Assembly: GCF_026151205.1 (NCBI RefSeq)
Contig: NC_087074.1
Coordinates: 20,267,240-20,331,239 of the forward strand
Source: Bolinopsis microptera
Lineage: Eukaryota; Ctenophora; Tentaculata; Lobata; Bolinopsidae
Direction: 5' to 3'
DNA length: 64,000 nucleotides
The notes beneath the pieces are model-generated. The model was not told the origin of the DNA and made no database searches. It was given only the letters and a program-made list of their open reading frames with translations. Positions 1 to 64,000 of the stretch are shown here, in pieces (the first letter of the stretch is position 1; every line of letters begins with the position of its first letter). A program made the position numbers and the translations under genes.

Positions 1-1436
1 TTTGACAATGTATTCAGTTTTGGGATATGATTAAGCTGCTGTATGCTAGTTTTTATGTTCGTTTTGTTTGTCAGCTGTTTTATTAATTGTGTGTTATTCA
101 ATATTCATGTTGCTAATACTTTTATACTATTCAGCTGTTAAATTTTCGCTCTTTTTTTGTTGTTTAAAAATAAAATTTAACAAAAAATCAAAGCAGAAGA
201 AAGAAAAAGAGAAAAAAGAATTGACTACATATTCAGTTTTGGGATGAGATAAAGCTGCTGCATATTAGTTTTTATGTTCCGTTTTGTTAGTCAGTCGTTT
301 AATTAATTGTGTGTTATTCAATATTCATGCTGCTAATATTTATATACCTATTCAGCTGTTAAATTTTTTTTATTTACTTAAGAGTAAAATTTAACAAAAA
401 TGAGAATAAAGAAAAATAAAAAAATATTGACAACATATTCAGTTTTGGGATATGATAAAACTGCTGTATATTAGTTTTTATGTTCCGTTTTGTTAATCAC
501 TATTACTAGTCAGTTGTTTTATTAATTGTGTGTTATTCAATATTCATGTTGCTAATACTTATATACTATTCAGCTGTTAAATTTTTGCTCATTTTATTTG
601 CTTAAGAATAAAATTTAACAAAAAATCAGAATAATGAAAGAAAAGAACAAATTTGACAACGTATTCAGTTTTGGGATATATGATAAAGCTGCTGTATATT
701 AGTTTTTTGTTCCGTTTTGTTAGTCAATTGTTTTATTAATTGTGACGTGTTATTCAATATTCATGTTGCTAATACTTATATACTATTCAGCTGTTAAATT
801 TTTGCTCATTTTATTTGCTTCAGAATAAAATTTAACAAAAAATCAGAATAAAGAAAAAAAAATTGGCAACGTATTCAGTTTTGGGATATATGATTAAGCT
901 GCTGTATATTTGTTTTATGTTCCGTTTTGTTAGTCAGTTGTTTAATTAATTGTGTGTAATTCAATATTCATGCTGCTAATATTTATATACCTATTCAGCT
1001 GTTAAATTTTTGTTCTTTTTATTTGCTTAAGAGTAAAATTTAACAAAAAACAAAATAAAGAAAAAGAGAAAAAAATGTACAACATATTTAGTTTTGGGAT
1101 ATGATAAAACTGCTGTATATTAGTTTTTATGTTCCGTTTTGTTAGTCAGTTGTTTAATTAATTGTGTATTATTCAATATTCATGATGCTAATGTTTATAT
1201 ACTATTCAGCTGGTAAATTTTGCTCTTTTTTATATTTGCTTAAGAATAAAATTTAACAAAAATCAGAATAAAGCAAAGGAGAAAAAAAATTGACATTGAC
1301 AACGTATTCAGTTTTGGGATATGATGAATCATAAAGCTGCTGTATATTAGATTTTATGTTCTGTTTTTTAGTCAGTTGTTGTATCAATTGTATTTTATTC
1401 AATATTCATGTTGCTAATGTTTATATCACAATGCTG
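1..1436. repeat. ~210-bp AT-rich satellite array
   Basis: About seven tandem units of roughly 210 bp. Each has the landmarks GTATTCAGTTTTGGGATATG, AAGCTGCTGTATATTAG, TGTTCCGTTTTGTTAGTCAG, CTATTCAGCTGTTAAATTTT and a purine-rich AGAATAAAGAAAAAGAGAAA tail. Units differ by small indels and substitutions. No coding capacity is seen. The same unit brackets the duplicated receptor loci further right, so it is a dispersed satellite family rather than a one-off. Confidence 0.85.
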
Positions 1437-1874
1437 GCAAGCATAACCGTTGCCCTTATATTCACAACACTATTTACCCCCTATACTATTATATCCCCTT
1501 TATTGTTTTCCAGGCATTAAGATTCATCGAAAGTAATTCAGCAGGTATATTTAAGTTCAAAACATTCTAATTCAATGTTAAAGATGACAGGAATAAGAAA
1601 TAGTTATGTGGAGGTTTTTAAGAAATTTGCGCAAAATACGCGCCAGCATGTAATACGAAATTAGGTAAAAAACCCAAAATCGCCATATTCAGGTGCCTTA
1701 AAAACCATGTTAAAATTGAGTTAGAGATCTGAAACTTTGCAGGGCGTCTAGACCTTGTCTAAATCGACTGTAAAAAAAATTTCATGTTGCAGGAGTATCG
1801 GGAAGTGGGTTTTCTGGAACCCCTGTTTTACAACAGATTGTCGTGAAGCATATATATATAATATATATTATATA
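1437..1874. other. no gene seen; flank of inverted repeat
   Basis: About 440 bp of unique-looking AT-rich DNA between the satellite and the inverted-repeat element. It ends in a TA-dinucleotide run directly against the element's left end. No ORF, RNA gene or repeat was recognised. Confidence 0.4.
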
Positions 1875-2759
1875 CAACCCTGGCGCGTGGGGACACGTTT
1901 TTGCTAGTAGTTTGCGACATTATTTTACGGGTATCGAATCTCGCGACTTCAACGAAGTCCTGGGGACACGTTTTCAATAATTGATAATATTTTCAGCCCC
2001 TATCGTTTTAAGCATTGTTAGGGCTTTCCCAGAAACTAACTCTCATCATCCTAGGATAATCGTGTGTCGCACAGCACCTCTTTCAGTAACGAGAGTAGTC
2101 GCATGCAGTCCAGAATGACGTGTACGTTTCGGTCACCTGTGGAAAAAGGAAGTGAGATATCAAAAATCTGAGAAAACCCCGTTGGATAAAAGCCTTTCAG
2201 GTAGGTGCTAGTCAAGATTTCATCTCTTTAGACCTTAAGATGGCTTCTAACACCTCGTAAAAAGTTTTCAAAAGTAAAATGTACTCGCGACTATCAAAAA
2301 ACAACAAAAACGTGTCCCCAATTTGCTTTTTTGAGCGCGCTGAGATCAGCGCACCGAGCTGATCTAGCTACTTATATGTTATATGAACAGACACACAACA
2401 ATATCAGTGAATATAAGTGATTTCGGTTATTGGAGTAATTTCATCAGAGCAGTCACATTTTTGATGGTGATTAATACTTTAATAACATTCCACAACAAGG
2501 CAACCATTAACTATGTAGTGTGTACCGTGTGCAGTGTGAAGTATAATATAGAGTTGGCATGAAGTTAACAGTTTACTTATCACGAAGTTTAATTAGAAGA
2601 TAAGGAAAATATTGTATTGTTATCTGTCAAAGGAATTTAATGTATTCTAACAACTTGTTCTTATAATAACTAATCGATGAACCACATACAGGGTTGGTGT
2701 GAGTGTAATGTGTAAGAGTTTGTGTGAGAAGATATAGAGAAGCAAAATTCAACATCACT

Positions 2760-2877
2760 GGATACGGCCATACTTGGTTGAATACACCCCATCTCGTTCG
2801 ATCTGGGAAGTTAAGCAACTGCAGGCCGGGTTAGTACTTGGATGGGTGACCGCCTGGGAATTCCCGGTGCCGTATCC
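2760..2877 (+). rRNA. 5S ribosomal RNA (left arm)
   Basis: A full-length 5S rRNA of about 118 nt. It starts GGATACGGCCATAC and ends GGTGCCGTATCC, so the 5' and 3' ends pair as helix I. The internal pol III promoter is intact: box A-like AAGTTAAGCA, the intermediate element around GGGTTAGTAC, and box C TTGGATGGGTGACCGCCTGG. A run of four T follows directly as a terminator. It differs from the right-arm copy at one position in the 5' third (ATACTTGG here, ATACTCGG there). The promoter boxes suggest it could be transcribed, but whether this copy is used is unknown. Confidence 0.93.
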
Positions 2878-3142
2878 TTTTGTTATATTTTCGAAGAATT
2901 GCTTTACTGAACAGAAGAATTGTGTACATTGGCTTTTATAGAATTGCAGTGATTATTAAGAATATCATTTTTTCCTAAGCAATATAAGAATATATAGTCT
3001 ATGTTCAAACGGAAGGAAATATTTCCAAATGTCAGAATAACATTGCTTAGAATAGTATAGCTACTAAGTTTTGTCTGAAAGGGCTTTTTTGTTTCTAAGA
3101 TCTATCTTAAACATTCTGCTTAAAATTAACTAGAATGTATTC

Positions 3143-3730
3143 TTAAGTTAACTTGAAGAGTACTGCAAGGTATCCTGGAGTTACCTTGAAAAGTACTACA
3201 AGATATCCTGAAGTTAACTTGAATAGTACTACAAGGTATCCTAGAGTTAACTTGAAGAGTACCACAAGATATCGTGAAGTTAACTTGAAGAGTACTACAA
3301 GGTATCCTGAAGTTAACTTGAAGAGTACTAAAAGGTATCCTGAAGTTAACTTGAAGAGTACTGCAAGGTATCCTGTAGATAACTCGAAGAGTACTGCAAG
3401 GTATCCTGAAGTTAACTTGAAGAGTACTACAAGATATCCTGAAGTTAACTTAAAGAGTGCTACAATGTAGTTAACTTGAAGAGTATAACTGCAAGGTATC
3501 TTGAAATTAACTTGAAGAGTACTGCAAGTTATTCTGAAGTTAACTTGAAGAGTACTACAAGGTATCCTGAAGTTAACTTGAAGAGTACTACAAGGTATCC
3601 TGAAGTTAACTTGAAGAGTACTACAAGGTATCCTGAAGTTAACTTGAAGAGTACTACAAGGTATCCTAAAGTTAACTTGAAGAGTACTACAAGGTATCCT
3701 GAAGTTAACTTGAAGAGTACTACAAGTTAG
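3143..3730 (+). repeat. 33-bp minisatellite, left arm
   Basis: About 18 units of a 33-bp repeat containing AAGTTAACTTGAAGAGTACT and ACAAGGTATCCTG. The unit is a multiple of three with few stops, so long artificial ORFs appear in several frames. A few units are shortened or carry an ATAACTGC variant. It is the counterpart of the longer array in the right arm. Confidence 0.9.
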
Positions 3731-4009
3731 CTTCAAAAGTTCAAATTATCCTTTATATGCTTAATTAAACATATAACAACCTTTATGTTGTTGTTGTTGT
3801 GGTAGCCTGCAGGCAAACTTGGATCAAATGAAGATAAAGCTGATCTGATCCTGAAGTTAACTGACAGAAAGCATGAAGTTGACCTAAAATTAGATATGTG
3901 TCGTCTTCCAATTATATCGGTCCCGATATATTTGAAATTTTATCGCCTCTCGGATTTGCAGTACTTGTAAGTTAACTTAAGAATACATTCTAGTTAAAGT
4001 TAATTTTAG
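3731..4009. other. central spacer of the inverted repeat
   Basis: Unique sequence between the two arms, including a short GTT run near 3788 and a degenerate copy of the arm sequence TTCTAGTTAA near 3990. No ORF or transposase is visible. This loop is too short to encode mobility functions. Confidence 0.6.
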
Positions 4010-5630
4010 GATACTTTGTACTTTGTAGTACTCTTCAAGTTAACTCCAGGATACTTTGCAGTACTCTTCAGGTTAACTTAAGGATACCTTGTAATACTCT
4101 TCAAGTTAACTTCAGGATACCTTGTAGTACTCTTCAAGTTAACTTCACGATATCTTGTGGTACTCTTCAAGTTAACTTCAGGATACCTTGTAGTACTCTT
4201 CAAGTTAACTTCAGGATACTTTGCAGTACTCTTCAAGTTAACTTCAGGATACATTGCATTGTTATAGTACTCTTCAAGTTAACTTCAGGATACCTTGTAG
4301 TACTCTTCAAGTTAACTTCAGGATACCTTGTAGTACTCTTCAAGTTAACTTCAGGATACCTTGTAGTACTCTTCAAGTTAACTTCAGGATACCTTGTAGT
4401 ACTCTTCAAGTTAACTTCAGGATACCTTGTAGTACTCTTCAAGTTAACTTCAGGATACCTTGTAGTACTCTTCAAGTTAACTTCAGGATACCTTATAGTA
4501 CTCTTCAAGTTAACTTCAGGATACCTTGTAGTACTCTTCAAGTTAACTTCAGGATACCTTGTAGTACTCTTCAAGTTAACTTCAGGATACCTTGTAGTAC
4601 TCTTCAAGTTAACTTCAGGATACCTTGTAGTACTCTTCAAGTTAACTTCAGGATACCTTGTAGTACTCTTCAAGTTAACTTCAGGATATCTTGTAGTACT
4701 CTTCAAGTTAACTTCAGGATACCTTGTAGTACTCTTCAAGTTAACTTCAGGATACCTTGTAGTACTCTTCAAGTTAACTTCAGGATACCTTGTAGTACTC
4801 TTCAAGTTAATTTCAAGATACCTTGCAGTTATACTCTTCAAGTTAACTACATTGTAGCACTCTTTAAGTTAACTTCAGGATATCTTGTAGTACTCTTCAA
4901 GTTAACTTCAGGATACCTTGCAGTACTCTTCGAGTTATCTACAGGATACCTTGCAGTACTCTTCAAGTTAACTTCAGGATACCTTTTAGTACTCTTCAAG
5001 TTAACTTCAGGATACCTTGTAGTACTCTTCAAGTTAACTTCAGGATACCTTGTAGTACTCTTCAAGTTAACTTCAGGATACCTTGTAGTACTCTTCAAGT
5101 TAACTTCAGAATAACTTGCAGTACTCTTCAAGTTAATTTCAAGATACCTTGCAGTTATACTCTTCAAGTTAACTACATTGTAGCACTCTTTAAGTTAACT
5201 TCAGGATATCTTGTAGTACTCTTCAAGTTAACTTCAGGATACCTTGCAGTACTCTTCAAGTTAATTTCAAGATACCTTGCAGTTATACTCTTCAAGTTAA
5301 CTACATTGTAGCACTCTTTAAGTTAACTTCAGGATATCTTGTAGTACTCTTCAAGTTAACTTCAGGATACCTTGCAGTACTCTTCGAGTTATCTACAGGA
5401 TACCTTGCAGTACTCTTCAAGTTAACTTCAGGATACCTTTTAGTACTCTTCAAGTTAACTTCAGGATACCTTGTAGTACTCTTCAAGTTAACTTCACGAT
5501 ATCTTGTGGTACTCTTCAAGTTAACTCTAGGATACCTTGTAGTACTATTCAAGTTAACTTCAGGATATCTTGTAGTACTTTTCAAGGTAACTCCAGGATA
5601 CCTTGCAGTACTCTTCAAGTTAACTTAAGA
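4010..5630 (-). repeat. 33-bp minisatellite, right arm
   Basis: About 48 units of the same 33-bp repeat in the opposite orientation (plus strand: TACTCTTCAAGTTAACTTCA, GGATACCTTG). A block with a variant GTTATACTCTTCAAGTTAACT unit recurs at about 4828, 5152 and 5280, showing internal duplication of multi-unit segments. The array is nearly three times longer than in the left arm, so the arms have expanded independently. Confidence 0.9.
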
Positions 5631-5893
5631 ATACATTCTAGTTAATTTTAAGCAGAATGTTTAAGATAGATCTTAGAAACAAAAAAGCCCTTTCAGACAA
5701 AACTTAGTAGCTATACTATTCTAAGCAATGTTATTCTGACATTTGGAAATATTTCCTTCCGTTTGAACATAGACTATATATTCTTATATTGCTTAGGATA
5801 AAATGATATTCTTAATAATCACTGCAATTCTATAAAAGCCAATGTACACAATTCTTCTGTTCAGTAAAGCAATTCTTCGAAAATATAACAAAA

Positions 5894-6011
5894 GGATACG
5901 GCACCGGGAATTCCCAGGCGGTCACCCATCCAAGTACTAACCCGGCCTGCAGTTGCTTAACTTCCCAGATCGAACGAGATGGGGTGTATTCAACCGAGTA
6001 TGGCCGTATCC
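5894..6011 (-). rRNA. 5S ribosomal RNA (right arm)
   Basis: The mirror copy of the left-arm 5S gene on the minus strand, about 118 nt, with the same box A, intermediate element and box C and a T-run after the 3' end (AAAA before 5894 on the plus strand). It differs from the left copy at one base near the 5' end. The two genes converge toward the centre of the inverted repeat. Confidence 0.93.
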
Positions 6012-6903
6012 AGTGATGTTGAATTTTGCTTCTCTATATCTTCTCACACAAACTCTTACACATTACACTCACACCAACCCTGTATGTGGTTCATCGATTA
6101 GTTATTATAAGAACAAGTTGTTAGAATACATTAAATTCCTTTGACAGATAACAATACAATATTTTCCTTATCTTCTAATTAAACTTCGTGATAAGTAAAC
6201 TGTTAACTTCATGCCAACTCTATATTATACTTCACACTGCACACGGTAGTCGGTACACACTACATAGTTAATGGTTGCCTTGTTGTGGAATGTTATTAAA
6301 GTATTAATCACCATCAAAAATGTGACTGCTCTGATGAAATTACTCCAATAACCGAAATCACTTATATTCACTGATATTGTTGTGTGTCTGTTCATATAAC
6401 ATATAAGTAGCTAGATCAGCTCGGTGCGCTGATCTCAGCGCGATCAAAAAAGCAAATTGGGGACACGTTTTTGTTGTTTTTTGATAGTCGCGAGTACATT
6501 TTACTTTTGAAAACTTTTTACGAGGTGTTAGAAGCCATCTTAAGGTCTAAAGAGATGAAATCTTGACTAGCACCTACCTGAAAGGCTTTTATCCAACGGG
6601 GTTTTCTCAGATTTTTGATATCTCACTTCCTTTTTCCACAGGTGACCGAAACGTACACGTCATTCTGGACTGCATGCGACTACTCTCGTTACTGAAAGAG
6701 GTGCTGTGCGACACACGATTATCCTAGGATGATGAGAGTTAGTTTCTGGGAAAGCCCTAACAATGCTTAAAACGATAGGGGCTGAAAATATTATCAATTA
6801 TTGAAAACGTGTCCCCAGGACTTCGTTGAAGTCGCGAGATTCGATACCCGTAAAATAATGTCGCAAACTACTAGCAAAAACGTGTCCCCACGCGCCAGGG
6901 TTG

Positions 6904-7910
6904 ATATATGTATAGACGCTTTTGCAGTCAATTGTAGCCTACATTTAAGTGTCCGTAGATTCAAAAGTATAAAAGATACAGTCATTTCGAACCACATGTT
7001 TTAAAGATAATCGTTTATACTTTAGTTTACATTATATCGAAAAATAATTTAACGTCAACATCATCACTTGATGACGTCATCAAGTTAAGTGTTTTTAAAA
7101 CTTGATTTTTGACAAAATAACAACTTTTCAAATCGATTTAACACCATTAAGGAGTAATTTTATTCAAAATCTGAGGGCATTTTTACCTTAGATAAGTGTT
7201 CAAGCATTCTGAAAATCTACCGGAAAAGTTTCCTACCTTACTCCTTCATAAAGATATTCGCTATTGAAGTTAGTGCTTTTTTGAAGAATAATTTTATAAA
7301 AACACAAAAGTTGTGAATTAGTATTCTCTGGTGTTGGGCCATCCCTTGGGTTGTGGAGCTCAATTTTGCGTCCTAAAGGTCTAAATTGTGTTATAGGCTA
7401 GTTTTAAAGTTGAAAATCGAAAAGTTGCACACGTGGGGACACGCGCAAATTGATTTAAAATAGCTAAAATCACTGAAAATTGTTATTTTCACGATTTTTA
7501 CCAACTTTGGAGTCCCGTAGTGATCCAAGTTCTTTTTGAAATCTTCTGAAACTTTGCATGCTTATCAAACTATACATTAAATACCACTATAAAAAAATTT
7601 ATGGTGATTCAACATTTTATGCGCACGCAACGTCCGCTCAAAGTTTGCACGTGCGAAAGGTGAGAATTTTGCTCATTCGTGATTTCGAATATATTCTGCT
7701 TTCCCACGATATTTAAATGGCATTATATATGAATTTAATGCCAACTTGAATGAGTTAAAAGTGCAATATTCAGTCTGTTATTGACAGATATGCCTACCTA
7801 AACACAAGGAAACGTTTTCAAAGGTAAAATTTCGAAATCGTTGAAATTACTTCCTTATTAAGTTTCGACTGTGTAAATTATCCTGACAATATAATCAAAA
7901 AGAGATGATA
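6904..7910. other. no gene seen (~1 kb)
   Basis: About 1 kb to the right of the inverted repeat with no convincing ORF or RNA gene. It holds one more GTGGGGACACG motif near 7433, like that at the ends of the inverted repeat. It shares the phrase GAAACTTTGCA with the left flank (near 1732), so both flanks may be older remnants of a related element. Confidence 0.35.
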
Positions 7911-8237
7911 TTTGACCAAAACCCATAATCATGGGTAGAGTGAACCGCTGCCAGTGTCTCTCTTTTCCAAACAAAAGAAAATGATATTAATTTAAGGAAC
8001 CGTCCGCAAATGCAAATTGATACCGAGAATGAAATCGGTCGCTCGCTTTTCCCATTCATTCACGGCTTACGTATTGTAATAAAGCTTATTGAATGGGAAA
8101 AGCGAGCGACCGATTTCATTCTCGGTATCAATTTGCATTTGCGGACGGTTCCTTAAATTAATATCATTTTCTTTTGTTTGGAAAAGAGAGACACTGGCAG
8201 CGGTTCACTCTACCCATGATTATGGGTTTTGGTCAAA
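7911..8237. repeat. 148-bp-arm palindrome (hairpin MITE)
   Basis: Arms 7911-8058 and 8090-8237 are reverse complements over 148 bp with no mismatch found by eye, separated by a 31-nt loop. The ends read TTTGACCAAAACCC and its complement. No ORF. It lies exactly at the junction between unique sequence and the ~210-bp satellite. A hairpin MITE is the simplest reading; a perfect palindrome can also be an assembly or replication artefact. Confidence 0.75.
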
Positions 8238-8935
8238 TTTACTATTCAGCTGTTAAATTTTTGCTTAAGAATAAAATTTAACAAAAAATCAGAATAAATA
8301 AAATGAGAAAAAAATTGTCGTTGACAACGTATTCAGTTTTGGGATGAGATAAAGCTGCTGTATATTAGTTTTTATGTTCCGTTTTGTTAGTCAGTTTTTC
8401 TATTAATTGCGTGAATATACGTTGTTCAATATTTATGTTGCTAATATTTATTAACTTGGGGACCCCAGGCTATTATATTTATGTTCATAATCCGAATGGA
8501 AATTTGGCGGAATGACAGGCTGAGCTCTTTTTATTTTGTATTTGCTGGAGAGTTATATAAAATTAAACAAAAAATCAGAAAAAAAATTTGATAACGTACT
8601 CAGTTTTTGGATATGATTATGATAAAGCTGCTGTATATTAATTATATTATTATTAGTTTTTATGTTCCGTTTTGTTAGTCAGTTGTTTTATCAATTGTGT
8701 GTTATTCAATATTTATGTTGCCAATATTTGATATCTATATACTATTCAGCTGTTAAGTTTTTGCTCTTTTTATTTGTTTAAGAGTAAAATTTTACAAAAT
8801 ATCAGAATAAAGAAAAAGAGAAAAACAAATTTGACAACGTATTCAGTTTTGGGATGAGATAAAGCTGCTGTATATTAGTTTTTATGTTCCGTTTTATTAG
8901 TCAGTTGCTTTATTATTTTTGTGTTAATCAATTCA
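8238..8935. repeat. ~210-bp satellite, second array
   Basis: Three to four units of the satellite seen at 1-1436. One unit carries an inserted variant segment with GGGGACCCCAGGCTATTATA near 8459. This segment reappears in the arrays at 22805 and 31600, marking these three arrays as one subfamily copied together with what follows. Confidence 0.8.
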
Positions 8936-9025
8936 GACAACCTTATAACGTAAATGTGGCACTGTGGCACTTGTGGCACTAACATGTGGCACTTGCGGCA
9001 CTCACATGTGGCACTTGCGGCACTA

Positions 9026-10009
9026 TCATATGTAGCATGTGGCACTGATAGTGCCGCAAGTACGATTTTCAGCCGGCTTGTAGTAAGTTCGGTTATCATT
9101 GAAATTTCTTCCAGCATAACTACTGCCTGCTCTTTCCCCTCTTTGTGCATTGTTAAATGACTTGTTGCGACGCTCATTTTGAAATTTGAAACAGTTCTGT
9201 TTAATGTGACCTGCTTTGTTACAGTAGTGACAAACTTTCTTAGTCTTTCTTGGTGCTATGCAATTAACAGCCCAGTGGCCATATTTTCCGCAGTTAAAAC
9301 AATTTCCACTAACTTTATTAGAGTTATCAATATTAGGAGCTTCTGCTTTTAAAATTTCAATTTCGTGTCCGCCAGAAGCTTGTTTCCTGGCTTCTAAATT
9401 CTTCTCTAAATCTATAGCGTCCCGATATAAGGTTGCAAAGTCGGGTGTTTTACTATTCATTAAATGAATTGCAATTGAGTTGTTTAGTAGGCCGTACACA
9501 AAAATATTTCGTATATTTGCCTCACGAGCTGCAGATTCAGCTTCGTCGTACGCTTTGCTAGCCATCCTCTGTAATTTTCGGCCAAATTGTTCACAAGTTT
9601 CGGAGGGTAATTGCTTCATTGCAAATAGTTTTGCTCGTGCTTGCTGTCTACTGTCTGGTTCTAGAATATTTCGCAGCCTTTTTTTAAATTCAGTCCAGTT
9701 GTTTTTCTGGTCCGAATTAAGTTTAATAGCGCTCAGTTTCTCATTACTTTCTGTATCGAGATAAGTGAAAAGGAGCCTCCCACGATCCGCTTCCGGAATA
9801 TTTAAAATTCGGGCAAAATTAGACCAACTTTCCAAATATGCATTAAAGTCCTCGCCGTACTTAAAAATTTGAGGTTTCCTGCTTGCATGCGAGGTACTGT
9901 TGTCCCTCCGGAAAACTACTTTACTTAAATCACTTAACAAATTTTCTTTAGCTGCCACTTCTGTTTCTTGTTTAATTACATTAACTTGCTCTTCTGTAAA
10001 AGTTGCCAT
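9026..10009 (-). CDS. Gag-like nucleocapsid protein, Gypsy-type
   Basis: Structural protein of an LTR retrotransposon, expected to bind element RNA and assemble particles. The start chosen is the ATG giving MATFTEEQ; the frame is open further upstream to 10051. A capsid-like helical region (motifs WSNFARIL, WTEFKKRL, LPSETCEQFGRKLQRMA) is followed by two CCHC zinc knuckles, CFNCGKYGHWAVNC and CHYCNKAGHIKQNC, with all ligands intact, then a basic Asn-rich tail. The last residues (CGTISATC) are encoded by the start of the GTGGCAC repeat, so the natural C terminus is probably lost. The frame is intact, unlike copy B. No pol follows. Confidence 0.85.
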   Translation of the reverse strand: MATFTEEQVNVIKQETEVAAKENLLSDLSKVVFRRDNSTSHASRKPQIFKYGEDFNAYLESWSNFARILNIPEADRGRLLFTYLDTESNEKLSAIKLNSDQKNNWTEFKKRLRNILEPDSRQQARAKLFAMKQLPSETCEQFGRKLQRMASKAYDEAESAAREANIRNIFVYGLLNNSIAIHLMNSKTPDFATLYRDAIDLEKNLEARKQASGGHEIEILKAEAPNIDNSNKVSGNCFNCGKYGHWAVNCIAPRKTKKVCHYCNKAGHIKQNCFKFQNERRNKSFNNAQRGERAGSSYAGRNFNDNRTYYKPAENRTCGTISATCYI

Positions 10010-10264
10010 TCTTAATTTTAAACGCCATACTTGATATAAACAATACCTCAAATATCAGTGCGGTAGCAGGTTTATATGTTTGGGCTCTTCCACTTGTCGT
10101 ACTCTGCGTCGGCGGGCTCAGTCAGCAGTTTGTGTTCGTTGGGCGGGCTCTTCGTTGGGCGGGCTCTTCGTTTCTCGTCTCCAGTCTCTGTAGCTGTAGG
10201 TTGGGCGGGCTCCAGTCTCTGATGGTTTAGAGAATGTGCGTGGGCTTTTTATCCTCGTCGCCAA

Positions 10265-10655
10265 TGTTAACGGGGTTCTTCTCTTGTATTGTTTTGGGGA
10301 ACAACGGAAACAACAGTTTAGGAGAAGTGGTTTAAAATAAACTAACTTTTACGACACGAAACATCTGTATTCATATTACCTGCCGTGCAGGTGCTAACTA
10401 GTATTTTGACGTCAAACTAATGTTAGTGCACGAGCTGACCGGGGTTACAATAGTTTAATGAGGCTTAGTCCACCTGCTATGGTCATGTGACCTAGGTCAC
10501 ATGACTTACAACCAATGGACGGCTACCTCGCCTAGTTGTCGACCAATGGTAAAATTCCAGTATATTTTGTAACTATCTCTTTTTCTTTAAAGTACTTTAT
10601 TTAAAGTCAGAGCGGTCACTTAAATGCATGCTTGAATGAACCGACCCTAATGGTC
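10265..10655 (-). repeat. truncated LTR, copy A
   Basis: Matches the copy B LTR from its TGTTAACGGGG end. The primer-binding site lies immediately outside, reading TTGGCGACGAGGAT on the minus strand. The far end is deleted: after CTAATGGTCC the sequence jumps to the flank CGTGGGCCTATG. Confidence 0.75.
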
Positions 10656-11021
10656 CCGTGGGCCTATGTGGGTACGTATTTTAAGTCACATACGGACACT
10701 TCATTCAGACCACCATGACAGCCCTGGTATGGTCACAACCGCGGCGGTTACAGGTCTCTTCTGGGTGATGTGGAGTCCTACTGTGGTACGGTTCCACCTC
10801 TATGCTATAAAAGGGGAAGACTCGATACCGGCATGGCTGGAAAAAATGCGGTATCTCTACATGTTGCCCGGTTGGGAGCGTACTTAAACCCGCTTATCTA
10901 AACCTTGACATTTTTTCATCGCCTCAATCAATTAACAATTCTTTAAAAATCTATGATGCGATGCCCGAGACTGCAGCAGTAGCCGCAACAGAAACTGCAG
11001 ACACCACGATAAAAATTTAAT
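10656..11021. other. intergenic; TATA-like motif near 10805
   Basis: Sequence shared with copy B (25226-25595) and carrying no convincing ORF. It contains GCTATAAAAGGGGAAGAC (about 10803-10820), a good TATA-box match, conserved in both copies. It could be a promoter for the receptor gene downstream or part of an older LTR. No transcription start evidence. Confidence 0.3.
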
Positions 11022-11032
11022 AAATACAGAAT

Positions 11033-11719
11033 CTTATATTTGATCCTTCGAACAGCTGTTGAGCAATGAAACGCAAACATAATCTTAGCAAAATGAATAT
11101 ATTTCTTTTATCTTCAGCATTTAATCAGTCACATAATCTGAGAATATCAATGGTTAGTTTGAAAATGTCAAAAATTCTCATCAAAAATGTAGTAAAGTCT
11201 CAAAAAATTAATTTAGCATCTCGTAAAAATGGAATAGTTTAAAATCGGAACAAAATTAATCGCATATACTATAATAATGTGGAGTCTGCAGTAGTTCATT
11301 AAATCAAAAAGACGCAATTCAAAAATTGATAGACTGCATATATAAACAAAAAATGGACGATTTAAAAATAAAATTCGGGACACCATGAAAAATTAGCTTC
11401 CAGAAACGGAATTCACATTGTTCAGGCCAAACGGATAAAGTGTCTTCAATTTGTTAATATAAAACTGTTCTGACTTTCTAATATTATCTGGGGATGTAGA
11501 ACACAAAATATCAAAATGGAAACTTTCATTGAAAACAGATCTCTCCCTCAAATTATGAACTGAAAAAAGATGTGCCCCTAAAACATTCTCGTCATCAAAA
11601 ACTCTATGGCTCTCAACATTCCCCTTACTACTCGCCTCTAAAATCTCATAATATTTACTGCGATGACCATTCACACGTTGGCTGAGGCTGGTGACTGTTT
11701 TTCCCACGTATACGTTATT
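11033..11719 (-). mobile_element. 5'-truncated Penelope-like insertion
   Basis: A 687-bp insertion absent from copy B. It is flanked by an 11-bp direct repeat AAATACAGAAT (11022-11032 and 11720-11730) that is present once at the empty site in copy B. The minus strand encodes the C-terminal part of a GIY-YIG endonuclease: NVYVGKTVTSLSQRVNGHRS, then HLFSVHNLRERSVF and a C-terminal EQFYINKLKTLYPFGLN motif, ending near 11393. The GIY half is missing because the insertion starts within the YIG strand. GIY-YIG endonuclease at the C terminus is the hallmark of Penelope-like elements. The reading frame continues into the flank to 11755 by chance. Confidence 0.7.
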
Positions 11720-12125
11720 AAATACAGAATAAATGTTTATTAATCCACGAATCAACGCTCACGGATCGCGCTTTCTCACAAATCAACGCTCTCTTACTGA
11801 TCAGGATCTTATTCTTAGTGCTTAGTTTTACAAATTTGTTTTTTGATACACCATCAAACATGGAATAATTGCTATTGCAATGAAAGCCAAGCCTCGCATA
11901 CGAATATATGTAATTCAATTATGCATAATGGCAGGCAAAATGCAGCAATTTCATTGGACAAGAGCAACTGTTGGCGACGTTTGACTACAAATGGCAGCGT
12001 TTGATTGAAAACCTGGTTTCAGCAACCCCTGTGATTGATCAAATTATATTATTTTGCTGAGTGGTTTCTTAAAAACAATATCTTCAAGAACGCGAGCGTT
12101 GATTCGTGTATTTATTCTGTATTTA
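11720..12125. mobile_element. MITE with ~30-bp terminal inverted repeats, copy A
   Basis: The left end TAAATACAGAATAAAT... followed by CACGAATCAACGCTC is matched in inverse orientation at the right end (GAGCGTTGATTCGTG ... ATTCTGTATTTA). The interior of ~0.4 kb has no ORF of note. The Penelope insertion sits in its left terminal repeat. The intact version is at 25596-26002. Confidence 0.6.
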
Positions 12126-12235
12126 ATAAACTATCTTAGATATAGGGCAGTCGAGTTTTCTTCCTTTTTCTTTCAACGTTGGACAGCTGCACTCGTGCAT
12201 ACCGAATTTTTTGGCAGTCCTTGAAAATTAGTGCC

Positions 12236-12484
12236 ATGACAAGAAGGAGCCATTTAATAATAGGTATATTAATTCAAGTTTTCATCCTTGACCTCGTCCT
12301 CGGCTCCAATGACCCACGAGAACCCTTGTCTAAAGAAAAGGTAATAATAACCACGGAAGTGTACAAAAGTCCACCTCTTTACTCTTCGCTACGTGCAGAT
12401 TTTACGAGAGGAACGTGCAGAGATGATGTTGACTATTTCCTTCATCGGAATGTCAATGACACCTCATTCAGGGAAATGTTTTAA
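12236..12484 (+). CDS. signal-peptide exon of LDLa/7TM receptor, copy A
   Basis: First exon candidate for the receptor copy A. The ATG at 12236 opens with MTRRSHLIIGILIQVFILDL: basic n-region, then a hydrophobic core, then LGSN as a likely cleavage region. The frame continues for about 83 codons to a TAA at 12482, and a splice donor before that stop is expected but not certain. The next recognisable receptor exon is 7 kb downstream because two retroelements lie between. The conserved start and its fixed position before the LDLa exon in both copies support the link, but the join is inferred. Confidence 0.5.
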   Translation: MTRRSHLIIGILIQVFILDLVLGSNDPREPLSKEKVIITTEVYKSPPLYSSLRADFTRGTCRDDVDYFLHRNVNDTSFREMF

Positions 12485-12926
12485 TACTTTCAACACTACT
12501 ATATAACAAATAATTTTAGGCATGTACAATGGCATGACGGGCTAGGAAGTACAGCCGATCTCCTGGTATGCGGGTGCGCTGGGGTTCCTGAAGTTCGCCT
12601 CCTGAGTTAGGCTCCTCTCGCCCAGTGCTTGCACTGGGCAACAACACCTTAAACACGATGTAAGTTTCTCTTTTACTTCTTTCTCATTGATAGCTTATTT
12701 TGAATGTGAATTTTTACATCTCTGATATTGCCCCTCTTATCCTTACTCTAGCTATATTTTCACTGGCAAATTTAACTTTACTCCCGACCAGCAGTTTCAT
12801 TACACATTTTCTCGTGCCATTTTCCTTCCAGGTCGTGTTTAGTGTTGTGGGAGGTTGCCTACTCTGAGGTGTTACGGATGGTTCCCTGGCAAACTTTGCT
12901 GCCAGACTCGACAATCTCTGACAACA

Positions 12927-14297
12927 ATGATAAACCTTCAAGAGATTTTCGACTATGTCAAAGCTGCCTCAGTTGAGGATCTACGTCATATCCTTAACTC
13001 TGTTCAAAACGAGCTGCCAAAGCGTGAGGGAAAGGTGGACAATTTTGTGTTACATATAGAGGACTTCTGCGATGATGAGGTTCTCCGTGATGCGGTATGG
13101 GTTGAATGTGAGTCCCTGCAGAAACTGAACACCGAGGGAAGACACAAGGCAACAACAGCTTGGTTGTGCTCACAGGATGCACCCTATATTTACACTGACA
13201 CAAATCCAGTGCACCCACCACAGGATATCAGTGGTTTCCCTAATATCAAAAGACTCCTGAGTCTTGTAAACTCGAGTACGGAGATAACTGGACCTCTGGA
13301 CTCATGTCTGGTCATCAAGTATGGAAACAACCAAGCGAGTACTTCAATACACAATGACGGTGAGAAACTAATGGACCAGGAGAAATCGATTTGCTCTTTC
13401 TCACTGGGATGTGAACGGACGCTTGAGTTTTACGAGGGCACAACTGGGAAACCTAATTGTGTCAAGACGATAAGGATGAAGAACAACAGTCTTGTTGTAA
13501 TGCGGCCTGGGACACAGCAGAATCTGAGGCATGCTGTGCGAGCAGAGCCGGCCACAAAGGGAGAGCCTCCAAAGAAATCGGAGCAAGTAAGATACTCCCT
13601 GTCATTTCGAGCTATTGTGAAATCTGGTGGCCAAGTTAGCTCTCAGAATATCAGCACAGAGACTAGTACACCAGCTTCTGGCACCGAAGCCCAAGTACCT
13701 GCGCAAAGAGTCACGTTGGTTGCTGGAGACTCTTATGCTCAAAGATTGGACTCCGCAAAGCTGGGAAAAGGGAAAGTCACAGTCGTAAATGTTGCAGAAG
13801 GCGGAGCAAAAATGGACAAAGTCCAGAAACAGTTGGAGGACTACTGCACGGCACATCCTGATGTCCACGTTAAGAAGCTTCTGATCAGCGTAGGCACAAA
13901 CGATATTAGGCGTGTGGGGGATATTGGTATTTTGAGGGGACCAGTAAAGCAACTTTTTGGTAAGATAGGCCTATTATTTCCCAACTGTAAGGTATATGTT
14001 CAATCTCTATTGCCATTACCTTTACAGAATGATAACGATAAATTAACTAACAAGAGGGTAATGGATTTTAATAGGATTTTATACAATGAGTGTGTATTTA
14101 GGAGGTTCTTTTTCATGGATGTGTTTTATCCCTTTACAAAGTTTAAGAGAGCTCTAAGTGAGCCTGTTAAGAGATTTGATCCCTTATTTGAGAACAAAGG
14201 CATTCACCCCAATCCTCAGAAAGGTATGGGTGTGATGGCCAGATTTTATATTCGTGCCATCCACAGTAGATATTTTAATCCTTATATCTATCAGTAG
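12927..14297 (+). CDS. LINE ORF1: AlkB-like dioxygenase fused to SGNH esterase
   Basis: 456 aa from the ATG at 12927 (A at -3); the frame is open back to an ATG at 12855. Residues below count from 12855. The N-terminal ~100 aa are unassigned. Residues 150-254 match the AlkB-type 2-oxoglutarate/Fe(II) oxygenase core: LVIKYGN, IHND with metal ligands H166 and D168, SICSFSLGCERTLEF, NSLVVMRPGTQQNLRH with ligand H226, and RYSLSFR giving the 2OG-binding R246 and R252. A linker follows, then residues 286-470 form an SGNH/GDSL hydrolase: GDSYAQ (S293), AEGG (G316), GTND (N349), GIHPNP (H451). The usual Asp three residues before that His is Lys. Esterase domains in CR1 ORF1 proteins are established; AlkB is known for oxidative removal of alkyl groups from nucleic acids. 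Activity on the element's RNA or cDNA is inference. No frame damage seen. Confidence 0.85.
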   Translation: MINLQEIFDYVKAASVEDLRHILNSVQNELPKREGKVDNFVLHIEDFCDDEVLRDAVWVECESLQKLNTEGRHKATTAWLCSQDAPYIYTDTNPVHPPQDISGFPNIKRLLSLVNSSTEITGPLDSCLVIKYGNNQASTSIHNDGEKLMDQEKSICSFSLGCERTLEFYEGTTGKPNCVKTIRMKNNSLVVMRPGTQQNLRHAVRAEPATKGEPPKKSEQVRYSLSFRAIVKSGGQVSSQNISTETSTPASGTEAQVPAQRVTLVAGDSYAQRLDSAKLGKGKVTVVNVAEGGAKMDKVQKQLEDYCTAHPDVHVKKLLISVGTNDIRRVGDIGILRGPVKQLFGKIGLLFPNCKVYVQSLLPLPLQNDNDKLTNKRVMDFNRILYNECVFRRFFFMDVFYPFTKFKRALSEPVKRFDPLFENKGIHPNPQKGMGVMARFYIRAIHSRYFNPYIYQ

Positions 14298-14379
14298 TTC
14301 TTTTGTGCTGTCTTCTGAACCTTGTTAAGCTAATGATATGCAGTTGTAGTCTGGCAAGTATACTCACCTGTAAAACACC

Positions 14380-17300
14380 ATGATCGATTTAGTAACATAC
14401 AGATTTAGAGTTGGAGTGTTTAGTGGAAATTCTTTTGCAAAATCCATCAAACATCAGAACCGTAGACGTGGTACAGGTAGTATTTTTGATTATTTAGACA
14501 GCTGCATTGATTCTCGCTTATTATTTTATATTTTTTATGTTATATTCATATGTCACTTTTCGCTAATCACTATCACATATGTCGGGGTAAGTGGGTTGGC
14601 TTTTTCTAGGGTCACTTATGATTGCCGAGCCTTTGTACCAACATACCCAGTTCCTAACTTGTGCCGATGCTTTACAGTTTATTTCTTTTTATATTTAGCA
14701 AATATGTATTATCTGAGGAATAATTACAGTTTCGATGGTTTATATAGATTTTGCCAGATTTCAATCCATAAGAACTTAAATTGCATATTTACTGGTAGAA
14801 CCGGCAATACACTCACGGGATGCATAATTTGGTTGTTTTTGATGAATGGTTTTTTGATAGTTTTAGTAAACCCTGGAATTGTAAACCCAGGGCCGTCTCC
14901 CATAGGTGTTAGAGTTGGGAATGGTAATAAATTGAATGTTTACTTTCAGAATGTTCAAGGTCTCATCCCTTTTGGTGAACTGAACAATGCCCATCCAATG
15001 ATTGATACCACTAAATGTCTTGAAGTGTCGACTTATCTTAATGAGGCTAAGATAGATATTGCAATACTTAACGAAACCTGGTTTAAGAGTTCTATTGCTG
15101 ATAGTGAATTTCTGCACCCTGACAGATATTAGATATTTCGCTCTGATAGATCGAATAAAACTCATCCACCAGATCCTTCTAATCCAACCCGGTTTAGGAG
15201 GAATGGTGGAGGGGTCATGATTGCAGTGAGAGCAGACCTTGATCTAACTTCAAAGGAAGTTCGTCTCAAGTATGGTGCAGAAATTCTTGCTGTGGAATTT
15301 AAGACCTCCACTGGAATTAAGTTTGTTGTATGCACATGTTATCGTGTTGGTACACTGGGCTCCGCAAATCATGAAAAAATTGTTGAGTCTTTGAAAACTC
15401 TTCTCAGAAGAAGAGGACTGAGTAAAGTCTTCATACTAGGAGATTTTAACCTGACCGGAGTTTCCTGGTCTACCCTGGCCAGCTCCTGTCCTATTGAGCA
15501 ATCTTTTGTTGAATCTTTTGTTGATCTAGGCCTTCAACAATGTGTGTTAACACCTACCCACTTCAAAGGCAAAACACTTGACCTATTGCTCACAAACTCT
15601 GTGTCAAATATTAATGACCTAATGGTAGGTGAGAGAGATAGTGCTTGCAAGTCTGACCACTTCCCCATCAATTTTAAGATCAACGTTAAAGTTGGTAGGA
15701 AGAAGCCAGTCAGGCGTATGTGCTATAACTTTAAGACTGTGAACTGGGAGAGGCTAAACCATGAACTCCGACACACGAATTGGGATGCATTGCTCAATGG
15801 CACAGAACCTGAAATTGGATGGAAAAAATTTAAGGACAAACTTTTTAATGTCACAGATAAATTTGTTAAAAAATGCTCTGTCAAGACTGATGGCCAAGAT
15901 CCATGGTTTGACTCGGAGTGTTATGATGCATGGCGTAAGAAAGTGAGATTACATAAAGAAAGGCATAAAAGTGATAGAGCTGAAATTGCATTCTCCCTTG
16001 CAGTTGCTAGGAAAAATTTCAAAAATGTGGTTGCTCAAAAAATGAGGGAAACATTAAATGAATCTGATGATAGTGCTTTAATAACAAAAAAATTTTGGTC
16101 CTATGTCAAATCGAAGACAGCTAGTCAGCGGATCCCTGAGTTTGTAAGCCACAAAGGCACTGTCCGCAACTGCCCTGAAGACCAGGCCAACCTATTTAAT
16201 GACTTTTTCTTCGAGCAGTTCTCTGAGGCATCAACTTATGACATAGATATAGATTACTCTAATGATTGGCGCTTTGATATTGAATTTGACCACAGAAGGG
16301 TTCGCAAAATCCTTTCCAATATTAATGCTAATAAAGCTTATGGACCTGATGGTATCCATGGGAAACTTTTGAAAAACTGTGCGGTTGGGCTCGCATACCC
16401 TATATCAATACTTTTTCATTCATGCTACAACATTGGGACACTACCAAGGGAGTGGAAACTGGGGCACATTGTACCAATATTCAAGAAAGGGGATAAACAT
16501 GAGGTTTCAAATTATAGGCCAATTTCTCTTACATGCTTAATCACAAAAGTTCTTGAACGCATAATAAGAGATGAGTTATTGGCACTTACTAATGGCATGA
16601 TCAATGACAAACAGCATGGTTTCCGAGCTGAGAGATCTTGTGCAACTAATCTTGTAGGACTGTGCGACAGCCTAGCGCTCTCACTGAATGAAAATATGAG
16701 AACAGATGTAGTCTACTTTGATTTTGCCAAAGCATTTGACTCGGTTAACCATGATCTTATATTATTTAAGTTAAAGAGCAAATTTGGTATTGATGGGAGG
16801 CTACTGAAATTCATCACTGATTATCTAAGAGACAGGCAACAACAGGTCTTGATAAGTGGCAAGTTTTCTTCTATGAGAAACGCCCAGTCTGGTGTACCTC
16901 AAGGGTCAATTTTGGGACCATTGCTGTTCATTATGTTCATTGATGATATATCAGTGGGGATTTCACCAGGCACACAACTGTCACTGTATGCCGATGATAC
17001 TAAAATTTGGCGTAAGATTGTTTCGGAGTCTGATATCCTGCGACTGCAGAAGGACATTGATTATCTCCATGACTGGTCACTTTCTAATAAAATGAGATTT
17101 CATCCCGACAAATGTAAGGTCCTCACCGTCGCAGGAAGGATATCCGAAACAGTTTCCCTCCTTAGTGTCCTACCACTCTTTAACTTTGTATACTCCATGG
17201 GAAGAATCACACTTGACTATGTTGATCATGAAAAGGATCTGGGTGTAATTGTGACATCAAATCTCGATTGGAAAGATCAGTGCTCCAAAGTCCTTTCTAA

Positions 17301-17916
17301 GGCAAACCAAAAATTAGGCATGGCGAGAAGAAATTGTTATTTTGTCCAAGACGTAAATCGTCGTAGAGTACTGTATCTCACTTTAGTGAGGAGCCTATTT
17401 GAGCATTGCTCGGTTATATGGAGACCAGTCACAAAATCCCAGATAAGCAAGCTGGAGGGCCTCCAAAAGCGTGCTATTAAGTGGATTCTTCACGAGGAGT
17501 ATATGAGTTATCCACCATCCACATACATTCAAAAATGCAGACAGCTGAAGATTATGCCGATTGAAGACCGCTTTGACTTCTTGGATCTCATCTTCTTCTT
17601 TAAAATTGTGAAGCAACATATACCTGTCACTTTACCCTCATATTTGCAACCATTTCAAGGCCACTCAAGGCTCAGAAATAGTCACATGGACTCTCTATGT
17701 TTTGTAAGCTCTATCTCACCTCGAGCAAGCTCCAACGCTTTTGCCAAGAATTTCTTCTATAGGACCCACACTAAGTGGAATCACATTCCTCTAGATATCC
17801 GTGAGATAGAGAGTATCACTGATTTTAAAAGTAAACTTTCCACTTACATGTGGGGGAAAATTATCCCGGTGGATTCGGACTCTGAACTTGACTATTCAAT
17901 AGAAACAAATCCGTAA
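14380..17916 (+). pseudogene. LINE ORF2: APE endonuclease and reverse transcriptase, one stop
   Basis: One frame from 14380 to the final TAA, interrupted by a single TAG at 15130-15132. The first ~170 codons are hydrophobic and end in NPGIVNPGPSP, a degenerate relative of the 2A-like NPGP found at this place in some CR1/L2 elements. APE endonuclease follows: FQNVQGL, LNETWF, GGGVMIAVR, LGDFNL, SDHFPI; the TAG falls inside it, just after PDRY. Reverse transcriptase motifs are intact: YRPISL, FDFAKAFDSVNHDL, GVPQGSILGPLLF, YADDTKIW, DLGVIVTSNLDW. There is no RNase H. The type is CR1/L2/Rex1. ORF2 makes the nick and copies the RNA into the target. Everything but one codon is open, so the copy is young. 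Confidence 0.9.
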
Positions 17917-18543
17917 AATAGTTTATTCAAGATTATCTATTCTTGCTGTCTGCATTCACATATTTCTCAATTTCATCTCACAGCACAATATTTTATGAAT
18001 TGATTGAATGGGTGTGTGATTTTGTTTAAAGTAACTTATTACAATTTTATAAGGGCCCATGCTTGTGCAGGAGCTGCATTTGCACTCAATATCTGTGTTT
18101 TGGTGACCCTCAGGTCCTTTGGTTACATACACTTTGTCCGAGACAATTTCAACTTTGACAATCCATGCTTAGAGGACAATATTATATTTAACTAATTTTT
18201 TTGATTTGAAACTTTTACAAAATAGCAAGTATACAAATGTACAGCAATTCGAACAAACATATAAAATGGGCCGAAATGTATAAATGCTAAAAAGCGTGGG
18301 TCAGTGAAACAAGTACAGAGGACAACTTTCAAAACAGGAGTTTTTTGGCCGCCCAAAGTCTCAATAACATCACCTCCACCTAGTAATAAAATTATGAAAC
18401 GTGAAAAGTGTGAAACAATCAAATAATAATGTATTTATATAATATAATTGTCTCTCAAATACAGATAACGTCCGTAAACTCTTAAAATATTCCTACAAGT
18501 ACATATTATACTGATCGGTGTCCGAGAAACATGAATTACGTCA

Positions 18544-19491
18544 TCATGGTGCCTTCTTAACCCGGCTACAGACCTTCCCGTTACGGATGTAGTGGTCGAG
18601 ATGAGTCTGTTCAGCCCTCTTCTTCTTCAGGTCAGTTACCACGTTCTTCCTTGCTGCACGCTCTTCACTGGATCTATCAGGACAGATCCATACATCTTTG
18701 TGTGCATCAGCCATCCTCAGTCTCCCTGTTTTCATCAGAATCTGATGAACTGCTGTTGAGCTAGGGACGGTGATCTTGACTGGTCGGATAGCCGTGATAC
18801 CTGGCCTCTTCCAGCCGACTCTAGTCGCTTCAAAATGAGGTTTCTCCCCGATCTCCTCCAATACTGCGGTTACCAGAGCTGGAAGCTGTTCTCCATCCTC
18901 TTCTTTCAGTCCAAACACTATCAGATTCTTGCTCCTGTCCTCCTCTGCAGCCACACTCTTTATTACATTCTTCAGAATTTTACTGTTGCAGACCGCGCCA
19001 TTTGTGCTGTTCTTTTGTACAGCGGCACTGTAGCTCTTAATCCCTGTCTCCACCGTTGTTTGTACTGTCTCTTCAACTGACGTCTTAAACAACTGTAGTT
19101 GTTCGTCCTTCTGCACTAGCAACTGGTCCTGCAACCTGACCATCTTTTCCTTGTCTGCTATTGCTTCCGTCTTGAGGCACTCAACGATTTCCATCATAGC
19201 GCTCATCTGACTACTCTGCCGTCGAACGAGGTCTGCTGCTTCCATAACCCATTCTGCCATATACCTTTTATAGATAGACGGAGACATGAGTATTTCTTTG
19301 TCCATATCTCCACGAATTTCGAAGTTTTCTACTTTCAGTTGTCTTGCCATTGAGGTGAACCATCTATCAGCACATCCCTCTACATCTTCCTTTTCTTCAT
19401 AGTTGAAATCCTTGAGTTTCTTCTGAGATCGGGTCAAATGTAAATCATCCTCCGTGGTATACATTGTATAGTAATGTACAAGTATACACAC
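18544..19491 (-). CDS. orphan LINE ORF1-like RNA-binding protein
   Basis: 315 aa on the minus strand, opposite to the neighbouring LINE. Middle part is a Gln/Glu/Lys-rich probable coiled coil (MVRLQDQLLVQKDEQLQLF). It is followed by an RRM-like fold (SKNLIVFGLKEEDGEQ, ATRVGWKRPGITAIRPVKIT, HQILMKTGRLR) and the basic tail phrase DVWICPDRSSEERAARK typical of the C-terminal domain of many LINE ORF1 proteins. Such proteins coat LINE RNA. No ORF2 lies downstream on this strand: between 17918 and 18540 there is no endonuclease or RT. The piece resembles an ORF1-only derivative, like HAL1 elements in mammals. The frame is intact from a likely ATG at 19464-19466 or the upstream one at 19489-19491. 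Confidence 0.75.
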   Translation of the reverse strand: MCILVHYYTMYTTEDDLHLTRSQKKLKDFNYEEKEDVEGCADRWFTSMARQLKVENFEIRGDMDKEILMSPSIYKRYMAEWVMEAADLVRRQSSQMSAMMEIVECLKTEAIADKEKMVRLQDQLLVQKDEQLQLFKTSVEETVQTTVETGIKSYSAAVQKNSTNGAVCNSKILKNVIKSVAAEEDRSKNLIVFGLKEEDGEQLPALVTAVLEEIGEKPHFEATRVGWKRPGITAIRPVKITVPSSTAVHQILMKTGRLRMADAHKDVWICPDRSSEERAARKNVVTDLKKKRAEQTHLDHYIRNGKVCSRVKKAP

Positions 19492-19624
19492 GCAAAGGCT
19501 TACTACGCGGTAGCAGCAAACTGAATTTATCGCAAAATTACAACATTGTGTAAACTTGTATGTAATTGACTGATTTGAAAGATTTCAATAAAAAAAATAC
19601 AATAGACCATTTTATAACAACATA

Positions 19625-21596
19625 ATGAAGAATAGGGACACATTACTTCGATCACCTGAAGATATTCATGCTTGCCCCATGTCGATACACATATATCCAG
19701 TATTGGACACAACAAATTGGACTTGTTTGATCCCTGTATATTACGTCTGTGATGGTTTCTCTGACTGCTTAACTGACGAGTGTGATTGCGGAGGGGAGAC
19801 TACCGAGCAGTCAGTAAACCAGACTCCGATTTTCTACTGTGCTCAACAGCCTGGATGTGTCTCATTTCCACAGGTAACGAAAACATAAGAAAATATTTTT
19901 CTTTATGAATACAACAGTGCGAATGATCACAGATTATTAACTCCCCACTTGTTTATCGCACGTTTCTAATAATAATAAACATATCCCTGTCTGTTTTATG
20001 AATATGACTGCACCTCCCACCTCAGATTTGCGATAACATAGAAGACTGTTTAGACGGTAGTGACGAGAGTTTCTGTTCAAACAACGATCAAATAGAACAG
20101 AATAGTTTAAAAAGGGACAATCCAGTTGCGCAATGCATAAACAATTACAGTCTTCCTGAAAATAACATATGGCTTTACCAGCATGAGCAGTTAATAATGT
20201 TCTGTGAAAATAATTGCAGCAGTTATTTTTCAAAATCAGATCAATGGTATAAGTTTTGCAAGCTCCTAGGCTTTAACCATATTTCAATTCCTGCACTATA
20301 TTTGTGTCATTATATGCCTAGCCTGGAATCAATTTGTGACAATAAAATAGACTGTACAAATGGTGAAGATGAAGTTGGATGTCCGGGCAGATTCTACTGC
20401 TATAACCACCTTGAAAATGTGTCTACAAGCGAAAGGACATTGTCGGTTTCACCGGATAAGAAATGCGATCAAGTTAAAGATTGCCCAAATAATATGGATG
20501 AGTGTAATATTGACTGTGACCTAGGCAACATAGCTTCTCCAAAATCCCTCATAAAATCGAATGCTCTCTCGTGTTCAAATCTCATCTTTGGATTAGCTGT
20601 TTTGATTCTGAATGTAAAGAACGGTTATAAAGCAATGAAACGCACAGCCACTAATGTTATTGCGAAAACTGATAGACTTCTTTGCATACAAATATTTGCA
20701 TATGACTTTATGATGGGAGTTTATCTTTGCTTCATCGTGCTGGCATCCCTCGTTCTCCGATAACTGGAGGCTATTGTGTACGCTCTGACTGGTGGAGGTC
20801 GAGCGTTTACTGCGATATTTTGGGGGTGATCTTCTCTTTTGCAAGTCACGGATCTCTCTTGATAGTTTCTTTGATGAGTATTGTAAGGAGCATCCAGTGC
20901 ACTGTATCATTTATCAGGATTCCTTATAAAGCCATAATTTTAAGTTCCTGCATCATTTTCACCCTGAACTTGATTCATGCAATACTTCCAGTTGTAAAGC
21001 TTCCCCTAATTGAACACATCTTCAAATCGAAAATCTTCATGGTGAACATTGCCGAAAATCCCTTGTTGAGCTCCTTTGATGAACAGAACATAACAGATCT
21101 GCATAACAAATTCTTTCCAAACCAGACTACTGAGTACATTACAACGATGCTGGATGATTTGAAGCAAATAACAAATATGCCTGAGATCTTCGACTTCAGA
21201 ATGATTGGGTATTACGGGACCACGCCAATTTGCATAAGCAATATATTCAAGGATCAGGAATCTTACCGAGCTTTTAAAATTGGATATTGTACTGCCATAT
21301 CTGTGCTGTTAGCTGTAGTTTCAGTATCATATATTTTAATAGTGGTGAAGCATAACAAGTCAGCAGCAATTGCAAACGACAACCAGGGAGATCATCAGCA
21401 AAACAAAGACCTCCTTATCAAGGTTTGCTTGATGATCGGATCTCAACTGGTAAGCTGGGTGTCCCTAATAATAACCGCTAACTATTTCATCGGCACTGAC
21501 GGAAGTTCTGTACCAGAATATGTATTTGAAGTTTTCGCCCTGTTTGTGATGCCCATCAACAGTTTGCTTAACCCAATATTTTACAGTGATATGTAA
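19625..21596 (+). pseudogene. LDLa-repeat 7TM receptor, copy A (frameshifted)
   Basis: Rhodopsin-family GPCR resembling relaxin/LGR-type receptors but without leucine-rich repeats. Exon 19625-19873 (donor GTAACG) and exon 20026 onward (acceptor after CACCTCAG) join in phase 0. Four LDL-receptor class A-like modules are visible: VCDGFSDCLTDEC, ICDNIEDCLDGSDESFC, ICDNKIDCTNGEDEVGC and KCDQVKDCPNNMDEC. TM1 and TM2 follow (NLIFGLAVLILNV, IFAYDFMMGVYLCFIVLASL). At 20760 two bases are missing relative to copy B, giving a TAA after VLR. TM3-TM7 continue in another frame from about 20764, ending in the NPxxY-like region LLNPIFYSDM. There an extra 7 bp (TAATATG) makes a second stop and removes the C-tail. 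Both lesions are absent from copy B. Confidence 0.85.
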
Positions 21597-21984
21597 TATG
21601 TATAAAATTGTCAAGCAGAATGGTTCATATATTATTAGTGCTATTGTTACTAGAATTAACAAAAGAGTTAATCCATCTGACCAAACAGCAGAGTATGAAA
21701 TGAACAATATCAATCGGCCATGAATTTAACAGACTGAGGAAAGCTGACGAATATATCATAACATTAACATATTATATGAATAATATGGGTCAGAAGTATT
21801 GACACAAATATAGGTAAAAGCATTTACCGCTATGACCGTAAAATGTAAAATAAACAAAATGTCGCTTGTTTTTCTATCAACATTTACCTTGATTAACATC
21901 AGTAATCGTGTGCTATTCATGCTGCTGATATTATACACTGTGGAGCCTTTTATCTGCTCAAGAGGGTTTATGCCAAGGATAAGC

Positions 21985-23336
21985 ACATTGCAGTGAATTT
22001 AACAAAAAAAAATAGAATAAAAAAAAGAGAAAACAAATTTGACAACGTATTCAGTTTTGGGATATGATTAAGCTGCTGTATGTTAGTTTTTATTATATAT
22101 ATGTTCGTTTTGTTAGTCAGCTGTTTTATTAATTGTGTGTTATTCAATATTCATGTTGCTAATACGTATACACTATTCAGCTGTTAAATTTTTGCTCATT
22201 CTATTTGCTTCAGAATAAAATTTAACAAAAAATCAGAATAAAGAAAGAGAAAAAAAAATTGGCAACGTAGTCAGTTTTGGGATATGATTAAGCTGCTGTA
22301 TATTAGTTTTTATGTTCCGTTTTGTTAGTCAATTGTTTTATTAATTGTGTGTTATTCAATATTCATGTTGCTAATACTTATACACTATTCAGCTGGTAAA
22401 TTTTGCTCTTTTTTATATTTGCTTAAGAATAAAATTTAACAAAAATCAGAATAAAGAAAGAAAAAAAATTTGGCAACGTATTCAGTTTTGGGATATGATT
22501 AAGCTGCTGTATATTTGTTTTATGTTCCGTTTTGTTAGTCAGTTGTTTAATTAATTGTGTGTTATTCAATATTCATGTTGCTAATGTTTATATACTATTC
22601 AGCTGTTAAATTTTTGCTTAAGAATAAAATTTAACAAAAAATCAGAATAAATAAAATGAGAAAAAAATTGTCGTTGACAACGTATTCAGTTTTGGGATGA
22701 GATAAAGCTGCTGTATATTAGTTTTTATGTTCCGTTTTGTTAGTCAGTTGTTTTATTAATTGCGTGAATATACGTTGTTCAATATTTATGTTGCTAATAT
22801 TTATTAACCTGGGGACCCCAGGCTATTATATTTATGTTCATAATCCGAATGGAAATTTGGCGGAATGACATGCTGAGCGCCGGCCAGTAAATATTTATAT
22901 ACCATTCATCTGTTAAATTTTTGCTCTTTTTATTTTGTATTTGCTGGAGAGTTATATAAAATTAAACAAAAAATCAGAAAAAAAATTTGACAACGTACTC
23001 AGTTTTTGGATATGATTATGATAAAGCTGCTGTATATTAATTATATTATTATTAGTTTTTATGTTCCGTTTTGTTAGTCAGTTGTTTTATCAATTGTGTG
23101 TTATTCAATATTTATGTTGCCAATATTTGATATCTATATACTATTCAGCTGTTAAGTTTTTGCTCTTTTTATTTGTTTAAGAGTAAAATTTTACAAAAAA
23201 TCAGAATAAAGAAAAAGAGAAAAACAAATTTGACAACGTATTCAGTTTTGGGATGAGATAAAGCTGCTGTATATTAGTTTTTATGTTCCGTTTCATTAGT
23301 CAGTTGCTTTATTATTTTTGTGTTATTCAATTCAGA
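21985..23336. repeat. ~210-bp satellite, third array
   Basis: Six units between receptor copy A and the start of the second duplication copy. The last three units are nearly identical to those at 8238-8935, including the GGGGACCCC variant. The array is therefore both the right border of copy A and the left border of copy B, as expected for a tandem segmental duplication mediated by recombination between satellites. Confidence 0.85.
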
Positions 23337-23402
23337 CAACCTTATAACGTAAATGTGGCACTGTGGCACTTGTGGCACTCACATGTGGCACTTGCGGCAC
23401 TA

Positions 23403-24384
23403 TCATATGTAGCATGTGGCACTGATAGTGCCGCAAGTACGATTTTCAGCCGGCTTGTAGTAAGTTCGGTTATCATTGAAATTTCTTCCAGCATAACTAA
23501 TGCCTGCTCTTTCCCCTCTTTGTGCATTGTTAAATGACTTGTTGCGACGCTCATTTTGAAATTTGAAACAGTTCTGTTTAATGTGACCTGCTTTGTTACA
23601 GTAGTGACAAACTTTCTTAGTCTTTCTTGGTGCTATGCAATTAACAGCCCAGTGGCCATATTTTCCGCAGTTAAAACAATTTCCACTAACTTTATTAGAG
23701 TTATCAATTTTAGGAGCTTCTGCTTTTAAAATTTCAATTTCGTGTCCGCCAGAAGCTTGTTTCCTGGCTTCTAAATTCTTCTCTAAATCTATAGCGTCCC
23801 GATATAAGGTTGCAAAGTCGGGTGTTTTACTATTCATTAAATGAATTGCAATTGAGTTGTTTAGTAGGCCGTACACAAAAATATTTCGTATATTTGCCTC
23901 ACGAGCTGCAGATTCAGCTTCGTCGTACGCTTTGCTAGCCATCCTTTGTAATTTTCGGCCAAATTGTTCACAAGTTTCGGAGGGTAATTGCTTCATTGCA
24001 AATAGTTTTGCTCGTGCTTGCTGTCTACTGTCTGGTTCTAGAATATTTCGCAGCCTTTTTTTAAATTCAGTCCAGTTGTTTTTCTGGTCCGAATTAAGTT
24101 TAATAGCGCTCAGTTTCTCATTACTTTCTGTATCGAGATAAGTGAAAAGGAGCCTCCCACGATCCGCTTCCGGAATATTTAAAATTCGGGCAAAATTAGA
24201 CCAACTTTCCAAATATGCATTAAAGTCCTCGCCGTACTTAAAAATTTGAGGTTTCCTGCTTGCATGCGGTACTGTTGTCCCTCCGGAAAACTACTTTACT
24301 TAAATCACTTAACAAATTTTCTTTAGCTGCCACTTCTGTTTCTTGTTTAATTACATTAACTTGCTCTTCTGTAAAAGTTGCCAT
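23403..24384 (-). pseudogene. Gag-like protein, copy B (2-bp deletion)
   Basis: Same Gag as at 9026-10009, nearly identical, with both CCHC knuckles. Two bases (GA) are missing near 24267 within GCATGCGGTACT, where copy A reads GCATGCGAGGTACT. This splits the frame so that only the first ~45 codons are read before a shift. The 3' end again runs into the GTGGCAC foldback remnant. Copy A is intact, so the lesion arose after duplication. Confidence 0.85.
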
Positions 24385-24656
24385 TCTTAATTTTAAACGC
24401 CATACTTGATATAAACAATACCTCAAATATCAGTGCGGTAGCAGGTTTCTATGTTTGGGCTCTTCCACTTGTCGTACTCTGCGTCGGCGGGCTCAGTCAG
24501 CAGTTTGTGTTCGTTGGGCGGGCTCTTCGTTGGGCGGGCTCTTCGTTTCTCGTCTTCAGTCTCTGTAGCTGTAGGTTGGGCGGGCTCCAGTCTCTGTAGC
24601 TATAGGTTGGGCGGGCTCCAGTCTCTGATGGTTTAGAGAATGTGCGTGGGCTCTTT

Positions 24657-24670
24657 ATCCTCGTCGCCAA
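24657..24670 (-). other. primer-binding site of the gag-only LTR element
   Basis: Minus strand TTGGCGACGAGGAT directly next to the LTR end. TGG followed by CGAC fits a tRNA 3' end (…GTCGCCA), as in many Gypsy-type elements. The same site is present at 10251-10264. Confidence 0.6.
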
Positions 24671-25225
24671 TGTTAACGGGGTTCTTCTCTTGTATTGTTT
24701 TGGGGAACAACGGAAACAACAGTTTAGGAGAAGTGGTATAAAATAAACTAACTTTTACGACACGAAACATCTGTATTTATATTACCTGCCGTGCAGGTGC
24801 TAACTAGTATTTTGACGTCAAACTAATGTTAGTGCACGAGCTGACCGGGGTTACAATAGTTTAATGAGGCTTAGTCCACCTGCTATGGTCATGTGACCTA
24901 GGTCACATGACTTACAACCAATGGACGGCTACCTCGCCTAGTTGTCGACCAATGGTAAAATTCCAGTATATTTTGTAACTATCTCTTTTTCTTTAAAGTA
25001 CTTTATTTAAAGTCAGAGCGGTCACTTAAATGCATGCTTGAATGAACCGACCCTAATGGTCCTAGACAGGTCACGATCAAACCTCCTGTGTCCTGTTCCA
25101 TATTATCTTAATCATAATTATGCAATTCTATTACCTAACATACGGACGAGACATTTCCAACCTTGTTATTAATATTATGAGTCTTCTCACCCTGGTCCCC
25201 TTTACTGTAATCACCGTGATTAACA
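24671..25225 (-). repeat. complete 555-bp LTR, copy B
   Basis: Starts TGTTAACGGGG and ends GTGATTAACA on the plus strand, giving TG...CA ends with a TTAACA/TGTTAA inverted terminus. The primer-binding site lies against its inner end. Only one LTR is present per copy; the other LTR and pol are missing. Confidence 0.7.
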
Positions 25226-25595
25226 TAGTCCCGTGGGCCTATGTGGGTACGTATTTTAAGTCACATACGGACACTTCATTCAGACCACTATGACAGCCCT
25301 GGTATGGTCACAACCGCGGCGGTTACAGGTCTCTTCTGGGTGATGTGGAGTCCTACTGTGGTACGGTTCCACCTCTCTGCTATAAAAGGGGAAGACTCGA
25401 TACCGGCATGGCTGGAAAAAATGCGGTATCTCTACATGTCGCCCGGTTGGGAGCGTACTTAAACCCGCTTATCTATACCTTGACATTTTTTCATCGCCTC
25501 AATCAATTAACAATTCTTTAAAAATCTATGATGCGATGCCCGAGACTGCAGCAGTAGCCGCAACAGAAACTGCAGACACCACGATAAAAATTTAA

Positions 25596-26002
25596 TAAAT
25601 ACAGAATAAATGTTTATTAATCCACGAATCAACGCTCACGGATCGCGCTTTCTCACAAATCAACGCTCTCTTACTGATCAGGATCTTATTCTTAGTGCTT
25701 AGTTTTACAAATTTGTTTTTTGTTACACCATCAAACATGGAATAATTGCTATTGCAATGAAAGCCAAGCCTCGCATACGAATATATGTAATTCAATTATG
25801 CATAATGGCAGGCAAAATGCAGCGATTTCATTGGACAAGAGCAACTGTTGGCGACGTTTGACTACAAATGGCAGCGTTTGATTGAAAACCTGGTTTCAGC
25901 AACCCCTGTGATTGATCAAATTATATTATTTTGCTGAGTGGTTTCTTAAAAACAATATCTTCAAGAACGCGAGCGTTGATTCGTGTATTTATTCTGTATT
26001 TA
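25596..26002. mobile_element. MITE copy B (uninterrupted)
   Basis: The intact version of the MITE at 11720-12125, with matching inverted ends. Its left end shows the AAATACAGAAT target used by the Penelope insertion in copy A, present once. Confidence 0.6.
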
Positions 26003-26112
26003 ATAAACTATCTTAGATATAGGGCAGTCGAGTTTTCTTCCTTTTTCTTTCAACGTTGGACAGCTGCACTCGTGCATACCGAATTTTTTGGCAGTCCTTG
26101 AAAATTAGTGCC

Positions 26113-28298
26113 ATGACAAGAAGGAGCCATTTAATAATAGGTATATTAATTGACACCTCAATGACACCTCATTGACATACAATAGACCATTTTATAACAA
26201 CATAATGAAGAATAGGGACACATTACTTCGATCACCTGAAGATATTCATGCTTGCCCCATGTCGATACACATATATCCAGTATTGGACACAACAAATTGG
26301 ACTTGTTTGATCCCTGTATATTTCGTCTGTGATGGTTTCTCTGATTGCTTAACTGACGAGTGTGATTGCGGAGGGGAGACTACCGAGCAGTCAGTAAACC
26401 AGACTCCGATTTTCTACTGTGCTCAACAGCCTGGATGTGTCTCATTTCCACAGGTAACGAAAACATAAGAAAATATTTTTCTTTATGAATACAACAGTGC
26501 GAATGATCACAGATTATTAACTCCCCACTTGTTTATCGCACGTTTCTAATAATAATAAACATATCCCTGTTTGTTTTATGAATATGACTGCACCTCCCAC
26601 CTCAGATTTGCGATAACATAGAAGACTGTTTAGACGGTAGTGACGAGAGTTTCTGTTCAAACAACGATCAGATAGAACAGAATAGTTTAAAAAGGGACAA
26701 TCCAGTTGCGCAATGCATAAACAATTACAGTCTTTCTGAAAATAACATATGGTTATACCAGCATGAGCAGTTAATAATGTTCTGTGAAAATAATTGCAGC
26801 AGTTATTTTTCAAAATCAGATCAATGGTATAAGTTTTGCAAGCTCCTAGGCTTTAACCATATTTCACTTCCTGCACTATATTTTTGTCATTATATGCCTA
26901 GCCTGGAATCAATTTGTGACAATAAAATAGACTGTACAAATGGTGAAGATGAAGTTGGATGTCCGGGCAGATTCTACTGCTATAACCACCTTGAAAATGT
27001 GTCTACAAGCGAAAGGACATTGTCGGTTTCACCTGGATAAGAAATGCGATCAAGTTAAAGATTGCCCAAATAATATGGATGAGTGTAATATTGACTGTGA
27101 CCTAGGCAACATAGCTTCTCCAAAATCCCTCATAAAATCGAATGCTCTCTTTTGTTTAAATGTCATCTTTGGATTAGCTGTTTTGATTCTGAATGTAAGG
27201 AACGGTTATAAAGCAATGAAAGGCACAGCCACTAATGTTATTGCGAAAACTGATAGACTTCTTTGCATACAAATATTTGCATATGACTTTATGATGGGAC
27301 TTTATCTTTGCTTCATCGTGCTGGCATCCCTCGTTCTCCGATATACTGGAGGCTATTGTGTACGCTCTGACTGGTGGAGGTCGAGCGTTTACTGCAATAT
27401 TTTGGGGGTGATCTTCTCTTTTGCAAGTCACGGATCTCTCTTGATAGTTTCTTTGATGAGTATTGTAAGGAGCATCCAGTGCACTGTATCATTTATCAGG
27501 ATTCCTTATAAAGCCATAATTTTAAGTTCCTGCATCATTTTCACCCTCAACTTGATTCATGCAATACTTCCAGTTGTAAAGCTTCCCCTAATTGAACACA
27601 TCTTCAAATCGAAAATCTTCATGGTGAACATTGCCGAAAATCCCTTGTTGAGCTCCTTTGATGAACAGAACATAACAGATCTGCATAACAAATTCTTTCC
27701 AAACCAGACTACTGAGTACATTACAACGATGCTGGATGATTTGAAGCAAATAACAAATATGCCTGAGATCTTCGACTTCAGAATGATTGGGTATTACGGG
27801 ACCACGCCAATTTGCATAAGCAATATATTCAAGGATCAGGAATCTTACCGAGCTTTTAAAATTGGATATTGTACTGCCATATCTGTGCTGTTAGCTGTAG
27901 TTTCAGTATCATATATTTTAATAGTGGTGAAGCATAACAAGTCAGCAGCAATTGCAAACGACAACCAGGGAGATCATCAGCAAAACAAAGACCTCCTTAT
28001 CAAGGTCTGCTTGATGATCGGATCTCAACTGGTAAGCTGGGTGTCCCTAATAATAACCGCTAACTATTTCATCGGCACTGACGGTAGTTCTGTACCAGAA
28101 TATGTATTTGAAGTTTTCGCCCTGTTTGTGATGCCCATCAACAGTTTGCTTAACCCAATATTTTACAGTGATATGTATAAAATTGTCAAGCAGAAATGTT
28201 CATATATTATTAGTGCTATTGTTAATAGAATTAACAAAAGAGTGAATCCATCTGACCAAACAGCAGAGTATGAAATGAACAATATCAATCGGCCATGA
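26113..28298 (+). pseudogene. LDLa-repeat 7TM receptor, copy B (frameshifted)
   Basis: Nearly identical to copy A. The signal-peptide exon is truncated: ATGACAAGAAGG at 26113 is retained, but the hydrophobic core is cut at TATATTAATT and replaced by a short GACACCTCA tandem scar. The LDLa exon ends at 26453 and the next exon starts at 26606 with the same splice sites. An extra T at about 27034 shifts the frame and stops at 27038-27040, inside the fourth LDLa module. The remaining frame to 28298 holds all seven membrane segments and an intact C-terminal tail (YKIVKQK ... EYEMNNINRP). So B keeps the 7TM part that A lost, and A keeps the ectodomain that B lost. Confidence 0.85.
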
Positions 28299-28574
28299 AT
28301 TTAACAGACTGAGGAAAGCTGACGAATATACCTCATAACATTAACATATTATATGAATAATATGGGTCAGAAGTATTGACACAAATATAGGTAAAAGCAT
28401 TTACCGCTATGACCGTAAAATGTAAAATAAACAAAATGTCGCTTGTTTTTCTATCAATATTTACCTTGAATAACATCAGTAATCGTGTGCTATTCATGCT
28501 GCTGATATTATACACTGTGGAGCCTTTTATCTGCTCAAGAGGGTTTATGCCAAGGATAAGCACATTGCAGTAAA

Positions 28575-29980
28575 TTTAACAAAAAAATAGAATAAAGAAA
28601 AAGAGAAAACAAATTTGACAATGTATTCAGTTTTTGGATATGATTAAGCTGCTGTATGTTAGTTTTTATGTTCCGTTTTGTTAGTCAGTTGTTTAATTAA
28701 TTGTGTGGTATTCAATATTCATGTTGCTAATACTTTTATACTATTCAGCTGTTAAATTTTCGCTCTTTTTTTGTTGTTTAAAAATAAAATTTAACAAAAA
28801 ATCAAAGCAGAATGAAGAAAAAGAGAAAAAAAAAATTGACTGCATATTTAGTTTTGGGATATGATAAAGCTGCTGTATATTAGTTGTTATGTTCCGTTTT
28901 GTTAGTCAATTGTTTTATTAATTGTGTGTTATTCAATATTCATGTTGCTAATACTTATATACCTATTCAGCTGTTAAATATTTGCTCATTTTATTTGCTT
29001 CAGAATAAAATTGAACAAAAAATCAGAATAAAGAAAGAGAAAAAAAAATTGGCAACGTATTCAGTTTTGGGATATGATAAAGCTGCTGTATATTAGTTTT
29101 TTGTTCCGTTTTGTTAGTCAATTGTTTTTGTTAGTCAATTGTTATTCAATATTCATGCTGCTAATACGTATACACTATTCAGCTGTTAAATTTTTGCTCA
29201 TTTTATTTGCTTCAGAATAAAATTTAACAAAAAATCAGAATAAAGAAAAAGAAAAAAAAATTGGCAGTGTATTCAGTTTTGGGATATGATTAAGCTGCTG
29301 TATATTTGTTTTATGTTCCGTTTTGTTAGTCAGTTGTTTAATTAATTGTGTGTTATTCAATATTCATGTTGCTAATACTTATATACTATTCAGCTGTTAA
29401 ATTTTTGCTCATTTCATTTGCTTAAGAATAAAATTTAACAAAAAATCAGAATAAAGAAAGAGAAGAACAAATTTTACAACGTATTCAGTTTTGATTTCTC
29501 TTGGAGAATTTCTCTTTAGACTCTTAACTTGCGAACAAATTGAAGCAGCAAACTTTAGGCTAGAAACTTTATTGTTTTCAATTCAATAAAGTTTCTAGCC
29601 TAAAGTTTGCTGCTTCAATTTGTTCGCAAGTTAAGAGTCTAAAGAGAAATTCTCCAAAAGAAATCAAGTTCAAATGCGACTCATAAATATAGCCCCCTTG
29701 AACTATGTATTCAGTTTTGGGATATGATAAAGCTGCTGTATATTAGTTTTTTGTTCCGTTTTGTTAGTCAATTGTTTTATTAATTGTGTGTTATTCAATA
29801 TTCATGTTGCTAATACGTATACACTATTCAGCTGTTAAATTTTTGCTCATTCTATTTGCTTCAGAATAAAATTTAACAAAAAATCAGAATAAAGAAAGAG
29901 AAAAAAAAATTGGTAACGTATTCAGTTTTGGGATATGATTAAGCTGCTGTATATTTGTTTTATGTTCCGTTTTGTTAGTT
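28575..29980. repeat. ~210-bp satellite, fourth array
   Basis: About six units with the same landmarks as the first array, interrupted by a hairpin element at 29491-29667 and ended by a retroelement fragment at about 29979. Confidence 0.8.
29491..29667. repeat. 84-bp-arm hairpin inserted in satellite
   Basis: Arms 29491-29574 and 29584-29667 are reverse complements with one mismatch seen, around a 9-nt loop. The insertion interrupts a satellite unit right after GTATTCAGTT. Unrelated in sequence to the palindrome at 7911. No ORF. Confidence 0.75.
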
Positions 29981-30892
29981 GTTGATTTAAATATTAATAT
30001 TTTCACAGAAGGACTAGAAATATCAGTGTATAACAAAACTGATGATTTTAATTTTCATGTTGTATCCCTTACATTTCCTCACAGTAACATCCCAACTGAG
30101 GTTGGCTACAACGTCTTTTCAAGTCAAGTTCTTAGATATGGTAATGTTTGCACTAGATTGGATATCTTTACCTCCCATCTTCACAAAATATTCAAAATTC
30201 TAATTGATAGAGGATATAGCCGTGATAGACTGATTAAAGGCATTAAACGTTGTCTGAGGAAATATGATAACGTTTTCAGGAAGTTCGGTATTCTAGATGA
30301 CCGTAACATTATTAAAGAACTCCCCTAATATCTTTTGATTTATTGAAACACGGGTACTAACTCTGCTAAACTGAACAAATTATGAAACTTAGGTGAATAA
30401 GTGTACAACGTGCTAAACCGAAGTTCAGACTGACCAGTGAAAATGGGCGAGCGTACCAAGTGTCATTTTAATTAGAAGTTTTAGTCAGTGATTTATTATT
30501 GTAGCTTGTAATTACAATATCTAATGCTCCTATAAATACTTTAATTAATTGTTTGTCCCGTTATCCTTTTTCCTTCCTCTTTTCCTTGTCATCCCCTTTA
30601 GTTTTAAGATTCTTGCTATAAATGGCTACAGCTAACACTATTAATGCTAAGTACCAAACAACAAGTGGGAGGTGGATCGTTGGTACCATTAAATCGATTT
30701 AACACCGCAATTCCAGTCGCAAGCCTGGGACCACTACTAGCATAGTCACAACATCTACAAAGCTGCCATATAGCCTGACTGACAATTTTCTCGACTGACT
30801 GACAATGTTTCTTCTTTTTCCCCATTTAGAATACAAAGATTAGTACATTTTAGCTTATGATTAATATTATATTTTTACCTATAGTTTACTTA
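29979..30892 (+). mobile_element. retroelement 3' fragment inserted in satellite
   Basis: The satellite is broken after TTTTGTTAG and resumes at TTGTTTAATTAATTGTG. The insert starts with an open frame to 30328 encoding a C-terminal retroelement segment: DDFNFHVVSLTFPHSNIP, GYNVFSSQVLRYGNVCTR, RGYSRDRLIKGIKRCLRKY. This arrangement is seen after the RT domain in a group of invertebrate retroelement polyproteins. About 560 bp of untranslated sequence follows. The RT core is missing, so the piece is 5'-truncated. The family assignment is uncertain. Confidence 0.45.
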
Positions 30893-32080
30893 GATTGTTT
30901 AATTAATTGTGTGTTATTCAATATTCATGCTGCTAATATTTATATACCTATTCAGCTGTTGAATTTTTGTTCTTTTTATTTGCTTAAGAGTAAAATGTAA
31001 CAAAAAACAGAATAAAGAAAAAGAGAAAAAAATTTACAACATATTCAGTTTTGGGATATGATAAAACTGCTGTATATTAGTTTTTATGTTCCGTTTTGTT
31101 AGTCACTATTACTAGTCAGTTGTTTTATTAATTGTGTGTTATTCAATATTCATGTTGCTAATATTTATATACTATTCAGCTGGTAAATTTTGCTCATTTT
31201 TATATTTGCTTAAGAATAAAATTTAACAAAAAATCAGAATAAAGAAAGAGGAAAAAAATTGGCAACGTATTCAGTTTTGGGATATGATTAAGCTGCTGGA
31301 TATTTGTTTTATGTTCCGTTTTGTTAGTCAGTTGTTTAATTAATTGTGTGTTATTCAATATTCATGTTGCTAATGTTTATATACTATTCAGCTGTTAAAT
31401 TTTTGCTTAAGAATAAAATTTAACAAAAAATCAGAATAAATAAAATGAGAAAAAAATTGTTGTTGACAACGTATTCAGTTTTGGGATGAGATAAAGCTGC
31501 TGTATATTAGTTTTTATGTTCCGTTTTATTAGTCAGTTTTTTATTAATTGCGTGAATATACGTTGTTCAATATTTATGTTGCTAATATTTATTAACTTGG
31601 GGACCCCAGGCTATTATATTTATATTCATAATCCGAATGGAAATTTGGCGGAATGACAGGCTGAGCTCTTTTTATTTTGTATTTGCTGGAGAGTTATATA
31701 AAATTAAACAAAAAATCAGAAAAAAAAGTTGACAACGTACTCAGTTTTTGGATATGATTATGATAAAGCTGCTGTATATTAATTAAATTATTATTAGTTT
31801 TTATGTTCCGTTTTGTTAGTCAGTTGTTTTATCAATTGTGTGTTATTCAATATTTATGTTGCCAATATTTGATATCTATATACTATTCAGCTGTTAAGTT
31901 TTTACTCTTTTTATTTGTTTAAGAGTAAAATTTTACAAAAAATCAGAATAAAGAAAAAGAGAAAAACAAATTTGACAACGTATTCAGTTTTGTGGGATGA
32001 GATAAAGCTGCTGTATATTAGTTTTTATGTTCCGTTTTGTTAGTCAGTTGTTTTATTATTTTTGTGTTAATCAATTCAGA
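30893..32080. repeat. ~210-bp satellite, fifth array
   Basis: Five or six units, the last three carrying the GGGGACCCC variant seen before the two gag copies. It leads into a complete GTGGCAC foldback repeat instead of gag. Confidence 0.8.
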
Positions 32081-32083
32081 CAA

Positions 32084-32625
32084 CCTTATAACGTAAATGT
32101 GGCACTGTGGCACTTGTGGCACTAACATGTGGCACTTGCGGCACTCACATGTGGCACTTGCGGCACTATCATATGTAGCCTGTGGCAATTGCGGCACTCA
32201 CATGTGGCACTTGCGGCACTATCATATGTAGCCTGTGGCAATTGCGGCACTCACATGTGGCACTTGCGGCACTATCATAAATGATAGTGCACATGTTACA
32301 AATGATAGTGCCGGAAGTGCCGCATGTTATATAAGATAGTGCCGCAAGTGCCACATGTGAGTGCCGCAATTGCCACAGGCTACATATGATAGTGCCACAA
32401 GTGCAACATGTGAGTGCCGCAAGTGCCGCATGTTACATATGAAAGTGCCACATGTGCCACATGTTAGTGCCGCAAGTGCCGCATGCTACATATGAAAGTG
32501 CCGCAAGTGCCACATGTTAGTGCCGCAAGTGCCACATGTGAGAGTTGCAAGTGCCGCATGTTACATATGAAAGTGCCACAAGTGCCACATGTTAGTGCCG
32601 CAAGTGCCACATTTACGTAATAAGG
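32084..32625. repeat. foldback minisatellite of GTGGCAC units
   Basis: The left part is made of GTGGCACTTGCGGCACTCAC-like units, the right part of their reverse complements, with the turn near 32275-32300. The outer ends match as inverted repeats: CCTTATAACGTAAATGTGGC on the left against the complement of GCCACATTTACGTAATAAGG on the right, one mismatch. The left half alone is present at 8939 and 23336, where it is joined to gag. No coding function. Confidence 0.7.
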
Positions 32626-32736
32626 TCGGCTCAGAAGTCTTTTTTCTTCGTAGGGGACAGTGGTCTTTACTACTAAGGAATAGATCAAAACCACTATAAG
32701 ATAGAGCATTGAAGCCCTGTGCTTACCCCGGTAAAG

Positions 32737-34294
32737 TTAATATGCGAAGAAAGCAAGGTTAAGCCTTGTCCTCTCCACATTTGGTAAAAAGTTTTGTTGC
32801 TTGAGTTGTATGAAACCGATGATCCTTGGTAATGAGAACTTGTCCACTATATCTGTCACACTGAGGTAGAAGGAGTCAAAGTATCCTCCTCGCTGGTAAG
32901 ACCATTTCGGGCACTGACCAATAAAGTGGTTCATTGTCTCCTCTTCCATGAGACAGTGTGGACAAGTTTTAGGGACCGTTGTCGGCTTGTACTTATTGAT
33001 GTGGTAGTTTAGTTCACAATGTCCCGTGAGGAATTGTGTTGCTCTTCTTGTGCTCTCTTTGCCAAGTTTCGGGATTGATCTGGCGAACTTTTGTCTCCAT
33101 ACTCGTTTAAAGTGAGTGTTGGGTAAAGTTCTCCATCTTTCCCTCATCTTCCGATGACTTATACTCCGCAGTGCTCCCTTCCATAATACTTCTGGTATTG
33201 GTAGTTGCACTTGAGCGGAGTCCAGATTTTCGGAGCCTTTTTTGGAAAAAGAGTCTGCCTTTTCGTTGCCATCGTAGCCTTTGTGAGCTGGTATCCATCG
33301 TAGTAGGACTTGATTGTCCATTGCTAGTTGGTTAAGCTCACTTGTAGCCGTGCTGGTGCTTTTAGGTTTGACTTTGATGTTGCTCATTGCCATTATTGTC
33401 ACCTGGCTATCGCAGTTTATGATTATTTTTCTAGTTTTGGTCCCAGATTCCCGTAATATTTTTGCCGCAGTGCCTACGGCAAAGGCTTCGGCCTGGAACT
33501 TGGAAGACGGTTGAGTTGATTCCTAGGTGGTATGACTCCTCACATGTGGATGTGTCGTTGTCCACAATGTACACTCCTGCTCCAACTTTTTCATTCATTT
33601 TGGAGCCGTCTGTGTAACATTGTATAGTATTGGTGTCATTCTCGATTACCTCATACTCAGAGAGTCGGGGAATTTCTGTGTTGAAACCAATGTCAACATT
33701 CAGTGATTTTGTCTGTTGATCTTGTCCTTCAGAGTTGAGACTGATAGCCTTTAGTAACTGTTCATTAAGTTTTGTGTGGGTGGTTAGGTTGCCCTTCTTG
33801 TTTACCATCGGCTCATATATCCACTGGTTGTTGGATTTGAGTCTGAGAGCTCCTTTTGCTGCTTCCTCTTCCATCACCAGATCAATAGGGATGATTCCGG
33901 TGATGATGTCTAGCGCTGCTCCAGGAGTCGATGGTAACCCTCCTGTTATGAGGATGTTCCCCAGCCGCTGTACACTGCTAAGGATTGTTAGGTTATGTTT
34001 TTTGGACACACCATTGAGCCAGATTGTCGCAGCGTATGTCAGAGAAGGTCTGACAACGGCTGTATAAATCCATTTCATGGTCTTGGGGGTGAACCCCCAT
34101 GTTGGTCCAATGGCTCTCCTGCATTGCATGAGTATGCCCTTAGCTTTTTTACATTGATTTTTGATGTGCTCATTCCACGTGAGTTTGCTATCGAGTGTTA
34201 CCCCTAGAAACTTAGTGGAATTTCGCATGCTAATTTCCGTTCCGTTCACTGTTAGAGGTTCTGAGAATTCCCATTTCCTCCTCCAAGTGAACAT
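32737..34294 (-). pseudogene. LINE C-terminal half: RT thumb and RNase H
   Basis: Two overlapping frames on the minus strand. The first (34294-33431) has FLGVTLDSKLTWNEHI and the RNase H start QCYTDGSKMNEKVGAGVYI. A frameshift near 33500 moves the rest (33402-32737) to another frame, which contains RWIPAHKGYDGNEKAD, the RNase H H-x-G-x-x-G-N-E-x-A-D motif, then a zinc-ribbon-like CPHCLMEEETMNHFIGQCP. RNase H degrades RNA in RNA/DNA hybrids. It continues directly from the RT portion at 36985-38202 once the intervening transposon is disregarded. Confidence 0.85.
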
Positions 34295-34319
34295 TACGGT
34301 GTGTGTTTTAAGTGTACTT

Positions 34320-36999
34320 GGACACGTTCATTGAAGTTTGAGGATATTGGTAAATTTCTAAAATAGCGTTTTCGACGATAGTGGCTTAATTTTAGCATCT
34401 ATTAATCTAGCGTGTTCATAAGTTCTGAACATTAGCCACGTGACCCATACTCCCATATGCACTGCTCAGAAATAAAATGTATTGCTTTTAGGCACTATAA
34501 TGTAAAAAATGTCACATTTTTGTGACATTGTTTACCATAGCTGCCCAATTATCATTCCTTGGTCTGAAATATAGTAGATTAGGTCAATCTAACAATTATG
34601 ATACAACATTGGTTAAAGGGCACGGATCGAACGGCTTTAAGGCAATATTTCGTAAACTTTGTCACACTCAGAATACGAGACCTCTTTTCTACTGTGAGGT
34701 GTCCTCAAAACCCTTTCAACTCATTATTTGATGGTTCTTCTGCCAATCATAGCCCTAAAATATGTTGTTTTGAAAAGTTAGCTAATACATGCACTTGGTT
34801 ATTGGGAAATGATGTAAATTCTGTCACATTATATGGAATTTGAAATTCTGGGTGAATTTCCGAAATCATTTATATCTGATTTTGGTTTGGAAGGCGGGAA
34901 AACTCTATATAAGGACGATACACGGATACAGTTTATTCAATTATAGGGCAGTTGATGTAAACATCGTCACAAAATGATACGACATCGTAAATAGGTTACA
35001 TTTTGCGGGGAAAATCTATATAAGGACGATACACGGATACAGTTTATTCAAGTATAGGGCAGTTGTTGTAAACATCGTCACAAAATGATACGACATCGTA
35101 AATAGGTTACATTTTGCGGGAAAACTCTATATAAGGACGATACACGGATACAGTTGATTCAGGTATAGGGCAGTTGATGTAAACATCGTCACAAAATGAT
35201 ACGACATCGTGAATAAGTTAAATTTTGCGGGAAAACTCTATATAAGGACGATACACGGCTACAGTTGATTCAAGTATAGGGCAGTTGATGTAAACATCGT
35301 CACAAAATGATAAGACATCATAAATAGGTTAAATTTGGAAACAATGATTATAGAATGAAATAGTCTGTGATTAACATATTACATACATTATAAAATGGGC
35401 AGGGGTTTTTATATTTCCTGTATCTCTGTATTAATCATTTCGGACTGTAATTAGGACTGTTCACGTGAAAGAAATTGTATCTAAATTTTACAATGACGTA
35501 CTCGTATGTGACGAAATTTACATTTCTTGACCCTATTTTGAAGAACCATACCTCGGTTAGAATTCAATGTTCTTCCAGGAATTATTGGTTGGTTATTGTT
35601 TAGCAAAATAGAACTCAAGTTTAACAATGCTGAGTTTAATTTTACTAAGTTACTGAAATGTGACGAAATTTACTTTTCCTGCCCCAACAGTATAATTTCA
35701 ATGTGATGAAAAATTGGCATGGGTTTCTATATTTCCTGTATAAATCCATTCTAACTATAATAAGGACTATTGGTAGGAAATAAAATCTATCTAAATTTTA
35801 AAATTACGTATGTGACGAAATTTACATTTCTTGCCCCTATTTTAAAGAACCATACCTCAGTTAAAATTCAATTTTCTTCCAGGAATTATTGGTTGGTTAT
35901 TTTTCAGCAAATCAGAACCCAAGTTTAACAATGCTGAGTTTGATATCACTAATTTACCGAAATGTGACGAAATTTACTTTTCCTGCCCCAACAGTATAAT
36001 TTCAATGTGATGAAAAATGGGCATGGGTTTCTATATTTCCTGTATAAATCCATTCTAGCTATAATAAGGGCAGTTGATATGAAAGAAAATCTATCTAACT
36101 AATGCTATGGCTGATGTGACGAAATTTACATTTCTTGCCCCTATTTTGAAGAATCATACCTCAATTAGTATATAATGTTACTTTATCACCATCACTATGT
36201 CGATAAATTAGTTATTTTGCCAACACGGAGCAAATAAAGTTATAATATTTTTTTTGTGACGAAATTTACAAATTTTTACCCTGTTCAGGTGTTGAAATTT
36301 TGCCAATGTTAACATATCACTGCCATATAATAATTTATATGACCGGGCGACCGGCGTATGGTTGAAATATTGTTAATTGATCCATAGTACGTAATATAGG
36401 GTGTTTAAGTTGGTATACTAATATTTACTCAATTTCACACATGTTGAGATATCATACAAATTTATGTGACTAAATTTACCTATTTCTGCCTTCTGTATTT
36501 GTATTTGCCTATAACAATGAAGTATGTGAACAATTCCAAACACATTCAGCTCACAAAATAATGCTAGACTATTCGGCATTTCTTGTCAGGATGTCATAAA
36601 CATCCCTCATATAAATTTCTTAAATGTGTGACGGAGTTTACATGGTGCTACCATTTAACGAAAAAAGTCGCTAAATATGTAGATAATAGTCATATGCAAC
36701 TATCCTATAAATTTGAAATTCGAAAATTTGGTCAAACACGGCAACAAGGGGTCCATATAAACTCTGTCACGTTTTTATAGTGTGACAAAGTTTACAACTC
36801 ACTGCCGGCCGCATTTAAGCGATATCTTATCGTCTGATAAAGATATCGTTATGCGACAAAGTTTATCTAGAGGATGAAACGATTATCCTAACCATTGAGG
36901 GTTTATATAGTTTTATAGTGTGACACATTTTACATCATCGTGCCATTTAGTAGGGTCACTAATATTTACCAATATCCTCAAACTTCAATGAACGTGTCC
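34320..36999. mobile_element. non-coding TIR DNA transposon, 2.68 kb, 4-bp target duplication
   Basis: Terminal inverted repeats of about 36 bp begin GGACACGTTCATTGAAGTTT on the left; the right end is the exact complement, finishing at 36999. ACTT is duplicated on both sides (34316-34319 and 37000-37003). Removing the insert plus one ACTT leaves the host LINE continuous across GLKLS. No transposase ORF; all frames are short. The interior carries many copies of a GTGAC-n(2-5)-TTTAC motif, reversed (GTAAA...GTCAC) in the left half and forward in the right half, spaced roughly 100-250 bp. TSD length is compatible with Sola- or Chapaev-like families; assignment is not possible from this copy. Confidence 0.85.
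34892..35335. repeat. four ~113-bp tandem repeats in the TIR transposon
   Basis: Four near-identical units containing GGACGATACACGGATACAGT, GTAAACATCGTCACAAAATG and ACATCGTAAATAGGTTA. Each carries one reversed GTAAA..GTCAC motif, so the repeat multiplies that motif near the left end. Confidence 0.8.
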
Positions 37000-38202
37000 A
37001 CTTAGTTTCAGCCCGTTATCGGTACACCAGCTCATGATGGCTTCAAGACTTTTCTGCGTCATCTCCCTGAGATGATCTGCATCAAAGCCCTGATTTCCAC
37101 CTTTTGCCGGTCCCTCCAACGTGGCTAGTAATGCGAGGTCGTCCGCAAACCCTTGCAGGTCACATGGGATCTTGTCTCTGGTGTATGACAGGAGACTGTC
37201 GACCAGGTTCCATAAGAATGGTGACAGGATTCCACCTTGCGGACAGCCTTTTCTAATGACGATGGATTTCTTGCATCCGTTTAGTTCCACGTTTGTGGTC
37301 CTATTTTGGAGTAGAGACATAATCCATTTATTGACTGACGATGACTCACATTTCCGGTTCAGGGCCTTCTCTATAGATTTGAATGCTACATTGTCGAAGG
37401 CCCTTTTGACGTCTAAAAACGTTCCTAGAGCCATACCGGAGCTTATGATTGTTCGTTCTATTTTGTGTACTATTTTGTGTAAAGCTGTCTCAGTTGAGGC
37501 ACCTTTCACAAATCCGTATTGTTTTTTGTTAAGCTTTGAGTATATCTTAAGGTCTACCTCCATATGCCACAACACTATACGTTCCATCCACTTGAGTGGT
37601 ACTGGAGCCAGGGTGATGGTTCTCAGTTCTGTAGGATTTAGGGTTATAGTAGTCAGTTTTCCCCGGTTTTGGTAGGAAAATACCTGTCGAGTTGCGCCAA
37701 CTGTCAGGAACGTATCCACTTTCAAAGCTTGCCTTTGCTAGTTTTGTGAAGGCATCGCTTATGAGTGGTAGTCCCTTCTGTAGCATTATTTGGCGAACTC
37801 CGTCAGGTCCACTGGCTTTTAAACCGTAAAATTCTTGTACTGACTTCTCAACTCTACCTCTGGAGAAGATAGTGTTGGATGTCCATTTATTGGTACTAAC
37901 TGCCGGAGTCTCTACGGCAGTCGGATTGTTGTTTTGGTCCTGCTGAGATCCTGGTGTCGTGGCGAAGTGGGCGTCCACCATGACTGCCAGTGTTTCAGCT
38001 GGGGATACTGTAAGATTGCCACCAGGCTTTCTCACTGTCCCCAATCGGGAAGTTTTGTTGTTTTTCATAATCGCAGATATTCTCTTTGAACATGACTTTG
38101 CTTCCATGTTCTTACAGAATTCCTTGAATTTGGATGATTCAGTGCGTCCTATTAGTCTGTTGTACTCCGCTTGGTGAGAGCGTAGTTCAGACCATTCTTT
38201 GA
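36985..38202 (-). pseudogene. LINE reverse transcriptase, N-terminal half
   Basis: On the minus strand, from the 5' truncation at 38202: FYGLKASGPDGVRQIMLQKG, WRNSTGIFLPKPGK, then a frameshift near 37620 into LKWMERIVLWHM, QYGFVKGASTETALH, FLDVKRAFDNVAF, RKGCPQGGILSPFLWNLV, QGFADDLALLA and WCTDNGLKLS. The frame stops at the inserted transposon. Catalytic FADD is present. At least two lesions (a frameshift and the insertion) plus the 5' truncation make it dead. Upstream open sequence to 38202 (SELRSHQAEYNRL) belongs to the linker before RT. Confidence 0.88.
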
Positions 38203-38212
38203 CTCAGAAGTC

Positions 38213-39600
38213 ACAAGGGGGTTAAATAATAGGAGACAAAGAAGGGCTAAAATTGGTTTTTAATTATAAGCTTTCTTTCTCAAACTCTCTTACAAATAAT
38301 TAATTCAAAAATTAAATCTCTGGTACACCCACGGAATTCCGATTCGTACTCATCACTACTCAGACCAGATTTTTAATTTAAACATCTCGGTCATCACTAT
38401 GTAACTATTATAAATAACTAAGTTGAAAACGGGTTTACAAAAGAAATTAATGTTCCCAATTAAATCTAGGTACATAAATATAATCAATAATCATCATCAC
38501 TCAGTTAAACAAAAAATTTCAGTTAAACAAAAATTTCAATTTTATGCCATTTATTACAGATTAAACAAGTTTACAATAAATCAATTTGATATTTAACGGA
38601 ATCCTAATTCAATGTGCAGTATGGTTGTCACTCTTTAAATAGATTAGATATAGGTTGACGGGGCAAAGGAGTGTGCGTGCTGTTCGCTATTGCTCACACC
38701 AAACGGCAACCTAGTAAATGTTTTGTATGAACACCGGTCTCCATAACGATACAAAATTAGGATTGTAGAATTTATTGTATAACTATTAGTGCAGTGGAGG
38801 TAGCGGTGTGGTGCATTAATAGAGTGACAGCCTACTGATTTAGAGTTGTTTTTAAGTGAGCATAATGGGTGTATTTTTAGATCTAATGGCAACTTTAAAA
38901 TTTCTTTTAATCATTTATTAAATATCAGTTTAAAAATATATAAATCTGGAATCTGTTCACTCTGTGAACCAGTCCTATAAAAATTTCAAAAACCCTCCTA
39001 AATTAAATATTAAAAACGTCTCAGTAATGGAAATAGTCATACAATTAAAAATTAACCAAATTCTTAATATCTACCTAAGAGAAAAATACCTACCTAAGTC
39101 AATTTCTACCTGTAATACACTAAATATTAGGTTAAATACATAGGTGGTGGAGTCAGCACACATTTACCAAAATCAAAATTGTTCAATAGGAGGAGCCTGT
39201 GGGCCGAGATCACTGGATTAAATTTGATGAAGGGGATTGTTTTCAAATGACAGCTGCATTATGTCATAATCGCTTGTGGTCCATGCCGAATCATTATAAG
39301 CATGTTGCAGCTTTAGAAGTGCCTTTTTCAGGCGACTTTTAGCAAGGCTAATCTTGTAGGAGTAGTCAAAGAGCTTAAGTTTAGGTGCAATTGTGTTCCA
39401 AATTTTGGTGGAGAGACTCAGTTCATAGATTTGAATTTATTTATCGTAATATAGTCATGGTATCTCGAATGAAAGTAATAAAAAACCCATCTTCAAATTA
39501 AAAACAAAAATCAAAATAACTGCTATATTATTAATAACAATAATAATAACTATCTTAACATGTCTCAGCAGTAAGCGTGCCTCTCTTTGCTTAAACTCAC
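38213..39600. other. no gene seen (~1.4 kb)
   Basis: AT-rich DNA with many in-frame stops on both strands. No RNA gene, LTR or protein domain recognised. It is not obviously repetitive within the window. Confidence 0.4.
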
Positions 39601-39601
39601 T

Positions 39602-42600
39602 GTATCATCCAGCACTACATTCCCCGACTGTGTCCTCTGTCTGTGCTCCTTGTCGTCCTGTACCAGGTCCCCGGACTGTGCCCTCTGTCTGTGCTCCTTG
39701 TCGTCCTGTACCAGGTCCCCCGACTGTGTCCTCTGTCTGTGCTCCTTGTCGTCCTGTACCAGGTCCCCGGACTGTGTCCTCTGTCTGTGCTCCTTGTCGT
39801 CCTGTACCAGGTCCCCGGACTGTGTCCTCTGTCTGTGCTCCTTGTCGTCCTGTACCAGGTCCCCGGACTGAGTCCTCTGTCTGTGCTCCTTGTCGTCCTG
39901 TACCAGGTCCCCGGACTGACGGACTGTGTCTGTGCTCCTTGTCGTCCTGTACCAGGTCCCCGGACTGTGTCCTCTGTCTGTGCTCCTTGTCGTCCTGTAC
40001 CAGGTCCCCGGACTGTGCCCTCTGTCTGCGCTCCTTGTCGTCCTGTACCAGGTCCCCGGACTGTGTCCTCTGTCTGTGCTCCTTGTCGTCCTGTACCAGG
40101 TCCCCGGACTGTGTCCTCTGTCTGTGCTCCTTGTCGTCCTGTACCAGGTCCCCCGACTGTGCCCTCTGTCTGTGCTCCTTGTCGTCCTGTACCAGGTCCC
40201 CGGACTGTGTCCTCTGTCTGTGCTCCTTGTCGTCCAGCACTACATTCCCCGACTGTGTCCTCTGTCTGTGCTCCTTGTCGTCCTGTACCAGGTCCCCGGA
40301 CTGTGTCCTCTGTCTGTGCTCCTTGTCGTCCTGTACCAGGTCCCCGGACTGTGTCCTCTGTCTGTGCTCCTTGTCGTCCTGTACCAGGTCCCCGGACTGT
40401 GCCCTCTGTCTGTGCTCCTTGTCGTCCTGTACCAGGTCCCCGGACTGACGGACTGTGTCTGTGCTCCTTGTCGTCCTGTACCAGGTCCCCGGACTGTGTC
40501 CTCTGTCTGTGCTCCTTGTCGTCCTGTACCAGGTCCCCGGACTGTGTCCTCTGTCTGTGCTCCTTGTCGTCCTGTACCAGGTCCCCGGACTGTGTCCTCT
40601 GTCTGTGCTCCTTGTCGTCCTGTACCAGGTCCCCGGACTGTGTCCTCTGTCTGTGCTCCTTGTCGTCCTGTACCAGGTCCCCGGACTGTGCCCTCTGTCT
40701 GTGCTCCTTGTCGTCCTGTACCAGGTCCCCGGACTGACGGACTGTGTCTGTGCTCCTTGTCGTCCTGTACCAGGTCCCCGGACTGTGTCCTCTGTCTGTG
40801 CTCCTTGTCGTCCTGTACCAGGTCCCCGGACTGTGCCCTCTGTCTGTGCTCCTTGTCGTCCTGTACCAGGTCCCCGGACTGACGGACTGTGTCTGTGCTC
40901 CTTGTCGTCCTGTACCAGGTCCCCGGACTGTGTCCTCTGTCTGTGCTCCTTGTCGTCCTGTACCAGGTCCCCGGACTGTGCCCTCTGTCTGTGCTCCTTG
41001 TCGTCCTGTACCAGGTCCCCGGACTGTGTCCTCTGTCTGTGCTCCTTGTCGTCCTGTACCAGGTCCCCGGACTGTGTCCTCTGTCTGTGCTCCTTGTCGT
41101 CCTGTACCAGGTCCCCGGACTGTGCCCTCTGTCTGCGCTCCTTGTCGTCCTGTACCAGGTCCCCGGACTGTGCCCTCTGTCTGTGCTCCTTGTCGTCCTG
41201 TACCAGGTCCCCGGACTGTGTCCTCTGTCTGTGCTCCTTGTCGTCCTGTACCAGGTCCCCGGACTGTGTCCTCTGTCTGTGCTCCTTGTCGTCCAGCACT
41301 ACATTCCCCGACTGTGTCCTCTGTCTGTGCTCCTTGTCGTCCTGTACCAGGTCCCCGGACTGTGCCCTCTGTCTGTGCTCCTTGTCGTCCTGTACCAGGT
41401 CCCCGGACTGACGGACTGTGTCTGTGCTCCTTGTCGTCCTGTACCAGGTCCCCGGACTGTGTCCTCTGTCTATGCTCCTTGTCGTCCTGTACCAGGTCCC
41501 CGGACTGTGCCCTCTGTCTGTGCTCCTTGTCGTCCTGTACCAGGTCCCCGGACTGTGTCCTCTGTCTGTGCTCCTTGTCGTCCTGTACCAGGTCCCCGGA
41601 CTGTGTCCTCTGTCTGTGCTCCTTGTCGTCCAGCACTACATTCCCCGGACTGTGTCCTCTGTCTGTGCTCCTTGTCGTCCAGCACTACATCCCCCGGACT
41701 GTGCCCTCTGTCTGTGCTCCTTGTCGTCCACCACTACATTCCCCGGACTGTGCCCTCTGTCTGTGCTCCTTGTCGTCCTGTACCAGGTCCCCGGACTGTG
41801 CCCTCTGTCTGTGCTCCTTGTCGTCCTGTACCAGGTCCCCGGACTGTGCCCTCTGTCTGTGCTCCTTGTCGTCCTGTACCAGGTCCCCGGACTGTGTCCT
41901 CTGTCTGTGCTCCTTGTCGTCCTGTACCAGGTCCCCGGACTGTGCCCTCTGTCTGTGCTCCTTGTCGTCCTGTACCAGGTCCCCGGACTGTGTCCTCTGT
42001 CTGTGCTCCTTGTCGTCCTGTACCAGGTCCCCGGACTGTGCCCTCTGTCTGCGCTCCTTGTCGTCCAGTACCAGGTCCCCGGACTGTGCCCTCTGTCTGC
42101 GCTCCTTGTCGTCCTGTACCAGGTCCCCGGACTGTGTCCTCTGTCTGTGCTCCTTGTCGTCCTGTACCAGGTCCCCGGACTGTGTCCTCTGTCTGTGCTC
42201 CTTGTCGTCCTGTACCAGGTCCCCGGACTGTGTCCTCTGTCTGTGCTCCTTGTCGTCCTGTACCAGGTCCCCGGACTGTGCCCTCTGTCTGTGCTCCTTG
42301 TCGTCCTGTACCAGGTCCCCGGACTGTGCCCTCTGTCTGTGCTCCTTGTCGTCCTGTACCAGGTCCCCGGACTGTGTCCTCTGTCTGTGCTCCTTGTCGT
42401 CCTGTACCAGGTCCCCGGACTGTGCCCTCTGTCTGCGCTCCTTGTCGTCCTGTACCAGGTCCCCGGACTGTGCCCTCTGTCTGTGCTCCTTGTCGTCCTG
42501 TACCAGGTCCCCGGACTGTGTCCTCTGTCTGTGCTCCTTGTCGTCCTGTACCAGGTCCCCGGACTGTGTCCTCTGTCTGTGCTCCTTGTCGTCCAGCACT

Positions 42601-42787
42601 ACATTCCCCGACTGTGTCCTCTGTCTGTGCTCCTTGTCGTCCTGTACCAGGTCCCCGGACTGTGCCCTCTGTCTGTGCTCCTTGTCGTCCTGTACCAGGT
42701 CCCCGGACTGACGGACTGTGTCTGTGCTCCTTGTCGTCCTGTACCAGGTCCCCGGACTGTGTCCTCTGTCTATGCTCCTTGTCGTCC
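39602..42787. repeat. 48-bp minisatellite, left block
   Basis: About 66 units of a 48-bp repeat with GTGTCCTCTGTCTGTGCTCC, TTGTCGTCCTGTACCAGG and TCCCCGGACT. Variants: GTGCCC for GTGTCC, GCGCTCC for GTGCTCC, CAGCACTACATTC replacing TGTACCAGGTC, and an 8-bp ACGGACTG duplication that shifts frame and marks higher-order units. Because 48 is a multiple of three and the unit lacks stops in most frames, ORFs of hundreds of codons appear on both strands; none has other coding evidence. Confidence 0.92.
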
Positions 42788-42845
42788 TGTTATATTTCTT
42801 GTTTATTTGTTTCAGTTATTTTAATACTAATGTTTATAATGTTTC

Positions 42846-42934
42846 AGAATGTTTTAACCTCAGTGTGATTAAGTCTAAATGAACAAAGAGTTTTACTTAT
42901 ACTTCATTTAATCACACTGAGGTTAAAACATTCT
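42846..42934 (+). promoter_or_regulatory. 27-bp perfect inverted repeat spanning LTR and primer site
   Basis: Positions 42846-42872 inside the 5' LTR are perfectly complementary to 42908-42934, which begin one base after the LTR end, exactly where a primer-binding site should be. The primer-site strand begins TTAATCACACTGAGGTTAAA; it has no TGG, so a tRNA primer is not indicated. The layout matches the self-priming arrangement of Tf1-type elements, where the 5' end of the RNA folds onto the primer site. Confidence 0.7.
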
Positions 42935-42942
42935 CAAATTAT

Positions 42943-45900
42943 TTGTTATATAGTAGTGTTGAAAGTATTAAAACTCTATTAAAAAGTTCATCTCTCAACG
43001 CAATTGTTAATAACAATGAATCAGTGTCAGATTCAGAAGGGTGTGCTAACCATGATGACAACTTCGTAGTAGCTGCCCCATTTCAATTCTCCTGTTATTT
43101 CTGCGGTGGGCCCAAACCGCACACAAACAGACAGGCCTGTCCTGCTTTTAACTCTAACTGCAACGGTTGTGGAATTCAGGGACATTTCCAGAAAGTCTGC
43201 AAAGCCGGTCGCCAATCTCAAGTTCGGGGCGGCAGTGCCCGCGGCAAGAATCGACGTAACAATCAATATCGTAGCTCTCAGAATATGACATCATCAGCAG
43301 TCCCTCACAGTAGCTCTCAATCCCAAAACGGGACATCATCGGCTCTTCACAACCATTATCTTGCAGCTTCGCCTCCATGCTTGTCCAAGAGTATTACCAG
43401 AGTCCTTGTCAATGGAAGAGAGCTTGATGCCTTGGTAGATTCTGGAAGTTCAGCAACTTTTCTCAGTAATGCCAGTGTCCGGAAGCATCAATGGGACATT
43501 AATCGCGGAGACCATGCACCTGTCAGTATGGCCTCTTCATCCCACATCTCTCATCCTGTCGGTCACTGTACAGTAGATGTTCATTTCAATGGTGAATTAT
43601 TACCAAATCAAACGATTGTGGTAATGAAGGACTTATGTGCTGATATGATCATAGGACTAGATATCCTTTCTGATTACAAATCCGTGACATTGGAGTTTGG
43701 AGGCCACAAACCTCCTACTATTGTATCTGCAGCTGCTTGTCTCATCAAAACACCTAAGCTCTTTGGACAATTAGAGGGAGACAGCCACCCTATAAGTATC
43801 AAATCAGGGAGATATTCTAACATTGATAAAACATTTATCAGAGTCGAGGTTAAAAAGCTGCTAGAAGCAGGAATCATTAAAGAGTGCGAGTCTCCATGGA
43901 GAGCCCAGGTCCTGGTCCACCAAGGGAATGAGAATCACAAGAAACGCCTTGTCATCGATTACTCCCAAACGATAAACAGATTTACTAAATTGGATGCTTA
44001 TCCAGTCCCTCGAATCGACGAGATGGTAGAAGATATCTCAAAGCGCAAGTACTACAGTACACTTGATCTCTCATCTGCTTACCACCAGGTCCCTATTGCC
44101 GAAGACGAGCAAGAATATACCGCTTTCGAAGCTGATGGTAAGCTCTACTGTTTCATGTTTATCCCTTTCGGGGTGACTAACGGAGTGTCTGCCTTTCAAA
44201 GAACTGTCAACGATATCATAGCTGCAGAACACCTATCTGGTGTATACGTATATGTTGATAATATCACCATCGTAGGCATGACTAAGGAGGAGCATGATAA
44301 TAACCTAGCAGAATTCCTTACAGCTGCTGCTAAGTACAATCTTGAATTTAATGATAGTAAAACAGTGTCCGGGGTCACTTCGATTAAGCTTCTTGGATAT
44401 CTTGTTAGTCATAATTCCATAAAGCCCGATCCTGACAGAATACAACCTCTCCTGGGTATGCCTGCACCCAACAATGACAAATCCCTAAAGAGTGTACTTG
44501 GCTTGTTCGCTCATTACTCTAGGTGGGTCAAGAACTTTTCAGACAAGATTCACCCCCTGTCCCATGTCACTTCATTTCCTCTCAATGACAAACAGATAAA
44601 AGCATTTCAACTGTTAAAATCTGAAATTGCCAAAGCTGTCCTGGCCACGCCTGATCCTAATCTTCCTTTTACTCTAGAAACGGATGCATCAGACTATGCA
44701 ATTGGCGCTACTCTCTGTCAATCCACTCGACCGATTGCATTCTTCTCCAGAACTCTTAACTCATCGGAGCGCAATCATCACTCAGTAGAGAAAGAAGCTT
44801 ACGCTATCGTGGAGGCAATTCGTAAATGGAAACACTACCTCCTAGGGTCCCAATTCACTGTCATCACGGATCAACAGTCAGTTTCCTTCATGTTCGGTCT
44901 CTTAAACCATGGTAAAATTAAGAACGATAAAATAACCCGTTGGAGGATCGAACTTTCGCCTTATGCATTTGACATTATGCACAGGCCTGGAAAAGATAAC
45001 CTTCCAGCCGATGCTTTATCTCGATTAGTGTATCCTCATTGCTCAGCGATCACTAGTCTAAAAGCCTTACATGATCAGCTTTGCCATCCAGGAGTAACGC
45101 GTATGTCTCACTTTGTTCGCTCTCGGAATCTTCCTTTCTCTGTGGAAGATATTAAGAAAATGACAAGATCCTGCAGGGATTGTGCCGAGGTTAAGCCACG
45201 TTATTTTAAACCTCAACAGCCCCAGCATCTTATAAAAGCTACGGCCCCATTTGAGCGTTTGAACCTGGATTTCAAGGGACCACTCCCAACAAACACGAAA
45301 AACAAATTCATCCTCACTATCGTAGATGAATATTCTCGCTACCCCTTTGCTTTTCCCTGTACCGACACTTCCACCGATTCTGTCAAAAGCTGTCTAACGT
45401 CAATCTTTGGAGTATTTGGCATGCCGTCCTTCATTCACTCCGATCAGGGTAGTGGGTTCATGTCTGCAGAACTCAAGAAATGGCTACTAGAAAAAGGCAT
45501 TGCTACAAGCCGTTCTTCACGTTTTAATCCCCAAGGAAACGGTCAAGTGGAGAAATACAATGGAACAGTGTGGAAGGCTGTACAATTAGCCTTAAGGACG
45601 AGAAAACTTCCACTAAAACTTTGGGAGCAGGTGATTACTGATGCTTTACATTCTATACGGTCCCTCCTATGCACTGCAACTAACGATACCCCTCACGAAC
45701 GTGTGTTTAATTTTCCTCGTAAATCAACAACTGGTAGCTCTCTTCCTGGGTGGCTAACAGATAACTCTAAAGCACTAATGAAACGTCACACCAATCGATC
45801 AAAGTACGATCCTCTCGTAGAAGAAGTGGAGCTTCTGGACGTCAATCCTAACACCAGTCATGTCAGAACTGGAGAAGGGGTAGAGCTGACGGTCTCCAAT

Positions 45901-46143
45901 AAACACCTAGCTCCTATTGGTGATGATTCCCGGCCTAATGCTTTTGACAATATTGTGACTTCCGATGTTCATGACAGTATTGTGCCTTCAGATAATGTGA
46001 TTAATGAAAACGAAAGTAATAATGAGGCTGTAACCAAAACTATTGACAATCCTATAAGACTGCGTAGATCTGGTAGAGACAGAACTCCCACAGTGTTGTA
46101 TCCATCACCTGATAGCACGTCTAGTAACTCTGGCTATCAGTAA
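42943..46143 (+). CDS. Gypsy-like Pol polyprotein (NC-PR-RT-RH-IN)
   Basis: 1066 aa, uninterrupted. In order: zinc-knuckle region CYFCGG...CNGCGIQGHFQKVC (aa ~50-90); aspartic protease LVDSGSSATFLS (~165); reverse transcriptase YSTLDLSSAYHQVPI (~365) and catalytic YVYVDNITIVG (~435), where the usual YxDD is YVDN; RNase H LETDASDYAIGA (~582) and FTVITDQQSV; integrase zinc finger HDQLCHPG...CRDCAEVK (~705-745) and catalytic D in LNLDFKG (~776), D in IHSDQGSG (~833), E in NPQGNGQVEKYNG (~867); C-terminal LRRSGRDRTPT tail. It copies the element RNA to DNA and inserts it. The second catalytic Asp of RT is replaced by Asn, a variant known from some Gypsy lineages. No gag capsid precedes it, so particles would need Gag in trans. 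Confidence 0.93.
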   Translation: MLYSSVESIKTLLKSSSLNAIVNNNESVSDSEGCANHDDNFVVAAPFQFSCYFCGGPKPHTNRQACPAFNSNCNGCGIQGHFQKVCKAGRQSQVRGGSARGKNRRNNQYRSSQNMTSSAVPHSSSQSQNGTSSALHNHYLAASPPCLSKSITRVLVNGRELDALVDSGSSATFLSNASVRKHQWDINRGDHAPVSMASSSHISHPVGHCTVDVHFNGELLPNQTIVVMKDLCADMIIGLDILSDYKSVTLEFGGHKPPTIVSAAACLIKTPKLFGQLEGDSHPISIKSGRYSNIDKTFIRVEVKKLLEAGIIKECESPWRAQVLVHQGNENHKKRLVIDYSQTINRFTKLDAYPVPRIDEMVEDISKRKYYSTLDLSSAYHQVPIAEDEQEYTAFEADGKLYCFMFIPFGVTNGVSAFQRTVNDIIAAEHLSGVYVYVDNITIVGMTKEEHDNNLAEFLTAAAKYNLEFNDSKTVSGVTSIKLLGYLVSHNSIKPDPDRIQPLLGMPAPNNDKSLKSVLGLFAHYSRWVKNFSDKIHPLSHVTSFPLNDKQIKAFQLLKSEIAKAVLATPDPNLPFTLETDASDYAIGATLCQSTRPIAFFSRTLNSSERNHHSVEKEAYAIVEAIRKWKHYLLGSQFTVITDQQSVSFMFGLLNHGKIKNDKITRWRIELSPYAFDIMHRPGKDNLPADALSRLVYPHCSAITSLKALHDQLCHPGVTRMSHFVRSRNLPFSVEDIKKMTRSCRDCAEVKPRYFKPQQPQHLIKATAPFERLNLDFKGPLPTNTKNKFILTIVDEYSRYPFAFPCTDTSTDSVKSCLTSIFGVFGMPSFIHSDQGSGFMSAELKKWLLEKGIATSRSSRFNPQGNGQVEKYNGTVWKAVQLALRTRKLPLKLWEQVITDALHSIRSLLCTATNDTPHERVFNFPRKSTTGSSLPGWLTDNSKALMKRHTNRSKYDPLVEEVELLDVNPNTSHVRTGEGVELTVSNKHLAPIGDDSRPNAFDNIVTSDVHDSIVPSDNVINENESNNEAVTKTIDNPIRLRRSGRDRTPTVLYPSPDSTSSNSGYQ

Positions 46144-46570
46144 ACATTTCATATTCACGGTTTTCATATTTACGTTTCATACTTATGTTTCACATTCATG
46201 TTTCATATTCACCTGAATTGGGTATTTCCGAAGTAGATGTTTTTCTCTTTATTAGAATTGAATTCTGATTGTTTTGTATTCCGTTCAATAGAGCGTGACT
46301 GACGTATTTATTATATTTAGCCTGTCGGAGGTTTAATTGAATTTTTACCCGAGTAGGGAAATCGGCATTATTCTTAGATCCTGTGTTAGGAAGGTAATTT
46401 ATATTTGTGCCGTGCACATTTTAAATTGGCACTTTGAAAGGGTCTACTCTAGGACGCCATCTTAGGTCAAAGTTTTTGTAAGCACTTCTGTTTTAAACTT
46501 TGCGCGCGCACGCGCACGGGATCACTTTTCGATCTTGATTTTGTAGTTGTGTTTATTTATTCGGGGAGAT
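46144..46570 (+). other. 3' untranslated region of the LTR element
   Basis: No ORF. Contains short TTTCATATTCAC repeats just after the stop, a GCGCGCGCACGCGCACGGG tract near 46502, and the GGGGAGAT polypurine tract directly before the 3' LTR. Confidence 0.6.
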
Positions 46571-46689
46571 TGTTATATTTCTTGTTTATTTGTTTCAGTT
46601 ATTTTAATACTAATGTTTATAATGTTTCAGAATGTTTTAACCTCAGTGTGATTAAGTCTAAATGAACAAAGAGTTTTACTTATACTTCA

Positions 46690-49600
46690 ACCAGGTCCCC
46701 GGACTGTGCCCTCTGTCTGTGCTCCTTGTCGTCCTGTACCAGGTCCCCGGACTGTGTCCTCTGTCTGTGCTCCTTGTCGTCCTGTACCAGGTCCCCGGAC
46801 TGTGTCCTCTGTCTGTGCTCCTTGTCGTCCTGTACCAGGTCCCCGGACTGTGTCCTCTGTCTGTGCTCCTTGTCGTCCAGCACTACATTCCCCGGACTGT
46901 GTCCTCTGTCTGTGCTCCTTGTCGTCCAGCACTACATCCCCCGGACTGTGCCCTCTGTCTGTGCTCCTTGTCGTCCAGCACTACATTCCCCGGACTGTGC
47001 CCTCTGTCTGTGCTCCTTGTCGTCCTGTACCAGGTCCCCGGACTGTCCCCTCTGTCTGTGCTCCTTGTCGTCCTGTACCAGGTCCCCGGACTGTGCCCTC
47101 TGTCTGTGCTCCTTGTCGTCCTGTACCAGGTCCCCGGACTGTGTCCTCTGTCTGTGCTCCTTGTCGTCCTGTACCAGGTCCCCGGACTGTGCCCTCTGTC
47201 TGTGCTCCTTGTCGTCCTGTACCAGGTCCCCGGACTGTGTCCTCTGTCTGTGCTCCTTGTCGTCCTGTACCAGGTCCCCGGACTGTGCCCTCTGTCTGCG
47301 CTCCTTGTCGTCCAGTACCAGGTCCCCGGACTGTGCCCTCTGTCTGCGCTCCTTGTCGTCCTGTACCAGGTCCCCGGACTGTGTCCTCTGTCTGTGCTCC
47401 TTGTCGTCCTGTACCAGGTCCCCGGACTGTGCCCTCTGTCTGTGCTCCTTGTCGTCCTGTACCAGGTCCCCGGACTGTGCCCTCTGTCTGTGCTCCTTGT
47501 CGTCCTGTACCAGGTCCCCGGACTGTGCCCTCTGTCTGTGCTCCTTGTCGTCCTGTACCAGGTCCCCGGACTGTGCCCTCTGTCTGTGCTCCTTGTCGTC
47601 CTGTACCAGGTCCCCGGACTGTGCCCTCTGTCTGCGCTCCTTGTCGTCCTGTACCAGGTCCCCGGACTGTGTCCTCTGTCTGTGCTCCTTGTCGTCCTGT
47701 AGCAGGTCCCCGGACTGTGTCCTCTGTCTGTGCTCCTTGTCGTCCTGTACCAGGTCCCCCGACTGTGTCCTCTGTCTGTGCTCCTTGTCGTCCTGTACCA
47801 GGTCCCCGGACTGTGTCCTCTGTCTGTGCTCCTTGTCGTCCTGTACCAGGTCCCCGGACTGTGTCCTCTGTCTGTGCTCCTTGTCGTCCAGCACTACATC
47901 CTCCGACTGTGTCCTCTGTCTGTGCTCCTTGTCGTCCTGTACCAGGTCCCCGGACTGTGTCCTCTGTCTGTGCTCCTTGTCGTCCTGTACCAGGTCCCCG
48001 GACTGACGGACTGTGTCCTCTGTCTGTGCTCCTTGTCGTCCAGCACTACATTCCCCGACTGTGTCCTCTGTCTGTGCTCCTTGTCGTCCTGTACCAGGTC
48101 CCCCGACTGTGTCCTCTGTCTGTGCTCCTTGTCGTCCAGCACTACATCCTCCGACTGTGTCCTCTGTCTGTGCTCCTTGTCGTCCTGTACCAGGTCCCCC
48201 GACTGTGTCCTCTGTCTGTGCTCCTTGTCGTCCTGTACCAGGTCCCCGGACTGACGGACTGTGTCCTCTGTCTGCGCTCCTTGTCGTCCTGTACCAGGTC
48301 CCCGGACTGACGGACTGTGTCCTCTGTCTGCGCTCCTTGTCGTCCAGCACTACATTCCCCGACTGTGTCCTCCGTCTGTGCTCCTTGTCGTCCTGTACCA
48401 GGTCCCCGGACTGTGTCCTCTGTCTGTGCTCCTTGTCGTCCTGTACCAGGTCCCCGGACTGACGGACTGTGTCCTCTGTCTGTGCTCCTTGTCGTCCAGC
48501 ACTACATTCCCCGACTGTGTCCTCTGTCTGTGCTCCTTGTCGTCCTGTACCAGGTCCCCCGACTGTGTCCTCTGTCTGTGCTCCTTGTCGTCCAGCACTA
48601 CATCCTCCGACTGTGTCCTCTGTCTGTGCTCCTTGTCGTCCTGTACCAGGTCCCCCGACTGTGTCCTCTGTCTGTGCTCCTTGTCGTCCTGTACCAGGTC
48701 CCCGGACTGACGGACTGTGTCCTCTGTCTGCGCTCCTTGTCGTCCTGTACCAGGTCCCCGGACTGACGGACTGTGTCCTCTGTCTGCGCTCCTTGTCGTC
48801 CAGCACTACATTCCCCGACTGTGTCCTCTGTCTGTGCTCCTTGTCGTCCTGTACCAGGTCCCCGGACTGTGTCCTCTGTCTGTGCTCCTTGTCGTCCTGT
48901 ACCAGGTCCCCGGACTGTGTCCTCTGTCTGTGCTCCTTGTCGTCCTGTACCAGGTCCCCGGACTGTGTCCTCTGTCTGTGCTCCTTGTCGTCCTGTACCA
49001 GGTCCCCGGACTGTGCCCTCTGTCTGCGCTCCTTGTCGTCCTGTACCAGGTCCCCGGACTGTGCCCTCTGTCTGCGCTCCTTGTCGTCCTGTACCAGGTC
49101 CCCGGACTGACGGACTGTGCCCTCTGTCTGTGCTCCTTGTCGTCCTGTACCAGGTCCCCGGACTGTGCCCTCTGTCTGTGCTCCTTGTCGTCCTGTACCA
49201 GGTCCCCGGACTGTGTCCTCTGTCTGTGCTCCTTGTCGTCCTGTACCAGGTCCCCGGACTGTGTCCTCTGTCTGTGCTCCTTGTCGTCCTGTACCAGGTC
49301 CCCGGACTGTGCCCTCTGTCTGCGCTCCTTGTCGTCCTGTACCAGGTCCCCGGACTGTGTCCTCTGTCTGTGCTCCTTGTCGTCCTGTACCAGGTCCCCG
49401 GACTGTGTCCTCTGTCTGTGCTCCTTGTCGTCCTGTACCAGGTCCCCGGACTGTGTCCTCTGTCTGTGCTCCTTGTCGTCCTGTACCAGGTCCCCGGACT
49501 GTGTCCTCTGTCTGTGCTCCTTGTCGTCCTGTACCAGGTCCCCGGACTGTGTCCTCTGTCTGTGCTCCTTGTCGTCCTGTACCAGGTCCCCGGACTGTGC

Positions 49601-51155
49601 CCTCTGTCTGTGCTCCTTGTCGTCCTGTACCAGGTCCCCGGACTGTGTCCTCTGTCTGTGCTCCTTGTCGTCCTGTACCAGGTCCCCGGACTGTGTCCTC
49701 TGTCTGTGCTCCTTGTCGTCCTGTACCAGGTCCCCGGACTGTGCCCTCTGTCTGTGCTCCTTGTCGTCCTGTACCAGGTCCCCGGACTGTGTCCTCTGTC
49801 TGTGCTCCTTGTCGTCCTGTACCAGGTCCCCGGACTGTGTCCTCTGTCTGTGCTCCTTGTCGTCCTGTACCAGGTCCCCGGACTGTGTCCTCTGTCTGTG
49901 CTCCTTGTCGTCCTGTACCAGGTCCCCGGACTGTGTCCTCTGTCTGTGCTCCTTGTCGTCCTGTAGCAGGTCCCCGGACTGTGTCCTCTGTCTGTGCTCC
50001 TTGTCGTCCTGTACCAGGTCCCCGGACTGTGTCCTCTGTCTGTGCTCCTTGTCGTCGTGTACCAGGTCCCCGGACTGACGGACTGTGTCCTCTGTCTGTG
50101 CTCCTTGTCGTCCAGCACTACATTCCCCGACTGTGTCCTCTGTCTGTGCTCCTTGTCGTCCAGCACTACATTCCCCGACTGTGTCCTCTGTCTGTGCTCC
50201 TTGTCGTCCTGTACCAGGTCCCCGGACTGTGTCCTCTGTCTGTGCTCCTTGTCGTCCTGTACCAGGTCCCCGGACTGTGCCCTCTGTCTGTGCTCCTTGT
50301 CGTCCTGTACCAGGTCCCCGGGCTGTGCCCTCTGTCTGTGCTCCTTGTCGTCCTGTACCAGGTCCCCGGACTGTGTCCTCTGTCTGTGCTCCTTGTCGTC
50401 CTGTACCAGGTCCCCGGACTGTGTCCTCTGTCTGTGCTCCTTGTCGTCCTGTACCAGGTCCCCGGACTGTGTCCTCTGTCTGTGCTCCTTGTCGTCCTGT
50501 ACCAGGTCCCCGGACTGTGTCCTCTGTCTGTGCTCCTTGTCGTCCAGCACTACATTCCCCGACTGTGTTCTCTGTCTGTGCTCCTTGTCGTCCTGTACCA
50601 GGTCCCCGGACTGTGTCCTCTGTCTGTGCTCCTTGTCGTCCTGTACCAGGTCCCCGGACTGTGTCCTCTGTCTGCGCTCCTTGTCGTCCTGTACCAGGTC
50701 CCCGGACTGTGCCCTCTGTCTGCGCTCCTTGTCGTCCTGTACCAGGTCCCCGGACTGTGTCCTCTGTCTGCGCTCCTTGTCGTCCTGTACCAGGTCCCCG
50801 AACTGTGCCCTCTGTCTGCGCTCCTTGTCGTCCTGTACCAGGTCCCCGGACTGTGTCCTCTGTCTGTGCTCCTTGTCGTCCTGTACCAGGTCCCCGGACT
50901 GTGCCCTCTGTCTGTGCTCCTTGTCGTCCAGTACCAGGTCCCCCGACTGTGTCCTCTGTCTGTGCTCCTTGTCGTCCTGTACCAGGTCCCCGGACTGTGT
51001 CCTCTGTCTGTGCTCCTTGTCGTCCTGTACCAGGTCCCCGGACTGTGCCCTCTGTCTGTGCTCCTTGTCGTCCTGTACCAGGTCCCCGGACTGTGTCCTC
51101 TGTCTGTGCTCCTTGTCGTCCTGTACCAGGTCCCCGGACTGTGCCCTCTGTCTCT
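46690..51155. repeat. 48-bp minisatellite, right block
   Basis: About 93 units of the same repeat, resuming at ACCAGGTCCCC. The variant order in its first ~1 kb (two CAGCACTACAT units, then GTGCCC units with an AGTACCAGG variant) closely repeats that at 41490-42490 in the left block, showing a segmental copy within the array. Blocks with repeated CAGCACTACATCCTCC units near 47890, 48140 and 48600 form a ~460-bp higher-order repeat. The array ends at CTCTGTCTCTAATCCC. Confidence 0.92.
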
Positions 51156-51450
51156 AATCCCTCTCACCACCCTGGAACGGGTCTCTGGAGGGGGTGTTCT
51201 GTCTATAATCTAGTTTGTTGAAGATGTTGAAGTCTACCCCTGAATCAGGAACATTACTGTTTCGAGCGAGGAAGAAACCGTTGAACGCGTTTTCTTGTCC
51301 TCCTCTATGATTCTTAGAGTTGTAGTTTCCCCTCAGAGTGATCATTTCCTGCTCCCCTGACAAATGTTCACCTTTAGCAAGACCCCGCCAGTCCTGTAAC
51401 GCAAACATATGTCTCCCGTTATTGCTGAACTTACCAGACGAATAAACACA
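51154..51450 (-). CDS. unrecognised ORF beside the minisatellite
   Basis: An open frame on the minus strand, 84 codons from the ATG at 51406-51408 and open further upstream (VYSSGKFSNNGRHM). It ends just at the minisatellite edge. Composition looks protein-like (MFALQDWRGLAKGEHL, ENAFNGFFLARNSNVP) and unlike the repeat. It could be an exon of a host gene whose 3' neighbour was the minisatellite, or part of an unrecognised element. No function proposed. Confidence 0.3.
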   Translation of the reverse strand, partial: CVYSSGKFSNNGRHMFALQDWRGLAKGEHLSGEQEMITLRGNYNSKNHRGGQENAFNGFFLARNSNVPDSGVDFNIFNKLDYRQNTPSRDPFQGGERD

Positions 51451-51768
51451 ACGTACAAGGTTAGCATGTTTAGTGAAGGATGAAAGTTTGTACTCTAGGT
51501 AGGGTCAGATCATGTGTTACTGAGGGTTACGTGGAATGGATGCTTTGGCCATGTTCGTACTACACGCCTTTTGTCAGAGCAACAAAGACGGGATTGCTAT
51601 TGTCCAGACATTTGCGGTTTAATTTATCAATTTACTCCTCAATCCTCATCTATCCCTCCTGGACACGCACCATTATTACGTATCTGAAGCTGAGCCACGA
51701 ATCTCACTGCCCATTATATTGTTTCTAAAGTAGTTTGTTTGAGAACCAAACAGTGAACAACTACCTAC

Positions 51769-51861
51769 GTCATGCACGGTATATTAACGTCATGATTACG
51801 TCATACACGGTATATTAACGTCATGATTACGTCATGCACGGTATATTAACGTCGTGATTGA
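51769..51861. repeat. 31-bp tandem repeat, three units
   Basis: Three copies of GTCATGCACGGTATATTAAC followed by GTCATGATTAC, with minor changes (ATACACGG in unit two, GTCGTGATTG in unit three). Sits directly before a LINE fragment. Confidence 0.85.
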
Positions 51862-51879
51862 CAATTAAATTATACATGG

Positions 51880-53448
51880 GTATGCAGGGATGCACTTCTG
51901 TTCAAACTGGGCAACATGGGTCTCTCAGGCAATTTCTTCACTTGCATCAGCCACATGTATAACAACTCGTCAACCCGAGTTAAGCTGATCCAAAAGCTCT
52001 CCGCTGCTATCGACGTTACCATCGGCACAGAACAAGGGCACCCGATGTCCCCTGAGCTCTTCAAAGTTTATATCCACGAGCTTTCCATCAGACTGGAACA
52101 AATCGAAGAGTTGAATGTCCCAATTTTAAACGGCATCAAAGTAAGCCACCTCCTATGGGCTGACGACTTAGTCCTCCTAGCACTTGACGCGTTCAGCCTA
52201 CAATCGTTGCTGAATTGCTTGCACGACTATGCAGAAAAATGGGAGTTATCAGTTAACATCGACAAAACCAGTGTGATGGTCTTCAATACAAGCTCACGAA
52301 CACTTAAATGTTCTTATGGCTTTAAACTAGGAAGCCTGGACATTATACCAGTAAAAAGATACTGCTATCTCGGAATCCAATTCTCTCTGAATGGATCGTT
52401 TAAGCAAGCTATTGACGAACTTAGGAAGAAAGCTCTACGCTCATTCTTCTCAATGAGGCGAATTATCAACACGAAAGCGCTCACTACCAGCACGATGCTT
52501 AAACTCATCGATAGTCTAGTAAAGCCTGTAGCGACCTATGCATGTCCCGTCTGGCTCTCATCAACAAACATCGTAAAGGCTATCCTGTCGAAAAAAGAAG
52601 AAGTGAGCCTGCCTAAATCTGCAGCTAAAGATCCGCTCGAAACAACTCACCTGAAGATTCTCAAATGGATACTAGGCGTTCACAAGAAAGCTAATAACAA
52701 CTTCTGCTATGGTGACACTGGTAGAACCCCCTGGACAGTTACCGTCATTCCCCAATGTTTAGCTTACTTCCATCGGGCATCCCTGGCGGTAGAAGGTAAC
52801 GTGAACACTCTTTTGCACCACACCTTTCAAGAGCAAAAGCTACTGAATCTAACCTGGTATGATGCGTGGTCAACTATTGCCAAGATGAGTACAGTCTCCA
52901 AGCCGCAGTTATCACCCACCCTAGACGCTTGTGAGTACATACATGAGACATTTGTTGACCATTGGAAGAGAGATCTCCTCAACCAGCCCAAAATGTCTTT
53001 CTACACAGCGGTTAAATTCGAGTTTGGCGAAGAACCCTATTTACAGCTCCCCTGCCGGCTTAAAAGGGTCAATATTGCTAAACTCCGATCTAGCAGTCAC
53101 GATCTTAGGATAGAAAAAGGTCGCTACACCAAAGATCAACTCAACACAGCTCTTAAAACGTGTCGCTTCTGCTGCTCCTCAGAAACGGATGTCATACGTT
53201 TTTTAGAGGAGCTCCCCTTCTTTGAAACTCCTATTCTAGAAACCGAAGACCACGTCCTAACTGAGTGCCCCTACTACCATCAACTCAGGTCCAACCTCTC
53301 TGACAACCTCAAAAGCCTGTTGATGCTAAAAGAATATGGAGCAATAATGAACTCACCCCATATAAAAGAGTTCGGGAAGTACCTTACAGACTCCTCAAAT
53401 CTACGTAATCCTCCTAAAACGTCCCTTAACCCTCGCAAACAGATGTAG
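51880..53448 (+). pseudogene. 5'-truncated LINE reverse transcriptase fragment
   Basis: The open frame starts inside the RT palm (CRDALLFKLGNMGLSGNFF) and runs to the TAG at 53446. Motifs: GTEQGHPMSPELFKVYI, LLWADDLVLLA (catalytic ADD), LSVNIDKTSVMVF, YLGIQFSLNG and a thumb region. It has a C-terminal CRFCCSS...EDHVLTECPYY zinc motif common in LINE C termini. The endonuclease and fingers are missing; the frame itself is intact for ~510 codons. The lineage differs from both other LINEs in the window, closer in motif style to L1/RTE-like RTs. There is no RNase H. Confidence 0.88.
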
Positions 53449-54895
53449 TACTCGAACTTTATTTACTGTATTACCTTAAATTATTATAGACGATCTTCTT
53501 TTATTTTCGTGAAATTGTAAACGGTTAAATTTTTCTATTTTGAAATGATTCAGTTTTGATAATTTTATTTATTCATTTATTCATTCTTGTATAGCCAAGA
53601 CGAGTCCGTTAGTGTTCTCTCTGGTAATTTCATGTTTAATCCTGTTTAATCCTGTTTAATCCATGGGTGACGATACATATTGTATGACGATATAGTTACA
53701 GTGTTATAGTAACTTTTGTGTTATATTACTTCTAACTCCTACCATTTAAAAGTAAAACAACCATATTGCAGATCTTCATTGTGCATACGAACTCACGAAT
53801 TTAACAAGTACTGGATTGTACTGGAGTTAAATAGAACTGCTGAGTAAATAACAAAACAGATGTTCGAATTATTGTCGTATGGTTTGTAGTGGATTTATCT
53901 ATCATATTGCTATATTGGATTTCGTTCGGCTCCGTCAATTTAACGTTCCGTTTCTAGTTTATAAGGATTTTTTATCAGTTTGGTTTTGGTTGCTTAAATA
54001 GGATTGGACAGGTAGAAGAGTTGCCGCTGTTCAGTATACAGAAAATCAAGTGGTCTATCTACATGTTATATATAAATCATGGAATGGACTAAAAAGATTA
54101 AAGTTGTTCCTATCTACCAAACGTGAGTTCTGCCTTTAAGTATAAATTTGAGAAATAGGGGCCGACCAGACCGACACTTTCTAACCGGATCAGCAATAAT
54201 AAATTCAGAGTAATTCAAACAATCAGACACAACTATAATTATTGTAAAATGCTAGTTGATAAGCAAGACCCTGACCAATGGGTGCACTTCTTTAAAAGTT
54301 TAGTCATAATTTGTCGGGATCGAGCACTACGGCAGAGTTTTATGCATATGCAATGGTTGTCATGGTAACGAACAATGGAGTCCAAGTGGCTTCCCCAGAG
54401 TAACGGACATCCCCTCAGTCATCAAGGGACACCTGCACTTACAAACCCTTTCTTCGTAATAAATGATCTCCTGAGAAAAATAAGAAGGTGAATTCTTATA
54501 TAGCAAAATGCAGAGCCAGCAGTTAATTCTTGTAAAGAAACCGGACTGTATGATGAGGCTGGTCGGCTCCTCACGAGGCTGGTCGGCTCCTATGATATTA
54601 ATGATACTTTAATCAACCTAACAACCTTAAAACTATGCTATCAAGCATAAATGAGCAGTATCTCATAATCAAGCATAATATAGGACGTGTCTTAAAGAAT
54701 TAAATCGAGTTACTTGACTAGTTGACTGTTGACTTATCGGGTTATTTAGATTCGAATAGATCAATTGTTGAATGAATTGTAATTTTAAAAAGCAAACTGG
54801 ACGCTTTTATAATTTATTTACTTTAACGAGTTAGATTCATGTGCATATATTTAACAACATTAATAAGCCGAAACGAATTCTGACGAATTCAGCCG
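53449..54895. other. no gene seen (~1.4 kb)
   Basis: AT-rich DNA with no convincing ORF. Small local repeats only: CTGTTTAATC twice near 53640 and GAGGCTGGTCGGCTCCT twice near 54560-54590. Confidence 0.4.
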
Positions 54896-55436
54896 TCACG
54901 GCGACAAACTTGAAAGTTTCATTTTTAAATGGGACTCACATATATTATATACAAGGAAAAACTTGGACTTCCCCTTACCGAATATTCGAGGGATTGTATC
55001 ACACCCGGAGTTGGCACGAAGACTGATGATCGAATGCTTCATGAAGGGCTTTTCCTTGATGCTATCAGTAAGGAGGGCTATATCCCAGCTCCATTTCTTG
55101 GTCTGGAAGTACAGCTTTCCTGCTGCAGGCACATGCATCTTGGTGCGCTGTAGGAGTAGCACTATGAGATCGGTATCATCACCAACCACTGTTACACACT
55201 TAGCTGGGCATTCGATTAGTGCGGTCATTGCAGTGTCTACAATCAAGCAGTCGGCATCACTTCGTGCGCTCACAACCTGTAATCCTTCGATGTCGGTCAA
55301 CTTCAAGCTCGACGAAGCTTCGAAATATCTAGGACCATTTCATCAACCACTCTTATCTTGGTGCAGGATTGGCGAGTCCTCCTTAGATGGGTCGAATCCT
55401 TCGTTGTTGGTTCCTCGGGATAAGAGTCAAAAACGA
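54896..55436 (-). pseudogene. PIN/FEN-like nuclease domain remnant
   Basis: On the minus strand: VVFDSYPEEPTTKDSTHLRR (55436 downward), then after a frameshift near 55320, SARSDADCLIVDTAMTALIE, VTVVGDDTDLIVLLL and SGCDTIPRIFGKGK. This order of conserved acidic motifs (DxY..STKD, DAD, GDDTDL, SGCDT) is seen in a large family of uncharacterised invertebrate proteins with a PIN-like nuclease fold, often found near transposons. N and C termini are missing and the frame is broken. At 55437 it abuts a LINE endonuclease fragment in opposite orientation. Confidence 0.55.
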
Positions 55437-55730
55437 CTGACATAATTGCCCTAAATGAGACTTGGCTCAAAAAATCTATTTCTAGCAACGAAATCTTTCC
55501 TTCTTCTCAATATGAAATCTTCCGCAATGACCGCACGAGAAAGACTCATCCTCAAGATCCTAATAACCCTAAAAAGTTTAGGGAAAATGGAGGTGGTTAT
55601 AACGGGACTTTTGCCAGTTACCCGATTATATGCCCCGTGGTCAAAAGAATGTTACGCTGCTCCTTATTTTTTAAAACTATTTCGAAACTTTCCTTCCTAC
55701 ATGAAAACAACGATTTGCTGACTTCTAAAT
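55437..55730 (+). pseudogene. LINE APE endonuclease fragment
   Basis: The plus strand encodes IIALNETWLKKSI, SSQYEIFRNDRTRKTHPQD and RENGGG. These align residue by residue with the endonuclease of the LINE at 15050-15210 (ILNETWFKSSI, RSDRSNKTHPPD, RRNGGG). Where that element has the TAG, this fragment has a sense codon (Glu, GAA). After GGG the frame degrades. It is a short relic of the same or a sister family. Confidence 0.7.
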
Positions 55731-57102
55731 TAATTTTATTTCCCTCCGTGAGTAAACTGAATTATTGCACGTTTTAAAAAGGTAAGATCACCAATCACGG
55801 CTCTCGACGTCTAATATCAGGACGGGAAAAATAAGTAGTACAAATGACTGGCTAGAATAAACTCTTCTTACGTTCCATTTTGTGTATATGTCTATGAGTT
55901 CGTACGTGTAGCTCTCCTCTCAACTATTCAAAATATGCTAGTGGTTACTGATATATAGAATGTACACATATATCATATATACCGGTCGTTAGTTTATCTG
56001 AGGTCTGGCATAACACAGCCACACGAGAACTGAGCAGTTTAAATCGTCTCTAAACGGGTCTCTAGACCAGTTATACAATATACCTATTTGCTTGTTATAG
56101 TTGTACTTCCATTTTGTCCGGTTTAGGTGTCGGGAGACCAGTGAGTCGTGGTGTTTGCCGTTTTTTATTTATGGGCGGCGCGCTGTTGAGCGGTGCACAT
56201 TTGGGACAGTTACATGGCTCAGTTGCACGACTCACCCTATATCTGAATTATAAGACTATCAGTAACAGACATCAGTCATTTGATTACATGATTCAATCTC
56301 TACCGCAAAGCATCGACAAATTATTTGAATATAGAACGTTTTACCTTAGTTTTAGTGGGATCAGGTACATCAAGTTTGCCCTATGGTCCATTTATTGCTG
56401 TAACTGTTCAATTAATTTATTATCAATAGGAGTGTGTTACAGTGTTACAGTGTGTTACAGTGTTACACTTACATCGTAATCTTTATGCATACTAGCAGGA
56501 ACCCGTGTATCAGTATAGCGGTGTCAACAGAATTTATTTATTTTGCGATTTTGACACCATTCGTCGGCCCAAATTTCGGTACATAAACATATTCACCTTT
56601 ACGCTCTAGAATAATACCTATTTGATCATTTAAAGTCATTAGTTTTGGTAAAATCCTGTTATAAATTAAAACAGTAAAACAATATAAATAAGGAACAAAT
56701 TCACTCTTAATTGAAAACGTTATTTTTCTCTATTGTGTTTTCTCGGCATTTCGTCACTTATATTATCATGCTCATAAAGTTATCAGTTATATTTCAACAG
56801 TTAAAATAACAACAGTCACGCATACTGCACAAGTAACCTCAATGGAAAGAGTAAACTGTACGAGCTGAGCTTTATTGACTTGAAAACAAGCACTCAGCAA
56901 CGATTGCACAATAACACGATACACATGCAACCACCTCAGCACGCACATAACGTGATGAGAATCACTATGTTAACTGTTTAAGTAAAGCTCTATTAAAACC
57001 AGTACTTTTGCTCGGTTGATTTTTTGCACATCACGTATCTGGAAAATTCAGTCGTGATTTGCGTAAATACGTATTTATTCGCGTACCTTAACACTTGGTT
57101 TA
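55731..57102. other. no gene assigned; upstream of GH31 gene
   Basis: About 1.4 kb with one open frame of 121 codons at 56114-56479 (MSGLGVGRPVSRGV...) that has no recognisable domain and ends in a short GTGTTACA repeat; not called. The promoter of the GH31 gene should lie in the last part, but no TATA box or other element is convincing. Confidence 0.35.
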
Positions 57103-60100
57103 ATGGACAGCGGGACGATGAACTCCCATCACGCCCCGACGGACATCAGAAGGAACTTCGAGACTAGCAGTCTTGGTTCTCCTTCTCCAGAGAACAAGAA
57201 AGCTCCTGGATATATTCTCGACTCTGGACAACCGTACGTAACATTCCTTTTTACACATAGTTTCAGTTCTTATTTTGAAAATGGTTTGTTTGTAGCCACA
57301 TGCTACTTTCTGTGTTATTAACCGTTTTTTAGACCGAATTTGTTATCTTATATTCATTATATTGTCGGGTAGTACTAATAACAGTTTGATTATGGGTATT
57401 ACTAGTAACAGTTTGACTATGGGTATTGTAACATGGGTCTAATTAACTCTAAGTGGTGTAGCGAGTATGTAAGATATATCTTAAATTATATAGTCGCTGA
57501 TAACTAAAACAATGGAACGTTTGTAGTTCAAAACTGGAACGAAAGTGGAGCAAAGAAAAAGAAGTCGAGGACGAGAAAAGGAGAAAGAAAATAAAAAGTT
57601 AGCAACATCCAACTTAAAATCAATTTTCTTCTGATTCAGCTCTCTGTTATGTTTGTGCTATACACTTATAAAGTTATGAAATGAAATGAATTGAAAGCAG
57701 GATACATGAAGAATTATAGTAGTTTGATTACAATGATTACAATGATTACAATGGTTACAATGATTACAATGGTTACAATGATTACAATGATAATAATCAT
57801 TACACTATGTATTACCTCTAATTTATATCTCTATTGAATTTCAGAGTTTCTGGTTTATTTCCTGACATTTCTCGCTGTCTTAATCACTGTCGTTGTCATT
57901 GTTCTTGTCCTCCTGTACTTCCTAACCTGTATTTTTGGGAACTGTCCAGAAGGATGCTACGATTGTAAGGTAATTAATTAGTAGTATACCTTATATGGTA
58001 ATGTCACTATGGTAACTAGTAGTGTTACTATGCTACGAATGTGAGGTAGTTGCCCTAATTTATACAGAGTTTCGGAAAAATTTAACAAAGATAGTTTAAT
58101 GTCTCATTATTCTTTAATTTCGTTATTTTCGCGTCACGACTTAATAATTCACAAGCTGCACGGTTTATAAACTTTGATAAATAAATGAAATAAAAATAAA
58201 ATAAAATAAAGAAATAAAAAATAAAACCACCAGTATGCGGAGAAGTCGGATTGGAAGAGAAAAGGAAACTCGTATTCAGGGAAAAAGAGGCACTGTGGAG
58301 ACGCCCTTAAACTTCATGTTACAGACAATTCCTTTATCGTGAGTTCAATTATTCGGGGGTCGTGGGTCACAACACGTTTACACTTACAGTTTATCAGATA
58401 TTATACAAATTATTAAATTCATTGTGATTGCTCTTCCAATTTTAAAATGATCACCTTACACGGGCGAGATAAAACTATTTGCAATTCTTTACAGTTACCA
58501 TAGTAACATTACCATATAAGGTATACTACTAATTCTTTACAGTTAGATAGTTCTGTCAAGGGGTCCGGTGGTACCGGTGATATGGACACAACAGCCCCCC
58601 TTATTCACTCATTTTCCTCCATGGTAGACGAGAAGGAGACAAATACAATGGAACTTTGTGAGTGAACAAAGCACAGTTCACCTTTTTAGACAAAAAATGG
58701 CATTTTTTCATCACTCCTTTCGCACACCTTTATCACTACTGTGTCACACCTGTGTCACAATTCACAGTAGACTAGTGACACTGCTGTGACGCTGCTGTGA
58801 CACTGCTGTGACACTGGTGTGACACTGCTGTGACACTGCTGTGACACTGCTGTGACACTGATGTAACACTGCTGTGACACTGCTGCAACACTGCTGTGAC
58901 ACTGCTGCAACACTGCTGTGACACACCTGTGTCACAATTCACAGTAGACTAGTGACACTGCTGTGACACTGCTGTGACACTGCTGTGACACTGCTGTGAC
59001 ACTGCTGTGACACTGCTGTGACACTGCTGTGACACTGCTGTGACACTGATGTAACACTGCTGTGACACTACTGTGTCACACCTGTGTCACAATTCACAGT
59101 AGACTAGTGACACTGCTGTGACACTGCTGTGACACTGCTGTGACACTGCTGTGACACTGCTGTGACACTGCTGTGACACTGATGTAACACTGCTGTGACA
59201 CTGCTGCAACACTGCTGTGACACTGCTGCAACACTGCTGTGACACTGCTGTGACACTGCTGTGACACTGCTGTAACACTGCTGTAACACTGCTGTGACAC
59301 TGCTGTGACACTGCTGTAACACTGCTGTAACACTGCTGTAACACTGCTGTAACACTGCTGTAAGTGTGACACTGCTGTGACACTGCTGTAACACTGCTGT
59401 GACACTGCTGTAACACTGCTGTAACACTGCTGTAACACTGCTGTAAGTGTGACAATGCTGTTACACTGCTGTGACACTGCTGTAACACTGCTGTGACACT
59501 GCTGTGACACTGCTGTGACAATGCTGCAACACTGCTGTAACACTGCTGTAAGTGTGACAATGCTGTTACACTGCTGTGACACTGCTGTAACACTGCTGTA
59601 ACACTGCTGTAACACTGCTGTAAGTGTGACAATGCTGTTACACTGCGGTGACACTGCTGTGACACTGCTGTGACACTGCTGTGACACTGCTGTGACACTG
59701 CTGTGACACTGCTGTGACACTGCTGTGACACTGCTGTGACACTGCTGTGACACTGATGTAACACTGCTGTGACACTACTGTGTCACACCTGTGTCACAAT
59801 TCACAGTAGACTAGTGACACTGCTGTGACACTGCTGTGACACTGCTGTGACACTGCTGTGACACTGCTGTGACACTGCTGTGACACTGATGTAACACTGC
59901 TGTGACACTGCTGCAACACTGCTGTGACACTGCTGCAACACTGCTGTGACACTGCTGTGACACTGCTGTGACACTGCTGTAACACTGCTGTGACACTGCT
60001 GTGACACTGCTGTAACACTGCTGTAACACTGCTGTAACACTGCTGTAAGTGTGACACTGCTGTGACACTGCTGTAACACTGCTGTGACACTGCTGTAACA

Positions 60101-63100
60101 CTGCTGTAACACTGCTGTAACACTGCTGTAAGTGTGACAATGCTGTTACACTGCTGTGACACTGCTGTAACACTGCTGTGACACTGCTGTGACACTGCTG
60201 TGACAATGCTGCAACACTGCTGTAACACTGCTGTAAGTGTGACAATGCTGTTACACTGCTGTGACACTGCTGTGACACTGCTGTAACACTGCTGTAACAC
60301 TGCTGTAACACTGCTGTAAGTGTGACAATGCTGTTACATTGCTGTGACACTGCTGTGACACTGCTGTTCACTGCTGCAACACTGATGTGACACTGCTGTG
60401 TCACTGCTGTGTCACTGCTGTGACACTGCTGCAACACTGATGTGACACTGCTGTGACACTGCTGTGAAACTGCTGTAACACTGCTGTGACACTGCTGTGA
60501 CACTGCTGTAACACTGCTGTAACACTGCTGTGACACTGCTGTGACGTATTAATTCACTCAGACTGGTATATGGAGCAGACGGTTCGTAACAATGACAGCC
60601 TGAAGCTGGTGTTCAGTGATAATGGTGACAGATACGCTGGACTCGGTGACCTGGGTGATGCTGTGTTCCGACCTAAGGGAGAAGAGGCTCACCACACGGT
60701 TAGTTACCATAGTAACACTCCCACACGGTAATTTAAATCATCCTGCTCATAAAATTCTTTATTATTTTTAGTTACCGTTCAACACGGTATTTTAATTCCA
60801 TACAAACTGTTCTAATAACAAATACATGTCTTCAGTTGTGGGTAAATGATGACAATCCAATCTATCTCCCCTTCTATCTATCCCGCAATAAAGAATCGAG
60901 TCTGTGCATGTTCGCTGATGCCGGCGGTAAGTAAATCCTATGTAATTTCCAAAAATAATTTAAAACAATTTGGCACTTGTCATGTCACACTGAAACCTTT
61001 GGCCGGGCTCCTGTGCATCTTTTTTTACAGAATTTTACGTTTTAAAATCAGAGTTCAAACAATTTTACGGTCTGAGATTTAATTCTAAGGTAGTTCAACA
61101 CATTTTTTTGCTCATTCATCATAGTGTAATGGGCAATAATAGATTTGAATAATCACACTCATTTAAATTAGAAATGATTATACAAAATGTTAATCCCTTG
61201 GATTCCCGCACTATATAGTGACAACACTATATTATAATGATAAGCACTTTATAATGGCATGTCACTATATGGTGCTGTCATTATAAAGTGCTTGTCACTA
61301 TATAGTGTTGTCACTATATAGTGCGATTACCAATCCCTTGATCCAGGAGCTCCAATGGAAGTCTCAGTAAAAGGGTCCCGGACTGAATGGTTGATATACA
61401 AGCATGACAAAGTGTATTTCCACATCTACTCTGCCAGTACCTCTCTCAAAGCAATGACAAAGTGCACTGAGAAGTGGAGGGAGCTTTATCCTAGTCCTGA
61501 CGCTTCCTGGACAGATCACTTCATTATTGGCAGGTATGTTATTGTAAACTGTAGAGTGTAGAGTGTAGAGCTTGTAGTAGAGACTGGTAATAACAGGAAT
61601 ATAATTTAAAATAAGGTATTTGAGCTAAATAAAATAAATTATTTGAGAGTTTGAATACCAAGCCCAAAGGCACTTGTTAGTTTTCTAATTCTCTATTATT
61701 TTCTCGTAAGTAGGCAAGATTTACAGTTTATTATTTCCAGTTTAAGTACAGATAAAATAAAAGCCGCAAGAAACAAGGATGGAATATTGGGGACTCATTA
61801 CATATTGGCCCCTGATAGTATCTCTATCAATGGTAATATATTTCATGTTATGCAGCTTCTCATCTTCTTCTAAAATTATGTAGACTTTTCAGTTTTCATA
61901 CTGAATACTTATTCAAAAGAAAAGAAAAGCATTCTGAATTGCACTATTTTTAGACGGAGACCTAAAAATTGAGAACAAAGACGAAATCTCTAATTACGAT
62001 AAAGTTTTCCTGCCATGGACTGCTAAACAAAATCTCAAAGGTGAGATCTTTTAAAAGTTTAAACCCTTTCTTTGTTTCATTTCCTGTAATTTTGATAACT
62101 TCTTAAAGTCATAATTACATAATCACATAATTATGATCAACACGAGGCCATAACGAATGATTACATTTAGATCCCCAACTTTAAACGATCTTTGAAACAA
62201 AATATCTATGAGAGCGGTAATAATTAAATGTCATAAATTGCAAAAATGGTAGCGTCCAGAAAATGTATTTAATACATTTTCTGAAAATTAGTTTTTAGTT
62301 ACATTCACTTCAAACTAAAATATAACCTGGTGTTAACTTAAACCTTTCCTTATATTAGACTCTGGCTACGAACATCTGAACTCTAGAAACGGGTACTTCA
62401 AAACTGACGAAGAAGACGTGTACTTCTTGGATTACGACAATGACATGGTAAATTGGGACATCAGCTCAGCAATTAGTACTCAAACGATGGCGGGAGTTAT
62501 CCTTCAGAACGATTTCTATCACAATATGACTCCGTCAGGTGAGATTATAACTTTACTAGTGTAATTCTTGCTTACGGCTGGGACTTCACTATCGCAGTTG
62601 AAATGCAAAAGTATAAACCCGCAATGAGTGACCCCTCCCCTAATAAGCTTATATATATGACAGTGAATATTACGCGGCTAACCTAATTATAATTAGGTTA
62701 GCCAATCCCATAACTCTTACCGTTTTTTATTAAACCGCTCGGAAATTACACGCGCACAGACATACAGACACACACACAGGCAGACACACAGGCAGACACA
62801 CATTCTCAGATTATTATTGAAATTTGTTAAAGCGCATGCTTGTCAGAATGAAGCAAAAAGTTTTCAATGATGTTTTGAAACACATAGGGTTTAAAATGTT
62901 CCTTTTTATCATAGATTATGAAAAACATTAAATTTAATGATTAAAATACATTCTCTCTGATTTCAGAGACATGTCCCCAGTATAACTACTGCTCTACCAA
63001 CTCTGCCTTCTTTGACTGGGACTCAGATCTTTGCATGGGTGATGAGTTTGGGGAGAAGGTCCTGTTCCAGAGACACAACTACTACGACACGTCGCGAAGT

Positions 63101-63747
63101 AAAGTTGTAAGGCGGACTAGTTCAATGGTAGTTGAGTCTGTAGCTGCTCCTGGTACAACTCATTTCCACAGGTAAGTTCTAATAGTGTGCTCATTTCCAC
63201 ACTCTGATAATACACACTGCTTTTTATAATTTAGATGATATGTTTCTCAATAACAGCCTAATATCACACAGTGGCAGTTCATCGTGTATTTCATACAGAC
63301 CTTAATCGATAGTTTACAAACTTTTTACGGTGCTTTTATAACAATTTTACACGGTTTCAGGGGAAATATAGAGCTAACACCAGAAGGTTTGAGCACGTGC
63401 TTCCACAACATCCTAAACTTGCAACTTATTGGAATACGAGCTGTGAGTTGCAACATGTGTGGCGGACTCATTCCTCAGGAGACTGACATTGAGCAGACTA
63501 GGGTCTGTAACAGGTAGTCCCCTCTGTAACGGTATTTTGTAACCTGTAACAGGTACAGTAGTCCCCTCTGTAACGGTATTTCTTGTGTGTCTTTTGTAAC
63601 CAATTTTCCTATTTTGATATGACTCAAACTTATATTAGTTTTGACACATTCCTAAAATAAAAGGTATGATTCTCAGATTAAGTCAGCTCGCATTCCTGAT
63701 GCCCTACGTGATAATGACAAATGATGAGGAGCCCCCACTGATAACAG
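57103..63747 (+). CDS. GH31-family type II membrane glycosidase, 5' part
   Basis: MYORG/alpha-glucosidase-like protein; it runs off the window. Exons consistent in phase: 57103-57237, 57847-57969, candidate 58234-58338, 58543-58657, 60562-60698, 60836-60926, 61347-61533, 61741-61832, 61954-62040, 62359-62538, 62967-63171, 63361-63513, 63677-63747. N-terminal ~45 aa are cytosolic, then one membrane helix (FLVYFLTFLAVLITVVVIVL) followed by CIFGNCPEGCYDC. The GH31 part shows DDNPIYLPFYLS, KVFLPWTAKQNLKDSGYEHL, RNGYFK, VYFLDYDN, AGVILQNDFY (probable nucleophile Asp), HFHRGNIELTPEGL, IGIRAVSCNMCGG and LSQLAFLMPYV. Where active GH31 enzymes commonly have GD as acid/base, GN is read here, so activity may be altered. 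Family assignment rests on motif order. The first two exon junctions are the least certain. Confidence 0.65.
57721..57800. repeat. GATTACAAT decamer-type tandem repeat
   Basis: Units of GATTACAAT(G) alternating with GGTTACAAT(G), about seven copies, in the first intron of the GH31 gene. Confidence 0.85.
58775..60545. repeat. 12-bp minisatellite (GCTGTGACACTG) in GH31 intron
   Basis: About 145 units of GCTGTGACACTG with variants GCTGTAACACTG, GCTGCAACACTG, GATGTAACACTG and GCTGTAAGTGTGACAATG. The phrase CACAATTCACAGTAGACTAG recurs at about 58757, 58934, 59091 and 59801, marking higher-order units; 59091-59790 and 59801-60330 repeat the same variant order. The array fills most of the intron between the exons at 58543 and 60562. 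Long minus-strand ORFs are artefacts of the unit length. Confidence 0.92.
61208..61324. repeat. 117-bp hairpin MITE in GH31 intron
   Basis: Arms begin GCACTATATAGTGACAACAC and end with the complement; each arm also has an internal CACTATATAGTG palindrome. It sits in the intron just before the exon at 61347. No ORF. Confidence 0.75.
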
Positions 63748-64000
63748 GTTATAATCTAGTAGTTGGTAGTGTTACTATGGTAATAGTTCCTTATATGGTG
63801 GTGTTACTATGGTAACACTACCTTATATGGTAGTGTTACTAAAGAGACATTACCTTTTAAGGTAGTGTTACTATGGTAACATTACCTTATATGGTAGTGT
63901 TACTTTGTTGACGTTATGGTTACCAAATAGTTCAGAATTATTATTTTGATTCGGAGTCCGGTATTTGGTATTTGGTTCGACCGAATATTCGGTGATTCGG
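63748..64000. repeat. intron tail with ACCTTATATGGTAGTGTTACTA repeats
   Basis: Four tandem, partly palindromic copies of a ~45-bp unit built from TATGGTAGTGTTACTATGG and TAACATTACCTTA (63766-63905). The same motif occurs singly at about 57988 and 58497 in earlier introns of this gene, so it is a small dispersed inverted repeat. The window ends in a TTCGGT-rich stretch with no gene seen. Confidence 0.7.

Follow-up and report, generated by a model that had tools for sequence, protein, structure and literature searches.

An AlkB-type dioxygenase domain joined to an SGNH domain in ORF1 of a recently active comb-jelly LINE

Introduction

The open reading frame at 12927-14297 of the stretch analyzed here, 64,000 nucleotides of Bolinopsis microptera DNA (the window), raises the question of what an AlkB-type dioxygenase domain does in a retrotransposon. 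LINE ORF1 proteins are viewed as RNA packaging proteins; here a conserved demethylase is predicted in the same protein. Esterase-bearing ORF1 proteins are described as type IV ORF1s of CR1 and L2 (PMC4120745). They are also reported from RTEX and Penelope-like elements in the paper on the ZfL2-1 esterase, which describes an enzymatic function as unique to them among ORF1 proteins (PMC3905857). Ty3/Gypsy retrotransposons of orchids are reported to carry an AlkB domain, ALKBH5-like and active in vitro (PMC9289625). Our limited literature search, made outside Repbase, found, among the papers listed, no AlkB domain in a LINE or other non-LTR element or in a Helitron.

Results

The frame runs on the plus strand from an ATG at 12927 to a stop codon at 14295-14297 and encodes 456 amino acids; an upstream in-frame extension to 12855 lengthens it to 480. 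Residues are numbered after protein P0001, whose residue 1 lies at 12858, which gives values one lower than the 480-residue numbering of the first-pass annotation. From its N-terminus, the protein consists of a helical segment (12927..13034, residues 24-59; AlphaFold2 helices at 15-23, 27-36 and 39-63), an AlkB (2OG-Fe(II) dioxygenase) domain (13035..13622, residues 60-255), a poorly conserved linker (13623..13706, residues 256-283; pLDDT below 50 at 258-277) and an SGNH/GDSL hydrolase domain (13707..14294, residues 284-479) with S292, G315, N348 and H450 as block residues. The metal ligands of the AlkB domain are H165 (13350-13352), D167 (13356-13358) and H225 (13530-13532), and its 2OG residues are R245 (13590-13592) and R251 (13608-13610), all on the plus strand.

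A single intact frame with an AlkB signature followed by SGNH blocks had been described by the first-pass annotation, and this description is borne out: its coordinates are exact, and Pfam matches both domains with the ligands in place. The profile check proposed for the AlkB region gave a match above the curated cut-off: PF13532 (AlkB-type 2OG-Fe(II) oxygenase) covers residues 98-251 with an E-value of 4.7e-16 and 60 bits (cut-off 31.2). PF13472 (GDSL/SGNH) covers residues 291-454 with an E-value of 9.4e-11 and 43 bits (cut-off 32.9). Scores of this size exclude chance matches.

Conservation was followed in alignment A2, which holds the window protein and 91 of the 117 protein-collection relatives (E <= 0.001), the other 26 being taken as partial, fused or short. 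Free variation of the metal ligands among copies had been named as a possible sign against the domain; H165, D167 and H225 are each present in 92/92 of these ORF1s, whose identity to the window protein falls as low as 31%, and R245 and R251 in 90/92 each. A smaller alignment of 28 rows (A1), which takes in five of the 26 omitted proteins (P0064, P0104, P0106, P0110 and P0114), shows no change at H165, D167, H225 or R245. The set H, D, E, H, R, R is retained in 19/19 intact genomic ORF1s (the window and 18 other loci, with L016 and L026 omitted as broken). The PF13532 profile was detected in 76 of the 92 proteins at E <= 0.01, and 13 of the remaining 16, taken together as one profile, matched ALKBH3 at 1.6e-9. 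That the iron and 2OG ligands persist at this degree of divergence suggests an enzyme.

By profile and by models, the nearest proteins to the AlkB domain are ALKBH2 and ALKBH3; no ALKBH5 or FTO chain was among the profile matches listed. The domain shares with ALKBH2/ALKBH3 the jelly-roll fold, the HxD...H and RxxxxxR motifs and a Glu at position +4 from the first metal His (E169, present in 91/92), which we take to be their base-contact Glu. It differs in being fused in a LINE ORF1, in having RYSLSFR in place of RxNLTFR (position 247 is S, C, A or V in A2) and in lacking the Asn of NxY (position 153 is N in just 1/92). Since these two asparagines are missing, we describe the domain as ALKBH2/3-like and not as a member of that group. 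As a prediction, the suggestion of a nucleic-acid demethylase carried by the element itself has good support from the profile, the conserved ligands and the recurring copies, and it can now be narrowed to an ALKBH2/3-like one by sequence.

The SGNH domain was detected as GDSL_2 by Pfam in 92/92 ORF1s of A2, and its block residues are largely fixed (S292 92/92, G315 88/92, N348 91/92, H450 92/92), with the oxyanion Gly changed to Ser in four of the 19 intact genomic ORF1s. The catalytic Asp expected three residues before the His (DxxH) is not conserved in A2, where position 447 is N in 29 proteins, G in 16, S in 12, W in 9, K in 8 and R in 4, with others in the remainder. Hydrolase activity is uncertain given this missing triad Asp, and we claim the fold and not the activity. 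The transposon-specific His of the ZfL2-1 type, four residues before the oxyanion Asn, is also missing in A2, with S in 79, C in 11 and R in 2 of the 92 proteins at position 344. The OSK domain of Oskar (PF17182), which has an SGNH-like fold, was also matched by 35 of the 92 ORF1s.

We identify the frame at 12927-14297 as ORF1 of a LINE that was recently active. This element is about 5.8 kb long (four whole copies, L009-L012, measure 5765-5770 nt), and eight copies elsewhere in the genome are 99.4-99.6% identical to it by blastn. Alignment to these eight places the main body, comprising the 5' UTR, ORF1, ORF2 and most of the 3' UTR, at 12479..18197 on the plus strand: it starts at 12477-12482 in five copies and at 12515-12521 in three, and it runs up to 18197 in the four copies fetched to the 3' side. 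The 3' end, TTTCAAT followed by an A-run (19544..19597, plus strand), comes directly after the 18197 junction in L009-L012. In the window it is separated from the body by a 1.35-kb insert on the minus strand (18198..19543) that is missing from these four copies. A Pfam search at E 0.01 found nothing in the 315-aa ORF within the insert (18544-19491, minus strand). We recognised no target-site duplication around L009-L012.

An APE/RT ORF2 on the same strand, 82 nt downstream, had also been reported. The distance from the ORF1 stop codon to the ORF2 ATG at 14380, the strand and the domain content all hold; what had been absent from that account is an in-frame stop at 15130-15132, which breaks ORF2 (14380..17916, plus strand). 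Pfam identifies Exo_endo_phos_2 and RVT_1 in it, with the endonuclease match at 15328-15669 and the RT match at 16492-17127, and the related P0119 (1177 aa) and P0120 (1176 aa) are each one uninterrupted frame. An ORF2 with an APE-type endonuclease and a reverse transcriptase, 5' truncations and an A-rich 3' end together characterize the element as an APE-type LINE, for which the clade name CR1/L2 is applied by resemblance only.

ORF2 begins with an N-terminal extension (14380..14895, plus strand) that has hydrophobic segments and ends in NPGP (14884-14895). Such leaders, about 160-185 aa long and with NPGP just ahead of the endonuclease, have two or three hydrophobic segments in each of the ten relatives computed, and it is possible that they are membrane-anchored. 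NPGP is present in at least 93 of 120 ORF2 relatives among the matches listed and in 13/13 ORF2s inspected in the same genome. This core is similar to that of a viral 2A peptide but lacks DxE.

Searches of the same genome assembly (264,652,675 bases, 232 contigs) with P0001 gave at least 92 ORF1 matches in several families, 89 of 704 first-look candidates having been scored. At least 12 full-length matches are 98-100% identical, ten of them free of internal stops; at least five more are 80-81% identical and one 67%, and the remainder are 29-51% identical or partial. Twenty loci were fetched. The AlkB part of ORF1 is included in 19 of them (L026 has the SGNH end alone), and 20/20 have an ORF2 match on the ORF1 strand at most 0.7 kb behind it; this match is split or fragmentary in L014, L015, L016, L021, L024, L026, L027 and L028. 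With ORF2 as the query, at least 40 genomic matches were found (39 of 6930 candidates scored). Every one of the 19 listed matches that begin at ORF2 residue 1 starts 85-86 nt, stop codon included, past the end of an ORF1 match, and these 19 pairs are spread over ten contigs. The other 21 listed matches comprise the remainder of a copy split in two (C6:10771001) and 20 that begin within ORF2, which is the usual 5' truncation. Thus, other copies do hold the AlkB-SGNH pair beside the same ORF2, a point on which the first-pass annotation had called for a check.

Relatives are also present in Mnemiopsis leidyi, where part of gene model P0064 is 57% identical to ORF1 over 62% of the query and gene model P0140 is 88% identical to the window ORF2 over 68% of its length. 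Two Mnemiopsis gene models join such an ORF1 to such an ORF2. The search for relatives was limited to lengths of 0.55-1.75 of the query, so short ORF1s with an SGNH domain only fall outside it. Taken over these families, it is practically certain that the ORF1 protein combines a helical N-terminus, an AlkB domain and an SGNH domain beside an APE-RT ORF2 and retains its iron and 2-oxoglutarate residues.

Selection on the AlkB domain, another check that had been proposed, was measured between the sister families represented by L009 and L013 (80% identity), for which dN/dS is 0.148 (dN 0.13, dS 0.88), compared to 0.097 for SGNH and 0.451 for the linker; pairs of nearly identical copies, like deep pairs with saturation, carry no information. 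Closer pairs, with few changes each, gave 0.311 (L020-L028), 0.392 (L022-L024) and 0.325 (L022-L023) for AlkB and 0.106, 0.151 and 0.234, respectively, for SGNH. Constraint on AlkB is weaker than on SGNH in these close pairs, and weaker than in the L009-L013 comparison, so that their values count against a strongly constrained AlkB domain. Across families, rankings by ORF1 and by ORF2 identity disagree: L018 is closest to L020/L025 in ORF1 (46-47%) and to L022/L023 in ORF2 (49%). Such discordance hints at ORF1 exchange between families.

AlkB domains are found well beyond this LINE. A PF13532 search of the whole genome gave at least 151 matches (150 of 587 candidates scored), and all listed but the last have E <= 3e-16 and more than 66 bits, compared to 60 for the window protein. 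By eye, none of the listed matches overlaps the P0001 ORF1 matches. Many are parts of long frames, up to 3388 aa, that recur with the same score on several chromosomes. Eleven loci, picked by frame length and rank and not randomly, were inspected: seven are in LINE-type ORF1s, one in a Helitron and three in host-like genes. The host-like genes, named by motif and by eye, are ALKBH2-like L033 (PF13532 E 8.4e-32) and ALKBH3-like L034 (1.8e-28) and L035 (2.9e-28).

The seven ORF1-type frames (L030-L032 and L036-L039) are 550-843 aa long, with PF13532 E-values of 1.1e-18 to 5.6e-23. An RVT_1 or endonuclease frame lies downstream in six of them, L032 having the endonuclease only, where the fetched stretch ends. 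In L036, the one downstream frame scanned matched neither RVT_1 nor an endonuclease, and only by eye does the region look RT-like. GDSL_2 matches with E-values from 0.0079 to 7.5e-7, none reaching the curated cut-off, were obtained for all seven but L037, where the domain is recognised by eye only; L036 and L037 also have PHD-finger-like matches below cut-off.

One long frame (L029:904-6999 and L040:3-4148, contig C10) has GDSL_2 first (7.4e-6, below cut-off) and then AlkB (4.1e-21), together with DUF6570 (8.1e-14), PIF1 (3.3e-22) and Helitron_like_N (1e-7 and 4e-10 on two fetched parts). Judged by these domains, it is a Helitron with a predicted SGNH domain ahead of AlkB. The AlkB-SGNH pair is common to many LINE families and a Helitron in the same genome, which is wider than the frame of the first-pass annotation. 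The roughly 150 AlkB loci fall into many classes by frame length. PF13532 frames similar in length to the L029/L040 frame occur at three other places (3226, 3321 and 3366 aa), and two more are 2225 and 2459 aa long.

An IQ-TREE phylogeny was built from 24 AlkB domains: the mobile elements of the genome provided 14 (L038 omitted), protein-collection relatives seven and the host-like genes three. In this tree, drawn without viral AlkBs, the 21 mobile-element domains and relatives are split from the three host-like genes with support 98/97; long-branch flags fall on L029 and L033, and the ALKBH3-like pair is weakly joined (85/21). AlkB and SGNH trees of A2 have a distance correlation of 0.92. At support 0.95 they share 22 of 34 splits, with one of the 34 contradicted; contradicted AlkB splits number 4/46 at support 0.9 and 19/64 at 0.8. 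This large congruence indicates that AlkB and SGNH have moved mostly as a unit in this group of LINEs.

Discussion

We lean, with modest confidence, toward a reading in which the AlkB domain binds Fe(II) and 2OG, demethylates base nitrogens and cleans the RNA or cDNA of the element, leading to more full-length insertions. By homology, the domain would bind Fe(II) and 2-oxoglutarate, take up single-stranded nucleic acid and oxidise methyl groups off base nitrogens. ALKBH2 and ALKBH3 act on m1A and m3C, and kinship to them makes these the most likely substrates. Within the ORF1 ribonucleoprotein, AlkB may clean the element RNA and the nascent cDNA; because methyls on the Watson-Crick face stop reverse transcriptase, cleaning the RNA would raise the yield of full-length insertions. 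AlkB could also supply an esterase-type ORF1 with the nucleic-acid-binding domain that esterase ORF1s reportedly lack. The SGNH domain, of membrane/lipid type and basic like that of zebrafish ZfL2-1, may attach the particle to membranes or cleave esters.

Another possibility is that AlkB is active as an enzyme whose main task is to erase host marks, such as m6A in RNA and 6mA or 5mC-type marks in DNA. The ALKBH5-like m6A demethylase of orchid Ty3/Gypsy elements, active in vitro, is a precedent (PMC9289625), and AlkB is also present in a DNA transposon, the L029/L040 Helitron. Since a Helitron does not reverse transcribe, AlkB there fits removal of DNA marks better than rescue of reverse transcription and suggests a broader role, DNA included. 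We nevertheless regard mark removal as the main task as unlikely: by sequence the domain is nearest to ALKBH2/3, and neither ALKBH5 nor FTO appeared among the matches listed.

A role as the nucleic-acid-binding scaffold of the ORF1 particle, with catalysis incidental, seems improbable. Binding alone would not require H, D, H to be retained in 92/92 and R, R in 90/92 proteins down to 31% identity, nor the ligands in 19/19 intact genomic ORF1s. The points that would fit a scaffold are the replaced putative asparagines of NxY and RxN, the weaker constraint on AlkB than on SGNH in close pairs and the report that esterase ORF1s are without a structural RNA-binding domain (PMC3905857). Finally, a chance fusion or assembly artefact, with a host ALKBH exon placed in front of a LINE, would have nothing but the single window in its favour and is refuted with next to no doubt by the ORF1 found 85-86 nt upstream of 19/19 listed ORF2 starts on ten contigs, by the same pairing in two Mnemiopsis gene models and by the branching of mobile-element AlkBs away from the host-like ALKBH2/3 genes.

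Among the closest known systems is the type IV (esterase) ORF1 of CR1/L2 elements such as ZfL2-1, which likewise precedes an APE-RT ORF2 and has a helical N-terminus and a basic C-terminal SGNH domain; the window ORF1 differs by the AlkB domain between the helical part and the esterase. Our profile A6 matched chain 4c1b_A, 'ORF1-encoded protein', at 6e-7 (A4 at 0.022), which we take to be ZfL2-1. In the ORF1s studied here, H191 of ZfL2-1, four residues before the Asn, is replaced by S or C. The triad Asp at H-3 is unconserved, so esterase activity is less sure than for ZfL2-1. The SGNH pI is 9.6-9.9 in the five families computed, compared to 10.8 given for ZfL2-1 (PMC3905857). The orchid elements share an AlkB-superfamily domain carried by a retrotransposon. 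They differ in being LTR elements with the domain, of ALKBH5 type, in an additional ORF and titled a recent acquisition, and the available part of that report mentions no esterase (PMC9289625). The GDSL ORF3 of bdelloid LTR retrotransposons similarly shows GDSL/SGNH domains across different retroelement classes; those elements are of LTR type, and the main text of that paper has 0 occurrences of 'AlkB' (PMC5408684).

That AlkB-SGNH recurs in other mobile elements of the genome suggests a demethylase maintained by mobile DNA for itself. The spread over LINEs and a Helitron suggests that protection from host or chemical modification benefits both, and that modules pass between transposon classes. 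We tentatively propose, at somewhat less than even confidence, that the comb-jelly mobile-element AlkB-SGNH clade goes back to a single capture, was later exchanged among many lineages of LINEs and one or more families of Helitrons and may serve as a general anti-modification device against damage or host marks. With near-identical copies carrying AlkB at hand, base methylation as a restriction on retrotransposition becomes a testable question.

Additional observations

Several other repeats were noted in the window. Just upstream of the LINE lies a short MITE-like element with inverted-repeat ends of about 25 nt (11710-12134). A gag-like ORF occurs on the minus strand in two copies alike by eye (9026-10051 and 23403-24212); the first, the sole copy scanned, matched Retrotrans_gag and zf-CCHC. 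A direct duplication of 3.2 kb, 95% identical (19597-22804 and 26177-29382), has an ORF in each copy (20727-21596 and 26940-28298), with a 7tm_1 match just below cut-off in the first copy only. Two long arrays of a 48-bp-step repeat, more than 90% alike (39621-42790 and 46690-51153), flank a Ty3/Gypsy-like polyprotein with protease, RT, RNase H and integrase (42943-46143).
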